A stretch of 64,000 nucleotides of DNA, taken from positions 4,557,501 through 4,621,500 of the forward strand of contig NZ_CP146100.1 in the NCBI RefSeq assembly GCF_037023755.1. The letters run 5' to 3'. Positions within the stretch are counted from its first letter, which is position 1. Each line of letters opens with the position of its first letter. The position numbers and the translations under genes are program-made. A model generated the notes under the pieces. The model saw only the letters and a list, made by a program, of their open reading frames with translations, was not told the DNA's origin and ran no database searches. This stretch comes from Saccharopolyspora sp. SCSIO 74807. Lineage in GTDB: Bacteria; Actinomycetota; Actinomycetes; Mycobacteriales; Pseudonocardiaceae. Positions 1 through 64,000 of the stretch are shown piece by piece.

Positions 1-1113
1 CTGCTGATGGCGGTGCAGCACCAGTCGGCGACCTACAGTCCGGTAGTGCTGGACCAGTTCCTGCGGCGCAGACTCAACCAGGTCTTCTTCGGTGTCTTCG
101 TCGGCCTGACCGTGTTCTGCCTGCTGGCCTTGGCCCTGGTTCCAGCAGGAGCGATCATGGCGGGAACACTGGCCCTGCTGCTGACCGCGATCACGCTCGT
201 GTGCCTGCTGGTGTTCGTCTACAGCACCGTCGACCAGATCCGTCCGAGTGCGACGGTGTGGATGTTGCAGCAGCTCGCGGTGCAAGCACAGAAAGGCCAG
301 CAACCACTGCACGCTCGTTGCCGGGCGCAAGCAAAACTCACCGACATGCCGGCCACCGAGGTCACCTCGGGACAGGCCGGCTATGTCGTGCACATCAACG
401 GCGACCTCTTGGACCGGGCCCTGCGCCCGGTCAGCGACACCGCCGAAGTCGAGCTACAAGTGTCCATGGGCGATCACGTGGTGCGCGGCGGCCTGCTGGC
501 CGAGGTACGCGCCGAGGACCAAGCCGAACGCAACCGCCTCGCCGGGACCGTCCTCGATGCGCTGTGGCTCGGTCGCATGCGCGACCTAGGCCGCGACGCG
601 GCCCACAGCGTCGATCACCTCTCCAACATGGCCTGGGCGGCCACGGCCACTTCCGCGGACCCGGAAGGTGCGCAGATCACGGTCGAGACGCTGCACAGCC
701 TGCTCATCACGTTTCAAGAGCAGGAACGCTGGCACTCCGCCGGTGCGCACGGAGGCGAGCTGCCGCTGGTCTATAAGGACCCGGTCATCGAGAAGATCCT
801 TGACGGGCTCACCAGCGTCATCGCCGCCTCCGGGCAGTCCGGACAACACCAAACGTGCGGTGCCGTCGTCACCGTCCTGTCCCGGGCACTGCCCCAGCTG
901 GAGCCCGGCAACCAGCGCATCGCCTTCGACCGCCTTCAACGGGTACTGCCGACCGCGCTCGACCACGTATTCACCTCCGAGATCGAACACGCCTTCAACG
1001 CCATGCAGCACGCCATGCACCGGACCGAACTGCCCGAAGGTGCCAAGCGCATCCGGCAGATCAAAGAGCAAATTCAGCAGAACCAGCGCCTTGCCGATCC
1101 TGCCGAAGAATGA
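1..1113 (+). CDS. DUF2254 family membrane protein (5' end outside the window)
   Basis: The reading frame is open to the left edge, so the start and probably one or two membrane segments lie outside; the ATG at 7 is internal. Two hydrophobic segments are visible at about residues 26-46 and 53-75 counted from that ATG. A long soluble cytoplasmic-type domain of about 290 residues follows. This layout and the N-terminal SPxVLxxFLxxRxNQVxxGVFVG pattern match the DUF2254 family of predicted membrane proteins. No enzymatic motif is visible and the family has no established function. No neighbour suggests a role; the next gene begins about 220 bases later on the same strand. The family call is fairly secure; the function is unknown. 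Confidence 0.75.
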   Translation: MLMAVQHQSATYSPVVLDQFLRRRLNQVFFGVFVGLTVFCLLALALVPAGAIMAGTLALLLTAITLVCLLVFVYSTVDQIRPSATVWMLQQLAVQAQKGQQPLHARCRAQAKLTDMPATEVTSGQAGYVVHINGDLLDRALRPVSDTAEVELQVSMGDHVVRGGLLAEVRAEDQAERNRLAGTVLDALWLGRMRDLGRDAAHSVDHLSNMAWAATATSADPEGAQITVETLHSLLITFQEQERWHSAGAHGGELPLVYKDPVIEKILDGLTSVIAASGQSGQHQTCGAVVTVLSRALPQLEPGNQRIAFDRLQRVLPTALDHVFTSEIEHAFNAMQHAMHRTELPEGAKRIRQIKEQIQQNQRLADPAEE

Positions 1114-1334
1114 GCCCGCGGCCGGGAGGCAGTACAGGCATCGCCTTACCGAGCACCGGATCCGGATGCCTGGAAAGCACACCCGCGCCGAACCGGAACC
1201 GGCAACAGAGGCTCGTGATATCGCACCGCGCGGGCGATCCGCGCCGCGAGCGTGTTAGCTGGGCACGAGGCGGGATGAGACGATTTCATCGACGTTGATG
1301 TTTGGCCACGGCTCGTTTCGGTGACAGTGGCGAT

Positions 1335-2504
1335 GTGAACGAGATGGAGATGCGCGGCGAGAAGCGCGTCGCCGCGGAAGAGGTTCCGCGAGGAGTACGT
1401 GTCGCGGGCGCGGTGTGCTGGCGGTTGCTGGCCATCGCCGCGGTGGTGGCGGTGGTGTGCTGGCTGGCCGTCACGCTCTACGCGGTTGTCACAGCGACGG
1501 CCGTTGCGTTGCTCCTGGCGGCGTTGCTGGCGCCGGGCGTGGAATGGCTCGTGGGTAAGGGCCTGCCGCGCACCTTGGCAGCAGCGGTGGTGCTCGTCGG
1601 TGGGCTGGCCGCGGTCGGCGGTGTGCTCACCCTTGTCGTCACCACCGTGATCCGTGGCTTGCCGGGCCTGCAGGAACAGATCGGCCACAGCGTCGAGGCC
1701 ACCCATCAATGGCTGCAACACGGGCCGCTGCAGCTGAGCCAGGGGCAGCTCGACCAAGGGCTCGAACGGCTCACCACCACTATCCGCAACAGCGAAGCCA
1801 CGTTGACCTCGGGCGCACTCAGTACCGCGAGTACCTTGCTGGGGTTCCTCACCGGACTGCTGCTCGTGCTGTTCACCCTCTTCTTCTTCCTGCGAGACGG
1901 GCGCAAGATCTGGGATTTCGTGCTTCGGGTGACGGTTCCGGGTTCCGTCCGGGCTCGTGTCGACGTCGCGGGATTGCGTTCGTTCGCGTCCTTGGTCGCC
2001 TACATCCGAGCGACCGCGGCCGTGGCCCTGATGGATGCGGCCGGTGTCGGAATCGGCACCGCGTTCGTCGGCGTCCCCCTGTCGGCTGTCCTGGCGGCCT
2101 TGGTGTTCCTGGGCGCTTTCGTGCCCTATGTCGGGTCGATGGTCACCGGGACCGTTGCGGTCCTCGTCGCCTTGGTCACCACGGGACCTTTCCCGGCGCT
2201 GGTCGTCCTGGCCATCGTGGTGGGCGTGATGCAGCTCGAAGGGCACGTGCTGCAACCGCTCATCCTCGGTCACGCCGTACGGCTGCATCCGCTGGCGATC
2301 GTCCTCGGTATCACGGCCGGATTCATCCTTGCCGGGGCGGTCGGCGCGGTGCTGGCGGTACCGATCACCGCCATTCTCAACGCGGCGATTCGCTCCCTGG
2401 TACTGGAACACGGCGAAACGGTGGCAGCGGACCCGACCGACACCGACGAGGCTCAGGTCCCCGCGACATCAGCACAGGCGTCCGGCAGCGAAGAATCCCG
2501 GTGA
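1335..2504 (+). CDS. AI-2E family transporter (PerM/YdiK type)
   Basis: A polytopic protein of about 389 residues with the AI-2E transporter layout: two N-terminal helices, a helical extramembrane segment (about residues 95-165), then a C-terminal block of helices carrying the family's FxxxFFFLRDG and GxxxxFVPYVGSM patterns. Family members export small molecules or ions; the substrate here cannot be read from sequence, and AI-2 itself is only the historical name. The start is uncertain: TTG 1302, GTG 1335 and ATG 1344 or 1350 are in frame, and none has a strong Shine-Dalgarno sequence. I chose GTG 1335 because the sequence before it is unlike the family. The hydrophilic C-terminal tail rich in D, E and S is normal. 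Confidence 0.85.
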   Translation: MNEMEMRGEKRVAAEEVPRGVRVAGAVCWRLLAIAAVVAVVCWLAVTLYAVVTATAVALLLAALLAPGVEWLVGKGLPRTLAAAVVLVGGLAAVGGVLTLVVTTVIRGLPGLQEQIGHSVEATHQWLQHGPLQLSQGQLDQGLERLTTTIRNSEATLTSGALSTASTLLGFLTGLLLVLFTLFFFLRDGRKIWDFVLRVTVPGSVRARVDVAGLRSFASLVAYIRATAAVALMDAAGVGIGTAFVGVPLSAVLAALVFLGAFVPYVGSMVTGTVAVLVALVTTGPFPALVVLAIVVGVMQLEGHVLQPLILGHAVRLHPLAIVLGITAGFILAGAVGAVLAVPITAILNAAIRSLVLEHGETVAADPTDTDEAQVPATSAQASGSEESR

Positions 2505-2773
2505 CCGATACGCCCGGCGCCGGTGCCGCCGGGACGGGCTCGCAACGTCGGTGCCCACTCGCGATCCCGCGTTCAGCCCCCGCCCCTTGCCGTGCACCGT
2601 CGGCCTGGGTGCCGCAGGCGTGAGTCACCTGGCTGAGGGGTATTCCACGCCAGCCACCGCTAGAGCGACCGAGACGGACGACATGACCACGACCGCACCC
2701 CGCAGATTCCTCGCACGCCGGAGAATCGCCGGCCCCGGCCATCGGGGGCCGTCATTCGTCAGGAGCCATCGTC

Positions 2774-3021
2774 TTGATCACGTTGTTCACCGTCGGCCCC
2801 TTGCTCGCGCTGGGCGCTGCGGTCCCTTTCGCCTGGGGGAACGGTCTGGATCGTCACTTCACCCACCGTGCGTTCCGACCTGCGCCCGCCACGGTGTCGG
2901 TCGCGGGCGACTCGACGTCTCCGCCCGCGCGATCCGGGTGTTCGAGAAGCTCGGCTGGGCGCACCAAGTTCGGTGGGCCACACGGCAGCGCCTCCACAAA
3001 CGGACGGCACGCAGCACCTGA
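2774..3021 (+). pseudogene. Remnant of an acyl-CoA/fatty-acid desaturase (internal deletion and frameshift)
   Basis: The frame starting at TTG 2774, with AGGAG at 2761-2765, encodes the typical first membrane segment of a bacterial Ole1-like desaturase (LFTVGPLLALGAAVPFAWG). It then jumps to HFTHRAFRP, which resembles the first histidine box HxxxxH. The frame soon loses similarity. From about 2908 to the stop at 3019-3021, in the +1 frame, the sequence reads LDVSARAIRVFEKLGWAHQV, which looks like the C-terminus of the same enzyme family. The middle of the protein, with the other two histidine boxes, is gone: about 80 codons remain of roughly 300. The gene cannot make an active diiron desaturase. 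A sequencing error cannot explain the missing middle. Confidence 0.7.
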
Positions 3022-3051
3022 CCGCCACTGGACAGGAAGCGAGGTGGATTC

Positions 3052-4242
3052 GTGGGCGTACCCGGCTACGTCTGGGCGCTGACGATCGCGGGGATCGTCG
3101 CGCTGCTGCTGTTCGACTACTTCTTCCACGTGCGCAAGGCGCACACGCCCTCGTTGCGGGAAGCCGCCGGGTGGTCGGCCGTCTACGTCGGCATCGCGAT
3201 CGTGTTCGGCCTGGGAGTGTGGATCTTCGGCGGTGTCGTCATGGGCACCGAGTACTTCGCCGGCTACGTCACGGAGAAGGCGTTGTCGGTCGACAACCTG
3301 TTCGTGTTCCTGGTCATCCTCGCCAGCTTCCAAGTCCCGCGGGCGGACCAGCAGAAGGTCCTGCTGTTCGGCATCGTGTTCTCGCTGCTGGCCCGGACGG
3401 GGTTCATCTTCCTCGGCGCCGCACTGATCAACACCTTCGCGTGGGTGTTCTACCTGTTCGGGCTGATCTTGCTGATCACAGCGGGGAACCTGGTCAAGCC
3501 CCAGACGTCCGAGCAGCGCACTGCCGACAACCTCCCGGTCCGGCTGGCCAAGCGGTTCCTGCGGACCTCCGATTCCTTCGACGGCGACAAGCTGCTGACC
3601 ACCGTCGACGGCAAGCGGGTACTGACCCCGATGCTGCTGGTGATGGTCGCCATCGGAGCCACCGACGTCCTGTTCGCACTGGACTCCATTCCGGCCATCT
3701 TCGGGTTGACCCAGGACGTCTACCTGGTCCTGACGGCCACCGCCTTCTCCTTGCTCGGGCTGCGGCAGCTGTACTTCCTGATCGATGGTCTGCTGGACCG
3801 GCTGGTCTACCTGTCCTACGGGCTGGCCACCGTCCTCGCCTTCATCGGCGTCAAACTCGTCTTGCACGCGTTGCACGAGAACAACGTGCCGTTCATCAAC
3901 AGCGGCCGATCGGTTCCCGTGGTCGAGATCAGCACGGGGTTGTCGCTGAGCGTGATCCTCGGCGTGCTGGTGGTCACCACTGTCGCCTCCCTGGTCAGCA
4001 AAAAGGGTCGCGCGCAGAACGCCATCTCGGGCGCCCGGCGGCACGCGGCGGAATACCTCGACGAGGGCTACGAAACCGATCCCGCCGTTCGCAGGCAGAT
4101 CTACGACAAGATGCTCGCCAGGGAACGGCAGCTGAGCGCGCTGCCGGAGAAGTACCGCGAGAAGCTCCGGAACGATCAGGAACTGGTGAGCCTGCTTCGA
4201 CAGGCCCATGCGAAGCATCAGGCCACCCGCGTTCACCCGTGA
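3052..4242 (+). CDS. TerC/Alx family integral membrane protein (probable Mn(II) exporter)
   Basis: A 396-residue polytopic protein, GTG start with a GAGGTGG Shine-Dalgarno at 3041-3047. It carries the TerC signatures: an acidic helix around residues 65-90 (GTEYFAGYVTEKALSVDNLF) and a second conserved acidic helix near residue 205 (ATDVLFALDSIPAIF). The acidic residues in these helices are thought to bind metal. Full length, about 320 residues of membrane domain plus a charged C-terminal tail, matches the Alx branch (alkaline-induced, manganese export) rather than short TerC. In E. coli a pH/Mn-sensing riboswitch precedes alx; here the desaturase remnant ends only 30 bases upstream, so no such leader is evident. 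Metal specificity is inference from the family. Confidence 0.88.
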   Translation: MGVPGYVWALTIAGIVALLLFDYFFHVRKAHTPSLREAAGWSAVYVGIAIVFGLGVWIFGGVVMGTEYFAGYVTEKALSVDNLFVFLVILASFQVPRADQQKVLLFGIVFSLLARTGFIFLGAALINTFAWVFYLFGLILLITAGNLVKPQTSEQRTADNLPVRLAKRFLRTSDSFDGDKLLTTVDGKRVLTPMLLVMVAIGATDVLFALDSIPAIFGLTQDVYLVLTATAFSLLGLRQLYFLIDGLLDRLVYLSYGLATVLAFIGVKLVLHALHENNVPFINSGRSVPVVEISTGLSLSVILGVLVVTTVASLVSKKGRAQNAISGARRHAAEYLDEGYETDPAVRRQIYDKMLARERQLSALPEKYREKLRNDQELVSLLRQAHAKHQATRVHP

Positions 4243-4578
4243 ACCCGGCGCGGACGGCGGCCGATGAGATCCGCTCGGCAGCGCGGACCGCGTTCGGGAG
4301 CGGCGGCGGGGTCGCGAGTACGCACTCGGCATCGACAGTGCGGTGGCCAGTTCTTGGGTGAATATCGCTCGCCACCGGGTGGACTGCGGGGTCGACAGTG
4401 GCACGTGTGACCCGTAGCGTCGATGGTGGCTGGTTGAGCAGTAGCTGGCACACCGAACGAGGACGCCGCTTACTTGCTCCCGCCGCCCTTCCCCTCAGAA
4501 CGGCGGCTCGATCGTTCTCGGCCCCTCACCGGCCCGGCGACCGCGAAAAGTCGTGATCGCGACGAACAGGAGACGCGC
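4243..4578. other. Intergenic, about 335 bases, no gene seen
   Basis: Between the TerC gene and the STAS gene. Possible in-frame extensions of the STAS gene (TTG at 4474) lack a ribosome binding site and look unlike the family. No promoter close to consensus and no hairpin of note was found, so the promoter of the STAS gene remains unplaced. Confidence 0.5.
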
Positions 4579-5031
4579 GTGCTGACACGCAGTTCTTCCA
4601 TCGACCTTCCAGTCACCACTCCCGAAGTCGACATCGACGGGACGACAGCGGCCACGAGACGACCGACGTTGCTGCTGCGGATGAATTTTTCGGACCGGCA
4701 CCTGGCGGTGTTGAGCGCGTTCGGAGAGCTGGACGCCGCGACGGCGCCGAGCTTGGCCGGGTTGCTCTGGCCCCGGCTGCAAACCAAGTTGGCGGCGATC
4801 GTGATCGATCTCAGCAACCTGACTTTCCTCGCCGTCGCCGGCCTGGAACTGCTTTCGGATGCCCACGCCCATGCCTGGCACCGGGGGATCGCCTTGGGCA
4901 TCGTCAACAACACCCGAACGGTCGAGCACGCACTGGCGGCCGCCGGGCTGGCGGCCACTCTGCCGACCTTCGCCGACTTGCGCGAGGCCCGGGCGGCGAT
5001 GTTGCCCGGACAGCCCGCATCAGCCGCTTGA
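4579..5031 (+). CDS. STAS-domain protein, anti-sigma-factor antagonist-like, without the phospho-acceptor serine
   Basis: A 150-residue protein; I chose GTG 4579 because AGGAGA lies eight bases upstream, rather than TTG 4474. After about 30 variable residues comes one STAS fold (about residues 40-145) with the expected VIDLSNLTF strand. Antagonists such as SpoIIAA carry a D-S/T-x-G loop right after that strand, whose serine is phosphorylated by the partner anti-sigma kinase. Here the loop reads LAVAGLELL, so both the aspartate and the serine are replaced by A and V. The protein therefore probably cannot be switched by phosphorylation and may act as a constitutive or differently controlled binder. 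No anti-sigma kinase or sigma factor gene is adjacent. Confidence 0.8.
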   Translation: MLTRSSSIDLPVTTPEVDIDGTTAATRRPTLLLRMNFSDRHLAVLSAFGELDAATAPSLAGLLWPRLQTKLAAIVIDLSNLTFLAVAGLELLSDAHAHAWHRGIALGIVNNTRTVEHALAAAGLAATLPTFADLREARAAMLPGQPASAA

Positions 5032-5246
5032 TCGTCCACTGTAGAAAGAGTTTCCGCGCCAAGAATTGCGAGCAGCGATGACGAACCGAACCCAGGACCG
5101 GTGCCCCCACTGGATCCGAACCGTGCGCACCGAGTCCGCCACCATCGCCGCGACCCGAGCCCGGTTCCTGCGCGGTCCCGGCCCGCGTCGCGTGCCAGAC
5201 CGCTCGTGCAAGTCCGTGGTGTTCGCGGATCCGGCAGTGTAGCTGG

Positions 5247-5630
5247 TCACCTGCGAGGAGTGCGGCTGCTGGTGAGTTCGTCGGTGATCGCGGTGAAGAA
5301 CCACGAATGCGTCGGGCCGTCGAAGACCTCGGCGACGTCGACCAGCGGATCGCGCCCCTCGGACTCCGCCTGCGCCCGCTCGGTGCGCTGGTAGCGGATC
5401 CACTCCTGCGCTTCGGCGAGCCTGCCTTCCGGGATCCGGTACAGCGCCAGGTACCGGTGCGGGCAACCGCCCTCGACCTGTTCGTCGGCGAGCACGAACC
5501 GCTGCGCGGTGGCGAACCCTTCGAGCTTCTCCAGCACGTCGAGCACGTGCTTGCCGCTGTACCAGTCGTTGAACTCCTGCTCGCGGTCCGGTTTGGCGTT
5601 GCTGACGACGAGCATCAGGTGTTCGGCCAT
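5247..5630 (-). CDS. Small EthD/DUF4286-like dimeric alpha-beta barrel protein
   Basis: A 127-residue protein. The start is ATG at 5630 because GGAGGAG lies just upstream on the minus strand; a longer in-frame extension to 5702 would run through a palindrome and the end of the next gene. The N-terminal pattern LMLVVSNAKPDREQEFNDWY followed by a conserved H resembles EthD/DUF4286 proteins, small ferredoxin-like folds found beside oxidative degradation enzymes. These are usually binding or accessory proteins, and no reaction can be assigned. The gene lies downstream of a P-loop ATPase gene on the same strand, 68 bases apart, with a 14-bp palindrome between them. Confidence 0.7.
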   Translation of the reverse strand: MAEHLMLVVSNAKPDREQEFNDWYSGKHVLDVLEKLEGFATAQRFVLADEQVEGGCPHRYLALYRIPEGRLAEAQEWIRYQRTERAQAESEGRDPLVDVAEVFDGPTHSWFFTAITDELTSSRTPRR

Positions 5631-5685
5631 CGTGGACTCCTCCGCCCTGCGGGTCGACTGCGACCAGCAAAGCAGAACCCTGATT

Positions 5686-5699
5686 ACCATTGCAATGGT
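5686..5699. promoter_or_regulatory. Perfect 14-bp palindrome, candidate operator
   Basis: ACCATTGCAATGGT is a perfect palindrome with no spacer, AT-rich for this genome. It overlaps the last base of the ATPase gene (5699-6235, minus strand) and lies 56 bases upstream of the EthD-like gene start at 5630. The position suits an operator for the EthD-like gene; no regulator is adjacent. Confidence 0.45.
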
Positions 5700-6235
5700 C
5701 ACTGCTCGACCGAGTCGAGCACGAACCGTGCCCGCTCGGCAACCGGCAGGCGCGGCAGTTCCACCAGCTCGTAGCCGTGCTCGGCGTAGGCATCGGCGAC
5801 CGCCTCACAGGTCCGCTCGGCCAGTTCGGCCGGTTGTTTGCGCTCCTCGTCGGTGCGGTATATCGCCGGCCACGGCGGGGCGAGGAAAACCCTTGCGGCA
5901 TAGCGGAATTCTCCCGCCGCGGCGTGCACGTGCGCGGGCACGGCAAGTCCTTCGACGCGCAGGTAGCCGATGATGTCGGGCAATCCGCGGTCGAAGAACG
6001 TGATTCCGGTTGCCATGCGGTGGGAACGCATTTCCCAGCACAGCATCAACTCGGCGAACAACTCCCGATCACGCCACGGCAGTCCGGGGCCGCCGAGAGC
6101 GGCCTGGTCCCGGATGATGCCGCGACCGGCCTCGGCCGAGCATGCATGACCGGCCGCGGCGAGCGCGTCGAGCAGCGTGGTCTTGCCGGCTCCCGGCCCG
6201 CCGGTGACGACGATCCGGGTGGGTGGTGCGCACAC
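5699..6235 (-). CDS. P-loop AAA family ATPase (AAA_28, NadR-like kinase fold)
   Basis: A 178-residue protein with Walker A GGPGAGKTT at residues 12-20, a FFDRG motif around residue 78 that suits Walker B, and a basic ER-rich segment typical of small nucleotide kinases. The length and order match the AAA_28 group, close to the kinase domain of NadR. Members may phosphorylate small molecules; the substrate here is unknown. The GTG start at 6235 has GGAG at proper spacing. The gene is divergent from a SAM-methyltransferase at 6474. Confidence is high for the fold and low for the role. Confidence 0.75.
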   Translation of the reverse strand: MCAPPTRIVVTGGPGAGKTTLLDALAAAGHACSAEAGRGIIRDQAALGGPGLPWRDRELFAELMLCWEMRSHRMATGITFFDRGLPDIIGYLRVEGLAVPAHVHAAAGEFRYAARVFLAPPWPAIYRTDEERKQPAELAERTCEAVADAYAEHGYELVELPRLPVAERARFVLDSVEQ

Positions 6236-6328
6236 GTGTACTCCGTATTTCTTGCTGTCAGGGGAAAATTCGCAGCGATAGCTGGGCGCGGCAGGCGGAG
6301 ATCCGGATTTCGCGGCAGGATCGCGTCG

Positions 6329-6359
6329 TTGACTTCGAGCGAACTGAAAGTTCTAGCGT
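6329..6359 (+). promoter_or_regulatory. Candidate vegetative promoter of the methyltransferase gene
   Basis: TTGACT at 6329-6334 and TAGCGT at 6354-6359 are separated by 19 bases, a shape seen in actinobacterial housekeeping promoters. It lies 115 bases before the ATG at 6474. A short GAACT-GAA-AGTTC inverted repeat sits in the spacer. Confidence 0.45.
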
Positions 6360-6473
6360 CGTAGGCGGTGGGCACCGGGTCGCCGCGGACTCGATCCGCC
6401 CTGTCCGGGCGGTCCGGTGCCCACCGGCGGGCGGCCGGCCGGCCACCCGTTCCGCACCTGGCCGAGGAGCGAC

Positions 6474-7103
6474 ATGGAGCGAACTATCCCGCCTGAGCAG
6501 TTCGATCGCGGCTACGCCGAGGGCGATCCGCCCTGGGTGATCGGCGAACCGCAGCCCGTCGTGGCCGAACTGGCGCGCTCCGGCGCGTTCGGCGGCACCA
6601 TACTCGACGCCGGTTGCGGGACGGGAGAGCACGCGATACATCTCGCGCTGCTCGGCTACGAAGTGGTCGGCGTCGACACGGCGGCGAACGCGCTGGAGCG
6701 GGCGCGGGCGAAGGCGGCCGAAGCGGGCTGCACGCCGCGCTTCGAGCTCGCGAACGCTCTGGAACTGCCGCCGGAGCCGCGTTTCGACACCGTCGTCGAC
6801 AGCGCCCTGTTCCACGTTTTCGGGCCGGCGGATCAGCGTCGGTACGCGCGTTCGCTGCACCGGGTCTGCCTGCCGGGCTGTGTTGTCCACGTGCTCGCGC
6901 TGGGCGAGGCCAATGCGGAATTCGGTCCGAGCGTGCGCCAGGACGAGATCCGCGATGCGTTCGCCGATGGCTGGGATGTGGACTACGTGCAGCCGAGCCG
7001 CTACGCCGGAATCGCCTACGGGGAACCGGCCCGCGTGATGGGTGTCCGCGACGGGGACCGGATCGAAGTCCCGGCATGGCTGGCGCGCTTCCGGAAGCGC
7101 TGA
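6474..7103 (+). CDS. Class I SAM-dependent methyltransferase
   Basis: A 209-residue single-domain protein. ATG 6474 is preceded by GAGGAGC; a GTG at 6417 would add residues unlike the family. Motif I is clear, ILDAGCGTGEHA at about residues 44-55, followed by the acidic end of strand 2 (VVGVDTA) and motif IV-like VVDSALFHVF. This is the Methyltransf_25/11 type of small-molecule methyltransferase. The N-terminus (FDRGYAEGDPPWVIGEPQP) is characteristic of actinobacterial proteins often annotated as thiopurine- or tellurite-resistance-like methyltransferases, but the substrate is not known. It is divergent from the ATPase gene and probably monocistronic. Confidence 0.85.
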   Translation: MERTIPPEQFDRGYAEGDPPWVIGEPQPVVAELARSGAFGGTILDAGCGTGEHAIHLALLGYEVVGVDTAANALERARAKAAEAGCTPRFELANALELPPEPRFDTVVDSALFHVFGPADQRRYARSLHRVCLPGCVVHVLALGEANAEFGPSVRQDEIRDAFADGWDVDYVQPSRYAGIAYGEPARVMGVRDGDRIEVPAWLARFRKR

Positions 7104-7177
7104 GCGGTTCCGGACCGCCCGTTCTGTCCACTGAGGACTAGACGGTGCGCCGCGCCGGTGCGCGACCGCGGGAGGCG

Positions 7178-7206
7178 TTGACACGGGGGATGCCGGTTTC
7201 TAATGT
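7178..7206 (+). promoter_or_regulatory. Strong sigma-70-type promoter of the glucarate operon
   Basis: TTGACA at 7178-7183 and TAATGT at 7201-7206 with an exact 17-base spacer. Transcription would start near 7213, about 38 bases before kdgD. It is the best consensus promoter seen in the window and it is overlapped by the inverted repeat described next. Confidence 0.75.
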
Positions 7207-7235
7207 CATCTACATAAGAAACCGGCATCTACATA
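7189..7235. promoter_or_regulatory. Operator: 13-bp inverted repeat around the -10 box, with an interleaved direct repeat
   Basis: Arms GATGCCGGTTTCT (7189-7201) and AGAAACCGGCATC (7217-7229) are perfectly complementary, 15 bases apart, and bracket the -10 box. A direct repeat CATCTACATA lies at 7207-7216 and 7226-7235. A repressor dimer here would block the promoter. The IclR-type gene at the end of the operon is the natural candidate to bind it. Confidence 0.7.
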
Positions 7236-7250
7236 TGAAGATGAGTGGTC

Positions 7251-8201
7251 ATGACCGCGACTTCGGATCCGCCTCCCGACACCGCCCGCTTCGTCGCGCA
7301 TCTCGACGCGCGGATGCGCGCCGGGGTGCTCTGCTTCCCGCTGACCCCCTTCACCGCCGACGGCGAACTCGACCTCGACGCATTCCGGGAGTACTTCGCG
7401 GGCCAGCTCGAAGCCGACCCCGCAGCGGCCTTCGTGGCCTGCGGCACCGGTGAGTTCTTCTCGCTGACCCTCGACGAGTACTCCGCGCTGCTGCGCACCG
7501 CGGTCGAGGTCGCCGACGGCCGGGTGCCGGTGCTGGCCGGTGTCGGCTACGGCTGGGCGCTGGCGCGGCAGTTCGCCGAGCGCGCCGTCGACGCGGGCGC
7601 CGACGGCGGCCTGCTGATGCCGCACTACCTGGTCAAAGCCCCGCAGCACGGCCTGGTCGAGCAGGTCCGCAAGGTCGCCGAGCACACCTCGCTGCCGCTG
7701 ATCGCATACCAGCGCGACTACGTCCGGTTCACCGCCGCCAGCGCGGCCCGGATCGCCGAGATCCCCACCGTGATCGGGCTCAAGGACGGGCACGGCGATC
7801 TGGACGGGCTGCAGCGCATCCGGCTGCGCACGCCGGAGGACTTCCTGTTCTTCAACGGTGTGGCCACCGCCGAGATGCAGGCGCGTTCCTACGCCGCCAT
7901 CGGTGTCGGGCCGTACTCGTCGGCCGTGCACGCCTTCGCGCCCGAGATCGCCAAAGCGTTCTGGAGCGCGTTGCACGCCGGTGAGCACGAGCGCGTCGAG
8001 CGACTGCTGCGCGAGTTCTACCACCCGCTGGTGGAGCTGCGGGACCGCCAGCCCGGATACGCGGTTTCGCTGGTCAAGGCGGGCGCGCGGCTGCGCGGCT
8101 TGTCCGTCGGTCCGGTGCGCGCACCGCTGGCCGACCCCGGCACCGACGACCTCGCCGAGCTCGGCGACCTGATCGAAACGGGCCTCGCGCTCGTGTCCTG
8201 A
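7251..8201 (+). CDS. kdgD: 5-dehydro-4-deoxyglucarate dehydratase (DapA superfamily)
   Basis: A 316-residue DHDPS/NAL-family TIM barrel. It dehydrates and decarboxylates 5-dehydro-4-deoxy-D-glucarate to 2-oxoglutarate semialdehyde in the cytoplasm. The Schiff-base lysine lies in GLKDG (Lys178) and the partner tyrosine in IAYQRD (Tyr153). The segment CGTGEFFSLTLDEY and the NGVATAEMQARSY block distinguish KdgD from DapA. The start could be GTG 7245 or ATG 7251; neither has a strong ribosome site. It is the first gene of the operon, 16 bases before gudD, under the promoter at 7178-7206. The assignment is supported by the adjacent glucarate dehydratase, which makes its substrate. Confidence 0.92.
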   Translation: MTATSDPPPDTARFVAHLDARMRAGVLCFPLTPFTADGELDLDAFREYFAGQLEADPAAAFVACGTGEFFSLTLDEYSALLRTAVEVADGRVPVLAGVGYGWALARQFAERAVDAGADGGLLMPHYLVKAPQHGLVEQVRKVAEHTSLPLIAYQRDYVRFTAASAARIAEIPTVIGLKDGHGDLDGLQRIRLRTPEDFLFFNGVATAEMQARSYAAIGVGPYSSAVHAFAPEIAKAFWSALHAGEHERVERLLREFYHPLVELRDRQPGYAVSLVKAGARLRGLSVGPVRAPLADPGTDDLAELGDLIETGLALVS

Positions 8202-8217
8202 ACTCCGGAGGCCCCGC

Positions 8218-9528
8218 ATGTCGAACTCCACGAGCATGTCGAACCCGGCGCGCATCGCCGAAGTCCGCGTCACCCCCATCCTGATCAGCGACCCACCGCT
8301 GCTGAACGTGCAGGGCGTGCACCAGCCCTACACGCCGCGCACGATCGTCGAAGTCGTCACCGGCTCCGGAGCGAGCGGCATCGGTGAGACCTACGGCGAC
8401 ACCGACTACCTCAAGATCGCCCAGGCATTCGGGCCCGAGCTGGTCGGCGCGCCGCTGACCGCGCGCAACGACCTGTTCCGGCTGGTTTCGGCCGCGGCGG
8501 CGCAAGTGCGGACCGCCGAGCTGGACAACACCGTCGTCGCCGAGGGCCTGCGCGGCTCGCGGACGCAGCACAAATTGGTGCACAGCGTGGTTTCCGCGTT
8601 CGAGGTGGCGATGCTGGACGCGCTCGGGCACGAGACCGGGATGCCGGTGCACGCGCTGCTCGGCGGCAAGGTGCGCGACCGCGTGGAATACAGCGGTTAC
8701 CTGTTCTACCGCTGGGCCGAGCATCCGGGCGAAGGAGAACCGTCCGACGACTGGGGCGCCGCGCTCGACCCGGCGGGCGTTGTCGCGCAGGCGCAGCGCT
8801 TCGCCGACCGCTACGGGTTCCGCTCGTTCAAGCTCAAAGGCGGCGTGTTCGAGCCGAAGCAGGAAGTCGCCGCGATCCACGCGCTGCGCGAGGCGTTCCC
8901 GGACGCGCCGCTGCGGCTGGACCCGAACGGGGCGTGGTCGGTCTCGACGAGCCTGGAAGTGGCCGCCGCGCTGGAAGGCGTCGCGGAGTACCTGGAGGAC
9001 CCGACCGCCGGGACCACGTCGATGGCCGAGGTCGCCGAGCGGACCAGCCTGCCGCTGGCCACGAACATGTGCGTCACCGCGGTCGAAGAGGTAGCCGAGG
9101 CGTTCACCCGCGACGCGGTGCAGGTCGTGCTCTCCGACCACCACTACTGGGGCGGGCTGCGCGCCACCCAGGACCTGGCGGCGGTGTGCCGGACCTTCGG
9201 GCGCGAGCTGTCCATGCACTCCAACACGCACCTCGGCATCAGCCTGGCCGCGATGACCCACGTGGCCGCGACGATCCCGGAACTCGGCTACGCCTGCGAC
9301 ACGCACCGGCCTTGGCAGACCGAGGACGTCATCACCGTCCCGCACACCTTCACCGGCGGTGCGGTCGAGGTCACCGACACCCCGGGGCTCGGCGTGGCGC
9401 TGGACCGCGATTCGCTAGCGCGGCTGCACCAGCGCTGGCTGGACAGCGACGTGCGCGGCCGCGACGACGCCGCAGCGATGCGGCGCGTCCATCCGGAGTG
9501 GACATCGCCGAGCTTCCCCGTCTGGTAA
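8218..9528 (+). CDS. gudD: Glucarate dehydratase (enolase superfamily)
   Basis: A 436-residue enolase-superfamily enzyme that dehydrates D-glucarate to 5-dehydro-4-deoxy-D-glucarate. The KxK base motif is FKLKGG (Lys205, Lys207). The metal ligands fit Asp235 (LDPNGAW), Glu260 (LEDP) and Asn283 (ATNMC), and the catalytic histidine fits HSNTHLGIS (His334). The length and motif order agree with GudD of E. coli. ATG 8218 is preceded by CGGAGG. It lies between kdgD and the MFS transporter, all on one strand with short gaps, so the three form an uptake and degradation unit. Idarate could also be a substrate, as in other GudD enzymes. Confidence 0.93.
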   Translation: MSNSTSMSNPARIAEVRVTPILISDPPLLNVQGVHQPYTPRTIVEVVTGSGASGIGETYGDTDYLKIAQAFGPELVGAPLTARNDLFRLVSAAAAQVRTAELDNTVVAEGLRGSRTQHKLVHSVVSAFEVAMLDALGHETGMPVHALLGGKVRDRVEYSGYLFYRWAEHPGEGEPSDDWGAALDPAGVVAQAQRFADRYGFRSFKLKGGVFEPKQEVAAIHALREAFPDAPLRLDPNGAWSVSTSLEVAAALEGVAEYLEDPTAGTTSMAEVAERTSLPLATNMCVTAVEEVAEAFTRDAVQVVLSDHHYWGGLRATQDLAAVCRTFGRELSMHSNTHLGISLAAMTHVAATIPELGYACDTHRPWQTEDVITVPHTFTGGAVEVTDTPGLGVALDRDSLARLHQRWLDSDVRGRDDAAAMRRVHPEWTSPSFPVW

Positions 9529-9576
9529 CGCCAGCGGCCGGTTGGCCGCGCCGCACAAGAAAAATCGGAGACGTCA

Positions 9577-10902
9577 ATGACGACGGTGCCGCCTTCGTCC
9601 ACTGCGGACGACCCAGCGCTGCGCAGCGCGGTGCGCAAGTTCTTCCGCCGCATGATCCCGCTCGTGGTGCTGATGCTGATCATCAACCAGATGGACCGCA
9701 CGAACATCGGGTTCGTGCGCGCGGACCTGGAGGCCGATCTGGGCATCGGGGCCGCCGCCTACGGGCTCGGCGCCGGGCTGTTCTTCGTCGCCTACGCCAT
9801 CTTCGAAGTGCCCAGCAACATGCTCATGGAGCGCTTCGGCGCGCGGGTCTGGCTGACCCGGATCATGATCAGCTGGGGCGTGGTGGTGTTCCTGATGTCG
9901 TTCATCACCAACCCCGCCACGTTCTACCTCATGCGGTTCCTGCTGGGCGTGGCCGAAGCCGGCTTCTTCCCCGGCGTCATGTACTACTTCACCCGCTGGC
10001 TGCCGGACCGCTACCGCGGGCGGGCGACGGCGATCTTCCTGGCAGGCTCGGCGGGGGCCTACGTCGTCACCGGGCCGGTCACCGGCGGCCTGCTGGAACT
10101 GGACGGGGTCGCCGGGCTGGCGGGCTGGAAGTGGATGTTCCTGTCCCAGGGCGCGCTTTCGGTGCTGATCGGCATCGTCGCGGCGTTCTTCCTGGTCTCC
10201 CGGATCCCCGAGGCCAAGTGGCTCTCGGCGCAGGAGAGATCGGCGCTGTCGGCCGCGGTGGCCGCCGACGACGCGAACCGGCAAGCCGCCGGAGCGCGCA
10301 CGTCCAAGGCGCGGTTGCTGCTGGAACCGCAGGTTCTGCTGCTGTGCTTCATCTTCTTCGCGATTTCGCTGACCGGCTACACCATCACGTTCTGGTTGCC
10401 GAGCCTGGTCGACGGCATCCGCGGGCTGCCCGACTTCGGCGTCGGCGTGGTGAGCGCGATCCCGTGGGCGTGCGCGATCGCCGCGATGTACGGCATGGGG
10501 CGGTTCACCGACCGCACCGGCGTCCGCAAGCCGTACGTCTCGGCGGCGCTGGTCATCGCGGCGATCGGCACGTTCCTGACCACTCTGGGCAGTCCGTGGT
10601 TCGGGGTGGCGGCGATGTGCGTGGCCGCGGTCGGGTTCAAGTGCTCGGCGTCGATCTTCTGGCCGATCGCCCAGCAGGGCCTGGACGGGCGGATCGTCGC
10701 ACCGGGCATCGCGCTGGTGAATTCGCTGGGCAATTTGGGCGGGTTCGTCGCGCCCACGGTCATCGGATTCCTGGAGCAGTCGACCGGCTCGACGACCATC
10801 GGGCTGTACGGGCTGTCGGTCGCTTCGTTGCTCGCGGCGGGTTCGGCCACCCTGATCGGCCGGGGACGCGATCGCGCCGCCGCCGTCCCGGCCGGTTCGT
10901 GA
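9577..10902 (+). CDS. MFS transporter, anion:cation symporter family (probable glucarate permease)
   Basis: A 441-residue protein with about 12 membrane helices. The N-terminal NQMDRTNIGFVRADLEADLG and the following EVPSNMLMERFGARVWLTRI loop are signatures of the ACS family, which includes GudP and phthalate and tartrate permeases. Long loops between helices 6 and 7 are present. Given its place in the operon, D-glucarate (or galactarate) uptake with protons is the likely role; this is inference from context. ATG 9577 has GGAGA upstream. Expression should follow kdgD-gudD from the upstream promoter. Confidence 0.88.
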   Translation: MTTVPPSSTADDPALRSAVRKFFRRMIPLVVLMLIINQMDRTNIGFVRADLEADLGIGAAAYGLGAGLFFVAYAIFEVPSNMLMERFGARVWLTRIMISWGVVVFLMSFITNPATFYLMRFLLGVAEAGFFPGVMYYFTRWLPDRYRGRATAIFLAGSAGAYVVTGPVTGGLLELDGVAGLAGWKWMFLSQGALSVLIGIVAAFFLVSRIPEAKWLSAQERSALSAAVAADDANRQAAGARTSKARLLLEPQVLLLCFIFFAISLTGYTITFWLPSLVDGIRGLPDFGVGVVSAIPWACAIAAMYGMGRFTDRTGVRKPYVSAALVIAAIGTFLTTLGSPWFGVAAMCVAAVGFKCSASIFWPIAQQGLDGRIVAPGIALVNSLGNLGGFVAPTVIGFLEQSTGSTTIGLYGLSVASLLAAGSATLIGRGRDRAAAVPAGS

Positions 10903-11020
10903 CCGCCGCAGCGCCCGTCGGCGCCGCCCGGACCGGGCGATGTGTACGGTTGCAGCGGGAAAGCGGGCGCTGGGAAAAGGGCGCCGTGGCGGCGTTTTCG
11001 CGGTCGCCGGGAAGTGCGGG

Positions 11021-11821
11021 ATGAGCATGGCGGAGGGCCAGAAGGGCGTGCGCGACGTCAAGTCGGCTGCGCGCACCGTGGAAGTGCTGGAAGTGCTCGG
11101 CGCCCTGGAAGGGGAGCCGGTGAACCTGCGCGAACTCGCCGAGCGCACCGGTGTTCCGCGCAGCAGCCTCTACGCGCTGCTGCAGACCTTGGTGGCGCGC
11201 GGCTGGGTGCGCACCGACGCCACCGGCTCGCTCTACGGCATCGGGATGCGTGCGCTGCTGGTCGGCACGTCCTACATCGACGGTGACCGGCTGGTGGCCG
11301 AGACCAAGCCGTACCTGGACGAGCTGGTCGCCGAACTCGGCGAGACGGTGCACTTCGCCCGGCTGGACGGCGCGGACGTGGTGTACCTGGCCACCCGGGA
11401 GTCCAAGCACCACCTGCGCCCGTTCAGCCGCGTCGGCCGTCGCCTGCCCGCCAGCGCGACGTCGCTGGGCAAAGCGCTGCTTGCGGAGCGCGACGCGGCG
11501 GAAGTGGCCGCGCTGCTACCGGATCCGCTGCCGATGTTCACCGAGGCCACGCTGGACCGCGACGGACTGCGCTCGGACCTGGCCGCGACCCGCGAGCGCG
11601 GCTACGCGGTGGAGGACGGCGAAAGCAACCTCGGGGTGCACTGCATCGGGGTGGCGCTGCGCTACGACGAGCCCGCCCAGGACGCGATCAGTTGCTCGGT
11701 GCCGACCGCGCGGGTGACGCCGGAGTTCGAGCGCGAAGCCGTGCGGCACCTGCTGCGCGTCCGGGACGCGATCGAGCGGGCCGCCCGCAGCTGGCCGCGC
11801 TCGCAGGTGTCCTGGCGCTGA
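11021..11821 (+). CDS. IclR family transcriptional regulator
   Basis: A 266-residue regulator with an N-terminal winged helix-turn-helix (about residues 8-70, NLRELAERTGVPRSSLYALL) and a C-terminal IclR effector domain (about 85-255) with the typical SRVGRRLPASATSLGKALLA and LEDGESNLGVHCIG-like blocks. I chose ATG 11021; a GTG at 10940 would add an unrelated 27-residue tail. IclR regulators commonly control sugar-acid and aromatic catabolism. It closes the glucarate gene set, 118 bases after the transporter, and probably binds the inverted repeat at 7189-7229, with glucarate or its dehydration product as ligand. That link is inference. Confidence 0.88.
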   Translation: MSMAEGQKGVRDVKSAARTVEVLEVLGALEGEPVNLRELAERTGVPRSSLYALLQTLVARGWVRTDATGSLYGIGMRALLVGTSYIDGDRLVAETKPYLDELVAELGETVHFARLDGADVVYLATRESKHHLRPFSRVGRRLPASATSLGKALLAERDAAEVAALLPDPLPMFTEATLDRDGLRSDLAATRERGYAVEDGESNLGVHCIGVALRYDEPAQDAISCSVPTARVTPEFEREAVRHLLRVRDAIERAARSWPRSQVSWR

Positions 11822-11839
11822 TTCGTGCACAGTGGACTC

Positions 11840-11876
11840 ATCCGGTTTTTGCCGTGCCACATCGGCAAAACCGGAT
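11840..11876. terminator. Bidirectional hairpin terminator between iclR and the ferredoxin gene
   Basis: ATCCGGTTTTTGCCG (11840-11854) pairs with CGGCAAAACCGGAT (11863-11876), with one bulged T. It lies between convergent genes. A near direct repeat CACAGTGG(A)CTCAT flanks it at 11828-11841 and 11884-11896. Confidence 0.7.
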
Positions 11877-11952
11877 TACTGTCCACAGTGGCTCATGAAG
11901 CGGTGAATCGCGGTGCGGAACGCATCCCGCACCGCATCCCGCCTCCGCCGCT

Positions 11953-12150
11953 TCAGTCCTGCTCGAGCGAGAGCGCCTGCGCGGGACACACGTCGACCGC
12001 CGTGCGCACCGCCTCCGCGGTCTGCTCGGTGGTGCGTTCGGTCAGCAGCAGGACCGTGCCCTCTTCCTCGTCCTGGTCGAACACGTCGGGCTCGGTGAGC
12101 ACGCACTGCCCGGCCCCGACGCACCGGTCCGTGTCGGCGATGATCCGCAT
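11953..12150 (-). CDS. Ferredoxin, 3Fe-4S type, partner of the P450
   Basis: A 65-residue ferredoxin. The ATG at 12150 is preceded by AGGAGGGA, an excellent ribosome site. It has CVGAGQC near residues 9-15 and a final CPAQAL. The second cysteine of a classical CxxCxxC is alanine (CxxAxxC), which is usual for single-cluster [3Fe-4S] ferredoxins serving actinobacterial P450s. It starts eight bases after the P450 stop and is surely co-transcribed. Its role is to pass electrons from a ferredoxin reductase, not encoded here, to the heme of the P450. Confidence 0.9.
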   Translation of the reverse strand: MRIIADTDRCVGAGQCVLTEPDVFDQDEEEGTVLLLTERTTEQTAEAVRTAVDVCPAQALSLEQD

Positions 12151-12158
12151 GTTCCCTC

Positions 12159-13364
12159 CTACCAGGCCACCGGCAACCGGTGCAGCCCGAAGATGTTCGC
12201 ATCGTTCTTGAACGGTAGCTCGGACACCGCGGCGTCCAGCCGCAACCCGGGAATTCGCCGGAACAGCGTGTCGAACACGATCCGCAGTTCCGCGCGGGCC
12301 AGGTTCTGCCCGAGGCATTGGTGCGGCCCGAAACCGAACGCCAGGTGGTTGCGGGCGCCCCGCTCGACGTCGAGCTCCTCGGGCCGGTCGAACACCTCGG
12401 CGTCCCGGTTGCCGGACAGCGCCAGGCCGATGACGCCCTCGCCGGCCTGGATCAGTCCGCCGCCGATCTCCACGTCCTCCAGCGCGACCCGGGAGGTCGC
12501 GAACTCCGCGATCGTGAAGTAGCGCAGCAGTTCCTCCACGGCGCCCGGGGTCTTGCCCGGATCCGCGGTGATCGCCGCCAGCCGTTCCGGGTTCTCCAGC
12601 AGCATCAAGGTGCCCAGCGAGATCATGTTGGCGGTGGTCTCGTGGCCCGCGATCAGCAGCAGCACCGCCGTCGCGACCAGCGCCTCGACGTCGACTTCGC
12701 CGGCCGCGCGCTGGGCGGCGACCTGCCTGCCCAGCAGATCGTCGGTGGGCTGGGCGACCTTGCCGCGGACGAGTGTGTCCAAATAGGACTTCAGATCGCC
12801 GATCGCGGAACCGCGCTGCTGCGGGGTCGCGTCCCGGTTGAGCAGCGTGGCGCTGCGGGACTGGAAGAAGTCGTGGTCCGCGTAGGGAACCCCCAGCAGT
12901 TCGCAGATCACCAGCGAGGGCACCGGCAGCGACAGCTCGCGCACCAAGTCCGCGTGTGGCGGCCCTGCCAGCATGGCCTCGACGTGCTCGTCGACGATCT
13001 GCTGGACGCGCGGCAGCAGCGCGTTGATCCGCCGGACGGTGAATTCGCCGAGCACCGCCCGGCGCGCGGCGGCGTGCTCGGCTCCGTCCATCGAGATCAT
13101 CGATTTCGGGAACTGCTCGCCCTTGGGCCGTTCGACCTGGAGCGGGAAACCCGGATTGCGGCGGTCCGAGCTGAACCGCGGATCGGCGAGCATCGTCCGG
13201 ACGTCCTTGTGCCTGGTCAGCACCCGGACCCCGCGGCCGTCCGGCAGTCGGCCGCTGCCGAGGCGGCCCTGCTCGCGAAGCTGCTGGTAGGCGGCGGGCT
13301 GGCGGAACGGGCACTCGCGGGTCATCGGGAAGGACGGTGCTTGGGAGGCGGCGGGGTCGGGCAT
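12159..13364 (-). CDS. Cytochrome P450 (class I, CYP105/107-like)
   Basis: A 401-residue soluble P450. Visible signatures are the I-helix oxygen-binding AGHETTANM, the K-helix ExxR within EELLRYF, and the heme loop FGFGPHQCLGQNLARAEL with Cys350 as axial ligand. ATG 13364 is preceded by AAGGAGCC. The length and the downstream ferredoxin fit actinobacterial CYP105 or related subfamilies, which hydroxylate xenobiotics or secondary metabolites; the substrate is unknown and no biosynthetic cluster is adjacent. It is divergent from a TetR regulator 120 bases away that probably controls it, a common inducible detoxification arrangement. Confidence 0.93.
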   Translation of the reverse strand: MPDPAASQAPSFPMTRECPFRQPAAYQQLREQGRLGSGRLPDGRGVRVLTRHKDVRTMLADPRFSSDRRNPGFPLQVERPKGEQFPKSMISMDGAEHAAARRAVLGEFTVRRINALLPRVQQIVDEHVEAMLAGPPHADLVRELSLPVPSLVICELLGVPYADHDFFQSRSATLLNRDATPQQRGSAIGDLKSYLDTLVRGKVAQPTDDLLGRQVAAQRAAGEVDVEALVATAVLLLIAGHETTANMISLGTLMLLENPERLAAITADPGKTPGAVEELLRYFTIAEFATSRVALEDVEIGGGLIQAGEGVIGLALSGNRDAEVFDRPEELDVERGARNHLAFGFGPHQCLGQNLARAELRIVFDTLFRRIPGLRLDAAVSELPFKNDANIFGLHRLPVAW

Positions 13365-13483
13365 CCCGGCTCCTTATGTGGAGGGAAACAGTCCGGTTAC
13401 TCTCACCCAGGTTAGCGAAGCGGAGGATTTCCATCCACCTGCGTCCGGGTGAGAAGATCCGCGGCGACGAGGAGGAAGATCCC
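13365..13483. promoter_or_regulatory. Divergent control region of the P450 and tetR genes
   Basis: These 119 bases must hold both promoters and the TetR operator. I see only imperfect repeats: GGTTACTC near 13394 and GGTTAGCG near 13412. No clear long palindrome is present, so the operator is not placed. Confidence 0.4.
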
Positions 13484-14122
13484 ATGACGTCCGATTCGAC
13501 AGTGCCGGATACGGCGCTGCGGGCCGACGCCCGCCGCAACCGGATCCAGCTCATCGAGGCCGCGGGCCGCATGTTCGCCGAGCACGGCCCCGACGTCGCG
13601 ATGGAGGAGATCGCCCGCGCGGCCGGGGTGGGCATCGGCACGCTCTACCGCCGCTTCCCGGACCGCGAGGCGTTGATCCGCGGCGTCTGCCAGGACAACT
13701 ACCGCCAGGCGCTGGACGAGGCCCGGCTGGCGCAGCAGGACGAGCCGACCGCGTGGCAGGCGCTGGTGCGGATCGTGCGCCATGTCCGCGCGTTGCAGCT
13801 GAGCGTGCACTTGGCGTTGGTGTCGCCGAAGGTGCACCGGATCATCACCTCCGACGAGCTCAGCGCGCGTTCGCGTGCGGAACTGCTTCGCCTGCTCGAC
13901 GAGGTGGTGCGGGACGCGCAGCGGGAAGGCACGCTGCGCCGCGATGTCGGCACCGGCGACGTGGCCATGCTGTGCTCGCTGCTGCTGCGCGAGAACCTCA
14001 ACCACGAGTTCGGTGGCGACGGGCGCGAGCGGCGGGCGCGGTTGCTGCTGGACGCGCTGCGCACCGGGCCGCCGGAAGGGCTGCCGGGAGATCCGGTCGG
14101 GCTGGCCGACCTGGATTTCTGA
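13484..14122 (+). CDS. TetR/AcrR family regulator
   Basis: A 212-residue protein; ATG 13484 has GAGGAGGAAG upstream, and a longer frame to 13337 overlaps the P450 gene. The N-terminal TetR helix-turn-helix spans about residues 15-65, with AEHGPDVAMEEIARAAGVGIGTLYRRFPDREAL recognisable in parts. The ligand-binding domain is helical and resembles the TetR_C_33 group. It is divergent from the P450/ferredoxin pair, so it most likely represses them and itself, released by a small hydrophobic ligand. That target is inferred from position only. Confidence 0.88.
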   Translation: MTSDSTVPDTALRADARRNRIQLIEAAGRMFAEHGPDVAMEEIARAAGVGIGTLYRRFPDREALIRGVCQDNYRQALDEARLAQQDEPTAWQALVRIVRHVRALQLSVHLALVSPKVHRIITSDELSARSRAELLRLLDEVVRDAQREGTLRRDVGTGDVAMLCSLLLRENLNHEFGGDGRERRARLLLDALRTGPPEGLPGDPVGLADLDF

Positions 14123-14723
14123 ATGCCTGTCTTAGCGGTCGGCTTGCGTGGGCAGTTGCTTCGCGGAACCTCACCCGCCGGTGGTTGCGTTGCGTAGGTG
14201 GGTGGCGGAAGCGGCTGGCGCCGCTTAAAAAAGACCAACACCAGAGCCGAACGTAGGCGTCTCTCCGAGGCGGCCGCCGCCTCCCCGCGGGAGTTCTCCG
14301 GTGCCTGAGCCGATCGCCCGAGCTTCCGGGGTAGCAGACTCGCGGGCGCATGAGCTTTCCGGAGGTCGCCCGCGGGGAGCGGTCACGAGCCCGGCGGCGG
14401 CGCGGTGTCGCCGGGTTCGCGGTGCGGCTGGAACGGCTTCGGCCGCACCCCCAGATCGGCCGAACCCGCTTGCTCTCACGTGGTGGCTCAACTTAGGGCT
14501 GCCGATGGCGCGCGGGAAGTTCATTCTTGCCCAATCGGGCCGCGCGGCGGTAAGAAATTGCCCGGTCGCGCTGTTCAGCGGCGGTTCGCCGGAAAATGAT
14601 CTAGTTCGGCGGCGGGTCGTTCGACCATAGCTCTGCGGAGGCGGAAACGTCACGGACCACCGCCCGGCGGGTTCGATGATCAACACGACGCCGGTGTGCG
14701 GTAGGTTGCCGCGGCGGAGACAG
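14123..14723. other. Long intergenic region, 600 bases, with one strong hairpin
   Basis: No convincing gene. AAGCGGC (14209-14215) pairs with GCCGCTT (14220-14226) and is followed by six A, so it is not a plus-strand terminator. A 109-codon frame starting at 14301 has no ribosome site and a composition unlike its neighbours, so I reject it. The region may hold the promoter of the PucR-like gene. Confidence 0.5.
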
Positions 14724-16232
14724 GTGCGGGTGCGTGAAGTGATCAATTGCGATTCGGGTGCGTCGGCGGCCGAACAGGCCCCCGAAGCGGCACGACCGGA
14801 GGTCGAGCAGCTGCGCGGGCTGCAGGCCGACGCCGCAGCCCCCGGCGGCTTGGCGCTGGTGCTGCGCCGGCTCTCGAGGTTCGTCGGCGGTCCGGCTGCG
14901 CTGCTCGGCCCCGACGACCGCTCGGTGCCGGAGACACCTGCGGTGGACCCGGACCTGTTCGCGGCAGTGCGCGAAGACCTCGGTCGCATCCGGGCGGGCG
15001 GGGCCCGCTCGATCACGTTGCACCAGCGCGACCGGGTGGTCTCCGCGCAGCTGGTCGGTGAGCAGCCGGATGCGCCGATCCTGCTGGTCGCGGCCGAGGA
15101 GACCGCGCTGCGCAGCGCCGGTGAGCTGATCACCGACGCCGCCCGGCTGCTGTGGCTGCGCTGGCGGACCGACTCGGCCCGCGGCGCGCTGCGGCGCGTC
15201 GACGACTCCGTGACGGCGATCCGCGAGGTGGTGCTGCACCTGCTGATGCTGGGCCGCCAGGACGACGCGCAACGGGTCGCCGACACCCTGCGGCCCCGCC
15301 TCCCGGAATCGGTGACGGTGTGCGTGATCGAGTCCGCCGTCTCGGCCCGGGACGCCGTCGTGGCGCGGATCAGCGAGGCCACCGGTGACCGGGCGTGGAT
15401 CGTGCGCTGCCCGGTCTACGTCGAGCACACCATCGTGCTCGCACCGGGCGACCGGCCGGACGGCGCGGTTCGGCAGGTGCGCGGGCTCGCCGCCGAGCAA
15501 CCGGGCGTGCGCGCCGGGGCCAGCCAGGTCGTGCCGTTGCACGACGTCGGCACCGGTTACGCGCAGGCGTTCCACGCGCTCGCGGTCGCGCGCAACGGTT
15601 CCGGAACGGTCGAGGTCTTCACCGCGCAGCGCGACCTGGTGAGCTTGCTGGGCCCGGCCGCCCGGGCGTGGGCCGAACGCACCCTGTCCGGCCTGCTGGA
15701 CTTCGAGCCGCGCCGCGCGCAGGACCCGGACTCCGGCGCGCTGCTGAGCACCCTCGGTTCGTGGCTGAACTTCGGCACCGGCGCCGCCCGCCAGCTCAAG
15801 ATCCACCGCAACACGCTGACCGCGCGGATGCGGCACGTCGAACGCATCCTCGGCAGCGACCTGCGGGACATCGGCACCCAATCGCGGCTGCACCTGGCAC
15901 TGCAACTGCTCGGACCGCCGCGCGGGCTGCGCGCCGCCGACGACGGCACCGAGCTGCTCGAACTGCTCACGACGGCGGAAGTGCGCGCCTGGGCGCACCG
16001 CCAGCTGGCGCCGCTGCTGGCCGCGGAGGGGCATCTGCTGGCGACGCTGCGGGCGTGGCTGGACGGCGACGCCCGGCTGGAGCCGGCCGCAGCGACGCTC
16101 GGCCTGTCGGTTCCCGCGGCGCGCAAACGCCTCCTGCGGATCGAGGGAGTGCTGGAGCGGTCCCTGCTGCACGGCCCGTCGGCCCGGTACGAGCTGTACT
16201 TCGCCTTGCACATCAACGACTCCCCGGACTGA
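14724..16232 (+). CDS. PucR-like regulator with C-terminal HTH_30 domain
   Basis: About 502 residues. The C-terminal 170 residues contain two copies of a PucR-type helix-turn-helix: LKIHRNTLTARMRHVERILG (near residue 365) and a second, weaker one (SVPAARKRLLRIEGVLERSL) near 470. The N-terminal part is a GAF/GGDEF-like sensory region without recognisable ligand residues. GTG 14724 or 14730 with GGAGA upstream is my choice; ATG 14676 is also in frame. PucR proteins often control adjacent catabolic genes, but here the next gene is a DUF574 methyltransferase 117 bases on, so its target is not obvious. Confidence 0.8.
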   Translation: MRVREVINCDSGASAAEQAPEAARPEVEQLRGLQADAAAPGGLALVLRRLSRFVGGPAALLGPDDRSVPETPAVDPDLFAAVREDLGRIRAGGARSITLHQRDRVVSAQLVGEQPDAPILLVAAEETALRSAGELITDAARLLWLRWRTDSARGALRRVDDSVTAIREVVLHLLMLGRQDDAQRVADTLRPRLPESVTVCVIESAVSARDAVVARISEATGDRAWIVRCPVYVEHTIVLAPGDRPDGAVRQVRGLAAEQPGVRAGASQVVPLHDVGTGYAQAFHALAVARNGSGTVEVFTAQRDLVSLLGPAARAWAERTLSGLLDFEPRRAQDPDSGALLSTLGSWLNFGTGAARQLKIHRNTLTARMRHVERILGSDLRDIGTQSRLHLALQLLGPPRGLRAADDGTELLELLTTAEVRAWAHRQLAPLLAAEGHLLATLRAWLDGDARLEPAAATLGLSVPAARKRLLRIEGVLERSLLHGPSARYELYFALHINDSPD

Positions 16233-16349
16233 GCGCGCCGGGCCGCGCGACGCCACCCGCTGGGAGGCACCCGGTTGGGCCGCTCGGCCGTTGTGCCCGA
16301 GTACGCCGCAACCGAACCTCGATGCAGGGGGCGGCGAGGGGAGCGCGCG

Positions 16350-17264
16350 ATGGCACAGGGGGACGAACTCACCGGACGGCAAACGCAGCGGCCGCAGGCC
16401 CGGGAAACCGGCCGCGTCCCCGCCGCGCGAAGAGCGGTGCACGACCGGCGCGGAACCCCGGATGTCCCGTCGCTGCAAGCGATCCCAGGCGTGGACGTCA
16501 CGCACGCCAACCCGGCGCGGATGTACGACTACGCGCTGGACGGCTCGCACAACTTCAAGATCGACCGCGAAGTGGCGGACGCGGTGTTCGCCGTGCTGCC
16601 CACCGGCCCCGCGGTCGCCCGCGCCAACCGGGCGTTCTTGCGCCGTGCTGTCGAACATTGCACCGAGGCGGGCATCGACCAGTTCCTCGATCTCGGCTCC
16701 GGCATCCCCACCAGCGGAAACACCCACGAGATCGCGCAGGCCCGCAATCCGGGCGCGCGCGTCGTCTACGTCGACAACGAGCCGGTGGCCGCCGCGCACA
16801 CCAGCCACCTGCTGGAGCGCAACGACCGGGCCGCGATGGTGCGGGCCGATCTCCGCGACCCGGCCGCGGTGCTGGAGGCGGAACCGGTGCGGCGGCTGCT
16901 CGACTTCACCCGGCCCGTCGCGGTGCTCATGGTCGCCGTGCTGCACTACATCGGCGACGACGAGGGCTTGCCGGACCTGCTGGCGGCCTACCGGTTGCGC
17001 TGCGCAGCGGGCAGTCGCCTGGTCATCTCGCACACCACGCAGGACCGCAAGCCCGAGGTCGCCGGTGCGCTGCGCGACGTGCTCGCACGCGCGGGAACCG
17101 AGGTGACCCACCGCGATCGCGGTGCGGTGCGGGAGCTGTTCACCGGCTGGCGGCTGCTCGAACCCGGCGTGGTGTGGACCCCGCAGTGGCGCGCGGTGCC
17201 CGCACCGGGTGAGCGACCGGCGGACTCCGAGACCTGGTGCGGAGTGGCCGAACTAGGCCTTTGA
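16350..17264 (+). CDS. SAM-dependent methyltransferase, DUF574 (Methyltransf_19) family, copy 1
   Basis: A 304-residue protein, ATG 16350 with GAGGGGAG upstream. After about 50 disordered residues the DUF574 domain begins with the family signature NPARMYDYALDGSHNFKIDRE. It then shows the SAM-binding region FLDLGSGIPTSGNTHEIAQ and the acidic VYVDNEPVAAAH loop. The family is almost confined to actinomycetes and is expanded there. Its substrate is unknown, although structures show a Rossmann methyltransferase fold. A second copy is at 21231-22109. It follows the PucR-like gene on the same strand and may be co-transcribed with it. Confidence 0.9.
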   Translation: MAQGDELTGRQTQRPQARETGRVPAARRAVHDRRGTPDVPSLQAIPGVDVTHANPARMYDYALDGSHNFKIDREVADAVFAVLPTGPAVARANRAFLRRAVEHCTEAGIDQFLDLGSGIPTSGNTHEIAQARNPGARVVYVDNEPVAAAHTSHLLERNDRAAMVRADLRDPAAVLEAEPVRRLLDFTRPVAVLMVAVLHYIGDDEGLPDLLAAYRLRCAAGSRLVISHTTQDRKPEVAGALRDVLARAGTEVTHRDRGAVRELFTGWRLLEPGVVWTPQWRAVPAPGERPADSETWCGVAELGL

Positions 17265-17362
17265 GCACGCTGCGCATCCACCCGGCTGCAGTACGTTTCG
17301 TTCGCTCGTGCACGGAAACCCGGTGGTTGTCTGACACGGGACCGGACAGGAGGTGAGCGGCC

Positions 17363-17809
17363 GTGGCGCAACGTACCTCGCAGGAAGGATCGATGCGGGA
17401 ACATCCGGATGTCCTGGACATGCAACGGCAGTTCGGGTCATCCCTGGGGTCGCCGCAGACGGTGCTCGGGGACGGGCTCTTGGCGCTGGCCGGGGTGTGG
17501 ACCGCGATCTCGCCGTGGGTGCTCGGGTTCAGCCTGACCAGCCCGGCGATGCGGAACCAGGACCTGATCATCGGGCTGGTGGTCGCGGCCATCGGGCTCG
17601 GCGTGACCGGCATGGCCGAGCGGGGCGGCGGGTTGAGCTGGGTCGCCGTGCCGCTGGGCATCTGGCTGATCATCTCGACCTGGGTGGTGCCCTCGATGGG
17701 GCCCGGCATCGGGTTGATCTGGAGCAACGTGGTGGCCGGTGCGGTCATGATCCTGACCGGTGCCAGCGTGGCCGGGTTGGCGTTCATGAGCAAGCTGCGC
17801 GCGAAGTGA
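17363..17809 (+). CDS. SPW-repeat membrane protein
   Basis: A 148-residue protein, GTG 17363 with a perfect AGGAGGTGA ribosome site. It has four hydrophobic segments grouped as two SPW units: GVWTAISPWVLGF near residues 45-57, and a second unit in which the motif is degenerate (GIWLIISTWVV near 95-105). SPW proteins are small integral membrane proteins of unknown role. A terminator follows at 17814, so the gene is its own transcription unit. The strong ribosome site suggests high translation. Confidence 0.85.
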   Translation: MAQRTSQEGSMREHPDVLDMQRQFGSSLGSPQTVLGDGLLALAGVWTAISPWVLGFSLTSPAMRNQDLIIGLVVAAIGLGVTGMAERGGGLSWVAVPLGIWLIISTWVVPSMGPGIGLIWSNVVAGAVMILTGASVAGLAFMSKLRAK

Positions 17810-17813
17810 CTCC

Positions 17814-17840
17814 CGGGTGCCGGGCACGCCCCGGCACCCG
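17814..17840 (+). terminator. Hairpin terminator after the SPW gene
   Basis: CGGGTGCCGGG (17814-17824) pairs perfectly with CCCGGCACCCG (17830-17840) across a 5-base loop, five bases after the stop codon. There is no U-tract, which is usual in actinobacteria. Confidence 0.7.
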
Positions 17841-17923
17841 ACCAAGAACCCGACGGCACGACTGGCAGCAGTGGCACGACCAAGAGCAGGGCCTTCGCCG
17901 AGCACGCGGGGAAGTCGATTCGA

Positions 17924-17952
17924 GTGGGACCGGTCCGAGCGGCCGGTCCCAC
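17924..17952 (+). terminator. Second hairpin terminator in the SPW-AEC gap
   Basis: GTGGGACCGG (17924-17933) pairs perfectly with CCGGTCCCAC (17943-17952), loop of nine bases. It lies in the 322-base gap between 17810 and 18131, in which I see nothing else but the first terminator. Confidence 0.55.
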
Positions 17953-18131
17953 GACTTTGTGCGGTTGCGAGCCCGCTCGGCGGCGCGCGGGAGATCGACG
18001 ACGGGCCGGTTTGAAGCCGCGCGCATGAGATAGCTCATCGAGCGACCCACCCGACTGGTTCGCTCGGCTAACCTCCCGTGGCGATTCAGGCGTTCTCCGC
18101 CGCGGCCGCGGAGGGAAGGATCGGAGCCCGC

Positions 18132-19052
18132 GTGACAGGAGTGATCACCGGGTTCTCCGTCATCGCGGCCATCATCGCCGTCGGCTACGCGCTGGGATGG
18201 CGCGGCTCGCTGGGCGAGCAGGGCCAAGAGGTGCTCAGCAGGCTGGCCTTCTCGGTGGCCACCCCGGCACTGCTGTTCACCACGCTGGCCGGCGCCGACC
18301 TGTCCGTGCTGGTCTCGCTGCCGCTGGTGATCACGGCGCTGAGCACGTTCAGCACCGCGGGCACGTTCATCGCGGTCGGCGTGCTGCGGCGGTGGGACAT
18401 CGGCCGGACCACGATCGGCGCGCTGTGCTCCAGCTACGTCAACTCCGGCAACCTCGGCATCCCGATCGCGGTGTACGTGCTGGGGGACGCGTCGCTGGTC
18501 GCGCCGGTCCTGCTGCTGCAGCAACTGGTCATCACGCCGATCGCGCTGGCGGTGCTGGACCTGTCCCGCCCCGGCGCGCGCGGGCCGTGGTGGTCGCGGC
18601 TGACCGCTCCGCTGCGCAATCCGGTGGTGATCGGGTCGCTCGGCGGGGTCGCCGTCGCCGCGACCGGCTGGCAGGTGCCCGGTGGCCTGTTCGACCCGAT
18701 CTCGCTGCTCGGCGGGATGGCGGTGCCCGCGGTGCTGCTGGCCTTCGGGATCTCGCTGCGCGGCAGCAACCCGCCGGGCCGCAGCCCGGAGCGGGGCGTG
18801 GTGTTCCTGTCGGTGGCGTTGAAGTCGGTCGGCCAGCCCGCCGTGGCGTGGCTGCTCGGCGCGCTCGTGTTCGGCCTGAGCGGCGCGGTGCTGTTCGGCG
18901 TCGTGGTGACCTCTGCGCTGCCGGCCGCGCAGAACCTGTTCACCTATGCCGCGCGCTACGAGACTTCGATGACGCTGGCCCGCGAGTCGGTCCTGCTCTC
19001 CACGATCCTGGCCGCCCCCGTGATCGGAGTGGTCGCCGTCCTGCTGGGCTGA
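18132..19052 (+). CDS. AEC (auxin efflux carrier) family permease
   Basis: A 306-residue protein with about ten membrane helices arranged as two five-helix repeats. The family hallmarks are VATPALLF in helix 2, YVNSGNLGIPIAVYVLG in helix 4, and the C-terminal half with a PAAQNLFTYA block. GTG 18132 has GGAG at the right spacing. Bacterial AEC members transport malate, malonate or amino acids; the solute here cannot be decided. It stands alone between terminators and is convergent with the dienelactone hydrolase gene. Confidence 0.88.
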   Translation: MTGVITGFSVIAAIIAVGYALGWRGSLGEQGQEVLSRLAFSVATPALLFTTLAGADLSVLVSLPLVITALSTFSTAGTFIAVGVLRRWDIGRTTIGALCSSYVNSGNLGIPIAVYVLGDASLVAPVLLLQQLVITPIALAVLDLSRPGARGPWWSRLTAPLRNPVVIGSLGGVAVAATGWQVPGGLFDPISLLGGMAVPAVLLAFGISLRGSNPPGRSPERGVVFLSVALKSVGQPAVAWLLGALVFGLSGAVLFGVVVTSALPAAQNLFTYAARYETSMTLARESVLLSTILAAPVIGVVAVLLG

Positions 19053-19083
19053 CGAGCTCTCTTCCCGCACACGCCCGGAATTC

Positions 19084-19138
19084 CCGAGCGAACGGACCGG
19101 TGGCCCAATCTGTTGGGACCAACGGTCCGTTCACTCGG
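19084..19138. repeat. Dispersed palindromic repeat, copy 1 (probable bidirectional terminator)
   Basis: CCGAGCGAACGGACCG (19084-19099) pairs with CGGTCCGTTCACTCGG (19123-19138), one mismatch. An inner stem CCCAA/TTGGG lies between. It sits between convergent genes. A homologous copy is at 34907-34960. Confidence 0.75.
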
Positions 19139-19167
19139 AAACGGCGTTGCCGGCAGCGGTGCGCGAG

Positions 19168-19884
19168 TCAGGGACGCGTCGTGGTGCGCACGAAATCGAG
19201 GGCCTGCGGCCAGGACAGCTTGTAGGCGGTCGCGTTGACCTCCTTGTCCTGCCTGCCGCGGGCGCTGAACCCGTGGTCGGCACCCGGGTAGTTGTGCACG
19301 ATGCTGGCCCCCGTTTCCCGGCCGTTGAGCGCGGAATCGAGCGCGTCGAAGCTCTCCCGCGGCACGAGGTGGTCCGCACCCGGGTACAGCATCATCACCG
19401 GCGCCTGGATCCGGGCGGCGTGCTCGGCGGCGTCCAGCGCGTGGTTCGCGGCCGGCGGGATCGGCACCGTCGGGTGGTAGGCCACCACGTTCGCCAGCCG
19501 CTGGTCCCGGCCGCCGAGCAGCAGCGCGAAGCGGCCTCCCATGCACCAGCCGATGACACCGACCCTGGACAGGCCGAGTTCGTCGAACATGTGCGTGAGC
19601 AGGCGTTCCAGCTCGGCAAGCACCGTCTCGTCGTCGAGCCGGCCCATCAGCTCGAACAGCTTCTCGTGCGCGGTGTCGTCGGCGTTCGGGCCCTGCCACG
19701 GGTCCCAGGACAGCGCGGTGACCCCGGTGCCGACCAGGTCCGCGGCGAACTCCCGCACCTGCTCGCTGACACCGGTGACCATCGGCAGCAGCAGCATGCC
19801 CGCACCGCCGTCGTCGTCCGGCCGGGCGAGGTACACGCGGGAGGAACCGACGCTGGTGAACTCAGCGGTGATCGTTTCAGCCAT
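19168..19884 (-). CDS. Dienelactone hydrolase family protein
   Basis: A 238-residue alpha/beta hydrolase of the DLH type. The nucleophile elbow is GWCMGG with a cysteine, as in carboxymethylenebutenolidase. The acid is in the segment LYPGADHLVP and the base histidine in YPGADHGF. ATG 19884 is the first methionine of the family-like sequence; an in-frame extension to 20046 covers intergenic sequence with the leader peptide on the other strand. Members open lactone rings in aromatic degradation or act as broad esterases; no aromatic-degradation genes are adjacent, so the substrate is open. It is convergent with the AEC permease gene. Confidence 0.88.
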   Translation of the reverse strand: MAETITAEFTSVGSSRVYLARPDDDGGAGMLLLPMVTGVSEQVREFAADLVGTGVTALSWDPWQGPNADDTAHEKLFELMGRLDDETVLAELERLLTHMFDELGLSRVGVIGWCMGGRFALLLGGRDQRLANVVAYHPTVPIPPAANHALDAAEHAARIQAPVMMLYPGADHLVPRESFDALDSALNGRETGASIVHNYPGADHGFSARGRQDKEVNATAYKLSWPQALDFVRTTTRP

Positions 19885-19959
19885 GGCGCCACCATATGCG
19901 CCGTCCCGGCACCCGCGCCCAGCCGGGAGCGGACGTTCGGGCGTGCGCACCCGATTCCC

Positions 19960-19977
19960 AACCCGTTGGATCGGGTT
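19960..19977. promoter_or_regulatory. Inverted repeat upstream of the leader peptide
   Basis: AACCCG-TTGGAT-CGGGTT, perfect six-base arms with a six-base spacer, 34 bases before the leader peptide start at 20011. A candidate operator or promoter element for the sulfur-related gene downstream. Confidence 0.4.
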
Positions 19978-20010
19978 TACCCCGGGATCTCCGGCACCTA
20001 CGGTCCTCGC

Positions 20011-20088
20011 ATGCCGCACCGGCCGATGCTCACCACTCGGGAGCACGTCGACCTCTCCCGGGTCTGCGCCGCGCGCTGTCCGCGCTGA
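20011..20088 (+). CDS. Short cysteine-containing leader peptide
   Basis: A 25-codon frame (or 20 codons from ATG 20026) whose product contains LTTREHVDLSRVCAARC. Actinobacterial sulfur-assimilation genes are often preceded by such leader peptides, with an LTxRxHVDLxR core and cysteines near the end. These are thought to sense cysteine supply by ribosome stalling or attenuation. The stop codon lies 85 bases before the SsuA-like gene at 20174, and a GC-rich hairpin lies in between (20129-20157). The match to this pattern is from memory of the family; the coding nature cannot be proven from one sequence. Confidence 0.7.
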   Translation: MPHRPMLTTREHVDLSRVCAARCPR

Positions 20089-20128
20089 CGCCCCGGTCCC
20101 GCTTCACCTCATCCCGCGCTCCGCCGTT

Positions 20129-20157
20129 CGGGCGCGGCCGGCGCGCGTGCGCGCCCG
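20129..20157 (+). promoter_or_regulatory. Hairpin between leader peptide and SsuA-like gene (candidate attenuator)
   Basis: CGGGCGCG (20129-20136) pairs with CGCGCCCG (20150-20157). It ends three bases before the GGAGGAG ribosome site of the lipoprotein gene, a position from which it could control transcription or translation in response to leader translation. Confidence 0.45.
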
Positions 20158-20173
20158 ATCCCCGGAGGAGTGC

Positions 20174-21166
20174 ATGAGCACCTCGCGACGCTCGTTCCTG
20201 TCCGCGCTGACCGCCGCGCCGGTCGCGCTGAGCCCGATGTTCCTCGCGGCGTGCGGCGGCGATCCGGCGGTGCGCGCGGACGGCAGCGTCGACCTCAGCA
20301 AGGTCACGCTGACCGTCGGCGACCAAGCCGGGATCCAGCAGTCCCTTGTGGACGCCGCGGGCGTGCTGGGCGACGTGCCGTACCAGCTGCGCTGGTCCCA
20401 GTTCGCCGCCGCTTCGCCGCTGCTGGAGGCGTTGCGCAGCGGCGCCGTCGACATCGGGTTCGCAGGCGACGCGCCGACGCTGAACGCGCTCGGCTCCGGA
20501 GCCGACCTGAAGATCGTTTCGGCGACCCGGGCGCAGCGCTCGTTCGGGCAGGCGATCCTGGTGCCGCCCGGCTCGCCGATCAGCACCGTCGCCGACCTGC
20601 GCGGCAGGACCGTGTCCCCGACGACGCCCGGCAGCGTCGGGCACTACCTGCTGCTCAACGCGCTGCGCGAGGCCGGGCTTTCCGGGCGGGACGTGCGGAT
20701 CAGCTTCCTCGAGCCGGTCAACGCCAGTGCCGCGCTGAGTTCCCGGGCGATCGACGCTTGGTCCACATGGGACCCCTACACCGCGGCGGCGCAGGTGGAG
20801 CAGGGCGCCACCATCCTGCGTGACGCGCGAGGGCTGTCCTACGGGCTCAGCTTCATCAACGCCTACCAAGAAGCGCTGGACGACCCGGCGCGCCGCGCGG
20901 CCATCCGCGATTTCATCGCCCGCTACAACCGGGCTCTGGAGTGGGCGCGGGCGAATCCCGCGGCGAACGCGCGGGTTTACGGCGAAGTCAGCCACCGCGG
21001 GCCGGAGGTAGCCGGGCTCGTCGCGCAGCGCCAGCAGCGCGTCGGCGGACCGGTCGACGGCCGGGTCGTCGGGCAGCTGCAGGAGATCGCCGACAACTAC
21101 GAGCGGTTCGGCGTGCTGCGCGAGCACCTCACGATCGCCGAACACGTCGACACCGGGCTCTACTGA
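20174..21166 (+). CDS. SsuA-like ABC transporter substrate-binding lipoprotein (aliphatic sulfonates/NMT1 family)
   Basis: A 330-residue lipoprotein, ATG 20174 after GGAGGAG. The signal peptide begins with a twin-arginine-like STSRRSFLSAL and ends in the lipobox LAAC at about residue 24, followed by GGD. The mature part is a type 2 periplasmic-binding fold of the NMT1/SsuA group (GAVDIGFAGDAPTLNALGSG, then a WSTWDPYTAAAQ block). Alkanesulfonate or taurine uptake is the likely role, supported by the leader peptide upstream. No permease or ATPase gene is adjacent, so it must work with components encoded elsewhere. It is convergent with the next gene. Confidence 0.85.
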   Translation: MSTSRRSFLSALTAAPVALSPMFLAACGGDPAVRADGSVDLSKVTLTVGDQAGIQQSLVDAAGVLGDVPYQLRWSQFAAASPLLEALRSGAVDIGFAGDAPTLNALGSGADLKIVSATRAQRSFGQAILVPPGSPISTVADLRGRTVSPTTPGSVGHYLLLNALREAGLSGRDVRISFLEPVNASAALSSRAIDAWSTWDPYTAAAQVEQGATILRDARGLSYGLSFINAYQEALDDPARRAAIRDFIARYNRALEWARANPAANARVYGEVSHRGPEVAGLVAQRQQRVGGPVDGRVVGQLQEIADNYERFGVLREHLTIAEHVDTGLY

Positions 21167-21230
21167 CCCGCCCGCTCCGCTCGCCGGAGGGGCCGGGGCG
21201 CTGCGCTGCGAACCCCGGCCCAGGTGCGGA

Positions 21231-22109
21231 TCAGCGCAGCGGCTTGCGGCCCACGCCCGCCCAGATCGCGGCCTCTTCCGGCGCCGCGAGGTCCAGGTCC
21301 GGGGTGTAGTTCGGGCTGCGATCCTCCGGGTGCCACTCCGAGGTCCAGGTCATGCCCGGCGCCAGCATCTCGAAGTCGCCGAAGAACGACCGGATCTCCT
21401 CCTGCGAACGCCAGATCACCGGGCTGGTGGAGCGGTCGTACATCTTCTTGATGCCGACCAGCTTCTCGTCCATTTCCGGCAGCACGCCGTCATCGGTGAC
21501 CTGCGAGATCGCCAGGAAGGAACCGGGCGGCAGCAGCTCGCGGTAGCGGGCCATCACCTGCGGGGAGATGTCGGTGCCCTCGGGGCCGAGTTGCTGGACG
21601 TGCAGCACCGCGATCAGCAGCACCGCGATCGGCTCCTCCAGGTCCAGCACGCCGGTCTCGATGGCGCGCTGCCAGAGCTTGTCCGGGTTGCGGAAATCGG
21701 CGTTGATCACCGCGTGCCGGTCGGTGTCGCCGTCGGTCTCCAGCAGGACCTGCGAATGCGCGACGGCCACCGGCTCGTGGTCGACGTAGACGACCCGCGA
21801 TCCCGGCTCGACCTCGTCGGCCACCGAGTGCGTGTTGCCCATCGTGGGCACCCCGGAGCCGATGTCGATGAACTGGTGCACGCCCTGCGAGACCAGCCGC
21901 CGCACCGCGCGGTGCAGGAAGAGCCGGTTGTTGATGGCGATCGGGCGCAGCAACGGGTACTTCTCCAGGACGCTTTCCCCGAACGCGCGGTCGATCGCCC
22001 AGTTGGCGTCGCCGCCGAGGTAATAATCGTAGACCCGCGCGACGCTGGGCTTGCTCAAGTCCGCTTGCTGCGGGGGGAACGGGTCGTCGTCCACATCGCT
22101 CATTCGCAT
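21231..22109 (-). CDS. SAM-dependent methyltransferase, DUF574 (Methyltransf_19) family, copy 2
   Basis: A 292-residue protein, ATG 22109 with AAGGA six bases upstream. It has the family signature SVARVYDYYLGGDANWAIDR, the SAM-binding FIDIGSGVPTMGNTHSVAD, and VVYVDHEPVAVAHSQ. It is more typical of the family than copy 1 (16350-17264), which has an extra N-terminal tail. It lies downstream of the XRE regulator gene on the same strand, 105 bases apart. The GGAATTAATCC site in that gap resembles the operator pair of the WhiJ-like locus, suggesting common control. The methyl acceptor is unknown. Confidence 0.92.
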   Translation of the reverse strand: MRMSDVDDDPFPPQQADLSKPSVARVYDYYLGGDANWAIDRAFGESVLEKYPLLRPIAINNRLFLHRAVRRLVSQGVHQFIDIGSGVPTMGNTHSVADEVEPGSRVVYVDHEPVAVAHSQVLLETDGDTDRHAVINADFRNPDKLWQRAIETGVLDLEEPIAVLLIAVLHVQQLGPEGTDISPQVMARYRELLPPGSFLAISQVTDDGVLPEMDEKLVGIKKMYDRSTSPVIWRSQEEIRSFFGDFEMLAPGMTWTSEWHPEDRSPNYTPDLDLAAPEEAAIWAGVGRKPLR

Positions 22110-22185
22110 GGTCCTTCATTCACGACCGGGTGATCTTGGGACGCATAGTAGTCCTCCGGACGCCGGTTGTGACGGGCGCCCGGGC

Positions 22186-22196
22186 GGAATTAATCC
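22186..22196. promoter_or_regulatory. TTAATC-type site upstream of the DUF574 gene
   Basis: GGAATTAATCC is a near-palindrome and an AT-rich island between the XRE gene and the methyltransferase gene. It shares ATTAATC with the two GATTAATC palindromes at 23497-23521. Confidence 0.45.
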
Positions 22197-22214
22197 CAAC
22201 CGTGATGCTCCCGG

Positions 22215-23075
22215 TCAGAAGGACATCTTCGAGCGGAACTCCGCGGCCAGTCCCTGCAGGAACTCCACCGACTCGTTGACCTCGAGCGCGGCGCCGCGCA
22301 GCCGGTCCCAGGAGTCGACGAACAGCTCGAAGTCGCTCTCGTCGTCCAGGTAGATCCCGCCGGCGGCGTGCTCGATGAACACGAAGTCCTTGGTGGCGTC
22401 GGAGAAGCGCATCATCGTGAAGTCGTTCGGCACGAACGCCAGCCGCACGTCGAACGGCAGCACGTGGATGAACACCCGCGGATAGCGCTCGCCGAGCTCC
22501 AGCAGGTGCTCGACCTGGTCCAGCGCCACCGGCGGGTTCGGCCCGCCCGGGATCCGGCGGAACGCGGCCTCGCCCAGCACGAACCGGTAGTACGGCGGGC
22601 GGTCCAGGTCGAAGACCTGCTTGCGGTCCTGCCGGTTGCGCACCAGCGATGTCACGTCGGTGGCCCGGTCCTCGCTGAACTGCGTGAGCATGTAGTGCTC
22701 GGACTGCAGCGGACCGGGGATGCGCTCGCCGTGCCAGCTCAGGATCTCCCCGGCGGCCGGTTCGAGGTCGGTGAAGGTGCGGAACCAGTGCGGCACCGCC
22801 GAGCGGTAGCCGGACCACTGGCCGCGCTGGCCTGCGCTGCTGCGCGCCAGCTCCAGCATCACTTCGGCTTCGGTGTCGCTGGTCTGGAACGCTTCCAGCA
22901 TCGACTTGAGCTCGGCCTGCTTGACCGCGACGGTGCCGGACTCGATCTTGTTGACCTTGCCCTGGCGGCACCCGAGCAGCTCGGCGACCTCCTGCTGCGT
23001 CATGCTCGCAGCGATCCGGGCTCGCCGGATCTCGTTGCCGAGCTGTCTGCGCCGCGACGTCACCGTGCTCGGCAC
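22215..23075 (-). CDS. XRE helix-turn-helix regulator with DUF5753 domain (WhiJ-like)
   Basis: A 286-residue regulator. The GTG start at 23075 follows GGGGAG. The N-terminal XRE domain covers about residues 10-70 (RIAASMTQQEVAELLGCRQGKVNKIESG). The remaining 200 residues form the DUF5753 domain (LQSEHYMLTQF, then PPYYRFVLGEAAFRR), found in Streptomyces WhiJ-type regulators. Such proteins typically pair with a small DUF397 protein that relieves or modulates DNA binding; that partner is encoded at 23228-23464. They influence development and antibiotic production. The target here is probably the divergent region at 23496-23522. Confidence 0.92.
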   Translation of the reverse strand: MPSTVTSRRRQLGNEIRRARIAASMTQQEVAELLGCRQGKVNKIESGTVAVKQAELKSMLEAFQTSDTEAEVMLELARSSAGQRGQWSGYRSAVPHWFRTFTDLEPAAGEILSWHGERIPGPLQSEHYMLTQFSEDRATDVTSLVRNRQDRKQVFDLDRPPYYRFVLGEAAFRRIPGGPNPPVALDQVEHLLELGERYPRVFIHVLPFDVRLAFVPNDFTMMRFSDATKDFVFIEHAAGGIYLDDESDFELFVDSWDRLRGAALEVNESVEFLQGLAAEFRSKMSF

Positions 23076-23227
23076 TCGGACTCCCCGATCTTCGTTCGCT
23101 GACCCGACAAGCAGATCATGGTAGCCGAGGGCGGTGGGCGGGACCGCCCACCGGGCCCGGTGCCTGAATTGCCCCGAGATTCACCCTTCAGGGGAATAAT
23201 CGACCCGGGGCAACCGGACGATGGTGA

Positions 23228-23464
23228 TCACGGCAGGTCGAACGCCCCGGTGCGGGCCGCCGACAGGAAAGCCCGCCACCGGCGGGCGTCGAAGACCAGG
23301 ACTCCGTCGTCGATGTTCTTGCTGTCCCGGACTCCGATCGGGCGACCGGCGCCGAGATCGTTCACCTCGACGCAGTTGCCGCCGTTGGGGCCGCAGCGGC
23401 CGGCGGAGATCCAGCCGTGCCGGGGGAAGTCCGGGGTGTGCGTTGTCGCGTTCGGGGTGTGCAC
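23228..23464 (-). CDS. DUF397 small protein, partner of the XRE regulator
   Basis: A 78-residue protein with the DUF397 pattern: W in HGWISAGRCGPNGGNCVEV, then VRDSKN and FDARRWRAFL near the C-terminus. GTG 23464 is preceded by AAGGAGGG. DUF397 genes sit beside XRE/DUF5753 genes across actinomycetes, and the products are thought to bind the regulator. It lies 152 bases upstream of the XRE gene on the same strand and may be co-transcribed with it. It is divergent from the small cysteine-rich protein gene at 23543, with the GATTAATC pair in between. Confidence 0.9.
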   Translation of the reverse strand: MHTPNATTHTPDFPRHGWISAGRCGPNGGNCVEVNDLGAGRPIGVRDSKNIDDGVLVFDARRWRAFLSAARTGAFDLP

Positions 23465-23495
23465 CTCGCGCCCTCCTTGGGTCGACTCGACAACA

Positions 23496-23522
23496 AGATT
23501 AATCGTTCACTAGGATTAATCT
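23496..23522. promoter_or_regulatory. Operator pair: two GATTAATC palindromes in a divergent promoter region
   Basis: AGATTAATC (23496-23504) and GATTAATCT (23514-23522) form a perfect inverted repeat, and each contains the eight-base palindrome GATTAATC. They lie between divergent genes (DUF397 minus, small protein plus). The adjacent XRE regulator is the natural binder. Confidence 0.65.
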
Positions 23523-23542
23523 CAACAACGGAGGGAGCAAAG

Positions 23543-23839
23543 ATGCCCAGCGTTGCCGAAGGCTCCGCACGTCCTCGCCGCGCGCCCGCTGCTACCGGGT
23601 CCGACCAGCGCGTTTGGGTGCTGCGCAGGCATGTCCGCGTCTCGCTGCGCGAGGCGCACGCGATCACCACCGTCGACTGGGACGCCGGGGTGGCGCGGAC
23701 CGCTTGCGGGCTCGCGCTACGGCCCGAATCCATCGCCGATGTCCCGGAGGGCGGTTGCATGCCCTGCGTGACGTGCGTGGCGGCCACCCCGATGCCGACC
23801 TCCGAGTCCAGCGACCCGGAAATCGACGAGCGGCGCTGA
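23543..23839 (+). CDS. Small protein with CxxCxxC motif, possibly zinc-binding
   Basis: A 98-residue protein; ATG 23543 follows GGAGGGAG, so an in-frame start at 23417 is rejected. The first 22 residues are basic and probably disordered. The core WVLRRHVRVSLREAHAITTV is followed by CGLAL (Cys55) and a terminal CMPCVTC (Cys72, 75, 78), which with His39 could hold one zinc ion. I do not recognise a named family, although comparable small cysteine proteins beside actinomycete regulators exist. It is divergent from the DUF397 gene and so is probably in the WhiJ-like regulon. Function is unknown. Confidence 0.65.
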   Translation: MPSVAEGSARPRRAPAATGSDQRVWVLRRHVRVSLREAHAITTVDWDAGVARTACGLALRPESIADVPEGGCMPCVTCVAATPMPTSESSDPEIDERR

Positions 23840-23876
23840 GCGCAGACCGGCCGTGCGTGCGGTTCGTCGCCGGACG

Positions 23877-23978
23877 CTCGACCGCTACCGGCACCCGACC
23901 GCGGCAGGCTCTCGACCACAGCAGGTCCTCGACCGCGGCAGATCTTCGACTGCAGCAGAGACTCGACCGCGGCAGGGA
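23877..23978. repeat. 17-bp tandem repeat, six units
   Basis: Six head-to-tail 17-base units start at 23877, 23894, 23911, 23928, 23945 and 23962, followed by a decayed seventh. The consensus is CTCGACCGCGGCAGGNN; the fourth unit is CTCGACCGCGGCAGATC. It is intergenic, and 17 is not a multiple of three, so it is not a protein repeat. The rest of the 400-base gap (23840-24239) holds the promoter box of the mce gene. Confidence 0.85.
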
Positions 23979-24060
23979 CTCGCATCCGTCCGCGAGCCGT
24001 CCGGCCGCCGGGGGCATCGCATCCGGACGATTCGCCGACCGCTGATCTGTCCGGAAAGCT

Positions 24061-24112
24061 CAATCGACTGACCGGCGATGTCATGACCTAGATCACTCGT
24101 ACGACTTAGCGT
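24061..24112 (+). promoter_or_regulatory. AraC-type activator box and promoter of the solitary mce gene
   Basis: The box CAATCGACTGACCGGCGATG (24061-24080) continues into TCAT and is followed after 21 bases by TTAGCGT (24106-24112), a -10-like element. The same arrangement occurs at 26631-26681 before the acyl-CoA ligase gene. The -35 position has no consensus, which suits activator-dependent transcription. Confidence 0.6.
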
Positions 24113-24239
24113 TCTCGTCTGTCCGGCGTCGCGCCGTGCTCCACAAGGCGGACGACCGGTGCGGCCCTTGGCGCGGTGGCGTTCGCACGCCCGCTGCGAG
24201 GGCCGCGGTACGACGGGGTACGAGCTGACGGCGGTCCGG

Positions 24240-25520
24240 ATGAGCAACACGAGCACCCGCGCTACGGTGCGGCGGAGAATCCTGGGGTTAGCGCTGCTGC
24301 TGTGCGGGGCGCTGTTCATCGTCCTGACGGTGGCGACGTATCAGCGCGCGTTCACCTCCAGCACGGACGTGGTGTTGGAGGCGGCTTCGACCGGGAACCA
24401 GCTGTTGCCGGACTCGGACGTGAAGGTGCACGGCATGATCGTGGGCCGGGTGTCCGAAGTGGAGCCGACGCGCAACGGCTCGGCGGTGCACCTGGAGTTG
24501 GAGCCGGACAAGGCGAAGTTGTTGCCCGCCAACGTTTCGGCGCGGCTGCTGCCGCGGACGTTGTTCGGTGAGCGGTACGTGTCGCTGGACACGCCCGAGG
24601 ATCCGGCGGGCCGGTTGCAGGCGGGGGATGTGATCTCGCAGGACCGCACGCGGGCGTCGGTGGAGCTGGAGCAGGTCCTGTCGGACACGATGCCGGTGCT
24701 GGAGGCGATCCATCCGGCCGAGCTGGCGACGACGCTGAACTCGCTGAACCACGCGCTGGAGGGCCGGGGCCAGTCGATCGGCGACACGATTTCGCGGTTG
24801 AACTCCTACGTGTCCGAGTTGAATCCGTCGTTGCCGGATCTGCAGGCGAACCTGCGCGAGGTGGTCGGGGTCGCGGAGACCTACGAGCAGGCGGCGCCGG
24901 ACGTGCTGCAGGCGTTGGGCAACCTCTCGACCACGGCGCGGACGCTGGTGGATCAGCAGCAGAACCTGCGGACGCTGACCTCGCAGCTGACCACGACGTC
25001 GGGGGACGCGACGAAGTTCTTCGAAGCCAACGGCCAGAACCTGATCCGGTTCGGCGAGACCTCCCGGCCCACGCTGGACGTGCTGTCCAAGTACTCGCCG
25101 CAGTACCCGTGCCTGCTGCAGAGCGTCAGCGGGATCGTTCCGCGGGTCAACGAGGTCTTCGGCGCGGGCACCGACGAACCCGGTGCGCACATCAAGCTGG
25201 AAGTCGTGCCGAACCGCGGTGCGTACCAGCCGGGCGAGGACGAGCCGCAGTACTCCGACCAGCGCGGGCCGCGTTGCTACGACTATCCCGGAACCCGGCC
25301 GCAGTACCCGCCGGACGGCCCGATCGAGGACGGTTCCACGCCGCCCGCGGCAGGCGGGACGCCGGACTCCGGGCTCGGTCTGATCAACTCGCCGCAGGAG
25401 CGCAACGCCGTGTCGAGCACGCTGGCGCCGTCGATGGGCGTGCCCGCGCGCGAGGTTCCGCAATGGGGCTCGATGCTGGTCGGGCCGGTGTTGCGCGGTG
25501 CCGAGGTGGAATACCGCTGA
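24240..25520 (+). CDS. Solitary MCE-family protein (lipid-uptake type)
   Basis: A 426-residue MceA/C-like protein with an N-terminal membrane anchor (about residues 15-35) and an MCE beta-barrel domain (about 40-120; VKVHGMIVGRVSEVE is typical). A long helical needle-forming region follows (about 135-300), then a proline-rich acidic tail. MCE proteins form tubes that carry lipids or sterols across the envelope. Unlike the 45.7-54.7 kb operon, it has no YrbE or other mce partners. It carries a TTA leucine codon at 24288-24290. The AraC-type regulator downstream and the shared box suggest a link with the acyl-CoA ligase gene at 26718. Confidence 0.88.
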   Translation: MSNTSTRATVRRRILGLALLLCGALFIVLTVATYQRAFTSSTDVVLEAASTGNQLLPDSDVKVHGMIVGRVSEVEPTRNGSAVHLELEPDKAKLLPANVSARLLPRTLFGERYVSLDTPEDPAGRLQAGDVISQDRTRASVELEQVLSDTMPVLEAIHPAELATTLNSLNHALEGRGQSIGDTISRLNSYVSELNPSLPDLQANLREVVGVAETYEQAAPDVLQALGNLSTTARTLVDQQQNLRTLTSQLTTTSGDATKFFEANGQNLIRFGETSRPTLDVLSKYSPQYPCLLQSVSGIVPRVNEVFGAGTDEPGAHIKLEVVPNRGAYQPGEDEPQYSDQRGPRCYDYPGTRPQYPPDGPIEDGSTPPAAGGTPDSGLGLINSPQERNAVSSTLAPSMGVPAREVPQWGSMLVGPVLRGAEVEYR

Positions 25521-25535
25521 TCCGCGAGGTCCGGT

Positions 25536-26618
25536 TCACGACCGGCGGCGCGCGTAGGCCATCGGGGTGCTGCCGGTCCACCGCTTGAAGGCGTGGATGA
25601 AGCTGGCCGCTTCGGCGTAGCCGAGCCGGATCGCGATGTCGTCGACCGACAGCGTCCCGTCCCGCAGCATCCCTTCGGCCAGCGCCGAGCGGACTTCGTC
25701 GCGCACCGCCTGGAAATGCGTTCCCTCCGCGTGCAACCGGCGGTGCAACGTGCGGGCGGTGGTGTGCATTCTGCGGGCCACGTCCTCCATGCTCAGCCGG
25801 ACCCCGTCCGGTGCGAGCAGTTGTTCGCGGACGTGCTTGGCGAACCCGGCGCGCTCGCGGCGCTCGGCGAGCAGGTCGCGGCACTGCGCTTCGCACATCG
25901 CCAAGGTGTGCGCGTTGGCCTGCGGCAGCGGGTGGTCCAGCAGCGCCGGATCGAGCAGCACCACGTCGGCGGAGCTGCCGAACTGCGGGGCGGTGCCGAA
26001 AAGTTGCTCGTACTCCGCGACGTCGGCGGGCTCCGGCAGCGACAGCTGCACGCCGCGCAGCGGGATCGGCTGGTCCAGCAGCTCCCGGATGATCGTGTAG
26101 ATCGCCGAGAGGTCCCGCCCGAGCAGGAACTCGCGCACATCGGCGGGGATCGCTCCGGTGTCCAGCTCGACCCGCAGCGCGCCGTCGCGCATCCGGATGC
26201 GCGGGATGCAGAACGCGAAGCTCAGCTCCAGGTAGCGCAGCGCCACCGCGATGCCGTCCCGCACGGTCGGGCTGCTGATGAACGCGAACCCGAGGATGCC
26301 GTAGGCGGTCAGGTGGTACTGCAACCCCGCCCGCATCCCGAGGTCCGGGTCGTCCGGCAGGGCCGCGACCAGGTTGCGCACGATCCGCAGCTCCTGGTGC
26401 GCGTCCACGGACCCGTTCGGGTCCTCCAGCTCAACCTCGGTGAGCCCGGTGCCGCACAGCAGCGACTCCGGCGGCACCCCTTCGGCGGCGGCGAACCGGG
26501 TCAGCAGCTGGGCGCTGGTCGTGCTGCGCGGGAAGTCCCAGTCGCGCACGACCGGGTCCGGGATCGCGGGACGGGTGTTCTGCTCGGAGGGTTGCGCGGT
26601 GTCGCTTCGTTGCGGCAT
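25536..26618 (-). CDS. AraC family regulator (Arabinose_bd/OruR type)
   Basis: A 360-residue regulator; ATG 26618 is the likely start (a TTG at 26633 is also in frame). The first 200 residues form the Arabinose_bd (PF12625) sensory domain, with LTAYGILGFAFISSPTVRDG near residue 110. The C-terminal 100 residues hold the double helix-turn-helix (DVARRMHTTARTLHRRLHAEG, and DDIAIRLGYAEAASFIHAFKRWTG). This subgroup often controls lipid or amino-acid catabolism. The gene lies between the solitary mce gene and the acyl-CoA ligase, convergent with the first and divergent from the second. Both targets carry the same upstream box, so it probably activates them. Confidence 0.9.
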   Translation of the reverse strand: MPQRSDTAQPSEQNTRPAIPDPVVRDWDFPRSTTSAQLLTRFAAAEGVPPESLLCGTGLTEVELEDPNGSVDAHQELRIVRNLVAALPDDPDLGMRAGLQYHLTAYGILGFAFISSPTVRDGIAVALRYLELSFAFCIPRIRMRDGALRVELDTGAIPADVREFLLGRDLSAIYTIIRELLDQPIPLRGVQLSLPEPADVAEYEQLFGTAPQFGSSADVVLLDPALLDHPLPQANAHTLAMCEAQCRDLLAERRERAGFAKHVREQLLAPDGVRLSMEDVARRMHTTARTLHRRLHAEGTHFQAVRDEVRSALAEGMLRDGTLSVDDIAIRLGYAEAASFIHAFKRWTGSTPMAYARRRS

Positions 26619-26630
26619 GGCCGGAAGTAT

Positions 26631-26681
26631 CAATCACTTGACCGCCGGTGTCATAGCCCGCACGGCCGATCGGCTTAACGT
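26631..26681 (+). promoter_or_regulatory. AraC-type activator box and promoter of the acyl-CoA ligase gene
   Basis: CAATCACTTGACCGCCGGTG (26631-26650) plus TCAT matches the box at 24061 in the pattern CAATCNNYTGACCGNCGNTG. TTAACGT at 26675-26681 lies 20 bases after the box. The box starts 13 bases upstream of the araC gene start at 26618, so autoregulation is also possible. Confidence 0.6.
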
Positions 26682-26717
26682 GATCGGAACAGATCGGATG
26701 TGAGCGAGGAGGCGCCG

Positions 26718-28592
26718 ATGACGCCGGTGCAGGCCGAACGCGCGGAGATCGAGGCGGCGATCGCGGGCCGCACGGTGCCGGACCTGCTCGCCGACATGGC
26801 GCGCGATCGCCCGGACGAGCAGGCCTTCTGCTCCGAGTCGCAGACTTGGACGTGGTCGCAGGCGCACGGGCAGGTGCTCGGCGTGGCAGCGGCGCTGCGT
26901 TCGCTGGGGGTGGGCTCCGGTGACGTGGTGGCGCTGATGGCGAGCAACCGGCCGGAACACGTGCTGGCGGACCTGGGTGCTTCGGCTGCGGGCGCGACGA
27001 CCACGACGCTGTATTCCACGCTGGCGCCGGAGCAGATCCGGCACGTGCTGGTGGATTCCGGCGCGAAGCTCGCGGTCGTGGAGGGCGAGGACGCTTGGCG
27101 GCGGTGGGGCGCGGTGCTGGGCGAGCCTGCCGAGCTGGGTGAGTCGGCGGAGCGGGACGAGTCGGCGGAGCAGGGCGAGTCGGGGGAGCAGGGCGAATCG
27201 GCGGAGCTGGACGTGCTCGTCGCGCTCGACGTCCCCGGCGCACCGGCACCGGCGGGTTTCGGCGGCCGGGTGCTGGACTGGCAGGACTTCCTGGAACTCG
27301 GCGCGGAGCCCGAAGCACCTGGCGACCGGCCGGACCCGGGGGACACCGCGGTGCTGATCTACACCTCCGGCACGACCGGCCGCTCGAAGGGCGTCCGGCT
27401 CAGCCACCGCGCGCTGCTCTACGAAGTCGAGGCACTGGCCCGGGTGGCCGGATTGCCGGACCAGGTGGTGAGCCTGTCGTACCTGCCGCTGGCGCACGTG
27501 GCCGAGCGGGTGCTGTCGGTCTACCTGCCGCTGCGTTGCGGTGGGCGTACGCACTTCTGCGCCAGCGTCAAGGAACTGCCGCAGCGGCTCCCGCAAGTGC
27601 GCCCGACGATCTTCTTCGGCGTCCCGCAGGTCTGGGAGAAGCTGCGCGCGGGCATCGAGTCGAAGCTCGCCGAGCAGGGCGGATTGCGCGCTCGCCTCGG
27701 CCGCTGGGCGTTGCGCGCAGGAACCGCCGGTGCCGAACCGGACGCGACACGAGGCCGGAAGGCGTTGGCACGCCTGGCGGATCGCGCGGTGCTGCACCGC
27801 ATCCCGGCGGCGTTGGGGCTGGACCGGTGCGCGGTGCGCGCGGTCGGTGCGGCGCCGTTGCCGCCGGGACTGGAGCGGTTCTTCGCGGGAATCGGGCTCG
27901 GGTTGACCGGGGTTTACGGGCTCTCGGAGACCTGCGGCGCCGCGGTGATGCACCGGGCGGACGCCGACCGGTCCGGAACGGTCGGCTCGGCGATGCCGGG
28001 CGTGGAACTGGAACTGGCCGAGGACGGCGAGGTGCTGCTGCGCGGGCCGCTGTGCACGTCCGGCTACCGCAACCTGCCGGAGGCGACCGCCGATCTGTTC
28101 ACAGTGGACGGTTGGTTGCGCACCGGCGACCTCGGGCGACTCACCGCGGACGGCCAGCTCAAGATCACCGGCCGGAAGAAGGAGGTGATCGTCACCGCGG
28201 GCGGCAAGAACATCAGCCCGGTCGCGGTGGAGTCGCTGCTGGTGGAGCACCCGCTGGTGGGGCAAGCGATGGTGCACGGCGACGACCGCCCGCACCTGGT
28301 GGCGCTGCTGATGCCGGACCCGGACGAGCTGGCGCGCTGGGCCGGCGCCCGCGGGCTCGCCGCGGCAGGGCGCGAGCAGCTGCTGACCGATCCGCGGTTG
28401 CGCGCCGAGTTCGCCGGTGCCGTGCGGGCGGCGAACGCGAAGCTCGCCAGGGTGGAGCACGTCCGCTCCTGGGGCCTGGCCGCGGACGAGTGGACCGAGG
28501 AGGCCGGTGAGCTCACGCCGACCCGCAAGATCCGCCGCAAGGTGCTGACCGAGCACCACCGCGAGCAGCTGGACGGGCTCTACCAGGCGTGA
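26718..28592 (+). CDS. Long-chain acyl-CoA synthetase (AMP-binding, FadD15-like)
   Basis: A 624-residue AMP-forming ligase that activates fatty acids to acyl-CoA. ATG 26718 follows GAGGAGG; GTG 26700 is less likely. The motifs are YTSGTTGRSKGV near residue 215, YGLSETCG near 400, GWLRTGDLGRLTADGQLKITGRKKE near 470, and a terminal RRKVL-type lysine region. Mycobacterial FadD15 and similar actinobacterial enzymes have the same length and layout. Residues 141-164 are an unusual acidic insertion made of four 6-residue copies. The shared upstream box with the solitary mce gene suggests that imported lipid is activated here. Confidence 0.92.
   Translation: MTPVQAERAEIEAAIAGRTVPDLLADMARDRPDEQAFCSESQTWTWSQAHGQVLGVAAALRSLGVGSGDVVALMASNRPEHVLADLGASAAGATTTTLYSTLAPEQIRHVLVDSGAKLAVVEGEDAWRRWGAVLGEPAELGESAERDESAEQGESGEQGESAELDVLVALDVPGAPAPAGFGGRVLDWQDFLELGAEPEAPGDRPDPGDTAVLIYTSGTTGRSKGVRLSHRALLYEVEALARVAGLPDQVVSLSYLPLAHVAERVLSVYLPLRCGGRTHFCASVKELPQRLPQVRPTIFFGVPQVWEKLRAGIESKLAEQGGLRARLGRWALRAGTAGAEPDATRGRKALARLADRAVLHRIPAALGLDRCAVRAVGAAPLPPGLERFFAGIGLGLTGVYGLSETCGAAVMHRADADRSGTVGSAMPGVELELAEDGEVLLRGPLCTSGYRNLPEATADLFTVDGWLRTGDLGRLTADGQLKITGRKKEVIVTAGGKNISPVAVESLLVEHPLVGQAMVHGDDRPHLVALLMPDPDELARWAGARGLAAAGREQLLTDPRLRAEFAGAVRAANAKLARVEHVRSWGLAADEWTEEAGELTPTRKIRRKVLTEHHREQLDGLYQA
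27137..27208 (+). repeat. 18-bp coding minisatellite inside the acyl-CoA synthetase gene
   Basis: Four units of 18 bases start at 27137, 27155, 27173 and 27191, consensus GGGCGAGTCGGCGGAGCA. They encode the acidic hexad (G/D)ESAE(Q/R) repeated, in the variable loop between the first subdomains of the enzyme. Unit number could vary between strains without a frameshift. Confidence 0.85.
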
Positions 28593-28832
28593 CGCTCCGC
28601 GCGTGACCGGCTGACGATGCGACGGCGCCGCGCGGCGCCGCACCGGAAGTCGCCGCACCGCCTCGCCGCAACCGCCGGAAGATCGAACGCGCCCCGAGCC
28701 GGCGCTCCGGAATCGGCGCGCCCGAGGCAGCGCCTCTGCACCAGCTCCTCCGGTCCCGTGCCGCGGACCCGGCGCCTACCGGCACCCGCGGCCCAGCCCG
28801 GCCCCGCACCGAGCACAACTAGATTCGGCGGC

Positions 28833-31145
28833 ATGAGTTCCTGGCGGTCCACGACCTCGCACTGGGGTGCCTACCGCGCCCGCGTCGACCCGGACGGCGC
28901 GCTGGAGATCGGCCCGCACCCGGCCGATCCGGCCCCGTCCGAGCTGCTCGGCAACGTCGCGACCGCGGTGCACCACGCCACCAGGGTCGAGCGCCCGGCG
29001 ATCCGGCGCGGTTGGCTCGAAGGCGGCGCCGGTCCCTCGGATCGACGCGGTCGCGAGGAGTTCGTCTCCGTGGGCTGGGACACCGCGCTCGACCTCGTCG
29101 CGGGCGAGCTGCGCCGGGTCCGCGAACGGCACGGCAACGAGGCGATCTACGGCGGCTCCTACGGCTGGTCGAGCGCCGGGCGCTTCCACCACGCGCAGTC
29201 CCAGCTGCACCGCTTCCTGAACACCATCGGCGGCTACACCGCGTCCCGGAACACCTACAGCTTCGGGACTTCATCGGTGCTGCTGCCGCGCCTGGTCGGA
29301 GACGCGGGCACGTACCTGCACCGCGGCGAGAGCTGGCAGACCATCCGCGAGCACACCGACCTCGTCGTCGCATTCGGCGGTATGCCGCCGAAGAACGTGC
29401 AGATCAGCCCGGGCGGTGTCACCGAGCACAGCACGTCGCGGACGCTGGCCGATTGGGATTCCCGCGGCGTGCAGCTGGTGGTGGTCAGCCCGCTGCGCAG
29501 CGACCTGCCGGACTCGGCGCGGACCGAGTGGCTGCCGGTGCGCCCGGCCACCGACGTCGCGCTCATGCTCGGCATCGCGCACACGCTGCTCACCGAGGGG
29601 TTGCACGACGAGGAGTTCCTCGCCCGCTGCACGGTCGGCTTCGACCGGTTCGCCGACTACCTGCGCGGCGCGGACGGTCCGGAGCGGGACGCGGAGTGGG
29701 CCGCCGGGCTGTGCGACGTGCCCGCCGACGAGATTCGGGCGCTGGCCCGCCGGATGGCCGCAGGGCGCACCTTGGTGACGGTGAGCTGGTCGCTGCAGCG
29801 CATCGAGCACGGCGAACAGCCGCTGCACGCGGGCCTGGCGCTGGCGGCGATGCTCGGTGGAATCGGACTGCCGGGCGGCGGATTCGGCCACGGCTACGGC
29901 TCCAGCGGCGACGTCGGCGACCCCGGCCCGCTGCTGCCGCTGCCGACGTTGGCGCAGGGCACCAACCCGGTCGAGACGTTCATCCCGGTGGCGCGGATCG
30001 CCGACATGCTGCTGCACCCCGGCGAGACCTACGACTACGACGGGCAGCGGCTGACCTACCCGGACATCCGCGCGGTGTACTGGGCGGGCGGCAACCCGTT
30101 CCACCACCACCAGGACCTCAACCGGCTGCGGCGGGCGTTCCAGCGGCCGGACACGGTGATCGTGCACGAACCGCACTGGACGGCCACCGCGCGGCACGCC
30201 GACGTCGTGTTGCCGGTGACGAGCACGCTGGAACGCGCGGACATCGGCGCTGGCAGGCGGGACACCAGGCTGATCGCCATGCACCGGGTGCTGGATCCGG
30301 TCGGGCGGGCCCGCGACGACCACGACATCTTCGCCGCGCTGGCCGAGCGGCTCGGTACCGGTGCGGCGTTCACCGAAGGCCGCACGTCGCAGGAATGGCT
30401 CGAACACCTCTATTCGGACTGGCGGGACCGGATGCTGGAGCAGGGCCACGAGGCGCCGGCGTTCGCCGAGTTCTGGGCGGCGGGCGAACACGTGCTGCCG
30501 CAACGCGACCGGCCCACCCCGCTGGCCGAGTTCCGCGCGGACCCGTCAGCGCATCCGCTGGCCACGCCCAGCGGCCGGATCGAACTGCGCTCCGCGACCA
30601 TCGCCGGATTCGGCCTGCCGGACGTGCCCGGGCACCCGGTGTGGCGCGAACCGGCAGACGGTCTGCACGACGCGCGCCTGCCGCTGCGGCTGATCGCCCA
30701 CCAGCCGCGTACCCGGCTGCACGGGCAAGGGGACGTCGGCGCGCTCAGCCGCTCGTCGAAGATCCGGGGCCGCGAGCCGCTGCGCCTGCACCCGGCGGAC
30801 GCGCGCGGCCGCGGCATCGCCGACGGCGACGTGGTGCGCGTGTTCAACGACCGCGGCGCTTGCCTGGCCGGAGCACTGCTGACCGAGGACGTGCTGCCCG
30901 GCGTCGCGGTGCTGGCGACCGGGGCCTGGTACGACCCCGTGGACCACCCGGGGCAGCCCGGCGGCTCCTGGTGCGTGCACGGCAATCCGAACGTGCTCAC
31001 CCCCGACCGGCCGACCTCGGCGCTGTCGCAGGGCTGCGCCGGGCAGCAGACCCGCGTGCAGGTGGAGCCGTTCGAGGAAGAACCACCGCCGCTGAACCAC
31101 GACCGGCCACCCCGGATCGCCGCGGAAACGCCCGAGAGCGGCTGA
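28833..31145 (+). CDS. bisC: Molybdopterin oxidoreductase, biotin sulfoxide/DMSO reductase type
   Basis: A 770-residue enzyme of the DMSO reductase family, ATG 28833. The opening SHWGAYRARV and LLGNVATAVHH segment, the absence of N-terminal cluster cysteines, and the GSYGWSSAGRFHHAQSQLHR block with the molybdenum-ligand serine place it with BisC/TorZ single-subunit reductases, not nitrate reductase or formate dehydrogenase. No signal peptide is seen, so a cytoplasmic site is likely, as for BisC, where reduction of biotin or methionine sulfoxides protects against oxidation. The bis-MGD cofactor genes are not in this window. The electron donor is unknown. Confidence 0.88.
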   Translation: MSSWRSTTSHWGAYRARVDPDGALEIGPHPADPAPSELLGNVATAVHHATRVERPAIRRGWLEGGAGPSDRRGREEFVSVGWDTALDLVAGELRRVRERHGNEAIYGGSYGWSSAGRFHHAQSQLHRFLNTIGGYTASRNTYSFGTSSVLLPRLVGDAGTYLHRGESWQTIREHTDLVVAFGGMPPKNVQISPGGVTEHSTSRTLADWDSRGVQLVVVSPLRSDLPDSARTEWLPVRPATDVALMLGIAHTLLTEGLHDEEFLARCTVGFDRFADYLRGADGPERDAEWAAGLCDVPADEIRALARRMAAGRTLVTVSWSLQRIEHGEQPLHAGLALAAMLGGIGLPGGGFGHGYGSSGDVGDPGPLLPLPTLAQGTNPVETFIPVARIADMLLHPGETYDYDGQRLTYPDIRAVYWAGGNPFHHHQDLNRLRRAFQRPDTVIVHEPHWTATARHADVVLPVTSTLERADIGAGRRDTRLIAMHRVLDPVGRARDDHDIFAALAERLGTGAAFTEGRTSQEWLEHLYSDWRDRMLEQGHEAPAFAEFWAAGEHVLPQRDRPTPLAEFRADPSAHPLATPSGRIELRSATIAGFGLPDVPGHPVWREPADGLHDARLPLRLIAHQPRTRLHGQGDVGALSRSSKIRGREPLRLHPADARGRGIADGDVVRVFNDRGACLAGALLTEDVLPGVAVLATGAWYDPVDHPGQPGGSWCVHGNPNVLTPDRPTSALSQGCAGQQTRVQVEPFEEEPPPLNHDRPPRIAAETPESG

Positions 31146-31185
31146 ACGAACGCCGCCCTGGCATTTCCCCGCGCCCGGTATCGCC

Positions 31186-31223
31186 GGTGTTGCCGCGAAA
31201 CAGGACTTTCCCGCGGCAACGCC
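31186..31223 (+). terminator. Hairpin after the BisC-like gene
   Basis: GGTGTTGCCGCG (31186-31197) pairs with CGCGGCAACGCC (31212-31223), one G-T pair, 14-base loop, 41 bases after the stop. A second small hairpin TGCCGAT/ATCGGCA lies at 31248-31268. The 348-base gap up to 31493 holds nothing else clear except the -10 element at 31482. Confidence 0.6.
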
Positions 31224-31481
31224 GACAAGCCGCGGCGAAGATATCGGTGCCGATCGCGCGCATCGGCATCACACCGGGTGATCATGGCTGGCCGCGGCGC
31301 GGGCGGAGCCCGGCGAAACCGGAAATCGAACTGCGATGCGACGTCATTCCGGTCACCGGTTGATCACAGGACACTGAGAAGAACCTGAGTTCGTTCGTCG
31401 ATTCCGGCGGCCGCTTCGTCGAGCCGTGTGGCGCCTCCAACACGACGGCCAATGCTCCGCCGAGCCCGCAACGGCGGCGAC

Positions 31482-31487
31482 TATTCT
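31482..31487 (+). promoter_or_regulatory. TATTCT -10 element of a probable leaderless arabinosyltransferase mRNA
   Basis: TATTCT ends six bases before GTG 31494 and fits the TANNNT rule for leaderless actinobacterial transcripts, which begin at or next to the start codon. No ribosome site precedes the GTG. An upstream start at 31428 or 31452 would be incompatible with this promoter. Confidence 0.5.
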
Positions 31488-31493
31488 CCGGGC

Positions 31494-34400
31494 GTGCTCA
31501 ATGCGGAGAAAGATGACACCGATCAGGCGACGGCGGATTCCGCGCCGCCCTCGGAGGCCGCCGCCGAGAGCCGCCCGCGCCGGCCGCTGCGGCGGCTGAA
31601 GCTGCTGGCGACGCTGTTCGGCCTGCTCGGCACCGTGCTGTCGCTGGCCGTGCCGTTCCTGCCGGTGACCCACGAGATCACCACGCTGCGCTGGCCCACC
31701 GCCAGCGGCACCACGCCGGTGTCGGCTCCGCTGGTCACGTTCTCCCCGGTCTGGCTGGACGCCCAGATCCCGTGCTCGAGCGCGCAGGACCTCGACGCGC
31801 GCACCAACGGTCCGGCGACGCTGCTGAGCACCAACCCGCCGGACTCCGACTACGGCAGGCTCACCGGGCTGACGCTGCAGGTCGACAACGGCCTGATCAC
31901 GCTGCTGACCCAGGGCAAGCAGATCAACACGGTGCCGATCCCGGCGGGCGGGTGCGCGCTGGACCTGCATTCCGACGCCGTCGGGTTCAAAGCCCGCGTC
32001 GGGGACAACGTGCTCACCAACATCGCCGGTGATCACCGTCCACAGTTGACCGGGATCTACTCGGACCTCAACGCGCGCACCGACCAGGTCGACGGGCTCT
32101 CGTTCGAGGCCCAGGTGGACAACCGCTTCGAGAGCTCGCCGACCGCGCTGAAGCTCGCGGTGATCGCGCTGGCGCTGGTGGCCTTCGTCGCTTCGGTGGT
32201 GTGCCTGCGCAAGCTGGACACCCGCGCCGGGCGGCGACCACCGCGCTGGGTGCAGCCGGGATGGTGGAAACCGACGCTGCCGGACGTCGCGGTGATCGGC
32301 TCGCTGCTGATCTGGTGGCTGATCGGGGCGATGAGCTCCGACGACGGCTACACGATGGCGATCGCACGAGCGCGTGAGAGCGCGGGCTACATCAGCAACT
32401 ACTACCGCTGGTTCGCCAACCCGGAAGCGCCGTGGGGCTGGTTCTACGAGGTCTACGCGCTGTGGGTGAAGGTCTCCACGGCCATTCCGTGGATGCGGCT
32501 GCCCGCGCTGCTGATGGCGCTGGTGAGCTGGATGCTGATCAGCCGCGAAGTGCTGCCCCGGCTCGGCCAGCAGGTCCGCCGCAGCCAGGCCGCCGGTTGG
32601 GCCGCGGCCGCGGTGTTCCTCGCGTTCTGGCTGCCGTACAACAACGGCCTGCGCTCCGAGCCGGTCATCGTGGTGTTCTCGCTGGCCGCGCTCTGCGCGG
32701 TCGAACGCGCGGTGGCCACCAGCCGGTTGATGCCCGCCGCGCTCGGGCTGGTCGTGGCAGCGCTCGCGGTCGGTGCCGGGCCGCACGGGATCGTCGCCGT
32801 GCTGCCGTTCGTGGCCGCGCTGAAACCGCTGCTGAAGCTGCTGGGCAGGCGGGTGAAGGAGTTCGGCTGGCTACCGGTGCTGGCGCCGATCTCGGCGGCC
32901 GGGTTCGTGGTGCTGAACCTGCTGGTGTGGGACCAGACCTGGCAGACGATCTCCGAGGCGACCTCGCTGAAGATCGACCTCGGGCCGAGCGAGAAGTGGT
33001 ACCAGGAGCTGAACCGCTACAACATGCTGTTCAGCCCGATCCCGGACGGTTCGCTGACCCGCCGGTTCCCGGTGCTGCTGGTGATCCTCTGCCTGGTGAC
33101 CTGCGCGGTGGTGCTGCTGCGGCGCAACCGGATCCGCGGTGCCGCGCTCGGGCCGAGCCGCCGCCTGCTGGCGGTGGCGGGCATGTCGTTCGTGGCGCTG
33201 GCGATGACGCAGACCAAGCACACCCACCACTTCGGGATCTTCGCGGCCGTCGGTGGCGCGCTGGCCGCGCTGACCGCGTTGGCGACGAGCACCACCGTGT
33301 TGCGCTCGCGGCGCAACCGGGCGGCGTTCTTCTCCGGGCTCATGGTGATCTGCGCGTTCTCGGCCACCGGGCCGAACGCCTGGTGGTACGTGTCCGGGTG
33401 GGGAGTGCGCTGGTCCGAGGAAACGCCGAAAATCGGCGGTTACGAGGCCAGCACGCTGCTGCTTGCGGTGGCGCTGATCGCGGCGATCATCGCGTTCGTC
33501 GAGCACGTGCGGGCGGACAAGCGGCTCGCGCCGCCGGGCGGGGTGGAGCACCGCAGCCGCGCGCTGCGCCTGGGTACCGCGCCGTTGTCGCTGTTGTGCG
33601 CGTTGCTGATCCTCAGCGAGCTGGCCGCGTTCGGCGCGGCGGTCGAAAAGCGCGCCGGTGGCTACAGCCTCGGCGGGGACAACATCAACGCGATGACCGG
33701 CGGCAGCTGCGGGCTGTCCGACTACGTCTACGCGGAGACCAACCCGCAGGCCGGGATGCTCAAGGTCGCCGACAAGCAGCCGGCGAAGGCGGCTCCGGCG
33801 GTCGATCCGGACGTGCCGGTGCCGTCGAACCGGCTGGAGGGCGAGGAATCGCCCGAGGACTACCTGAACGCGAAGCTCACCGGCTTCAACCGCTCCGGCC
33901 TGCCGCCCGGCAACGGCACCACCACCGAAGAACCGGACTGGAAGCCGCCGTACCAGTTCGGCGGGGACAACGCTCCGGTGTGGGGCAGCTACACCCAGCG
34001 CGGCACCGGCGAACTGCGCACCCAGTGGTACGACGTGCCGCAGCGCGCGGCCAGCGGTGAAGTGCCGATCGTGCTGGCGATGGCCGGCATCGAGGGCGGG
34101 GCCAACTCGCTGGCGGTGGAGTTCGGCAAGGACAGCCCGGAGGGCTTCCAGATCACCGACCGTCGCTACCTGCTGCAGCCCGGCGGGCCGAACTGGCGGG
34201 ACAAGCGGCTGGTCGTGGACGGCAAGGCCGAGGGCACCACGAAGATGCGCATCGTCGCCGTGGACCAGTCGGTGTCCCCGCGCGGCTGGCAGGCGGTCAG
34301 CGCACCCCGCGCGCCGCAGCTGACGAACATGACCGACGTGGTCGGCGACAGCCCGACGTTCGTGGACTGGTCGGCCGCGTTCGTGCACCCCTGCCTGCAA

Positions 34401-34787
34401 CTGTCCGGTCTGAACAACGGCATCGCCGAGATGCCGCGGTTCCGCGTCGCGGGCGGTGCGGGCGTGCGCGCCATCGGCCAGGGCTGGTCGTCGCCGGACA
34501 AGGGCGGGCCGTTCGGCTGGATGAACGTCACCGCGAGCATGCGGGAACTGCCGACGTACATGAAGGACGACCTCAACCGCGATTGGGGCACGCTGTACGC
34601 GGTCGACCCGTACGAACCGAGCGCACTGCCCGCGGAGGCGGCGATGCGCACGCACCAGGAAACCCATTGGGGCACCTGGACGCCCGGCCCGCTGCCGCGG
34701 ACCGTCTCGCTGCCCGGCGACGTGCCCAGTTCCGACGACCGCAACGACATCCGGCCGCTGGACGCGGGCACCGGCAGCGACAACTAG
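31494..34787 (+). CDS. Arabinosyltransferase, Emb type (GT53 family)
   Basis: A 1097-residue GT-C glycosyltransferase of the EmbA/B/C type, which uses decaprenyl-phosphoryl-arabinose to build arabinan of arabinogalactan or lipoarabinomannan. An N-terminal membrane helix (about residues 38-60) is followed by a periplasmic carbohydrate-binding-like domain. Then comes the acidic catalytic motif SSDDGYTM near 290 and about 12 more helices. A C-terminal soluble domain (about 790-1090) has the arabinan-binding features seen in EmbC. Only one emb gene is present, as in genera with a single Emb protein. GTG 31494 is chosen over 31428 because of the -10 element at 31482. Confidence 0.93.
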   Translation: MLNAEKDDTDQATADSAPPSEAAAESRPRRPLRRLKLLATLFGLLGTVLSLAVPFLPVTHEITTLRWPTASGTTPVSAPLVTFSPVWLDAQIPCSSAQDLDARTNGPATLLSTNPPDSDYGRLTGLTLQVDNGLITLLTQGKQINTVPIPAGGCALDLHSDAVGFKARVGDNVLTNIAGDHRPQLTGIYSDLNARTDQVDGLSFEAQVDNRFESSPTALKLAVIALALVAFVASVVCLRKLDTRAGRRPPRWVQPGWWKPTLPDVAVIGSLLIWWLIGAMSSDDGYTMAIARARESAGYISNYYRWFANPEAPWGWFYEVYALWVKVSTAIPWMRLPALLMALVSWMLISREVLPRLGQQVRRSQAAGWAAAAVFLAFWLPYNNGLRSEPVIVVFSLAALCAVERAVATSRLMPAALGLVVAALAVGAGPHGIVAVLPFVAALKPLLKLLGRRVKEFGWLPVLAPISAAGFVVLNLLVWDQTWQTISEATSLKIDLGPSEKWYQELNRYNMLFSPIPDGSLTRRFPVLLVILCLVTCAVVLLRRNRIRGAALGPSRRLLAVAGMSFVALAMTQTKHTHHFGIFAAVGGALAALTALATSTTVLRSRRNRAAFFSGLMVICAFSATGPNAWWYVSGWGVRWSEETPKIGGYEASTLLLAVALIAAIIAFVEHVRADKRLAPPGGVEHRSRALRLGTAPLSLLCALLILSELAAFGAAVEKRAGGYSLGGDNINAMTGGSCGLSDYVYAETNPQAGMLKVADKQPAKAAPAVDPDVPVPSNRLEGEESPEDYLNAKLTGFNRSGLPPGNGTTTEEPDWKPPYQFGGDNAPVWGSYTQRGTGELRTQWYDVPQRAASGEVPIVLAMAGIEGGANSLAVEFGKDSPEGFQITDRRYLLQPGGPNWRDKRLVVDGKAEGTTKMRIVAVDQSVSPRGWQAVSAPRAPQLTNMTDVVGDSPTFVDWSAAFVHPCLQLSGLNNGIAEMPRFRVAGGAGVRAIGQGWSSPDKGGPFGWMNVTASMRELPTYMKDDLNRDWGTLYAVDPYEPSALPAEAAMRTHQETHWGTWTPGPLPRTVSLPGDVPSSDDRNDIRPLDAGTGSDN

Positions 34788-34823
34788 CGCCGCGCGCGAG
34801 GGCGCGGACTGATCGCAGCTAGA

Positions 34824-34858
34824 GGACCGTTCGCCCATCCGCATTGGGCGAACGGTCC
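34824..34858. terminator. Perfect 14-bp hairpin, related to the dispersed palindromes
   Basis: GGACCGTTCGCCCA (34824-34837) pairs perfectly with TGGGCGAACGGTCC (34845-34858), loop of seven bases. It is placed between convergent genes, 37 bases after the arabinosyltransferase stop. Confidence 0.75.
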
Positions 34859-34906
34859 GTTCGTTCCACGGACGATCGCTCCCGGCGGATGACGCTCGCG
34901 CGCAGT

Positions 34907-34960
34907 CCGAGTGAACGGCCTGTTCGTCCAGTCTATTGGGACCAACAGTCCGTTCACTCC
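34907..34960. repeat. Dispersed palindromic repeat, copy 2
   Basis: It matches the element at 19084-19138 along its whole length, with TTGGGACCAACAGTCCGTTC here versus TTGGGACCAACGGTCCGTTC there. The arms AGTGAACGGCCTGTT (34910-34924) and AACAGTCCGTTCACT (34944-34958) pair with one mismatch. It also lies at a convergent gene end. Confidence 0.75.
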
Positions 34961-34971
34961 AGGGCTTCGGC

Positions 34972-35595
34972 CTAGCCGAGCAGGGCCGCGAGCTCCTCGC
35001 GGGTGCCGCGGAAGGCGTTCGCGTCCACCGGGGACTGCTCGGCCACGGTCGCGGAGCTGGTGAACTGCAGGACGGCGACGCCAAGGCCGCCGTAGCCGCC
35101 CCACTGCGCGTCGTAGAAGTCGCGGTAGCGCTCGTAGATCTCGCTGGCGTAGCCGCCTTCGTTGCTCGCGTAGCGCGAGTACCACAGCGCGGGCAGCCCG
35201 GTCAGGTCCGGCGAGCCGATCTGCTCCCAGTACCAGCGCGGCAGGTACAGCAGCGGGGAGCGGTACCCGGCGGCCACCAGCCGCCCGATGATGTCGCGGG
35301 ACAGGTCGGCCCCGCCTCCGCCGTCCTCCACGTCGAGGATCACCGGCACGTCGGCGGGCACGGTCGCGGTGATGTGCGCGGTCTGCGCCTCGGCGCTGGA
35401 ATCGCCGCGCTGGTAGTGGTACGCGGCCACCAGCAGCCCGGCGGCGCGTCCTGCTTCGAGGTTGGCGCCGAACCGGGAGTCGACGAACGAGCTGCCCTCG
35501 GTGGCCTTGAAGAACGCGAAGTCGAACCCTTCCGCCCGGGTGCGGGCCAGGTCGAACGCGCCTTGGTGGTGGGAGATGTCGATGCCGTAGAGCAC
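34972..35595 (-). CDS. GH25 family lysozyme (muramidase)
   Basis: A 207-residue protein that cleaves the peptidoglycan MurNAc-GlcNAc link. The start is set at GTG 35595 because TAGGTGAGG lies six bases before it; GTG 35607 would use that same sequence as coding. The GH25 motifs are GIDISHHQG (Asp6) and the catalytic VILDVED (Asp88 and Glu90), with HYQRGDSSAEAQ between. There is no signal peptide, so the protein may stay cytoplasmic, be released by lysis, or use a non-classical route. A DUF1906-like glycoside hydrolase is a less likely reading. Convergent with the arabinosyltransferase. Confidence 0.85.
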   Translation of the reverse strand: MLYGIDISHHQGAFDLARTRAEGFDFAFFKATEGSSFVDSRFGANLEAGRAAGLLVAAYHYQRGDSSAEAQTAHITATVPADVPVILDVEDGGGGADLSRDIIGRLVAAGYRSPLLYLPRWYWEQIGSPDLTGLPALWYSRYASNEGGYASEIYERYRDFYDAQWGGYGGLGVAVLQFTSSATVAEQSPVDANAFRGTREELAALLG

Positions 35596-35810
35596 AGCGG
35601 GCCTCACCTAGGAAGAGTTTGCGGATGGTGCGCGGATCGCCGTTGGTCAGGACTTGCGATCAAGCTAGCGGATCGGGCGTGCCGGGTGGGGCGTTTCGGA
35701 GGATTCGGACCGAAATGACCGGTGCGCGGAGACCGCGAGCCCCCAGGTTGGCCCACTGCCGACCGGGTTTCCTAGGGTTATCGCGCAGGTAGTCGAGCAG
35801 GGGAGTTCAC

Positions 35811-36560
35811 GTGGCACAGACCGCCGTGGTGACCGGAGCGAGCAGTGGGATCGGTGCGGCGACCGCCCGCAGGCTGGCAGCGGATGGTTACGACGTGGTG
35901 GTGGCGGCCCGCCGCCAGGACCGGCTGGAGTCGCTGGCCGCCGAGATCGGCGGACGCGCGCTGGCGCTGGACGTGACCGACAAGGACTCCGTGGCCGCGT
36001 TCGCCGCCGAGTTGGACGACTGCGCCGTGCTGATCAACAACGCCGGTGGCGCGTGGGGTTCGGAGTCGGTCGCCGAGGGCCACGCCGAGGACTGGCAGCG
36101 GATGTTCTCGGTCAACGTGCTCGGCGTGCTGCACGTGACCCAGGCGCTGCTGCCGCTGCTGCGCGCCGGGGGCGGCGGCACGATCGTGAACCTGACCTCG
36201 ACCGCCGCGTACGTGAACTACGAGGGCGGCGGCGGTTACAGCGCCGCCAAGCACGGCGCGCACGCGCTGACCGAGACGCTGCGGCTGGAGCTGGCGGGCG
36301 ACCCGGTGCGGGTGATCGAGATCCAGCCGGGGATGGTGCACACCGACGAGTTCTCGGTGAACCGCTTCCGCGGTGACCAGGACAAGGCCGACGCGGTCTA
36401 CGAGAACGTGGACCGGCCGCTGACCGCCGATGACGTCGCCGGGGTGATCCAGATGACGGTGGCGCAGCCGCTGCACGTCAATGTTGATCGCCTGGTGCTG
36501 CGTCCGGTGGCGCAGGCCGCGCAGCACAAGGTGCACCGCGGCCCGCTGTTCGAGGACTGA
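35811..36560 (+). CDS. SDR family oxidoreductase (classical, YdfG-like)
   Basis: A 249-residue NADP(H)-dependent dehydrogenase. GTG 35811 follows GGGGAG. It shows the TGASSGIG cofactor motif (residues 9-16), NNAGG at about 80, a catalytic serine in LTSTAAYVNY, and the YSAAKH tyrosine-lysine pair near 145. The C-terminal half resembles YdfG-type enzymes that oxidise 3-hydroxy acids or serine. Substrate is uncertain. The gene stands alone between the lysozyme and a minus-strand membrane protein. Confidence 0.9.
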   Translation: MAQTAVVTGASSGIGAATARRLAADGYDVVVAARRQDRLESLAAEIGGRALALDVTDKDSVAAFAAELDDCAVLINNAGGAWGSESVAEGHAEDWQRMFSVNVLGVLHVTQALLPLLRAGGGGTIVNLTSTAAYVNYEGGGGYSAAKHGAHALTETLRLELAGDPVRVIEIQPGMVHTDEFSVNRFRGDQDKADAVYENVDRPLTADDVAGVIQMTVAQPLHVNVDRLVLRPVAQAAQHKVHRGPLFED

Positions 36561-36637
36561 TCCCGGGAGCCCGCCCGAAGCGGCCGGCGGCTCAGTCGCC
36601 GGTCCGCTCGCGCGCCGCGTAGCGCTCGGGGGTCGCC

Positions 36638-37354
36638 TCAGCCGTCCGCGCGGTTCGGGCGCGGCCGCCAGTACTGCTGCTTCTTGCGGTCGTGCACCAG
36701 GTATCCGGCGCGGGCGAGTTCGGCGCGCAGCTGCGCCGCCTCGGCTCCGTGCCGCTTGGCGAGCGCGTGCTTGCGGGTCCGCAGCAGCGAGTTCGCTCGC
36801 ACCCCTACATCCGGATCGTCCTCGGCCCACAACCGGTACTCACCGGCGTGCGGGTCGCCTTGGCTCCACCGGTATCCGTGCGCCCGGAAAGCCTCGCGCA
36901 GCGTGTGGACCGGGATGGCGGTGGCTTCGTGGGCGAGTTCGTCCCCGTCGTCGTCCAGCAGCACCAGCGTTCCGCCGCCCGCGAACGCCGTGCGGACGCA
37001 GGTCCCGTCGATCGTCTGCGCGGGCCGCCTCCCGCGGCGCAGCTCCACGCCCTCGGCCGTCACCGACACCGCGAGCCGATCAGTGGCCATGTAGGAGGCG
37101 AAGCCGAGCCCGGCGACCATCCCGAAACCGGCCACCGCGAGCGTGCCGTGCGGCTGCGGCAGCGAGGCCACCAGCTCGAACGGCCCTTGGAACGGCGCCC
37201 ACGGCAGCCCGGCGACCCAACCGGCCAGCAACGTCACCAGGCAGCCGAGCAGCCCGCCGGCCACCGGCAGCCCGATCCAGGCGCCGTAGCGCCGGTAGCT
37301 CGGCTCGACGGCCACCGTCGCGGTCTGCTGCGCCGGGGCGGAGTTGCGCGTCAT
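36638..37354 (-). CDS. YqeB-like membrane protein
   Basis: A 238-residue protein, ATG 37354. Two membrane helices lie at about residues 26-46 and 70-90, on either side of the WVAGLPWAPFQGPFELV segment. A cytoplasmic domain rich in D and E follows. The tail (LRAELARAGYLVHDRKKQQYWRPR) is highly conserved in proteins annotated YqeB in actinobacteria, whose function is unknown. A longer frame to 37828 crosses the small secreted-protein gene and is rejected. It is divergent from that gene, 90 bases apart. Confidence 0.7.
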   Translation of the reverse strand: MTRNSAPAQQTATVAVEPSYRRYGAWIGLPVAGGLLGCLVTLLAGWVAGLPWAPFQGPFELVASLPQPHGTLAVAGFGMVAGLGFASYMATDRLAVSVTAEGVELRRGRRPAQTIDGTCVRTAFAGGGTLVLLDDDGDELAHEATAIPVHTLREAFRAHGYRWSQGDPHAGEYRLWAEDDPDVGVRANSLLRTRKHALAKRHGAEAAQLRAELARAGYLVHDRKKQQYWRPRPNRADG

Positions 37355-37444
37355 GCACCCGATTATCCGAGCGGACGCCCGGTTCATCGCGGGCGGGGGT
37401 TGGTCAAGTGGCGAACCGGCCGCAGCGCCTGTGCAATGAGCGGC

Positions 37445-37750
37445 ATGAGGACATCGCGGTGGGTAGCCACAGGATTTCTGCTCGTGTGCACGGCCGGAAT
37501 GCTGGGGGCGACGACTCCGGCGGGAGCAGGCGGGGAGATCACGGTGACCGGCAAGGTCCAATCCGGGGTCGAGTCCCGCTGCATGGTGCTCCCCGCGCAA
37601 GGCCGCTCGCCGTACCTGTTGCTCGGAGGGGATCCGGCGGTGGTCAAACCTGGTGCGCACCTGGTGGTGCGTGGCCATCCGGAACCCGGCGCGCCAACCA
37701 CGTGCATGCAGGGGACCCCGCTGCACGTGAGCGAGGCGCATCCGGCTTAG
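37445..37750 (+). CDS. Small secreted protein, DUF5818-like
   Basis: A 101-residue protein, ATG 37445 (37436 also in frame). A signal peptide covers about residues 1-27, ending TTPAGA-GG. The mature 75 residues contain two cysteines that could form a disulfide (SRCMVL and TTCMQG), and a YLLLGGDPAVVKPGAHLVVRG stretch typical of small OB-like or DUF5818 modules. No function is assigned. It is followed by a strong terminator at 37786-37826, so it is a monocistronic unit. Confidence 0.65.
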   Translation: MRTSRWVATGFLLVCTAGMLGATTPAGAGGEITVTGKVQSGVESRCMVLPAQGRSPYLLLGGDPAVVKPGAHLVVRGHPEPGAPTTCMQGTPLHVSEAHPA

Positions 37751-37785
37751 CCCGGACGAGGGGGGTTGAGTCGGAAGCGCCGGTC

Positions 37786-37832
37786 GGGGGCCGGTCTGCC
37801 GTGGTCGGGGCGGCAGACCGGCCCCCATTTTC
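37786..37832 (+). terminator. Strong intrinsic terminator after the secreted protein gene
   Basis: GGGGGCCGGTCTGCCG (37786-37801) pairs perfectly with CGGCAGACCGGCCCCC (37811-37826), followed by ATTTTC. The 345-base gap (37751-38095) also contains a CTCAC-GAAAT-GTGAG palindrome at 37895-37909 and no gene. Confidence 0.85.
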
Positions 37833-38095
37833 GCGTCCGCGGCGGAGATCCGGGGGACTGCAAGGCGCCTGCGGCCTGCCGCTCGCGCCGACCGCTCACG
37901 AAATGTGAGTGACGGGCTGGGGATCGGCCTTCAAAAGCACGGTGTCGGCGCCGTTGAGGATTCGTTGCGTGCTTGACCAGTGACCTGGTGTGTCCGATGA
38001 CACCCGGCTCAGGACCAAGTACCCGGTGAAATAATCCGTTCGAGCGGCCACTCTGGAACTGCACGATCCGAGTGGTCCGCGCAAGGAGAACGACG

Positions 38096-38536
38096 ATGAT
38101 CCGAACCCCGTACGGCGCCCCGAAAACCCCGTTCGACCAAGCTGAGCGGCAGCACACCGCGGGAACGGTCCAGGTGCCCGCGCCGCGGGCCGATCGGCCG
38201 GGCACCGCCGAGGTGCCCGCGCAGCAGGGCGGGCCCCGCAGCGAGGTGGCCGCGCTGGTCGTCGCCCGCGGGGCGGACAAGGGCTCCGAGTTCCCGCTGG
38301 CGGGCGCGTGCACCGTGCTGGGCAGGCACCGCGATTGCGACATCGTGCTCGGTGACGTCACGGTTTCGCGCTACCACACCGAGATCCACCGCGTTGGCGA
38401 CCAGTTCGTCGTCGCCGATGCCGGTTCGCTCAACGGCACCTACCTGAACCGGCACGTGGTGGATCGGGCCGAACTCTCCGACGGTGACGAGATCTGGGTG
38501 GGCAAGGTCCGCTTCACCTTCCGCTCCGGCCGGTGA
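38096..38536 (+). CDS. FHA-domain protein, GarA-like
   Basis: A 146-residue protein, ATG 38096 after AAGGAGAA. The C-terminal 95 residues form one FHA domain: GRHRDCDIVL, VTVSRYHTEI and DAGSLNGTYLN carry the phosphothreonine-binding R, S, H and N residues. The N-terminus is a flexible tail with two TP motifs; GarA and OdhI have a TT motif there that Ser/Thr kinases phosphorylate, but a matching ETTS motif is absent. A regulatory adaptor role in kinase signalling is likely; a direct metabolic target cannot be claimed. Confidence 0.88.
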   Translation: MIRTPYGAPKTPFDQAERQHTAGTVQVPAPRADRPGTAEVPAQQGGPRSEVAALVVARGADKGSEFPLAGACTVLGRHRDCDIVLGDVTVSRYHTEIHRVGDQFVVADAGSLNGTYLNRHVVDRAELSDGDEIWVGKVRFTFRSGR

Positions 38537-38553
38537 GACGAGGCCGAAGCGCA

Positions 38554-38582
38554 CGGGGCGGGTGGCTGTGCCGCCCGCCCCG
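38554..38582. terminator. Bidirectional hairpin between the FHA and SDR genes
   Basis: CGGGGCGGGTGGC (38554-38566) pairs with GCCGCCCGCCCCG (38570-38582), one G-T pair, 3-base loop. The genes on either side are convergent. Confidence 0.7.
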
Positions 38583-38612
38583 AATGCCTGGCTGCGCGCC
38601 GCTTTCGGCCGG

Positions 38613-39479
38613 TCAGCCGGGGTGGGTTTCGCCGCCCACCGGGGCGAACACCTCGCCGGTGTAGTAGCTGGAAAGCCGGTCCGCGGCGAAGAACACGTAG
38701 GACGGGGCGATCTCGTCCGGTTCACCGCGCCTGCCCATCGGGGCTTGCTCGCCGAACCCTTCGACCTTCTCCGCCGGCATCGTCGACGGGATCAGCGGTG
38801 TCCACACCGGACCGGGTGCCACGCAGTTCACCCGGATCCCGCGTCCGGCGAACGATTGCGCCAGCGACTTGGTGAGCGTGTGCACCGCGCTCTTGCTGGC
38901 CGAGTAGTCCATCATCGACTTGTTGCCGCGAAGTCCGTTCACCGAGCCGGTGTTGATGATCGAGCCGCCGTCGCCCATGTGCGGCAGCGCGGCGCGGATC
39001 ACCCAGAACGGCGCGTAGACGTTGACCTTGAAAGTGCGGTCGAACTGCTCGTCGGTGATCTCGGTGAAATCGCTTTCCACGGCTTGCGTTCCGGCGTGGT
39101 TGACCAGCAAATCGATCCCGCCGAGCTCTCCGGCCACTTCGGTCACCAGATGTTCGCACTCCGAGCGCGAGCCCAGATCTCCTTTGTGCAGCGAACAACG
39201 CCGCTGCTGCGCGGTCACGAGCCCGGCGGTGTGCCGGGCGTCGTCGTCCTCGGAGTCGCCGAAGTAGACGATCGCGACGTCGGCTCCTTCCTTGGCGAAC
39301 GCGGCCGCGACGGCCCGGCCGATCCCGGAGTCGCCGCCGGTGATCAGGGCGCGCTTGTCCTGCAGCAGCCCGCGTCCCTCGTAGTCGCGCATCTCGTCGC
39401 GCGGTCGCGGCGTCATCTCGCCGGTGGCTCCCGGCGGTTGCTGCTGCTGTGCGGGGACGCTGGTCTGTTGGCGGGTCAT
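38613..39479 (-). CDS. SDR family oxidoreductase, general-stress GSP39/YhxC type
   Basis: A 288-residue dehydrogenase, ATG 39479. It has the extended N-terminus of the GSP39/YdaD group (about 40 residues before the Rossmann fold), the cofactor motif TGGDSGIGRA, the NHAGTQ block where most SDRs have NNAG, and DYSASKSAVH with the catalytic Tyr and Lys. Homologues in Bacillus are induced by general stress. The substrate is unknown. A gas vesicle cluster begins divergently at 39774; gas vesicle genes of Streptomyces respond to osmotic stress, so a shared stress context is possible but not shown. Confidence 0.88.
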   Translation of the reverse strand: MTRQQTSVPAQQQQPPGATGEMTPRPRDEMRDYEGRGLLQDKRALITGGDSGIGRAVAAAFAKEGADVAIVYFGDSEDDDARHTAGLVTAQQRRCSLHKGDLGSRSECEHLVTEVAGELGGIDLLVNHAGTQAVESDFTEITDEQFDRTFKVNVYAPFWVIRAALPHMGDGGSIINTGSVNGLRGNKSMMDYSASKSAVHTLTKSLAQSFAGRGIRVNCVAPGPVWTPLIPSTMPAEKVEGFGEQAPMGRRGEPDEIAPSYVFFAADRLSSYYTGEVFAPVGGETHPG

Positions 39480-39773
39480 CGGATCCCCCCGTCTTCGGCG
39501 ATCGGACGCGTGCGGTTCAGGCGTTGGCCGCGAGGCGGGATCGTTAAACCCGCTCGAAGATTCGCCGGCCGCCGGGGGAATCGATTTCCGAAGCTGATCC
39601 GCTTGGTGTGCGGCGGAATTCGCTCTCGATCCCTATGTCGACGAGCTTCGTTGGGAGTACTGTCGAGAAGAACCCGGTGTCCGCGCAGCGGTCCGGCCCC
39701 GTGACTGTCCAAAATGGATGATAACGATCTGCCGCGCACGACGCGGAATCGGTGATTCGGGAGGAGGTCGGTG
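39480..39773. other. Divergent control region of the stress SDR and gas vesicle cluster
   Basis: About 290 bases with no gene. It should contain the promoter of the gas vesicle operon. I find no convincing stress-sigma (GTTT/GGGTAT) or vegetative promoter, so it remains unplaced. Confidence 0.4.
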
Positions 39774-40307
39774 ATGCGGACGCAGGTCGCCGCAGCGGTG
39801 GCGCTGGGCTACTTCCTCGGGCGTACCAAGAAGATGAAGCTCGCCATCACCATCGGCGGGGTACTGGCCGGGCGTCGGTTCGGCACCGACCCGCAACAGC
39901 TGTTGCGGCAGGGGGCGAAGGTGCTGTCGTCCTCGCCGGGGCTGAGTTCGGTAACCGAAACCGTGCGGGGCCGGCTGGCCGACGCGGCGAAGGAAGCGGC
40001 CACTGCGGCGCTGTCCGGTCGCATCGATTCGCTCGGCGACAGCCTGACCGAACGTGCGGCGAAGCTGCGCGGCACCGGTGGCGGAGAATCCGGCGAGGAG
40101 TCCGGGCGTCGCGAGTCCGATCCGACTTCCTCGGCTGCCGAGTCGGCGCCCGATTCCGGCACCGAACGACCGCGCGCGCGGTCGTCGCGCCCGCGGCCGG
40201 AGCAGGCGGCGCGTTCCCGCGCGCAAGACCGCCCGCGCCCGGAACAGGCACCGCGGAGCCCTTCGGAGGCACGTCCGCGCAGCAGGCGGGGAGGCGATGA
40301 TGGCTGA
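39774..40307 (+). CDS. Gas vesicle accessory protein, GvpY-like
   Basis: A 177-residue protein, ATG 39774 with GGAGG seven bases upstream. An N-terminal hydrophobic segment (about 8-30, AVALGYFLGRTKKMKLAITI) precedes a helical stretch. From about residue 100 it is low-complexity, rich in R, S, E and P. Streptomyces gas vesicle clusters carry two accessory genes, gvpY and gvpZ, at this position, and this one has the position and size of gvpY. The name is by synteny only; homology cannot be tested here. Its stop overlaps the next start, so it is the first gene of the operon. Confidence 0.6.
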   Translation: MRTQVAAAVALGYFLGRTKKMKLAITIGGVLAGRRFGTDPQQLLRQGAKVLSSSPGLSSVTETVRGRLADAAKEAATAALSGRIDSLGDSLTERAAKLRGTGGGESGEESGRRESDPTSSAAESAPDSGTERPRARSSRPRPEQAARSRAQDRPRPEQAPRSPSEARPRSRRGGDDG

Positions 40308-41388
40308 CCGGCGCGATCAGGAATCCGGCTCCGGGGCGGAGGCACAGCCGCTGGAACACCTCAAAAGCGCCGCCCAGGACCTGCTCACCGCCCTGGTGGA
40401 GCGAGTCGCGGGCTCGGCGGGCAAGCAGGTCGAGCAGCTGACCGATCGGCTCACCGACTACGCGGGCGACGGCGGTGGACCGGGCCTGATGGCCGCGGTG
40501 ACCGGTGGCAAGAAGCTCGCCGAGGGCAGCGGGCCGTTGAAGGCGGCGCTCGGCGCGGGCACCGAGGCGGTGAAGCAGGCCGCCGGCGGTGGCGCGGGCG
40601 GCGGCGGATCGTCGGGCGGCAGCGCCAAGGTCGTCAACATCGTCGAGCAGAACGACGTCGGGCTGCCGCTGCGGGTGGTCTACGACCAGTGGACCCTGCT
40701 GGAGGATTTCCCCGGCTTCACCCGCAAAGTCGAAAGCGTCGAGCAGGAATCCGACGAGAAGGTCAACTGGCGCGCGCAGATCTTCCTGTCGCACCGCAGC
40801 TGGCAGTCCACGATCGTGGAGCAGGTCCCGGATTCGCGGATCGTGTGGACCTCCACCGGCTCGAAGGGTTCGGTGGACGGCACGGTGTCCTTCCACGAGC
40901 TCACGCCCACCTTGACCCGGATCCTGCTGGTGCTCGAGTACCACCCGCAGGGATTCTTCGAGAAGACCGCGAACCTGTGGCGTGCGCAGGGACGCCGGGT
41001 GCGTTCGGACTTCAAGCACATCAAGCGGCACATGATGACGCGCACCATCCTCGAACAGGACGAGATCGAGGGATGGCGCGGGGAGATCCGCGACCGCGAG
41101 GTGGTTCGCAGCCACGACGACGCGGTGGCGGCCGAAGGCGAGCAATCCGAGGGCGCGGGACGCGACGAGTACCGGGATCAGGACGAATACCCGGAAGACG
41201 ATGCGTACCGCGACGACGAGTACGGGGACGACGAAGGCCGGCGTGGCGAGTACGGGGACGGCGAGTACCGCGAGCGCACCGACGAGGACTACGCGGACCG
41301 CTACTCGGACGAGGAGTACGGCGACGACGAGGACGAGCCCGCGCCGACGCCGCGCCGTTCCCGGATGCGCACGCGCCGAAGCAGGTGA
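40297..41388 (+). CDS. SRPBCC (START-like) gas vesicle accessory protein, GvpZ-like
   Basis: A 363-residue protein, ATG 40297 or 40300 inside the end of the preceding gene. A helical N-terminus (residues 1-100) with a glycine-serine linker is followed by a polyketide-cyclase/SRPBCC domain (about 110-250; VYDQWTLLEDFPGFTRKVES and WRAQIFLSHRSWQS). The C-terminal 110 residues are extremely acidic, made of DEY, DDEYG and EYRE repeats. In Streptomyces a comparable protein follows gvpY. It may shield or solubilise the hydrophobic GvpA before assembly; that is inference. Confidence 0.7.
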   Translation: MMADRRDQESGSGAEAQPLEHLKSAAQDLLTALVERVAGSAGKQVEQLTDRLTDYAGDGGGPGLMAAVTGGKKLAEGSGPLKAALGAGTEAVKQAAGGGAGGGGSSGGSAKVVNIVEQNDVGLPLRVVYDQWTLLEDFPGFTRKVESVEQESDEKVNWRAQIFLSHRSWQSTIVEQVPDSRIVWTSTGSKGSVDGTVSFHELTPTLTRILLVLEYHPQGFFEKTANLWRAQGRRVRSDFKHIKRHMMTRTILEQDEIEGWRGEIRDREVVRSHDDAVAAEGEQSEGAGRDEYRDQDEYPEDDAYRDDEYGDDEGRRGEYGDGEYRERTDEDYADRYSDEEYGDDEDEPAPTPRRSRMRTRRSR

Positions 41389-41394
41389 TCACAA

Positions 41395-41811
41395 GTGACG
41401 GTGGCGAACGCGCAAGGCGGATCCGTCGAGCGGGGATCGGCGGGGAACCTGGCCGACGTCGTGGAACTGATCCTGGACAAGGGCTTGGTGATCGACGCTT
41501 TCGTGCGCGTCTCACTGGTGGGCATCGAACTGCTCACGGTGGACGCCCGGATCGTGGTGGCCAGTGTGGACACCTACCTGCGGTTCGCGGAGGCGACCAA
41601 CCGCCTCGATCTGGATCAGAAGGGCGGCAAGGACCTGCCGGAGCTGATGCAGAGCATGTCCGAGGGCGTGACCCAGGGCGGCGCGCAGGGCAAGACCAAG
41701 GGCGTGCTGGACGCGGCCAAGGACAAGTACGACGAGATCCGCACCGAACAGGAACCGGAGCGCGAGCCGGCCCGGCCGCGGCGCGAACGGGGCAGGGAGC
41801 GCGAGCGATGA
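41395..41811 (+). CDS. gvpA: Gas vesicle structural protein GvpA
   Basis: A 138-residue protein that forms the ribs of the vesicle wall. The GvpA core is at residues 18-75: [20 protein letters not shown], then [20 protein letters not shown] and [12 protein letters not shown]. The internal beta-strand and helix pattern matches the family closely. A charged tail of about 60 residues ([21 protein letters not shown]) follows the core, as in Streptomyces GvpA. GTG 41395 has CAGGTG upstream. The gene overlaps gvpF by four bases (ATGA) and is the fourth-shortest of the cluster. Confidence 0.92.
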
Positions 41812-42581
41812 CCGCGCAGCGAACTTCGGACACCGGCAGAGCCTCGGTCACCGCGGGCATCTACGTCTACGGCATCGTGCGCGCCGAGGTGCCGGTGCCG
41901 GACGACCTGCCGACCGTGGGCGGAACCGATTTGCGGCTGGTGCGTTCCGGCCCGTTGGCGGCGCTGGTCAGCGAGGTCGACTTGGACCGGCCGCTGGGCC
42001 TGCGCGACGACCTGCTCGCGCACGAAGGCGTGCTGGATGCGGTGGCGGCGGATTCCACCGTGCTGCCGCTGCGTTTCGGCGGCGTGGTGCAGGACTTGGC
42101 GGCGGTGCGCAACGAGCTGCTGGCGGGCAACCAGGACGACTTCGAGTCGATCCTCGCCGAACTCGACGGTCTCGTGGAATTCACCTTGCACGGCAGCTAT
42201 CTCGACCAGATCCACCTGCGCGAGATCGTCGGGGACGATCCGGAGATCCGCGGCCTGCGCGAGGAATTGCAGGGCGTGCCGGAGGATTCCGGGCACGCCG
42301 CGCGCGTCCGGTTGGGCGAGCTGGTCAGCGCCGCGGTGGGGCGCAAGCGGGAGCTGACCGTCGGAGCCGCGGTGGCGGCGCTGTCGCCGCACTCGGCGGC
42401 CACTTCGGTGCGCGAGGTCAGCGGGCAGGACGATGCGCTGAGCGTCGCGCTGCTGGTCGACCGCGATCGGATCGAGGACTTCCAGCGCGCCGTCGACGAA
42501 CTCGGCGAGGACTTCGCCGGTCGAGTCCGGTTGCGGCTGCTGGGGCCGTTGGCCCCGTACGACTTCCTTCCGGAGGACTGA
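41808..42581 (+). CDS. gvpF: Gas vesicle protein GvpF
   Basis: A 257-residue GvpL/GvpF-family protein. Its two-domain shape is recognisable from [11 protein letters not shown] at the start and the final [18 protein letters not shown] (the GPxPPYxF motif). GvpF binds GvpA and guides wall assembly. ATG 41808 overlaps the gvpA stop. A second member of the family, at 43576, is named GvpL here; the assignment of F and L follows the Streptomyces order and could be swapped. Confidence 0.9.
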
Positions 42582-42582
42582 C

Positions 42583-42834
42583 ATGGGTCTGTTGAGCGGA
42601 ATTCTCACCGCGCCCATCGCCCCGGTGCGTGGCGTGGCGTGGATCGCCGAGCGCATCCGCGAACAGGCCGAGCGCGAGTACTACGACCTCGGCGCCATCC
42701 AGCGCGGCATGGCGCGGGCCGACGAGCTGCTGGCCGCCGGAGAGATAACCGAGCAGGAGCGCGACGAACTGCAGGACGCCTACCTGTCCCGGTTGTTCCA
42801 GGCGCAGCGGCGCAGGCAGGCGGGGCAGCGGTGA
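42583..42834 (+). CDS. gvpG: Gas vesicle protein GvpG
   Basis: An 83-residue protein with the GvpG pattern LLTAPIAPVRG-like opening (here GILTAPIAPVRGVAWIAERI), a helical EYYDLGAI stretch, and a tail rich in R and Q. ATG 42583 lies one base after the gvpF stop. GvpG is a minor assembly factor, usually paired with GvpF and GvpL. The length is usual for actinobacteria. Confidence 0.88.
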   Translation: MGLLSGILTAPIAPVRGVAWIAERIREQAEREYYDLGAIQRGMARADELLAAGEITEQERDELQDAYLSRLFQAQRRRQAGQR

Positions 42835-42840
42835 TCCGCG

Positions 42841-43164
42841 GTGGCGGGCACGGGCGAGCAGCGGGGCGGGCGTCCGCGACGGCCTCCGCCGCAGGACGAG
42901 TCCCCCGCGCCGCAACGGTTGCGCGCGTCGAAAGCGGCCCGGCTGGCCTTGACGCAGCTGGGGGAGCTGATCGGCAAGGAACCCGAAGGCGCGACCTCGG
43001 TGCAGCGCGGCGAGCACGGCTGGCTCGTCGGCGTCGAGGTCGTCGAGATCCGGCGGGTGCCCGCCACCGCGGACATCCTCGCGGTCTACGAGGCGGAACT
43101 GGACGAGAACGGCGAGCTGGTCGGGTATCGGCGCACCGCCCGGTATCCGCGGGGCCAAGGGTGA
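42841..43164 (+). CDS. gvpO: Gas vesicle protein GvpO
   Basis: A 107-residue protein. The first 30 residues are proline- and arginine-rich. The GvpO domain follows with AARLALTQLGELIGKEPEGA, then GWLVGVEVVEIRRVPATADI and LAVYEAELDENGELVGYRR, the typical final strand. GvpO is required for gas vesicle formation in haloarchaea and occurs in all actinobacterial clusters. GTG 42841 has no strong ribosome site, so translation may be coupled to gvpG, which ends six bases earlier. In Streptomyces gvpO is first in the cluster; here it is internal. Confidence 0.9.
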   Translation: MAGTGEQRGGRPRRPPPQDESPAPQRLRASKAARLALTQLGELIGKEPEGATSVQRGEHGWLVGVEVVEIRRVPATADILAVYEAELDENGELVGYRRTARYPRGQG

Positions 43165-43226
43165 GCGGCTCCACCGCGGGCGGCAGGTGCCGCGGCGCGG
43201 ACGAAGTGCGGTGAGCGGAGGCTGCG

Positions 43227-43583
43227 ATGACCGACAGCGGCGGCGCTCGTGCCCCGGCCTGGCACTCCGGCGGCGGCAGGCCCGCGCAGCAGGACGGCGC
43301 GAACCTCGCCGACATCCTGGAGCGGGTGCTGGACAAGGGCATCGTGATCGCCGGGGACGTGCAGGTGAACCTGCTGGACATCGAACTGCTCACGATCAAG
43401 CTGCGGCTGGTGGTGGCCTCGGTGGAACGGGCCAGGGAGATGGGCATCAACTGGTGGGAGTCGGATCCGGCGCTCTCGGCGGAGCACCGCGAGCTCGCGG
43501 CTGAAAACCGCGAACTGCGCGACGAGGTGCGCAAGCTGCGAGACGGGGAGGACGCCGCGCTCGAGGAGCACGACCGTGACTGA
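43227..43583 (+). CDS. gvpJ: Gas vesicle protein GvpJ (GvpA paralogue)
   Basis: A 118-residue GvpA-like protein. The core is NLADILERVLDKGIVIAGDV with the GvpJ-type loop (GIVIAGDVQVNLLDIELLTIK instead of the GvpA sequence), followed by LRLVVASVERAREMGINWWE. The WWE motif separates GvpJ from GvpA. A coiled-coil-like tail (AEHRELAAENRELRDEVRKL) follows. ATG 43227 has GGAGG upstream. GvpJ is a minor wall protein needed at the vesicle tips in other systems. Confidence 0.9.
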   Translation: MTDSGGARAPAWHSGGGRPAQQDGANLADILERVLDKGIVIAGDVQVNLLDIELLTIKLRLVVASVERAREMGINWWESDPALSAEHRELAAENRELRDEVRKLRDGEDAALEEHDRD

Positions 43584-44346
43584 ACCGATGACCTACCTCT
43601 ACGCGATCAGCCGCGAGCCGCCCGCGCCGGAAGGCATCAGCGGCATCGGCGGCGAGCCCGTGCGCGTCGTGCCGGGCGAGGGCATCACGGCGCTGGTGAG
43701 CACGGTCGACGCGGCAGACTTCGGCGAGCGGGGACTGCGGGAGCACCTGGAGGACGTGCGGTGGCTGGAGGAGACCGCGCGCGCCCACAACCGCGTGGTC
43801 GACGCCGCCCGGACACCGATCGCGCCGCTGGGCCTGGCGACGGTCTACCTGTCCGATGACCGCGTCCGGGAAGTGCTGCGCGAGCGCGGTGCGCATTTCC
43901 GCGCGGTGCTGGATCGCGTCGCCGGCCGCACCGAGTGGGGCGTTAAGGCGTACGCGGATCCGCCCGCCGAGGAAACACCGCCGCAGGAACCGGAATCCGA
44001 ACGGCCGGGCGCGGCGTACCTGCAGCGGGCCCGGCGGCGTCGCGAGTTCTCCGAACGCTCGTGGGCCGACGCGGTGCACCGTGCCGAGCGGTTGCACGCG
44101 GACTTGGCCGCCTTCGCGCGTGCCAGCAGGGTGTTGCCGCCGCAGGACCGCGACCTGGCCGGTTACACCGGCCGGATGCTGCTCAACGGCGCTTACCTGG
44201 TCGACGACGAGCGCGGCGACGAGTTCGCCGGAGCGGTGACCGGCTCGGCCGACCGGGTGGGGCTGCGGGCCGAGTTGACCGGGCCGTGGCCGCCGTACTC
44301 GTTCGCCACCCTCGAGGACGAGGAGAACGCCGGAGGCCCGCGGTGA
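43576..44346 (+). CDS. gvpL: Gas vesicle protein GvpL (GvpF paralogue)
   Basis: A 256-residue GvpL/GvpF-family protein, GTG 43576 overlapping the gvpJ stop by eight bases. It opens with YLYAISREPP and ends with ELTGPWPPYSFATLED, the GPWPPYxF family motif. It is distinct from the copy at 41808 in the middle region, which carries an extra stretch rich in P, E and R. Two GvpF/L genes are the norm in actinobacterial clusters. Its partner is probably GvpA during assembly. Confidence 0.9.
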   Translation: MTEPMTYLYAISREPPAPEGISGIGGEPVRVVPGEGITALVSTVDAADFGERGLREHLEDVRWLEETARAHNRVVDAARTPIAPLGLATVYLSDDRVREVLRERGAHFRAVLDRVAGRTEWGVKAYADPPAEETPPQEPESERPGAAYLQRARRRREFSERSWADAVHRAERLHADLAAFARASRVLPPQDRDLAGYTGRMLLNGAYLVDDERGDEFAGAVTGSADRVGLRAELTGPWPPYSFATLEDEENAGGPR

Positions 44347-44597
44347 CCGGGCCGGAACCGCAGCTCGGGGCGCTCGCCGAGGCGGGCGGCTCGCCGGTGC
44401 GGGCCACGCGGGAGATCGCGCTGGTGGACCTGCTGGACCGGTTGCTGGCCGGTGGGGTCGTGCTCACCGGGGACATCACGCTGTCGCTGGCGGGCGTCGA
44501 CCTGGTGCGGGTGTCGTTGCAGGCGTTGATCACCTCGGTCCGGGAGAGCGAGGGCATGACCGGCCTGGCGCCGCGTGTGGAGTCCGGTGATGGCTGA
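44343..44597 (+). CDS. gvpS: Gas vesicle protein GvpS (GvpA/GvpM paralogue)
   Basis: An 84-residue GvpA-family protein. GTG 44343 overlaps the gvpL stop (GTGA). The core IALVDLLDRLLAGGVVLTGD, then ITLSLAGVDLVRVSLQALITSV, is the short GvpM/S type of the family. The protein lacks the tail of GvpA and GvpJ. In Streptomyces gvpS precedes gvpK, as here. Its role is probably a minor wall component or chaperone. Confidence 0.85.
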   Translation: MTGPEPQLGALAEAGGSPVRATREIALVDLLDRLLAGGVVLTGDITLSLAGVDLVRVSLQALITSVRESEGMTGLAPRVESGDG

Positions 44598-44895
44598 GCA
44601 GGAACCGCACGCCAGGGAGTTGCCGCGCCGGATCGAGTCGGATTCCGAGTCGGTGCAACGCGACCTGTTCAAACTCGTGCTCACCATCATCGAGTTGCTG
44701 CGGCAGCTGATGGAGCGCCAGGCGCTGCGCCGGGTGGACACCGGTGAGCTCGGCGACGAGCAGGTGGAGGACCTGGGGGTGGCGCTGCTGCGGCTGGAAG
44801 AGGCGGTGACCGAGCTGCGTGAGCGGTTCGACATCAGCCCCGAGGAGCTCAACCTCGACCTCGGTCCGCTCGGCCCGCTGCTGCCGCGTGACTGA
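44590..44895 (+). CDS. gvpK: Gas vesicle protein GvpK
   Basis: A 101-residue protein, ATG 44590 overlapping the gvpS stop by eight bases. It has the GvpK family pattern: RIESDSESVQRDLFKLVLTI, ELLRQLMERQALRRVD and the ERFDISPEELNLDLGPLG region near the C-terminus. GvpK is an essential accessory in several systems, with unclear mechanism. It closes the operon. The neighbouring gene is convergent, and a weak hairpin CGTCCG/CGGACG lies in the 65-base gap. Confidence 0.9.
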   Translation: MAEQEPHARELPRRIESDSESVQRDLFKLVLTIIELLRQLMERQALRRVDTGELGDEQVEDLGVALLRLEEAVTELRERFDISPEELNLDLGPLGPLLPRD

Positions 44896-44960
44896 AGCGG
44901 CCTGCGACCGTGCGAATGTTCCGGCACCGGACCTTCGTCCGTCCACTTCGGACGTAGGGC

Positions 44961-45566
44961 TCACTCCGCCCCGGAGGAACGAGCGAGCCGCTCGAAGTGC
45001 TCGTTGAACACTCGGCGGGCGCGGCGCCGCAACCGGCGGCGCGCGGCCGGGTCCGAACCCGCCAGCAGTCCGGTGCCGACCACGAGCGCGCCCAGCACCC
45101 GGACCTCGTGCGGCAGGTCCAGGCCGGTGGGCAGGTCGCCGTCCTCGACCGCTTCGGCCAAGTGCTGCTTGAGCAGCGCCCGCCAGACCTCGTAGCCGTC
45201 GCTGAACCCGCCGTCGCGCTCCTCCGGTGCGTGCGACCAGAACGCCAGCCACACCTGCCAGCAGGTGAGCTGCTGCTCGTCCACCGGCAGCAGTCCGTGC
45301 ACCGCGCGGCGCACCGCGTCCAGTCCGCGCCGATTGCCGACGGAGTCGACGACCCGTTGCGCCGCGACCTCGCCGTTGTGCCGGAGCACCGCGGTCATCA
45401 GCTCCGCCTTGTCGTCGAAGTAGTGCGTGACCGAACCGGTGGTCACCCCTGCCTCGGCGGCCACCGCGCGCATCGTGGTGGCCGCCGCGCCGCGGGCGGC
45501 GACCAGGCGCCGGGTGGTCTCCACGAGGTGCTGGCGCGATCGGGGATCGCGGATCCGCTTGGCCAC
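44961..45566 (-). CDS. TetR family regulator (BetI-like), probable regulator of the mce operon
   Basis: A 201-residue regulator. GTG 45566 has GAGAGGTG upstream; in-frame starts up to 45650 would add an unlike N-terminus. The TetR domain spans about residues 8-60 (VETTRRLVAARGAAATTMRA, EAGVTTGSVTHYFDDKAEL). The ligand domain is of the BetI/TetR_C_6 type. It is divergent from the yrbE-mce operon, with a large inverted repeat between. Actinobacterial mce loci are often governed by TetR repressors of lipid metabolism, so a lipid-derived ligand is likely, but this is inference. Confidence 0.88.
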   Translation of the reverse strand: MAKRIRDPRSRQHLVETTRRLVAARGAAATTMRAVAAEAGVTTGSVTHYFDDKAELMTAVLRHNGEVAAQRVVDSVGNRRGLDAVRRAVHGLLPVDEQQLTCWQVWLAFWSHAPEERDGGFSDGYEVWRALLKQHLAEAVEDGDLPTGLDLPHEVRVLGALVVGTGLLAGSDPAARRRLRRRARRVFNEHFERLARSSGAE

Positions 45567-45675
45567 TGGCGCACCTCTCGTCCTCGCCTCGCGCGGGTGT
45601 CGGTCGCGCAACCCCGGTACGCGGTCGCGCTTCGCGAACCCACTGCACAACAGGGTGCGGGACCCGGGGAAACAC

Positions 45676-45711
45676 GCGTAACAACTGTTGCGTAACTCAT
45701 GCTACGCAACA
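45676..45711. promoter_or_regulatory. TetR-type operator of the mce operon
   Basis: TGTTGCGTA (45686-45694) and TACGCAACA (45703-45711) form a perfect inverted repeat with an eight-base spacer. The heptamer GCGTAAC occurs at 45676 and again at 45690. It lies 45 bases before yrbEA and 110 bases upstream of the tetR start, where it can control both. Confidence 0.75.
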
Positions 45712-45755
45712 CTCGTTCTAGCCGGTGCAACGCCGCCCGCCGAAGGGAGCCACCG

Positions 45756-46562
45756 ATGGCTCTGGAGATCCCGCCGTCGCGGGGCGCGTTCGCGGACGCG
45801 GCGACCCAGGCGGGGCTGCTGGTGGAGTTCGCTGTCACAACCCTGTTCGCAGGGCTGCGAGCGCTGGTCCGCGGTCGCCTGTCCTGGCGGGAATGCCTGG
45901 CTCAGGGGTGGTTCCTGGCTTCGGTGAGCACGCTGCCCGCGGTGCTGATGACCATCCCGCTGGGCGTGCTGGTGGCGGTCAACATCGGGGCGCTGGCCGG
46001 GCAGCTCGGCGCCGAGGGCTATGCGGGCGCGGTCGTGGCCTTCGTCGTGGTGGGGCAGGCTTCGCCGCTGGTGTGCGCGCTGATGATCTCCGGTGTCGGC
46101 GGCTCGGCGATCTGCGCCGACCTCGGGGCGCGCAAGCTGCGCGAGGAGACCGACGCCATGGAGGTCATGGGTATATCCACTGTGGAGCGTCTGGTGGTGC
46201 CCCGGGTGCTGGCGGCGGTCGTGGTGACCGTGCTGCTCGACGGCGTGGTGATGGCGATCGGGATCAGCGCGACGTTGTTCGTGCACGTGCTGATGGGTGG
46301 TTCGGCGGGCGGGTTCCTGGCGACGCTGACCGCCTACTCCGATCCGGGCGCGTTCCTGGTGGCCGAGGTCAAGGCCGCGGCGTTCGGCGTGCTGGCCGCG
46401 CTGGTGTCCGCGTTCAAGGGCTTGACGGCGAAGGGCGGTCCGAGCGGTCTCGGCGATGCGGTCAACGAAGCCGTGGTGATGGCGTTCGTGATGGTGTTCG
46501 TGGCCAACGTGGTGCTCACCGAACTGCATCCGCTGCTGCTGCCGCCGAAGGGCGATTACTGA
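45756..46562 (+). CDS. yrbEA: MlaE/YrbE family ABC permease A of the mce operon
   Basis: A 268-residue membrane protein, ATG 45756 after AAGGGAG. About five helices. The MlaE motif EETDAMEVMGI (residues 129-139) is conserved, and the sequence ends LLLPPKGDY. With its partner YrbEB it forms the inner-membrane channel that receives lipid from the Mce tube. The serine-threonine-valine region is encoded by TCC ACT GTG GAG (46176-46187), which uses the rare ACT codon within an iterated motif. It overlaps the next start by one base. Confidence 0.93.
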   Translation: MALEIPPSRGAFADAATQAGLLVEFAVTTLFAGLRALVRGRLSWRECLAQGWFLASVSTLPAVLMTIPLGVLVAVNIGALAGQLGAEGYAGAVVAFVVVGQASPLVCALMISGVGGSAICADLGARKLREETDAMEVMGISTVERLVVPRVLAAVVVTVLLDGVVMAIGISATLFVHVLMGGSAGGFLATLTAYSDPGAFLVAEVKAAAFGVLAALVSAFKGLTAKGGPSGLGDAVNEAVVMAFVMVFVANVVLTELHPLLLPPKGDY

Positions 46563-47407
46563 TGGCCGCTCCGCAACCGCGCAGCGCCCAACCGGTCCGC
46601 AAGTTCGTGGACGTGCTGGCCGGGTTCGGGATGCAGGCCACGTTCTACCTCCGGGCGATCGTCGCGCTGCCGCGCGCGCTGCTGCACTACCGCAAGCACG
46701 TGGCCAGGCTGGTCGCGGAGATCAGCTTCGGGGCGGCCTCGCTGTTCGCCGGTGGCGGCACCATCGGCGTGATCTTCGCGATGTCCTTCGTCGCCAGCAC
46801 GCAGGTCGGCCTGGAGGGCTACCGCGGGCTCGACCTGATCGGGCTGACCCCCATGTCCGGGCTGATGTCGGCCATGGTCAACACGCGCGAGCTGGCGCCG
46901 CTGGTGGCCAGCATCGCGCTGGCGGCCAAGGTGGGCACCGGGTTCACCGCGCAGCTCGGCGCGATGCGCATCGCCGACGAGGTGGACGCGTTGGAGTCGA
47001 TGGCGGTGCGGTCGTTGCCGTTCCTGGTCAGCACCCGGATGGCCGCGGCGTTCATCTCGGTGGTGCCGCTGTACCTGGTGGGCCTGTTCGCGTCCTACAT
47101 CGCCACGCGGGTGGCGGTGGTGCACCTGCAGGGCCAGTCGGGCGGCACCTACGACTTCTACTTCCAATTGCTGCTGAGCCCGTCCGATGTGGGTTTGTCG
47201 CTGCTGAAAGCCGTCGTGTTCGCCATGGTCGTGACGCTGGTGCACTGCTTCTACGGCTACTACGCCACCGGCGGGCCGGAAGGCGTTGGGCGCGCGGCGG
47301 GGCGGGCGTTGCGCACCAGCATCGTGGCGATCACGTTCACCGACATGCTGCTGACCTTGCTTTTCTGGGGGCTGAGCCCGAGCCTGCCCGCGCTGGGGGT
47401 GCAGTGA
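46562..47407 (+). CDS. yrbEB: MlaE/YrbE family ABC permease B of the mce operon
   Basis: A 281-residue membrane protein starting in TGATG, so translation is coupled to yrbEA. The MlaE pattern appears as ADEVDALESMAVRSLPFLVSTR, with ELAPLV and GTGFTAQLGAMRI before it. The pairing of two YrbE genes ahead of six mce genes is the classic mycobacterial and actinobacterial arrangement. The ATPase that powers the system, MceG, is not encoded anywhere in the window. Confidence 0.93.
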   Translation: MAAPQPRSAQPVRKFVDVLAGFGMQATFYLRAIVALPRALLHYRKHVARLVAEISFGAASLFAGGGTIGVIFAMSFVASTQVGLEGYRGLDLIGLTPMSGLMSAMVNTRELAPLVASIALAAKVGTGFTAQLGAMRIADEVDALESMAVRSLPFLVSTRMAAAFISVVPLYLVGLFASYIATRVAVVHLQGQSGGTYDFYFQLLLSPSDVGLSLLKAVVFAMVVTLVHCFYGYYATGGPEGVGRAAGRALRTSIVAITFTDMLLTLLFWGLSPSLPALGVQ

Positions 47408-48630
47408 TGGCGGACCTCATGCGCGGCGGGGTGAGCAGGCGGTCGCTGGCGGTGCGCGGCGCACTGGCCGTGGTCGTGGTGCTCGGGGCGGTGGTGCTGT
47501 CCGCATCCGGCGGTGCCGAGCTGTTCAACGGCGCCCCCACGGTGACCTCGACCGTGCCCGCCGAGGCCGGTCCGGTGCGGGCGAACTCCGCGGTGCGCTA
47601 CCGCGGGGTGGTGGTCGGCGAACTGTCCGAAGTGGAGGCCGGGACTCGCGGTTCGCGCCTCACGCTCCGCATGGAACCGGCAGAACTGGATTCCGTGCCC
47701 GCAGGCGTGCGGTTGCGGATCCTGCCGAAAACGCTGTTCGGCGATCAATACGTCGATCTGGCGGGAGATTCGTCGACCGGACAGGGCAGTTTGCGACCGG
47801 GGTCGGTAGTGGCGGCCGACGACACCCGCGGCACGGTGCAGATATACCGGGCCTACACCAGGATGTACGGGCTGTTGACCGCGCTGCGGCCCGCGGAGTT
47901 GCAGACCGCGTTGACCACCATGGCCGACGTGTTGCGAGGCCGCGGTGCGGAGATCGGCCGGACGATCGACACGCTGCACGACCTCTCCGGACGCTACGAT
48001 CCGCAGCGCACGATCGGGAACATGTCCGAAATCGCCGGGCTGAGCAAGCAGCTCGCCGACGCGTCGCCGGACCTGCTGGCCACTTTGGACGATGCCGTGA
48101 CGTTGTCGCGCACGATCGTGGACGAGCGCCAGGACTTGGCGAACCTGCTCAGCGCCGGGACCGCGCTCACCGCGGAGTCGCAGCGCTTCCTCGACGACAA
48201 CGCCGCCAAGGCCATCGAGGTCGTGCACACCATGGAGCCCTCCTCCGAGGTACTGGGCGCGAACGCGGACCAGCTCACCGCGACGCTGCACAACCTGCGG
48301 GATTTCACGGGCAACGCCAGCCGTACCTTCAAAGACGACCGCTTCCACATCCGCGCGCCGGTCACGCTCGAAGACCCGCAGCCGTACGGCCCGCAGGACT
48401 GCCCGCGCTATCCCGGCCTGGACGGGCCGAACTGCGCGCAGCCCACGCCACCGGCTCCGCGGTTCGGCGGCACCGTCGGCCCGATCGGCACTGAGCAGGA
48501 GAAGCGGGCGCTGGCCGATCTGGTACCGCCACCTGCGACGGCTGGACCGTCCACACCGGACATCGACACCGATGTGGCGGGCCTGCTGTTCGGGCCGGTC
48601 GTGCGCGGAACCCGGGTGGTGGCGCCGTGA
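47407..48630 (+). CDS. mceA: MceA protein of the mce operon
   Basis: A 407-residue protein, ATG 47407 in a TGATG overlap with yrbEB (GTG 47404 possible). N-terminal anchor (about residues 12-35), MCE domain (about 40-120; VRYRGVVVGELSEVEAGTRG), then the long helical region and a proline-rich tail with three cysteines. It is one ring subunit of the heterohexameric tube, in the first position. The order matches MceA of mycobacteria. Overlaps mceB by four bases. Confidence 0.92.
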   Translation: MADLMRGGVSRRSLAVRGALAVVVVLGAVVLSASGGAELFNGAPTVTSTVPAEAGPVRANSAVRYRGVVVGELSEVEAGTRGSRLTLRMEPAELDSVPAGVRLRILPKTLFGDQYVDLAGDSSTGQGSLRPGSVVAADDTRGTVQIYRAYTRMYGLLTALRPAELQTALTTMADVLRGRGAEIGRTIDTLHDLSGRYDPQRTIGNMSEIAGLSKQLADASPDLLATLDDAVTLSRTIVDERQDLANLLSAGTALTAESQRFLDDNAAKAIEVVHTMEPSSEVLGANADQLTATLHNLRDFTGNASRTFKDDRFHIRAPVTLEDPQPYGPQDCPRYPGLDGPNCAQPTPPAPRFGGTVGPIGTEQEKRALADLVPPPATAGPSTPDIDTDVAGLLFGPVVRGTRVVAP

Positions 48631-49631
48631 ACATCGCCGGTCCCGCAGTGAAGTTCACCGTGTTCGTCGTCGTTTCCGTGCTGGCTGCGGTGCTCGTGGT
48701 GAACACGCTCAACCATCCGCTCGAAGGCGGCACGCGCACCTACCGGGCGGTGTTCACCGACGCCCAGGGCGTGCAGGAGGGCAACGAGATCCGCATCGCC
48801 GGGGTGCGCGCCGGGAAGGTCACCGACGTGCGGCTGCGCGATGCCCGGGCGCTGGTGACCTTCGACGTGCTCGACGACCAGCCGTTGCCCGCCACGTCGA
48901 GCGCCGTGATCCGCTACGCCGACCTGCTCGGCGGCCGGTACATCGCGCTCGATCCGGGTGCGGGTGGCGGCGAACTGCGGGAGGGCAGCACGATTCCGAG
49001 CTCGCGCACCCGGCCCGCGCTGGAGCTGACCTCGTTGCTCAACGGCTTCAAGCCGCTGTTCGATTCCATCGACCCCGGGCAGGCGAACCAGCTGGCGCAC
49101 GAGCTGGTGGCGGTGTTCCAGGGCGAGTCGGGCACCTTGACGTCCCTGCTGCAGCGGGTGATCTCGGTGACTTCCGGGCTGGTCGAGCGCGACCAGGTCA
49201 TCGGGCAGTTGCTGGGCAATCTCAACACGGTGCTCGCCACGACCAGCGAACATCGCGCGGACCTTGAGCAACTCATCGTCCGGTTAGGACAGTTGAGTTC
49301 CGCGGTGGCCCAAGACCGGGGACAGATCGCCGAGGCCCTGGACGCCGGCGGCGCGCTGGCGAACTCGGTGGACGGATCGTTGCAGCAGATCACTCCGAAC
49401 CTGACCCGCGATGTGGACGCGCTGCGGCAGATGACGAGCGGGTGGGTGGCGAACGAGCAGCGCTTCGACGCCGCCGTGCAGGGACTTCCCGAACTGGTCA
49501 CGAAGCTGAACCGGACAATGGATTACGGCACCTGGGTCAACATCTACGTCTGCAACCTGCGGTTGAGCGTCGGTGGTGCGCGCGTCGACCTCGGTGCGGC
49601 GCCGCTGCCGCATTCGGAGGTGTGCCGATGA
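48627..49631 (+). CDS. mceB: MceB protein of the mce operon (carries a TTA codon)
   Basis: A 334-residue protein, GTG 48627. Anchor at about residues 8-28, MCE domain with EGNEIRIAGVRAGKVTDVRL. The helical region follows, then a terminal YVCNLRLSVGGARVD block typical of MceB. A TTA leucine codon lies at 49284-49286 (IVRLGQ), which is rare in this GC-rich genome. In Streptomyces such codons make translation depend on the bldA tRNA. The operon order and overlaps make the assignment secure. Confidence 0.92.
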   Translation: MNIAGPAVKFTVFVVVSVLAAVLVVNTLNHPLEGGTRTYRAVFTDAQGVQEGNEIRIAGVRAGKVTDVRLRDARALVTFDVLDDQPLPATSSAVIRYADLLGGRYIALDPGAGGGELREGSTIPSSRTRPALELTSLLNGFKPLFDSIDPGQANQLAHELVAVFQGESGTLTSLLQRVISVTSGLVERDQVIGQLLGNLNTVLATTSEHRADLEQLIVRLGQLSSAVAQDRGQIAEALDAGGALANSVDGSLQQITPNLTRDVDALRQMTSGWVANEQRFDAAVQGLPELVTKLNRTMDYGTWVNIYVCNLRLSVGGARVDLGAAPLPHSEVCR

Positions 49632-50626
49632 GCCGCCGCAACCGCTTCCGGAACAACCCATTGGCGGTGGGCACGGGCGGAATCGTCGTCCTGCTGCTGT
49701 TGCTCGGGACGGTGGTGGCGGTCCCGCAGCTGTCGTTCCGGCTGCGAACCCGCGAGTACACCGCGGAATTCGCGAACGCGGCCGGGCTCACCACCGATGC
49801 GCAGGTGCATGTCGCGGGTGTCCCGGCGGGACGGATTAGTGCGATGGAGCTCGCCGGTGACCGGGTGCGGGTGCGGTTCCGGCTGGACCGGTCGCAGCGT
49901 CTCGGCGAGGCGACCTCGGCCTCGGTCCGGCTCGCCACGGTGATGGGCACCCGCTACTTGGCGATCGAGCCGGCGGGGATGGGCGAATTGCCCGCCGGGG
50001 CGGTGATTCCGCGTGACAGGACGCGAGTTCCGTACAGTTTGGACGAGCTCGGCTCGGACGCTACCGGCACCACCGAAGAACTCGACCTCGGTGCGCTGCG
50101 CGGAATGATGCGCACGTTGCAGCAGACGACTCCGGAGGATCCGGAACTGCTCGGCCGGGCGCTCACCGGCATCAGCGGCGCTGCCGAGCTGGTGGGCCGG
50201 CACGATCAGCAGCTCGACCAGCTGCTGCACGGCGCCCGGTCGACCACATCGGCGCTGGTGTCCCAACAGGACACGCTCGTGCAGCTGCTCGGTGACGCGG
50301 ACGTGATCACGCGGACGCTCAGCGAACGACGCGACACGATCCGACAGCTGATCACCGACGTGGAGTCGCTGACCTCCCAGCTGGATGGTTTTCTGGCGGA
50401 CAACTCCGCGAAGCTCGGCCCGCTGCTGACCGACCTGCACGCGATCACCGCGGCGCTGCGCCGCGATGAGCGGGCGATCGGGGAGACCATCGCGAAGCTC
50501 GCCCCCGCCGGGAAGTCGCTGGCGAACGCGACCGGCAACGGATCTTGGGGCGACGTCTCCGGGCCCGCGGGACCGTTGCCGGACAACCTGTTGTGCGTGG
50601 CCGGACTTGTCGAGGGGTGCCGATGA
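49628..50626 (+). CDS. mceC: MceC protein of the mce operon
   Basis: A 332-residue protein, ATG 49628 overlapping the mceB stop. N-terminal anchor (about 15-35), MCE domain (about 42-118; AQVHVAGVPAGRISAMELAG), long coiled region, and a C-terminal cysteine pair near LLCVAGLVEGCR. The third ring subunit. No unusual feature is visible. Confidence 0.92.
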   Translation: MSRRNRFRNNPLAVGTGGIVVLLLLLGTVVAVPQLSFRLRTREYTAEFANAAGLTTDAQVHVAGVPAGRISAMELAGDRVRVRFRLDRSQRLGEATSASVRLATVMGTRYLAIEPAGMGELPAGAVIPRDRTRVPYSLDELGSDATGTTEELDLGALRGMMRTLQQTTPEDPELLGRALTGISGAAELVGRHDQQLDQLLHGARSTTSALVSQQDTLVQLLGDADVITRTLSERRDTIRQLITDVESLTSQLDGFLADNSAKLGPLLTDLHAITAALRRDERAIGETIAKLAPAGKSLANATGNGSWGDVSGPAGPLPDNLLCVAGLVEGCR

Positions 50627-51714
50627 GCCGGAAATCGCGAATCGTGGCCGTGGCGTGCGCGGTGGCACTGCTGATCGCCGGTGGCTGGTACACGCTGCTG
50701 CGGCCGCAGCGGGTGCACACCGTATCGGCGGATTTCGCTACTGTGGACGGAATCTACCCGGGCAACAAGGTCCAGGTGCTCGGTGTTCCGGTCGGAGTGG
50801 TGAGATCGCTGCAGCCGCGCGGGCCGGTCGTCCGGGTGACCATGCAGGTGGAGCCGGAAGTCAGCATCCCGGCGGGCGCGCAGGCGTACATCCTGAGTCC
50901 GGCTTTGATCAGCGACCGGTTCGTGGAACTCGGTCCCGGCTACACCGGCGGGCCGAAGCTGCCCGAAGCCGCGGTGATCCCGGCCGAGCGAACGCACTCG
51001 CCGATCCGCTGGGACCAATTGATGTCCTCACTGGACACCGTGGTCGGCGCGTTCGGCCCGGACGGGCTCAACAAGGGTGGCGACCTCGGTTCGACGCTGC
51101 ACCAGGCGGCCACCGCGGTGGACGGCAAAGGCCCGCAGGTGCGCGAAGCGATCGATCGGCTCGCCCGCGCGACCGACGTGGTCGCCGGGAACCGGGAAGA
51201 GCTGGCCGGGCTGATCGGCGATTTGGACGTGCTGGTGCGCACCCTGACCGAGCATCGCGCCACAGTGGACTCGTTGTCCGCGAACGTGCAGCAGGCCGGC
51301 CAGGACTACGGCGCGCAACGGCTCGACCTCAACCGCACCATCGGACGGCTTTCCAGGGCGTTGACCGAAGTGGACGAGCTGGTCCGGGAGCACGGCGATG
51401 AGATCACCGGCAGCGTGCACGACCTGGCGGGCACCACCGGTCAGGTCGCCGCGCAGCGGGAGGCGCTCGGCGAGGTGATGACGATGCTGCCGCTGGTGTT
51501 CGGCAACTTCAGCCGTGCGGTCACCGAGGACGAACGGCTCCGGATCCGGCTGAACATCTCCAGCAACCTTTCGCAGTTCCCCGCCACGGCACGGCTCTGC
51601 GACCGGATTCCGGTGCCGTTGTGCTCGGGACCGGGCATCGTGAACCCGATTCCGTTCCCGCCCGACCTCGATCCGCTGCGCGCGCTGGCCGGCAAGCAGG
51701 GAGGTGGCGGATGA
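50623..51714 (+). CDS. mceD: MceD protein of the mce operon
   Basis: A 363-residue protein, ATG 50623 overlapping the mceC stop. Anchor near residues 5-22, MCE domain with YPGNKVQVLGVPVGVVRSLQ, then helical needle and a C-terminal LCDRIPVPLCSGPG segment with two cysteines. Two ATVD tripeptide-coding stretches at 50740 and 51262 use rare threonine codons within the CCACWGTGGAC motif. Fourth ring subunit. Confidence 0.92.
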   Translation: MSRKSRIVAVACAVALLIAGGWYTLLRPQRVHTVSADFATVDGIYPGNKVQVLGVPVGVVRSLQPRGPVVRVTMQVEPEVSIPAGAQAYILSPALISDRFVELGPGYTGGPKLPEAAVIPAERTHSPIRWDQLMSSLDTVVGAFGPDGLNKGGDLGSTLHQAATAVDGKGPQVREAIDRLARATDVVAGNREELAGLIGDLDVLVRTLTEHRATVDSLSANVQQAGQDYGAQRLDLNRTIGRLSRALTEVDELVREHGDEITGSVHDLAGTTGQVAAQREALGEVMTMLPLVFGNFSRAVTEDERLRIRLNISSNLSQFPATARLCDRIPVPLCSGPGIVNPIPFPPDLDPLRALAGKQGGGG

Positions 51715-52757
51715 GCAAGGCGGTCAAGGCCTCCGCCGTGCTGATCGCGGTGCTGCTGACGAGCTCGTGCGGCCTGAGCCTGCACAATCTGCCGCTCGGC
51801 CGTGCAGCCGGGGGAGATTCCTACCGCGTGACGGCGGTGTTCGACGACGTGTCGAACCTTCCGATCGGGGGAGCGGTCCGGGTCGGCCAAGCCACGGTGG
51901 GCAAGGTCAACCAGTTGTCCACAAGGGACTTCAAGGCGTTCGTGGTGCTGGATCTGGACAAGAACGTCCCGCTGCCCCGCGACACCGCGGCGCGCCTGGA
52001 GCTGACTTCCGCGCTCGGTGAGCAATTCGTCGCGCTGGAACCGGGACCGGATCCGCACCCGCTCGGCGAAGGCGACCGGTTGACCGAGACCTCGCGCGGC
52101 CCGGACTTGGAGAACACCTTGGCCGCGCTGGGCACCGTGCTCGGCGGCAGCGGCCTCGACCAGGCCCGCACCGTGGTCACCGAGCTCAACACCGCCATCG
52201 GCGGCCGGGAGCGGAAGGTGCGCGACCTGCTGCACCGGCTCGACGAGCTGTTGACCGAAGTGGACTCGCATCGCGCCGAGTTCGACACCACGATCGACTC
52301 GCTGCACCGGCTCTCCGCCGAGACCGCGGCCAACACCCCGCTGCTGGAGTCCGCGCTGCGCGACCTCGACCCGGCCGTGCAGACCTTGCTGAGCCAGCGC
52401 GGGCAATTCGAGCAGCTGCTGAGCAAGGTCACCGAACTCGGGCGCAGCAGCGACGCTGTGGTCCGCGAAGCCGGGCCCGCGTTCACCAGGCAACTCGACC
52501 AGTTGCGTCCGGTGCTGGATTCGCTGGCCGGGTTCAACGGCGACGTCGCGGGCACGCTGGACCAGTTGCGGCTGTTCCAGCAGCGCCTCGGCGGAGCGAT
52601 CCCCGGCGACTACCTGAACCTGGACGGCACCCTCGACGTGGCAGGAACCTTGGTTCCGTTGCTGACGGGGCGGAATCCGCCGTTGCCGCCCGGATCGCCC
52701 GCCGCACCGACACCGCCCGGTGATGCCACCGGACTGTTGAGCGGAGGTACCCGATGA
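51711..52757 (+). CDS. mceE: MceE lipoprotein of the mce operon
   Basis: A 348-residue protein, ATG 51711. Lipoprotein signal with lipobox LTSSC at Cys20, which marks the MceE position (the Lpr-like subunit) in every such operon. The MCE domain follows (IGGAVRVGQATVGKVNQLST), then helical region with the LDQLRPVLDSLAGFNGD block. Its lipid anchor may fix the tube at the outer face of the membrane. A proline-rich tail ends the protein. Confidence 0.93.
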   Translation: MSKAVKASAVLIAVLLTSSCGLSLHNLPLGRAAGGDSYRVTAVFDDVSNLPIGGAVRVGQATVGKVNQLSTRDFKAFVVLDLDKNVPLPRDTAARLELTSALGEQFVALEPGPDPHPLGEGDRLTETSRGPDLENTLAALGTVLGGSGLDQARTVVTELNTAIGGRERKVRDLLHRLDELLTEVDSHRAEFDTTIDSLHRLSAETAANTPLLESALRDLDPAVQTLLSQRGQFEQLLSKVTELGRSSDAVVREAGPAFTRQLDQLRPVLDSLAGFNGDVAGTLDQLRLFQQRLGGAIPGDYLNLDGTLDVAGTLVPLLTGRNPPLPPGSPAAPTPPGDATGLLSGGTR

Positions 52758-53953
52758 ACCGCGCGGTGCTGGTCCAGCTGTCGATGTTCGTGGTGATCGC
52801 CTTGGTGTGCGCGGGTTTCGTGTTCAACACCGTCCTCGGTCCGCAGGCCGTGCGCGCGCCGATCCGGGTGGCCGTGCGCCTGCCCGACGCGGCAGGGCTC
52901 GCTCCGACCTCGCAGGTGACCTATCGGGGTGTGCGCACCGGAACGGTCGGGGACGTTCGGATCGACCGGGCAGGGGCGGGCGTGACGCTGGATCTGCTGC
53001 TGGATCCCGGTAGTCGCGTTCCGGCCGATTCCACCGCGCGGATCAGCATGGACACCCCGATGGCGGTGCAGCACCTCGACCTGCAACCGGAAACCGACGG
53101 CCCACCGTACCTTTCGGACGGTGGCGAGATCCGCGCGGAACGCACCAGTGCACCGATGCCGTTGGAGACGCTGCTGGTGCACACCATGCGGCTCGCCGAC
53201 AGCATCGATCCGCACGACGTGCAAGTCCTCTCCGAAGCTGCCTCCACCGGGCTGAACGGCACTGCTCCGCAGCTGCAGCGCGTCCTGGACGGAACTCGCG
53301 ATCTCACGCAGCTGGCCGCGCGGCAGGAACCGAAGATCACGAACCTGATCGAGCACGGGCCGCAAGCGCTCGGTCCCGCTGAGGACCTGCCCGAACTCGC
53401 CGCGTCCATGCGCGACCTCGCCGATCAAGCGGGCGCGCAGGAGCCGCGGATCCGGCAGCTGCTCGATACCGCGCCCGGCACCGCCACCGAAGTGACGAAG
53501 CTGCTGGCGCAGAACCAGCAGGCGGGTTCTGCGCTGCTCGGCAACCTGCTCGGCACTTCGCAAGTCCTCGGTGCACACGTCCCGGCGCTGAAGGAGACGA
53601 TGACCGCGCTGCCGCGGGGACTCGGCGACTTGGGCAGCATCGTGCACGGCGATGTCGCGGACTTCTACCTCGTGGCCGCACAAGGCCCGGTTTGCTACTA
53701 CGGCACCGAACGCCGGATGCCGACCGAGACCGGCCCGCGCGAGCCGCAGCTCGGCTGGAACTGCCCGTCCGGGCCGGGACTGCAACAACGCGGCGCCGAC
53801 AGCGCACCGCGTCCGGGTTCGGCGACGGGCGGGACCACCTCGGCGGTATCGCCTTCCGCACCCGCACCGGAGCCCGCCCCGGCAGGCGCGGGTCAACGGC
53901 AAGTTCTGGGGCCACGACCGTGGTCTTCGATGTTCACCCAAGGAGTTCGATGA
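52754..53953 (+). CDS. mceF: MceF protein of the mce operon
   Basis: A 399-residue protein, ATG 52754 overlapping the mceE stop. Anchor at about residues 7-25; MCE domain with TSQVTYRGVRTGTVGDVRID. The tail is extended and rich in P, A and S. The last of the six ring subunits. A single cysteine pair (VCYYG and NCPSG) could form a disulfide. Confidence 0.92.
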   Translation: MNRAVLVQLSMFVVIALVCAGFVFNTVLGPQAVRAPIRVAVRLPDAAGLAPTSQVTYRGVRTGTVGDVRIDRAGAGVTLDLLLDPGSRVPADSTARISMDTPMAVQHLDLQPETDGPPYLSDGGEIRAERTSAPMPLETLLVHTMRLADSIDPHDVQVLSEAASTGLNGTAPQLQRVLDGTRDLTQLAARQEPKITNLIEHGPQALGPAEDLPELAASMRDLADQAGAQEPRIRQLLDTAPGTATEVTKLLAQNQQAGSALLGNLLGTSQVLGAHVPALKETMTALPRGLGDLGSIVHGDVADFYLVAAQGPVCYYGTERRMPTETGPREPQLGWNCPSGPGLQQRGADSAPRPGSATGGTTSAVSPSAPAPEPAPAGAGQRQVLGPRPWSSMFTQGVR

Positions 53954-54738
53954 TGCTCAGCGACCGAGCGGACCTCGATGGCAAGCGCCGCGCGGCGGAC
54001 GATTCCGAGCCGGACGAGGCGGCTTCGGGTCAACGGCCATCGGTGCCGGAGACGCGTGCGGACGCTGCCGAAGGCGGGGCCGTGCACGTCGCGGCGGCGG
54101 ATGATGTGACCACTGTGGATGAGTCCGATCCCGGATCGGAGGTCGCAACGGCGCCCGCCGCAAGCTCCGCAGCGGAAGAACGGTCGAGCAGCGCGGAAAG
54201 CGTAGCGGGGTCCAGTGTGGACTCGCGAGCCACCGAAGGCCGTTTCCGCCGGTTGTTCTCGGCACTGCGCAGACCGCCGGTCTTGGCGACGACGCTGGTC
54301 GTCCTGCTGCTGGCCGCCGGGCTCGCCTACACCGGAACGCAACTGTGGCAGCGCGACGCGCAGGACTCGGCGCGGGAGAGCGCGATCGCTTCCGCGCGGC
54401 AGTACGCGCTGGCGCTGACCAGCTACGATCACCGCGACCTGGAGGGGAATTTCCGCACCGTCACGGACAATTCGTCGCCGGCCTTCGCGCGCCAGTACAA
54501 GCAGGTCAGCGACGGGCTCACCCAGCTCATCCAGCAGTACCAGGCGACATCTCGCGGCAACGTGCTCAACCAGGGCGTGGTCGAGGCGGACGAGGACCGC
54601 GCAGTGCTCGTGCTGTTCGTCGACCAGAGCATCACCAACACCAACAACCCGCAGCCGCGGGTGGACCGCACCCGGATGCAGATGACGCTGAGCCGTCCCG
54701 CGGACCGCTGGCTGATCGAGGACGTCCGGTTGGTGTGA
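53950..54738 (+). CDS. Mce-associated membrane protein (Mam)
   Basis: A 262-residue protein. ATG 53950 (or 53953) overlaps the mceF stop and follows AAGGAG. The first 100 residues are acidic, low-complexity and cytoplasmic. One membrane helix lies at about 110-130 (VLATTLVVLLLAAGLAYTG). A Mam-type domain follows (about 135-260), with YALALTSYDHRDLEGNFRTV, FARQYKQV and a final RWLIEDVRLV. Such proteins stabilise Mce complexes in mycobacteria, where several mam genes end the operon; only one is present here. Confidence 0.88.
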   Translation: MMLSDRADLDGKRRAADDSEPDEAASGQRPSVPETRADAAEGGAVHVAAADDVTTVDESDPGSEVATAPAASSAAEERSSSAESVAGSSVDSRATEGRFRRLFSALRRPPVLATTLVVLLLAAGLAYTGTQLWQRDAQDSARESAIASARQYALALTSYDHRDLEGNFRTVTDNSSPAFARQYKQVSDGLTQLIQQYQATSRGNVLNQGVVEADEDRAVLVLFVDQSITNTNNPQPRVDRTRMQMTLSRPADRWLIEDVRLV

Positions 54739-54814
54739 GGAGTCCATTCGGGACGATAGCGGTGCCCCGCGACGAGACCCTCAGCGGTCCGCTAGCCGCG
54801 GTGTCGGCTCCGCA

Positions 54815-55462
54815 TCACAGCAAACCCGACTGCGAAGCCTTGGTGATGAGCTGGATCCTGTTGCGCGCGCCCAGTTTGCGCATCGCGTTGCGCAGGTAAC
54901 CGGCGGTGGTGTGCCGGGTCAGGCCGAGTTGCGCGGCGATCTCCGGGGTGGTCAGCCCGGCCGCGGCCTGGCGCACCACGTCGTACTCGCGGCGGGTCAG
55001 GCCGGTGTCGTAGAGCCGGGCCTTCAGATGCGATGAGGCCCGCTCGCCCACCCGCGGATCGAAGATCCCGACACCGTGCACCGCTTTGCGCACGGCCGTG
55101 ACGAGATCGGTGCCACCGGCGTCCTTGAGCAGGCAGCCGTCGACGCCCGCGTCGAGCGTCGCCTGCAGCGCCGCGTGCTCGCGGTAGGCGGTGAACAGCA
55201 GAATCCGGGTGGCGGCGGCGACTTTCCGGAACCGGCCGACGACTTCGCTGGCCAGCGCGTCCGGCAGCCGCAAGTCCAGCAGCACGATGTCGGGCTGCTC
55301 GCGTTCGGCGAGCGCGAGCCCGCCCGCGGCGTCCGGCGCGCTGCCGACCACCCGGATCGCCGGGTCGTCGCGCAGCAGCAGGCGGACTCCGTCGAGCACG
55401 ACGGGGTGATCGTCGACGACCGCGACCCGGACGGTGTTCGCGGTCACGGCGTCGGCATCCAT
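54815..55462 (-). CDS. NarL/LuxR-type response regulator
   Basis: A 215-residue regulator. Receiver domain (about 12-125): VVDDHP with the acidic pocket, phospho-acceptor Asp in VLLDLRLP near residue 61, and the conserved lysine in CLLKDAG. The LuxR helix-turn-helix is at about 150-205 (LTRREYDVVRQAAAGLTTPE, IAAQLGLTRHTTAGYLRNAM). ATG 55462 overlaps the histidine kinase stop by 19 bases, so the pair is co-transcribed from the kinase side. Targets are not evident from the neighbours. Confidence 0.92.
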   Translation of the reverse strand: MDADAVTANTVRVAVVDDHPVVLDGVRLLLRDDPAIRVVGSAPDAAGGLALAEREQPDIVLLDLRLPDALASEVVGRFRKVAAATRILLFTAYREHAALQATLDAGVDGCLLKDAGGTDLVTAVRKAVHGVGIFDPRVGERASSHLKARLYDTGLTRREYDVVRQAAAGLTTPEIAAQLGLTRHTTAGYLRNAMRKLGARNRIQLITKASQSGLL

Positions 55463-56628
55463 ACCCGCACCGTCAACCCGCCATCCTCGTTGACCACAGT
55501 GGACAACGTACCGCCGAGCGCACCGACCCGGTCGGCGGCCGAACGCAAGCCGATGCCGCCGGAATCCCGCACGCCCGCACCGTCGCCGTCATCCGCCACC
55601 GACACCGCCATGCCGCCGTCCAGCGCCACCGAACTGATCAGCACCGAGGACGCGCTGGAGTGCTTTTCCACGTTCAGCAGTGCTTCGCGCGCGACCGCGA
55701 GCAGCACGCTGCCCCGTTGCGGGTCACATTCGGTTACCGGTCCGATCTCGACGGATTGCGCCGAGATTCCGGTTCGCTTGCCGAACTCCGCGCAATCGCG
55801 GGTGAGCGCCGCGGCCAGCCTTCCCGCCGGCGGCTCGTCGTGGTCCAGGGCGTGCACGGATTCGCGGAACGTGGAAGCCGTTTCGGCCAGCTGGTCCTGC
55901 AGCGAATCCAGGCGGGCGAGCAGATCCGCCGCCTCACCGCCGACCGAATTGCGCAGATCCCGCAATTCCGCGCCCATCCGGAACAGCTGGGCACCTACCG
56001 AGTCGTGCAGCTCGGATGCCATTCTCCGGCGCTCCGCGGAAACCGCGCTCTGCCGCTGCCGCTCGGCCGCCGACGCCGTCTGCAGCGCCAGCGCGCCGGT
56101 TCCCGCGATCTCCAAGGCGGTGTCCAGCTGCCGGTCGCTGAACCCGACGGGCTCGCGCATCGCCGCGTACAGCACGCCCTGCGTGCGGCCGTCGAGCATC
56201 ATCGGCACCGCCATCATGCTGCGGACGTCGTCGGCCGAGATGGGGACGTCGAAGTCGTGCGTGATCAGATCGGAGCGCCGGTAATCGTCGACCCAGACCG
56301 GTTCGAGCCGCTCGTAGACCCGGCCGCCGAGCCCGAGGCCGATCGGCACGTGCAGGTCGTGCAGGGTCGAGCCGGGCGTTGCGTCGCCCTGCCACAGCCC
56401 GTCCCACTGCCGCAGCACGAGCAGTTCCTCGGACTCCGCGAGCCCGGCGAGTCCGATGTGCACACCGCACTCCTCGCGCACCCGCTTCGCCAGCCCGCGC
56501 AGCGCCGCCGCCCGGTCCAGCAGGTCGAGCACCTGCGCGTGCGAACCGAGCAGCTCGCCGAACCGCAGCGCCCGCTCCGCAGGCGGATCCGGACGGTTCG
56601 CCCGCGTCGCCTTCGTTCCCCACCGCAT
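55444..56628 (-). CDS. Soluble sensor histidine kinase, GAF domain, HisKA_3 (DesK/NarX type)
   Basis: A 394-residue kinase, partner of the response regulator. No membrane helix. An N-terminal GAF domain covers about residues 15-185 (VHIGLAGLAESEELLVLRQW and VPIGLGLGGRVYE). The HisKA_3 dimerisation segment has the phospho-acceptor histidine in ASELHDSVGAQLFRMG near residue 215. The HATPase with AREALLNVEKHS, DDGDGAG and GGIGLRSAADRV follows. ATG 56628 is chosen; extensions to 56745 look unlike the family. The GAF domain may bind a heme or small ligand, as in DevS, but no heme ligand is evident. Confidence 0.9.
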   Translation of the reverse strand: MRWGTKATRANRPDPPAERALRFGELLGSHAQVLDLLDRAAALRGLAKRVREECGVHIGLAGLAESEELLVLRQWDGLWQGDATPGSTLHDLHVPIGLGLGGRVYERLEPVWVDDYRRSDLITHDFDVPISADDVRSMMAVPMMLDGRTQGVLYAAMREPVGFSDRQLDTALEIAGTGALALQTASAAERQRQSAVSAERRRMASELHDSVGAQLFRMGAELRDLRNSVGGEAADLLARLDSLQDQLAETASTFRESVHALDHDEPPAGRLAAALTRDCAEFGKRTGISAQSVEIGPVTECDPQRGSVLLAVAREALLNVEKHSSASSVLISSVALDGGMAVSVADDGDGAGVRDSGGIGLRSAADRVGALGGTLSTVVNEDGGLTVRVWMPTP

Positions 56629-56967
56629 CCGGAGCCGAAGCCTAGGCGGTGCGTCCGCGGTATCCAACCCCTCAACTGAGGGGGCCAGGTCACACGGCGT
56701 CCTTGACCGTTCGCAGGGTGCTGTCAGAGGGTGTGACACACTCAACGCCGAGTCCGAAAGGGATCGAATGGGAACCTGGCCGTCGCGGGCCGGAAAAACC
56801 GGGCAAACTCCCGGATCGGCGCAAGCGGTGGCGAATTCCCGTCCACTTCGGACTTCTGGCAGCGTGTAGTCGATTCAGCTTCATCCACATCGGTAATGCG
56901 GGGCCGCCCGTCTGGCCGGCGGAATCGGCGCACTCCGCATCCACGAACCGCAAAAGGAAGTACGGCA

Positions 56968-57597
56968 ATGGCAACCGGGACCGAAGCGCAGGAAACCGAT
57001 CCGCGCGCGGACAGCTCGCAAGACGCCGCCTCGTCGATCGCCGACCCCGGCCCCCTCGGGCTGGCCGCTTTCGCGCTGACCACGTTCGTGCTCAGCGTGT
57101 TCAACGCGGGTCTGCTCAGCGAGGACCTCGAACCGGTGGTGCTGCCGCTGGCCCTGTTCTACGGCGGGCTGGCGCAGCTGCTGGCCGGGATGTGGGAGTT
57201 CCGCAAGGCCAACACGTTCGGCGCGGTCGCGTTCACCTCCTACGGCGCGTTCTGGCTCTCGTTCGCGGCCTACGTCAAGTTCGTCTCCGAGGGTCTCGGC
57301 CCGGACGGGGACAAGGCCACCGCGCTGTTCCTGCTCGCTTGGGGCATCTTCACCGCGTACATGACCGTCGCCGCGCTGCGGGTGAACGTCTCGGTGCTGG
57401 CGGTGTTCGTCGCGCTGACGCTGACGTTCCTGGTGCTGGCCTACGGCGACTTCACCGGTGCGAAGACCGTGGTGCACGCCGGCGGCTACCTCGGGCTGAT
57501 CACCGCGGTGCTGGCCTGGTACGGCTCGTTCGCGGCCGTGGCCAATGCCACCTGGAAGCGCACCCTGCTCCCGGTCGGCCCGCTCGCGCCCCAGTGA
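56968..57597 (+). CDS. GPR1/FUN34/YaaH (SatP) family acetate/succinate permease
   Basis: A 209-residue protein, ATG 56968 after AAAAGGAAG. Six membrane helices; the family motif NPxPLGL appears as DPGPLGLAAFALTTFVLS near residue 27. The conserved segment FYGGLAQLLAGMWEFRKANT and the SYGAFWLS region follow. Members carry acetate or succinate with protons. The family motif asparagine is an aspartate, which could alter selectivity. The gene stands alone and is followed by a strong terminator. Confidence 0.9.
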   Translation: MATGTEAQETDPRADSSQDAASSIADPGPLGLAAFALTTFVLSVFNAGLLSEDLEPVVLPLALFYGGLAQLLAGMWEFRKANTFGAVAFTSYGAFWLSFAAYVKFVSEGLGPDGDKATALFLLAWGIFTAYMTVAALRVNVSVLAVFVALTLTFLVLAYGDFTGAKTVVHAGGYLGLITAVLAWYGSFAAVANATWKRTLLPVGPLAPQ

Positions 57598-57626
57598 GCG
57601 CGCGCAGCTAGACCGAGCGGACGCTG

Positions 57627-57684
57627 AAGCACCGCCGCACGCTGAGCCGATTCTTCCGGCGCCCAGCGTGCGGCGGTGCTTTTT
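57627..57684 (+). terminator. Strong intrinsic terminator after the acetate permease gene
   Basis: AAGCACCGCCGCACGCTG (57627-57644) pairs perfectly with CAGCGTGCGGCGGTGCTT (57664-57681), followed by TTT. Of the hairpins noted here it has the longest perfect stem. The rest of the 313-base gap (57598-57910) shows no gene. Confidence 0.9.
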
Positions 57685-57910
57685 GCGCGCGGCAGCGGCT
57701 TTTCGGTGCACGGTGACCGAACGTCCGGTCGCTCGCACCGTATGGGGTAGTGCCGTTGCGCTGAGTTGATGAGATCGAGCCCGGTGCCGCGGCTCGTGTT
57801 TGAACCGCGACGCACTTCGGTCCATGATCCGGCGAGGCCGTCCGCACACTCCGGGAGCTGCCGAGGACGTGGTGCGCAGGTGCACGGACGTACCGGCCGG
57901 AGGAGGAGCT

Positions 57911-59386
57911 GTGCGCAACGACGAACTGGCTTACGCGTCGGCGGCCGACCTTGCCGCGGCGGTCCGCGATCGCGACCTCTCGCCCGTCGAGATCGTCGAA
58001 TTCTTCCTGCGGCGCATCGAGCACCGCGACGGCAGCCTCAACAGTTTCGTATACCTCGCCGATGAAGCCGTGGAACAGGCACGACGCGCTGAACGGGCGG
58101 TGCTGGACGGAGACCGGCTGGGCCCGCTGCACGGTGTCCCGACCGCGTTGAAGGACCTGCTGGATTTCCACCCCGGCTGGCCGTCGACCTTCGGCGGCGT
58201 CCGCGCCCTGCGTGACAAGGTGCTCGATCGTTACTGCATCTATGCCGAGCGGATGCGGGCGGCCGGGGCGATCCTGCTCGGCAAGACCAATTCACCGGTC
58301 ATGGGGTTCCGCGGGACGTGCGACAACCCGTTGTTCGGTCCCACTCGGAATCCCTTCGACACCACCCGCAATTCCGGTGGCTCTTCAGGAGGATCGGCCG
58401 CCGCGGTGGCCGACGGGCTGCTGCCGTTGGCCGAAGGTGCCGACGGCGGTGGATCGATCCGGATTCCGGCTGCCTGGTGCGGAGTCGTCGGCTACAAACC
58501 ATCGTTCGGCCGGGTCCCGTGCGTGACGCGGCCGAACGCGTTCGGCGGTGCGCACCCGTTCTTGTTCGAGGGGCCGATCGCGCGCACCGTCGCCGATGTC
58601 GCCCTCGCCGCCACGGTGCTCACCGGATACGACTCGCGTGACCCGTTCGCCCTCGACCAGCAGGTGGATTATCTGCAGGCGACGGAGATTTCGCTGTCGG
58701 GGATGCGCGTGGCGTATGCGCCCGACTTCGGCATGTACCCCGTGGAACCGGCAGTGGCAGGAGTGGCCGCGGCGGCCGCCGCGCTGTTCGGGCAAGCAGG
58801 GGCCACTGTGGACGAAGTGGCGCCGCGAATGCCGTGCGATCAGCGGGATCTCGCCGAACTTTGGTGCCGGATGATGTCCGGGCAGGAGGTCGTGGAGACC
58901 TTCGCGAACCTCGGGGTCGACGTGTTCGGCGAGCACGCGGAGGACTTCCCCGCGGAATTCCGCGGCTACCTCGACGCCTCGCTCGGGCGCAGCGCGCTCG
59001 ACGCGGTCCACGACGAGCAGCAGCGCACCGAGGTCTACGACGCGATCCAGGCCGTGTTCGCCGACCACGACCTGCTCGTCACGCCCACCGTGGCTTGCCC
59101 GCCGGTGCCGAACGCCGCTGACGGGAACACCCTCGGCCCGCAGCGGGTCGATGGCGTGCAGGTGAATCCGCTCATCGGCTGGTGCTTGACCTACCCGCTG
59201 AACTTCTCCGGGCATCCGGCGATCTCGGTACCGGCGGGCATGTCGGAGTCGCTGCCGGTCGGACTGCAGATCATCGGACCGCGCTACGGCGACCGCAGCG
59301 TGCTGGCGGCGGCGGCCGCGCTGGAGCGGATCCAGCCGTGGCAGCCCGCCTACGCCCAGTGCCGACAGCGTCCGCTGAGCGTTTGA
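57911..59386 (+). CDS. Amidase signature family enzyme
   Basis: A 491-residue amidase, GTG 57911 after GGAGGAG. The Ser-cisSer-Lys triad is visible: Lys in TALKDLLD near residue 80, the Gly-Ser-rich RNSGGSSGGSAAAVADG near 160, and the cis-serine in GADGGGSIRIP near 185. It may hydrolyse aliphatic or aryl amides; it is not GatA, as no gatB or gatC is adjacent. It is probably transcribed with or without the hydrolase gene downstream, 276 bases on, which has its own promoter. Confidence 0.9.
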   Translation: MRNDELAYASAADLAAAVRDRDLSPVEIVEFFLRRIEHRDGSLNSFVYLADEAVEQARRAERAVLDGDRLGPLHGVPTALKDLLDFHPGWPSTFGGVRALRDKVLDRYCIYAERMRAAGAILLGKTNSPVMGFRGTCDNPLFGPTRNPFDTTRNSGGSSGGSAAAVADGLLPLAEGADGGGSIRIPAAWCGVVGYKPSFGRVPCVTRPNAFGGAHPFLFEGPIARTVADVALAATVLTGYDSRDPFALDQQVDYLQATEISLSGMRVAYAPDFGMYPVEPAVAGVAAAAAALFGQAGATVDEVAPRMPCDQRDLAELWCRMMSGQEVVETFANLGVDVFGEHAEDFPAEFRGYLDASLGRSALDAVHDEQQRTEVYDAIQAVFADHDLLVTPTVACPPVPNAADGNTLGPQRVDGVQVNPLIGWCLTYPLNFSGHPAISVPAGMSESLPVGLQIIGPRYGDRSVLAAAAALERIQPWQPAYAQCRQRPLSV

Positions 59387-59459
59387 TGGGCGTCGGGCAC
59401 CCCGGCGACCACTCGCGGGCCTGTTCTCGAGACGCCTGCCGTCCGGAGTAATCATTAGC

Positions 59460-59508
59460 ATCAATTTGATCGGAGTCGTTGACTCCGCCGGTGCGGCGCG
59501 TGCAAAGT
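59460..59508 (+). promoter_or_regulatory. Promoter with overlapping palindromes upstream of the alpha/beta hydrolase gene
   Basis: ATCAATTTGAT (59460-59470) and CGGAGTC-GTT-GACTCCG (59471-59487) lie back to back. TTGACT at 59479-59484 and CAAAGT at 59503-59508 are 18 bases apart. The AT-rich block, unusual here, suggests a regulated promoter. Confidence 0.5.
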
Positions 59509-59662
59509 CTTCGTGACGCCGACCGCGGCCGTGCCGACAGCCGGCAGTGCGCGCGAATTGCTCCCGTCGAGCGGAAAAGCGGTTTCGCGGGTGCCGGTAG
59601 TGGCGCTGCGGCCCGCAGCGTTTCGCCGCGTTGCCCCGAGATCCCGAGGAGCGCTTCTCGCG

Positions 59663-60466
59663 ATGCCCGTTCTGACGACCAGCGACGACCTCCGCCTGCA
59701 CTACGTCGACGAGGGGCCTCGGGATGCCCCGGTGTTGTTGATCGTCCCCGGCTGGAGCGGTTCGGCGCGCTGGTTCGAGCAGCAGATCAGCGGGCTTTCC
59801 GGGCGCTTCAGGGTGGTCTGCTTCGACCCGCGCGGGCAGGGGGAGTCGGAGCGCACCGACGCCGGGCAGCGGATGGAACGGGTCGCGAAGGACCTGCACG
59901 ACCTGATCACCGCGCTGGACCTGCGCGAGATCACGCTGCTCGGATGGTCGCTCGGCGTTTCGACCGTCCTGTCCTATGTGGACGTGTTCGGCTGCGGCGT
60001 GCTGCGCAGGATCGCGCTCGTCTGCGGTGGTCCGCGGCTGATCAACTCGGGGGAGTGGGAGCTCGGCTTCGTCGATGTGCCGCAAGCTCTCGATTGGGTT
60101 GCGCTGCAACGCAAAAGCATGGAAGAAGCAGCGGATTTCGTGCTGCCGCAGTTCTTCCGCGACGAGCGTCCTGCCGAGCAGCTCGCGTGGCTGCGCACCG
60201 AAATCACGAGCATGAACCCGGCCGGTTCCGCCGCGATGTGCTGGAACGTGCTCAACCAGGACTACACCGACGTGCTGGCCAAGGTGCAGGTGCCGACGCT
60301 GGTGCTCACCGGTGCCCACGACCGGGTCATCCCAGCGGGCAACGGCCCGTACCTCGCCGAGACGATCGGCGATGCGCGGCTGACGGTCTTCGACGACAGC
60401 GCGCACTGCCCGTTCATCGAGGAACCTGACCGGTTCAACGAAGAACTGGCGTCGTTCATGGCCTGA
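59663..60466 (+). CDS. Alpha/beta hydrolase
   Basis: A 267-residue enzyme. ATG 59663 has GAGGAG 12-17 bases upstream. The canonical features are the oxyanion GWSGS-like turn (PGWSGSARW near residue 31), nucleophile serine in LGWSLGVS (residue about 96), acid in GAHDRVIP, and the base histidine in DSAHCPF near residue 249. The family covers esterases, haloperoxidases and lactonases, so no substrate can be given. A DoxX- or BpoC-like role is possible. It is followed by a transporter gene on the same strand. Confidence 0.88.
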   Translation: MPVLTTSDDLRLHYVDEGPRDAPVLLIVPGWSGSARWFEQQISGLSGRFRVVCFDPRGQGESERTDAGQRMERVAKDLHDLITALDLREITLLGWSLGVSTVLSYVDVFGCGVLRRIALVCGGPRLINSGEWELGFVDVPQALDWVALQRKSMEEAADFVLPQFFRDERPAEQLAWLRTEITSMNPAGSAAMCWNVLNQDYTDVLAKVQVPTLVLTGAHDRVIPAGNGPYLAETIGDARLTVFDDSAHCPFIEEPDRFNEELASFMA

Positions 60467-60505
60467 CGTTCCGCGCCGCCGAGACCGGGTGGCGCGGCAC
60501 TGTGC

Positions 60506-60521
60506 ATGAGGTTGTCCTCAT
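60506..60521. promoter_or_regulatory. Short inverted repeat upstream of the SLC13 transporter gene
   Basis: ATGAGG-TTGT-CCTCAT, perfect six-base arms, 46 bases before the transporter start. A candidate operator for the transporter/glycerate kinase pair. Confidence 0.4.
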
Positions 60522-60566
60522 CGAAGGTTCACGCAACGCTCAGCAACGTGGCAGATCGTCTACGCC

Positions 60567-62039
60567 ATGGACGCCCAGCGGGAAGCGGAGACGGTTCGCA
60601 TCGGACCGGTGCGTTCCCGCCGGGTGCGGATCGGTGCCGCTGTTGTCGGGGCTATCGCCGTTTTCGGCGTGGTGGCCGCATTTCTGCACAACGTGCCGGA
60701 TCCGGCCGGGCCGGGAGAGCTCGGCCGGGACGGGGCGCTCACGATCCTGGTGTTCATCGCAGCCGTAGCCGGCTGGATGAGCCGCCGTTCGGACGACACG
60801 TTCGTCGCGCTTGCCGCGGCCGTGGTGCTCGTCGTCTGCGGCGTCATGCCGTCCGAGGACGTTTTCGAGTCGTTGGGGCAGGACCAGATCTGGCTGCTGG
60901 TGGCGGCGTTCGTGCTGGCCGCCGGGATCGAGCGGACCGGGCTGCCTGCCCGCTCGGCGGTCGCGCTCGCGACGCGCGCCCGCCGGCCGCGAGGCTTGTT
61001 CCACCTGATCACGCTCGCGCTCGTGGGCACCGCGCTGCTGGTGCCCAGCACCAGCGGCCGGGCCGCGCTCGTGCTGCCGCTCTACCTCGCGCTGGCCGCG
61101 ACGTTCGCGTCCAGGCAGCGGATGGTGCGGGCGCTCGCAGTCCTTTTCCCGGCGGTGGTGCTGCTGTCGGCCATCGCGAGCCTGCTCGGCGCCGGTGCTC
61201 ACTTGATCACCAGCGAAATCCTGGACAGCACCATCGACGCGGAGATCGGCTTCGCGCGCTGGTTGCTGTGGGGATTGCCGTTCGCGGCGGTCAGTTCGCA
61301 CCTGGCCGCCGAGATCGTGTTGCTGCTGTTCACCCGCCACTGCGATCGCAGCGAGCCGTTGCGGATCGACGCGGGGACGTTGCGCCGACAGCTCGATGTT
61401 CCAGAACGGTTGCAGCGCAACGAAGTCCGCGCGGCGGTGTTGCTCGGCTGCGTGGTGCTGCTGTGGAGCACTGAGCCGGTGCACGGTCTGTCGCCCGCAC
61501 TGGTCGCGCTGGTCGGGGCGTTGGTGATCACCTCACCCCACGTCGGCACGGTGGGCATCAACGCCGCACTCGCGGGGATTCCCTGGTCGCTGCTGCTGTT
61601 CATGGCCGCCACGAGCGGGCTCGGTACGGCATTGACCGAATCGGGCGCGGCGGCGTGGGTGGTGGGCGAGTTGCTCGGCAGGAGCCGTCCGGAGCACGTG
61701 CTGCTCGGCATCGTCGTGCTCAGCGTCGCCGCGCACTTGCTGGTGCAATCCCGCTCGGCACGGTCCTCGGTGCTGATTCCCGTGGTCGTGCCCGCGGCAG
61801 CGGCCGCGGGGCTGAACCCGGTGGCGCTGGCGTTCGCGTCCACGGCCGCGGCTGGTTTCTGCCACACCCTGACTTCCTCGGCGAAACCGGTCGCGATGTT
61901 CGCCGGGATCGAGCAGGCGCCCACCTTCGCGCCGCGCGACCTGCTGAAGCTCTCGGCGCTGCTCGGGCCGGCGCTGGGCGCGCTGGTCCTGCTGTTCGCC
62001 CGGTACGTCTGGCCGGTGCTCGGCCTGCCCCTAACCTGA
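60567..62039 (+). CDS. SLC13/DASS-type anion permease
   Basis: A 490-residue protein with about 12 helices. The family signature is weak but LLVPSTSGRAALVLPLYLAL, then ATSGLGTALTESGAAAWVVG and the TAAAGFCHTLTSSAKPVAMF region fit divalent anion symporters (SLC13/CitM/ArsB superfamily). ATG 60567; no strong ribosome site. The next gene is a glycerate kinase 22 bases downstream, so the pair may import and phosphorylate glycerate or a related hydroxy acid. That substrate is inference from the neighbour. Confidence 0.82.
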   Translation: MDAQREAETVRIGPVRSRRVRIGAAVVGAIAVFGVVAAFLHNVPDPAGPGELGRDGALTILVFIAAVAGWMSRRSDDTFVALAAAVVLVVCGVMPSEDVFESLGQDQIWLLVAAFVLAAGIERTGLPARSAVALATRARRPRGLFHLITLALVGTALLVPSTSGRAALVLPLYLALAATFASRQRMVRALAVLFPAVVLLSAIASLLGAGAHLITSEILDSTIDAEIGFARWLLWGLPFAAVSSHLAAEIVLLLFTRHCDRSEPLRIDAGTLRRQLDVPERLQRNEVRAAVLLGCVVLLWSTEPVHGLSPALVALVGALVITSPHVGTVGINAALAGIPWSLLLFMAATSGLGTALTESGAAAWVVGELLGRSRPEHVLLGIVVLSVAAHLLVQSRSARSSVLIPVVVPAAAAAGLNPVALAFASTAAAGFCHTLTSSAKPVAMFAGIEQAPTFAPRDLLKLSALLGPALGALVLLFARYVWPVLGLPLT

Positions 62040-62061
62040 TCAGTCCACTATGGAGGTCATC

Positions 62062-63243
62062 GTGCTCCGAATCCTCGTCGCCCCGGCCGGGTTCAAGGAA
62101 TGTCTCGATGCCGAAGACGTCGCCGCGGGGATCGGCACCGGCATCCGCCGGGTGGTTCCCGGTGCCGTCGTCGACACCGTCGGGCTGATCGACGGCGGTG
62201 AAGGATCGACGCGGCAGCTGGCCGCGTCGACCGGTGGCGAGCTGGTCCCGGCTCGGGTGACCGGCCCGGTGGGTGAGCCGGTGGACGCCTGCTTCGCACT
62301 GCTCGGCGGAGCCGGTCCGCGCACCGCGTTCGTGGAGGTGGCCGCCGCCGCCGGACTTTCGCTGGTGCCGCACGCACAACGCGACCCGGCGCGCACGTCC
62401 AGCCGCGGTGTCGGCGAGCTGATCGCCGCGGCCTTGGACACCGGCCCCGCCAAGATCGTCATCGGCTGCGGGGACTCCGGAGTCGGCGACGGTGCGGCCG
62501 GCGCGTTGCAAGCGCTCGGGGTTCGAGTGCTCGACGGTGCGGGACGGGAGATCGGCCCGGGCGGCGGCCGGTTGGCCGACGCGGTGCGAATCGACGCCGG
62601 TGCCCTGGATCCGCGACTGTCCGCAGTGGAGCTCGTGGTGGCGGTGAACCCGAAGAACGTGTTGTGCGGGCCGAACGGCGTCGCCCGCGTCTACGGCCCG
62701 CAGAAGGGCGCAGCACCCGCCCGGATCGAGCGGCTTGCCGCGGCCATGGAGCACTGGGCGGAGCTGTTGCGCGAACACGGCGGCGCGCAGCTGGGCGACC
62801 GGCCCGGCGGGGGTGCCTCGGGCGGGCTCGGCGCCGGGCTGGCCGGCGTGCTCGGCGCCCGGCTCGTGTCCCGGTTCGACGTGTTCCTCGACGACGCGGA
62901 TCTGGACGCGCGGTTGCAGGCCGCCGACCTGGTGATCACCGCGGAGGGCGCGATCGACGCGTCCACCGCGCTCGGCAAGATGCCCGCTGAGGTCGCGCGC
63001 CGCGCCAAGCGCCGGGGCAAACCAGTGATCGCGGTGTGCGGCACCATCGGGCCCGGCGCCGAGCGCAGCTACGACACCGGAATCGACGCTTTCACCGGCA
63101 TCCTGACCGGACCGGTGTTGCTCCGGGAGGCGATCGCCGAAGCTCCCGAGCTCATCGCCGGCGCCACCGCCCGCGCCTTGCGGATGCTTCTCGTCGGCAG
63201 CGCCCTGCACGTTTCGCAGCACGCGTCCTGCGAAGCGCGCTGA
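62062..63243 (+). CDS. glxK: Glycerate 2-kinase (GlxK type)
   Basis: A 393-residue kinase of the GlxK/GarK family, which phosphorylates D-glycerate. The start is GTG 62062, since GGAGG lies five bases upstream and VLRILVAPAGFKECLDAEDV matches the family N-terminus; ATG 62050 is inside that ribosome site. Other motifs are DGGEGSTRQLAA, GCGDSGVGDGAAGALQALG, YGPQKGA and a C-terminal TAEGAIDASTALGKMPAEVA. It follows the SLC13 permease directly. Glycerate can arise from glucarate or galactarate routes in other bacteria, but the glucarate genes here use the 2-oxoglutarate semialdehyde route. Confidence 0.9.
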   Translation: MLRILVAPAGFKECLDAEDVAAGIGTGIRRVVPGAVVDTVGLIDGGEGSTRQLAASTGGELVPARVTGPVGEPVDACFALLGGAGPRTAFVEVAAAAGLSLVPHAQRDPARTSSRGVGELIAAALDTGPAKIVIGCGDSGVGDGAAGALQALGVRVLDGAGREIGPGGGRLADAVRIDAGALDPRLSAVELVVAVNPKNVLCGPNGVARVYGPQKGAAPARIERLAAAMEHWAELLREHGGAQLGDRPGGGASGGLGAGLAGVLGARLVSRFDVFLDDADLDARLQAADLVITAEGAIDASTALGKMPAEVARRAKRRGKPVIAVCGTIGPGAERSYDTGIDAFTGILTGPVLLREAIAEAPELIAGATARALRMLLVGSALHVSQHASCEAR

Positions 63244-63325
63244 ATCCGCAGCGGCAGATGCTCCGCGAGCCCGTCGCGTGCTGCACGATTCGGGCGAGGC
63301 GGGCGTGCCCGCGCGGGCGGCGGGC

Positions 63326-63331
63326 TACCTT
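63326..63331 (+). promoter_or_regulatory. TACCTT -10 element of a probable leaderless gene
   Basis: TACCTT ends six bases before GTG 63338, the same geometry as at 31482. No ribosome site precedes that GTG. Confidence 0.45.
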
Positions 63332-63337
63332 GCTGAT

Positions 63338-63994
63338 GTGGACCTGTTCTCGCGCTCTTGGGCAGCGCTGCGCACCGCGGTCGCCGAGCTGCCGGACGAG
63401 GATTTCGCACGACCGTCCGGCTGTACCGGATGGCTCGTCCGGGACCTGGTGTGCCACCTGATCATCGACGCGCAGGACGTCCTGATCACCCTGGTCACAC
63501 CCGCCGACACGGAACCGACCCGCGACGCGCTGAGCTATTGGCACGTCGCCGCGACGCCACCGGCCGGCGACGATCCGCTGGACGCGCTCACCGTTAGGCT
63601 GGCCGCCGCGTACGAGCAGCCGTGGCTGCTGCGCTTCCACCTCGACGACGTCGGTTCCGCCGCCGGTCGCGCCGCTGGACTCGCCGACCCGGCGGCCCGG
63701 GTGAGCACGCGCGACGAGGTGCTCACCGCGGGCGACTACCTCACCGCCTACGTCCTCGAATGGACGTTGCACCACCTGGACCTCGTCGCGCACCTCCCGG
63801 CCGCGGACGGACCGCCCGCCGAAGGCCTGGCCCGTTCCCGCCGGATGCTGGAAAAGATCGCCGGGGCGGCGTTTCCCGCGTCGTTCTCGGACGCCGATGC
63901 GCTGCTCGTGGGGACCGGGCGGCGCGCCCCGACGGCTGCGGAGGATGCGGAGCTGGCGGAGCTGGCCGGGAAACTCCCGCTCGTGCTCGGGTGA
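63338..63994 (+). CDS. Maleylpyruvate isomerase family protein (mycothiol-dependent, DinB-like)
   Basis: A 218-residue protein. GTG 63338 is preferred over 63278 because the domain begins there and a -10 element sits six bases ahead. The MDMPI_N four-helix bundle shows a FARPSGCTGWLVRDLVCHLI segment in which an aspartate and a histidine belong to the metal site, and a third histidine pair in LEWTLHHLDLVAH near residue 145. Members use mycothiol, the thiol of actinobacteria, to isomerise or conjugate small molecules. The exact reaction is unknown. The stop codon lies six bases before the window end. Confidence 0.8.
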   Translation: MDLFSRSWAALRTAVAELPDEDFARPSGCTGWLVRDLVCHLIIDAQDVLITLVTPADTEPTRDALSYWHVAATPPAGDDPLDALTVRLAAAYEQPWLLRFHLDDVGSAAGRAAGLADPAARVSTRDEVLTAGDYLTAYVLEWTLHHLDLVAHLPAADGPPAEGLARSRRMLEKIAGAAFPASFSDADALLVGTGRRAPTAAEDAELAELAGKLPLVLG

Positions 63995-64000
63995 ACCGGC

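Follow-up and report, generated by a model that had tools for sequence, protein, structure and literature searches.

In the genome of Saccharopolyspora sp. SCSIO 74807 a solitary mceA gene, a gene for an AraC-family regulator and an acyl-CoA ligase gene lie next to one another within the 64,000-nucleotide stretch analysed here (the window), which raises the question of whether one regulator governs all three and what a lone Mce protein would contribute. Such a system bears on how Mce importers choose their lipids. Our reading, to which we assign a probability of roughly 0.7, is that the locus takes part in an inducible swap of one Mce importer subunit, co-regulated with enzymes of oxidation and CoA activation by the AraC protein acting through a 37-bp operator; confidence is held at this level because replacement of the subunit is the limiting step. 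One regulator in Saccharopolyspora appears to co-induce a spare lipid-importer part together with enzymes able to oxidise and activate the cargo. A preliminary description of this DNA did not know it as a described system, and the wiring is indeed a new variant, but the parts are of known kinds and the pairing of such a regulator with a Baeyer-Villiger monooxygenase (BVMO) has relatives, among them VirS-mymA, SphR, CdpR and oMce1A.

A conserved operator at the mce and araC/ligase promoters

The starting point was a shared box, CAATCNNYTGACCGNCGNTG followed by TCAT, of which exact copies are present at 24061-24084 and 26631-26654. As had been stated, each is followed by TTARCGT, at 24106-24112 (TTAGCGT, 21 bases after the first box) and at 26675-26681 (TTAACGT, 20 bases after the second). 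The box proves to be real, and each copy is half of a longer, 37-bp operator made of two direct half-sites, TGNCCG-N5-RTCA (occasionally CTCA), with starts 21 bp apart. Operator 1 (TGTCCGGAAAGCTCAATCGACTGACCGGCGATGTCAT, 24048-24084, plus strand) has direct half-sites TGNCCG-N5-NTCA starting at 24048 and 24069 and no mismatch to the 37-bp pattern, and operator 2 (TGGCCGGAAGTATCAATCACTTGACCGCCGGTGTCAT, 26618-26654, plus strand) has half-sites at 26618 and 26639. The first base of operator 2 lies opposite the A of the start codon of araC, and a homologous operator adjoins araC in other genera. The preliminary description had overlooked both the upstream half-sites and this overlap with araC.

The two TTARCGT elements are putative plus-strand -10 regions of the mce and ligase promoters. 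The location of the former is conserved and its bases differ among species (CTACTCT, for example), while at the ligase promoter TAACGTGATCG is conserved across four aligned species. Similar spacing is seen at the third, BVMO promoter discussed below, with TAACGTGATC in three of the four species and TAGCGTGATC in the window genome, and the TGNCCG starts are 21 bp apart at all three promoters in the six genomes of the genus. The mce and ligase genes had been taken for the sole plus-strand genes around araC; they do flank it, but others are nearby, such as a reductase gene at 28830.

Judged only as two matching sequences, the 24-mer carries modest weight: when the two 200-bp upstream regions were dinucleotide-shuffled, 8 of 2000 pairs matched equally well. 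The 6.69-Mb genome contains it at three places if up to 3 mismatches are allowed, namely the two exact copies and one with 3 mismatches. An argument built mainly on the isolated pair of boxes was dropped for want of strength against the shuffles. The full operators agree at 28 of 37 positions. None of 2000 shuffled pairs does as well; among 3954 pairs drawn at random from real 200-bp pieces of the window, 4 do. Such figures leave some room for the mce box having arisen by chance, or as a non-functional copy of the promoter beside araC, and it is conservation, not the pairwise match, that decides for a real operator. In a 37-bp scan operators 1 and 2 were kept at 0-1 mismatch in all six genus genomes, with operator 1 preceding the orphan mce gene throughout and operator 2 free of mismatches in each; a search of the same six for orthologous loci that keep the genes and lack the box found none. 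In the four-species alignment the most conserved 37-column window of both promoters overlaps the operator, and 29, 30 and 30 of the 37 operator columns are invariant at the three promoters; at the mce promoter, 29 of 37 columns inside operator 1 compare with 121 of 352 outside. A chance or dead box is thus extremely improbable.

The AraC regulator and its predicted operator beyond the genus

Between the two operators, at 25536-26618 on the minus strand, lies the regulator gene, whose product belongs to the Arabinose_bd-type AraC family by its Pfam matches (PF12625, 155.2 bits against a cut-off of 27.6; HTH_18, 66.6 bits) and is the only PF12625 match in the genome. Its AF2 model (pLDDT 85.9) has CdpR (5chh) and the ligand domain of VirS (8rcw) as best folds. 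By phmmer it matches CdpR 5chh at 6.3e-26 and VirS 8rcx weakly, at 5e-9, a match too weak to support strict orthology to VirS.

For a CdpR/VirS/SphR-like regulator one expects an operator with two half-sites in direct orientation, spaced by roughly two turns of the helix, as is seen here. In the available text of the respective reports, SphR of Pseudomonas aeruginosa recognises two direct repeats of TGNCCSNNRNNSNCC with 6-8 bp between them (PMC3900636), the VqsM footprint is TGATCTTTTCGGACG, the reverse complement of which fits GNCCG-N5-ATCA (PMC4176358), and the CdpR site is RGWYNNNWNCGGCCA (PMC8151288). The predicted operator shares their type of half-site and has the direct-repeat layout published for SphR, and CdpR is the best fold match of the regulator model. 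The targets of these proteins differ from those considered here, including ceramidase/sphingosine genes and quorum sensing, and VqsM is interpreted, in the text available, as a monomer binder.

The operator is also found far outside the genus. A BVMO gene stands opposite araC, the arrangement of VirS-mymA, in 61 of 78 non-genus araC loci and not in Saccharopolyspora. When 15 specified positions were scored and at most 2 allowed to mismatch, 62 of the 78 loci had an operator at the araC, BVMO or GMC oxidoreductase promoter and 16 had none there. Upstream of araC, 47 of 80 named loci carry a site at this threshold, against 0 of 1600 shuffles. Elsewhere in the 80 loci there are 24 additional sites at this threshold (2 at genus mce genes, 9 just before BVMO, 9 just before GMC, 3 by a second araC and 1 unassigned). 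Many loci that lack an operator at araC carry it at a BVMO or GMC gene, and genes of these two kinds are the usual targets outside Saccharopolyspora. A scan of 249 family genomes with the pattern alone gave matches in 84, the reversed pattern 2 matches in one genome; a BVMO gene adjoins the site in 26 of the 30 loci retrieved out of the 106 matches listed. The site is old and widespread, but its use on a spare transporter part looks special to the genus. It provides one readable DNA signature for the AraC-BVMO/GMC family, which is large and mostly uncharacterised and ranges from actinobacteria to gammaproteobacteria.

Which protein binds the sites has to be weighed. Other helix-turn-helix regulators are present, for example an XRE-type gene at 22215-23075, and binding by AraC is a prediction; a different regulator might occupy all three sites, with araC between two of them by coincidence. 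That is very improbable, since the operator accompanies AraC homologues across genera and into Pseudomonas, since its half-site layout matches that of the AraC kin SphR, VqsM and CdpR, and since exact operators occur in 9 of 16 family genomes with a strong AraC homologue (a 200-bit threshold of our choosing) as against 0 of 20 without one, the other 7 AraC-bearing genomes having no exact operator. When the window genus is excluded, an exact operator is present in 4 of 11 genomes that have the AraC homologue and in 0 of 20 that lack it (p 0.01); allowing one mismatch changes these counts to 5 of 11 and 4 of 20 (p 0.14). Because the genome encodes a single PF12625-type AraC and homologues in other genera and Pseudomonas have the same operator, the AraC protein encoded between the sites is the likely binder, and AraC control of the module, as first proposed, is well supported by the sequence comparisons.

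A distant BVMO-GMC operon and further sites in the genome

The module was originally drawn as mce, araC and ligase. These do belong to it, but the set was incomplete: there is a third target, the distant promoter of a BVMO-GMC oxidoreductase operon. Its operator was found in four of the six genus genomes by the 37-bp scan and in the remaining two, with 2 mismatches to a 36-bp version, by targeted inspection of the promoter; blind genome scans did not pick up the site in the window genome. Among the four genes tested at this third site in one species (BVMO, GMC, ADC-like and TENA-like) none encodes a hydrolase for a BVMO ester.

Seven places in the window genome carry 2 operator mismatches. One lies on the minus strand in the gap that precedes the complete mce cluster (L175:5043) and, given that there are seven such places, is no more than a candidate fourth operator, with 2 mismatches here and 4 in the other species by the 36-bp version. 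Five of the other six (all save 1818203) were covered, and tblastn found no module gene in their wide loci (L182, L183, L200-L202). The genome has a second single MceA-like gene (G000:C1:6060574), whose 14-kb locus holds no match to the operator with 5 or fewer mismatches; solitary mce genes are therefore not marked by this site as a rule.

The orphan MceA as a predicted exchangeable subunit

The mce gene (24240-25520, plus strand, with an assumed ATG start) encodes a 426-residue MceA with MlaD and Mce4_CUP1 matches (Pfam/NCBIfam), for which the best solved match is 8fed chain A. The same genome contains a complete mce cluster (G000:C1:2200346) with an ABC ATPase, two MlaE and six MlaD-domain genes; the orphan is a single-gene paralogue of the MceA encoded there, to which it is 87% identical across residues 3-379. 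A search of the family for similar proteins gave matches in 56 of 80 genomes, and 30 loci were retrieved, 3 of them from the genus; the other 27 all have the gene beside yrbE and mceB and lack the operator (best 4-6 mismatches).

In each species residues ~72-287 of the orphan match that species' own cluster copy while both ends are distinct, and sequence comparison shows that this region is homogenised by recurrent gene conversion with the cluster MceA. On the other side, one mismatched pairing of species likewise gave 101 shared sites in the converted region, as expected of close species. The orphan C-termini form a single clade in all six genomes, with 25 sites fixed between the paralogues in the C-terminal part against 0 in the middle. 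The AF2 model is poor (pLDDT 43.5), and the needle/portal boundary is therefore placed by sequence alignment and the published domain layout. The conversion pattern seems to mark the MceA parts that must fit the machine and those free to differ.

The preliminary description had a lone MCE protein delivering a lipid that the ligase activates; acting by itself, the protein would have to be a homo-oligomer or a lipid carrier. The gene does stand alone, none of the three genus loci tested having a yrbE or mceB match in its 1.5-kb flanks. That proposal is not supported, however, and is improbable: its paralogous MceA belongs to a complete ABC-YrbE-Mce cluster, so that the orphan more likely enters that transporter than acts by itself, and the repeated conversion that holds its ring and needle like those of the cluster protein suggests that the same partners must be fitted. 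The M. smegmatis counterpart functions within Mce1, and its authors, in the text available, could not generate a Mce1A homohexamer model (PMC10517005). Gene conversion lends indirect support to the idea that the orphan probably replaces the cluster MceA. The orphan could instead be a redundant duplicate, homogenised passively, its ends differing by drift and its induction merely raising MceA dosage; similar copies undergo conversion anyway, and tracts end naturally at pre-existing differences. Against this stand the single clade and fixed differences of the C-termini and the operator conserved at the mce promoter across six genomes, which make redundancy unlikely, though far from negligible.

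We infer that the AraC protein, CdpR/VirS-like and probably with a lipid ligand, would bind the 37-bp operator and activate transcription, the operator lying immediately before the -10 region with its downstream half-site next to the position expected for a -35 box; at 26618-26654 the upstream half-site starts at the araC start codon, and binding there would probably also repress araC. The genus regulon would comprise three promoters, those of orphan MceA, araC/acyl-CoA ligase and the distant BVMO-GMC operon. The induced orphan probably substitutes for the housekeeping MceA, altering the entry (portal) end of the importer; conversion would preserve the fit by keeping its ring and needle similar to those of the resident subunit, with N-terminus and portal remaining different. 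The compound imported by the induced cell might be hydrophobic and of alcohol or ketone type; it would be oxidised by the GMC enzyme, turned from ketone to ester by the BVMO, hydrolysed and, as the acid, joined to CoA by the ligase. As to origin, the chances seem to us evenly balanced that a catabolic AraC, elsewhere acting on BVMO/GMC genes, captured a duplicated MceA and thereby lets the cell refit the entry portal of an existing transporter when a given lipid is present, conversion keeping ring and needle interchangeable and the membrane end and portal paralogue-specific. The genus seems to keep two MceA versions, making one of them when a lipid-type regulator calls for it, which offers a ready test of whether the MceA portal end sets substrate choice.

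The ligase (26718-28592, plus strand; alternative start GTG at 26700) is an AMP-binding protein (Pfam, 2.1e-71) that is FadD11-like, its NCBIfam FadD11 score of 390 bits lying under the cut-off of 950. The mymA operon of Mycobacterium tuberculosis includes the acyl-CoA ligase FadD13. There the AraC-type VirS adjoins a BVMO operon, according to the text available (PMC13234193), and the ligand part of our regulator model matches VirS 8rcw with a TM of 0.80 by target length. The systems differ in their weakly similar regulator sequences and in that, in Saccharopolyspora, the ligase is opposite araC, the BVMO operon lies elsewhere and the orphan MceA is a further predicted target. In Acinetobacter venetianus the AraC-type APR1 binds hydrophobic n-C32, represses itself without ligand and controls almA, whose product is a monooxygenase of long-chain alkanes; the accessible part of the report mentions no Mce component (PMC11784139). 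In the accessible text of open-licence PMC papers we found no orphan mce gene described as being under AraC control or as undergoing gene conversion. A known parallel to the orphan is oMce1A (MSMEG_6540) of M. smegmatis, likewise a single-gene MceA paralogue with a distinct C-terminus, which is 80-84% identical to Mce1A, differs from it mainly at that end and replaces it in Mce1; the parts of these reports available mention neither an AraC operator nor a co-regulated BVMO for it, nor any gene conversion (PMC10517005, PMC9882608). Isolated additional Mce1A copies had already been noted in mycobacteria, as far as the available text goes (PMC1810536).

A 37-bp operator at three promoters in the genus

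The preliminary description had linked the promoters of a solitary mce gene (24240..25520, plus strand; 426 aa; here the orphan MceA) and an acyl-CoA ligase gene (26718..28592, plus strand), which flank an araC gene (25536..26618, minus strand), through a shared 24-bp box. Both boxes are exact and lie where it placed them (24061-24084 and 26631-26654), and a genome-wide search for more copies (up to three mismatches) found three places: the two boxes and one extra, with three mismatches. On its own, the pairwise match of the 24-mer carries modest weight, being equalled by 8/2000 shuffled pairs. Extending the comparison upstream confirmed the shared element and lengthened it to a 37-bp operator, at 24048-24084 on the mce side (TGTCCGGAAAGCTCAATCGACTGACCGGCGATGTCAT) and 26618-26654 on the ligase side (TGGCCGGAAGTATCAATCACTTGACCGCCGGTGTCAT); the longer match was equalled by none of 2000 shuffled pairs, yet by 4/3954 random pairs of real window pieces. 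Each operator comprises two direct half-sites, TGNCCG-N5-RTCA, with starts 21 bp apart, the first mce half-site having CTCA in place of RTCA. The ligase-side operator begins at 26618, opposite the initial base of the start codon of araC.

The gene order reductase-ligase-araC-mce is kept in Saccharopolyspora sp. HNM0986 and NFXS83. When six genomes of the genus were scanned with the 37-bp pattern (up to three mismatches), both operators were present in all six, with 0-1 mismatches on the mce side and none on the ligase side, and a reversed-pattern control gave no match. Four of the six carried a third site, at two mismatches, directly upstream of a gene for a Baeyer-Villiger type flavin monooxygenase (BVMO), followed by a GMC oxidoreductase gene whose product scores 580.7 bits for the NCBIfam cholesterol oxidase, under the cut-off of 850. 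This operon, with a 73% identical monooxygenase, is also present in the window genome and its conspecific; their site was overlooked by the blind scans and found by inspecting that promoter (two mismatches to a 36-bp version; L198:8713 = G000:C1:4176712 in the window genome), which brings the number of sites to three in each of the six genomes. In upstream alignments of four species, invariant columns numbered 29/37 in the operator vs 121/352 outside it at the mce promoter, 30/37 vs 114/243 at the ligase promoter and 30/37 vs 81/225 at the BVMO promoter.

Directly downstream of the ligase gene, on the same strand, lies a BisC/TorA-type molybdopterin S/N-oxide reductase gene (28830-31142), also found in the HNM0986 and NFXS83 loci; co-transcription with the ligase is only a possibility. 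An EmbC-type arabinosyltransferase with three Pfam domains is encoded at 31428-34784. On the other flank (21231-23075) an S-adenosyl methyltransferase (Methyltransf_19) gene adjoins an XRE/DUF5753 regulator gene, which stands beside the module in the same two loci too.

The AraC regulator and its operator outside the genus

The AraC protein combines PF12625 with AraC HTH domains, and the genome has no other PF12625 match. The structure modelled from a 30-sequence alignment (pLDDT 85.9) matches CdpR (5chh) and the ligand domain of VirS (8rcw); across 80 homologues, identity to the AraC protein averages 0.61 for the HTH part and 0.45 for the ligand part. Published relatives use half-sites of the same type. 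For SphR, two direct repeats TGNCCSNNRNNSNCC with 6-8 bp between them are reported (PMC3900636), or a pair of 15-bp repeats spaced by 7 bp (PMC5150637). The sequence reported for CdpR is RGWYNNNWNCGGCCA (PMC8151288); for VqsM, taken as a monomer by its authors, it is the footprint TGATCTTTTCGGACG (PMC4176358), the reverse complement of which fits GNCCG-N5-ATCA. An operator just upstream of the -10 region would suit an activator, and one overlapping the araC start would suit autorepression, as reported for APR1 (PMC11784139).

We scored the operator over 15 specified positions in 80 named araC loci, two of them from the genus. With at most 2/15 mismatches it occurs upstream of araC in 47/80, against 0/1600 dinucleotide shuffles and 2/1410 random pieces of the same loci; those two matches may be explained by 24 further sites of equal quality elsewhere in these loci. 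Two of the 24 are at the genus mce genes, three upstream of a second araC gene and one unassigned. Nine, all exact, lie just upstream of the BVMO gene in Amycolatopsis loci with another gene between BVMO and araC (L066, L072, L074-L077, L079, L083, L084). The other nine lie just upstream of the GMC gene in Nocardia loci (L088, L101, L103, L104, L106, L107, L109, L111, L112), which lack a BVMO gene opposite araC: there the exact operator precedes the GMC gene that follows araC, and at the start of araC the second half-site is degraded, with 2-4 mismatches. Among the 78 non-genus loci, 62 have the operator at araC, BVMO or GMC and 16 do not (same threshold); a BVMO homologue lies upstream of araC on the opposite strand in 61, and together with a site at araC in 39. 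The Pseudomonas fluvialis locus L089 has the order araC-BVMO-lipase-short-chain dehydrogenase, which is mymA-like.

The operator pattern alone (at most one mismatch) matched 84/249 family genomes, and the control gave two matches, in one genome. Of the 106 matches listed, 30 were accompanied by their loci, all non-genus, and a BVMO gene lay in the 3-kb stretch at 26 of these; the four without one were all one-mismatch matches. In the 36 genomes common to both searches (G000-G035), exact operators occurred in 9/16 with a strong AraC homologue (>200 bits, a threshold of our choosing) vs 0/20 without (p 1.2e-4). Leaving out the window genus gave 4/11 vs 0/20 (p 0.01) or, with one mismatch allowed, 5/11 vs 4/20 (p 0.14).

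The orphan MceA and the proposed working

The genome has 26 MlaD-domain matches, in four groups of six plus two singles. Over residues 3-379 the orphan MceA shares 87% identity with the first Mce of a cluster at G000:C1:2200346, which is preceded there by an ABC ATPase and two MlaE permeases. Among solved structures, the orphan MceA best matches chain A of the Mce1 transporter (8fed). All 27 fetched best matches outside the genus lie within yrbE-mceB clusters.

Over residues ~72-287, orphan and cluster MceA within a genome are 90-100% identical in DNA and 79-100% at third positions (five genomes), and like with like between species 74-93% (four comparisons). From residue 288 within-genome identity falls abruptly to 62-68%, and the sixth genome, G060, shows the same jump there in difference counts. 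In the middle-part tree, G003, G004 and G000/G060 each pair the orphan with its own cluster copy, and the orphans of G001 and G002 sit within the MceA group of those two genomes; the C-terminal tree places all orphans in a single clade. In residues 72-287, the orphan pairs at 140 sites with the MceA of its own genome in all four lineages, against a mean of 26.3 and a maximum of 101 over 23 mismatched pairings, and no site is fixed between the paralogues; for residues 288-426 the counts are 2 and 25, respectively. This pattern is recurrent gene conversion, confined to the ring and helical part of the MCE protein; the AF2 model of the orphan MceA (pLDDT 43.5) is too poor to place the portal boundary itself. 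No description of such a pattern for an orphan MceA was found in the open-licence PMC literature searched.

The earlier proposal of an AraC-controlled module, with a lone MCE protein delivering a lipid that the ligase activates, stands in part. An AraC-linked regulon of three promoters is well supported by comparison; the Mce protein is instead proposed to enter a resident importer in place of its subunit, on the grounds of paralogy, gene conversion and a precedent, M. smegmatis MSMEG_6540 (oMce1A), which is reported to take Mce1A's place in Mce1 and to differ mainly at the C-terminus (PMC10517005, PMC9882608). A hydrophobic ligand would bind AraC, which on the operator would switch on the three promoters and hold down its own; the orphan MceA would join the importer and alter its entry end, the imported compound would be oxidised by GMC and BVMO, and the ligase would make the CoA ester. 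The substrate and the order of these steps are conjecture. Operator type, regulator kin and the orphan-MceA idea are known in kind; their coupling was not found described in the open-licence PMC literature searched.

A second single MceA-like gene (G000:C1:6060574-6061689, L181), 60% identical to the orphan MceA, is without the operator. An operator-like site at G000:C1:2197007-2197042 (L175:5008-5043, minus strand; two mismatches, four in other species) lies 3.2-3.3 kb upstream of the MceA gene of the complete cluster with the orphan's paralogue, in the interval preceding its ABC ATPase gene and in a region conserved in the six genomes. The window holds another six-gene mce cluster (47404-53953), whose first Mce shares 32% identity with the orphan MceA.
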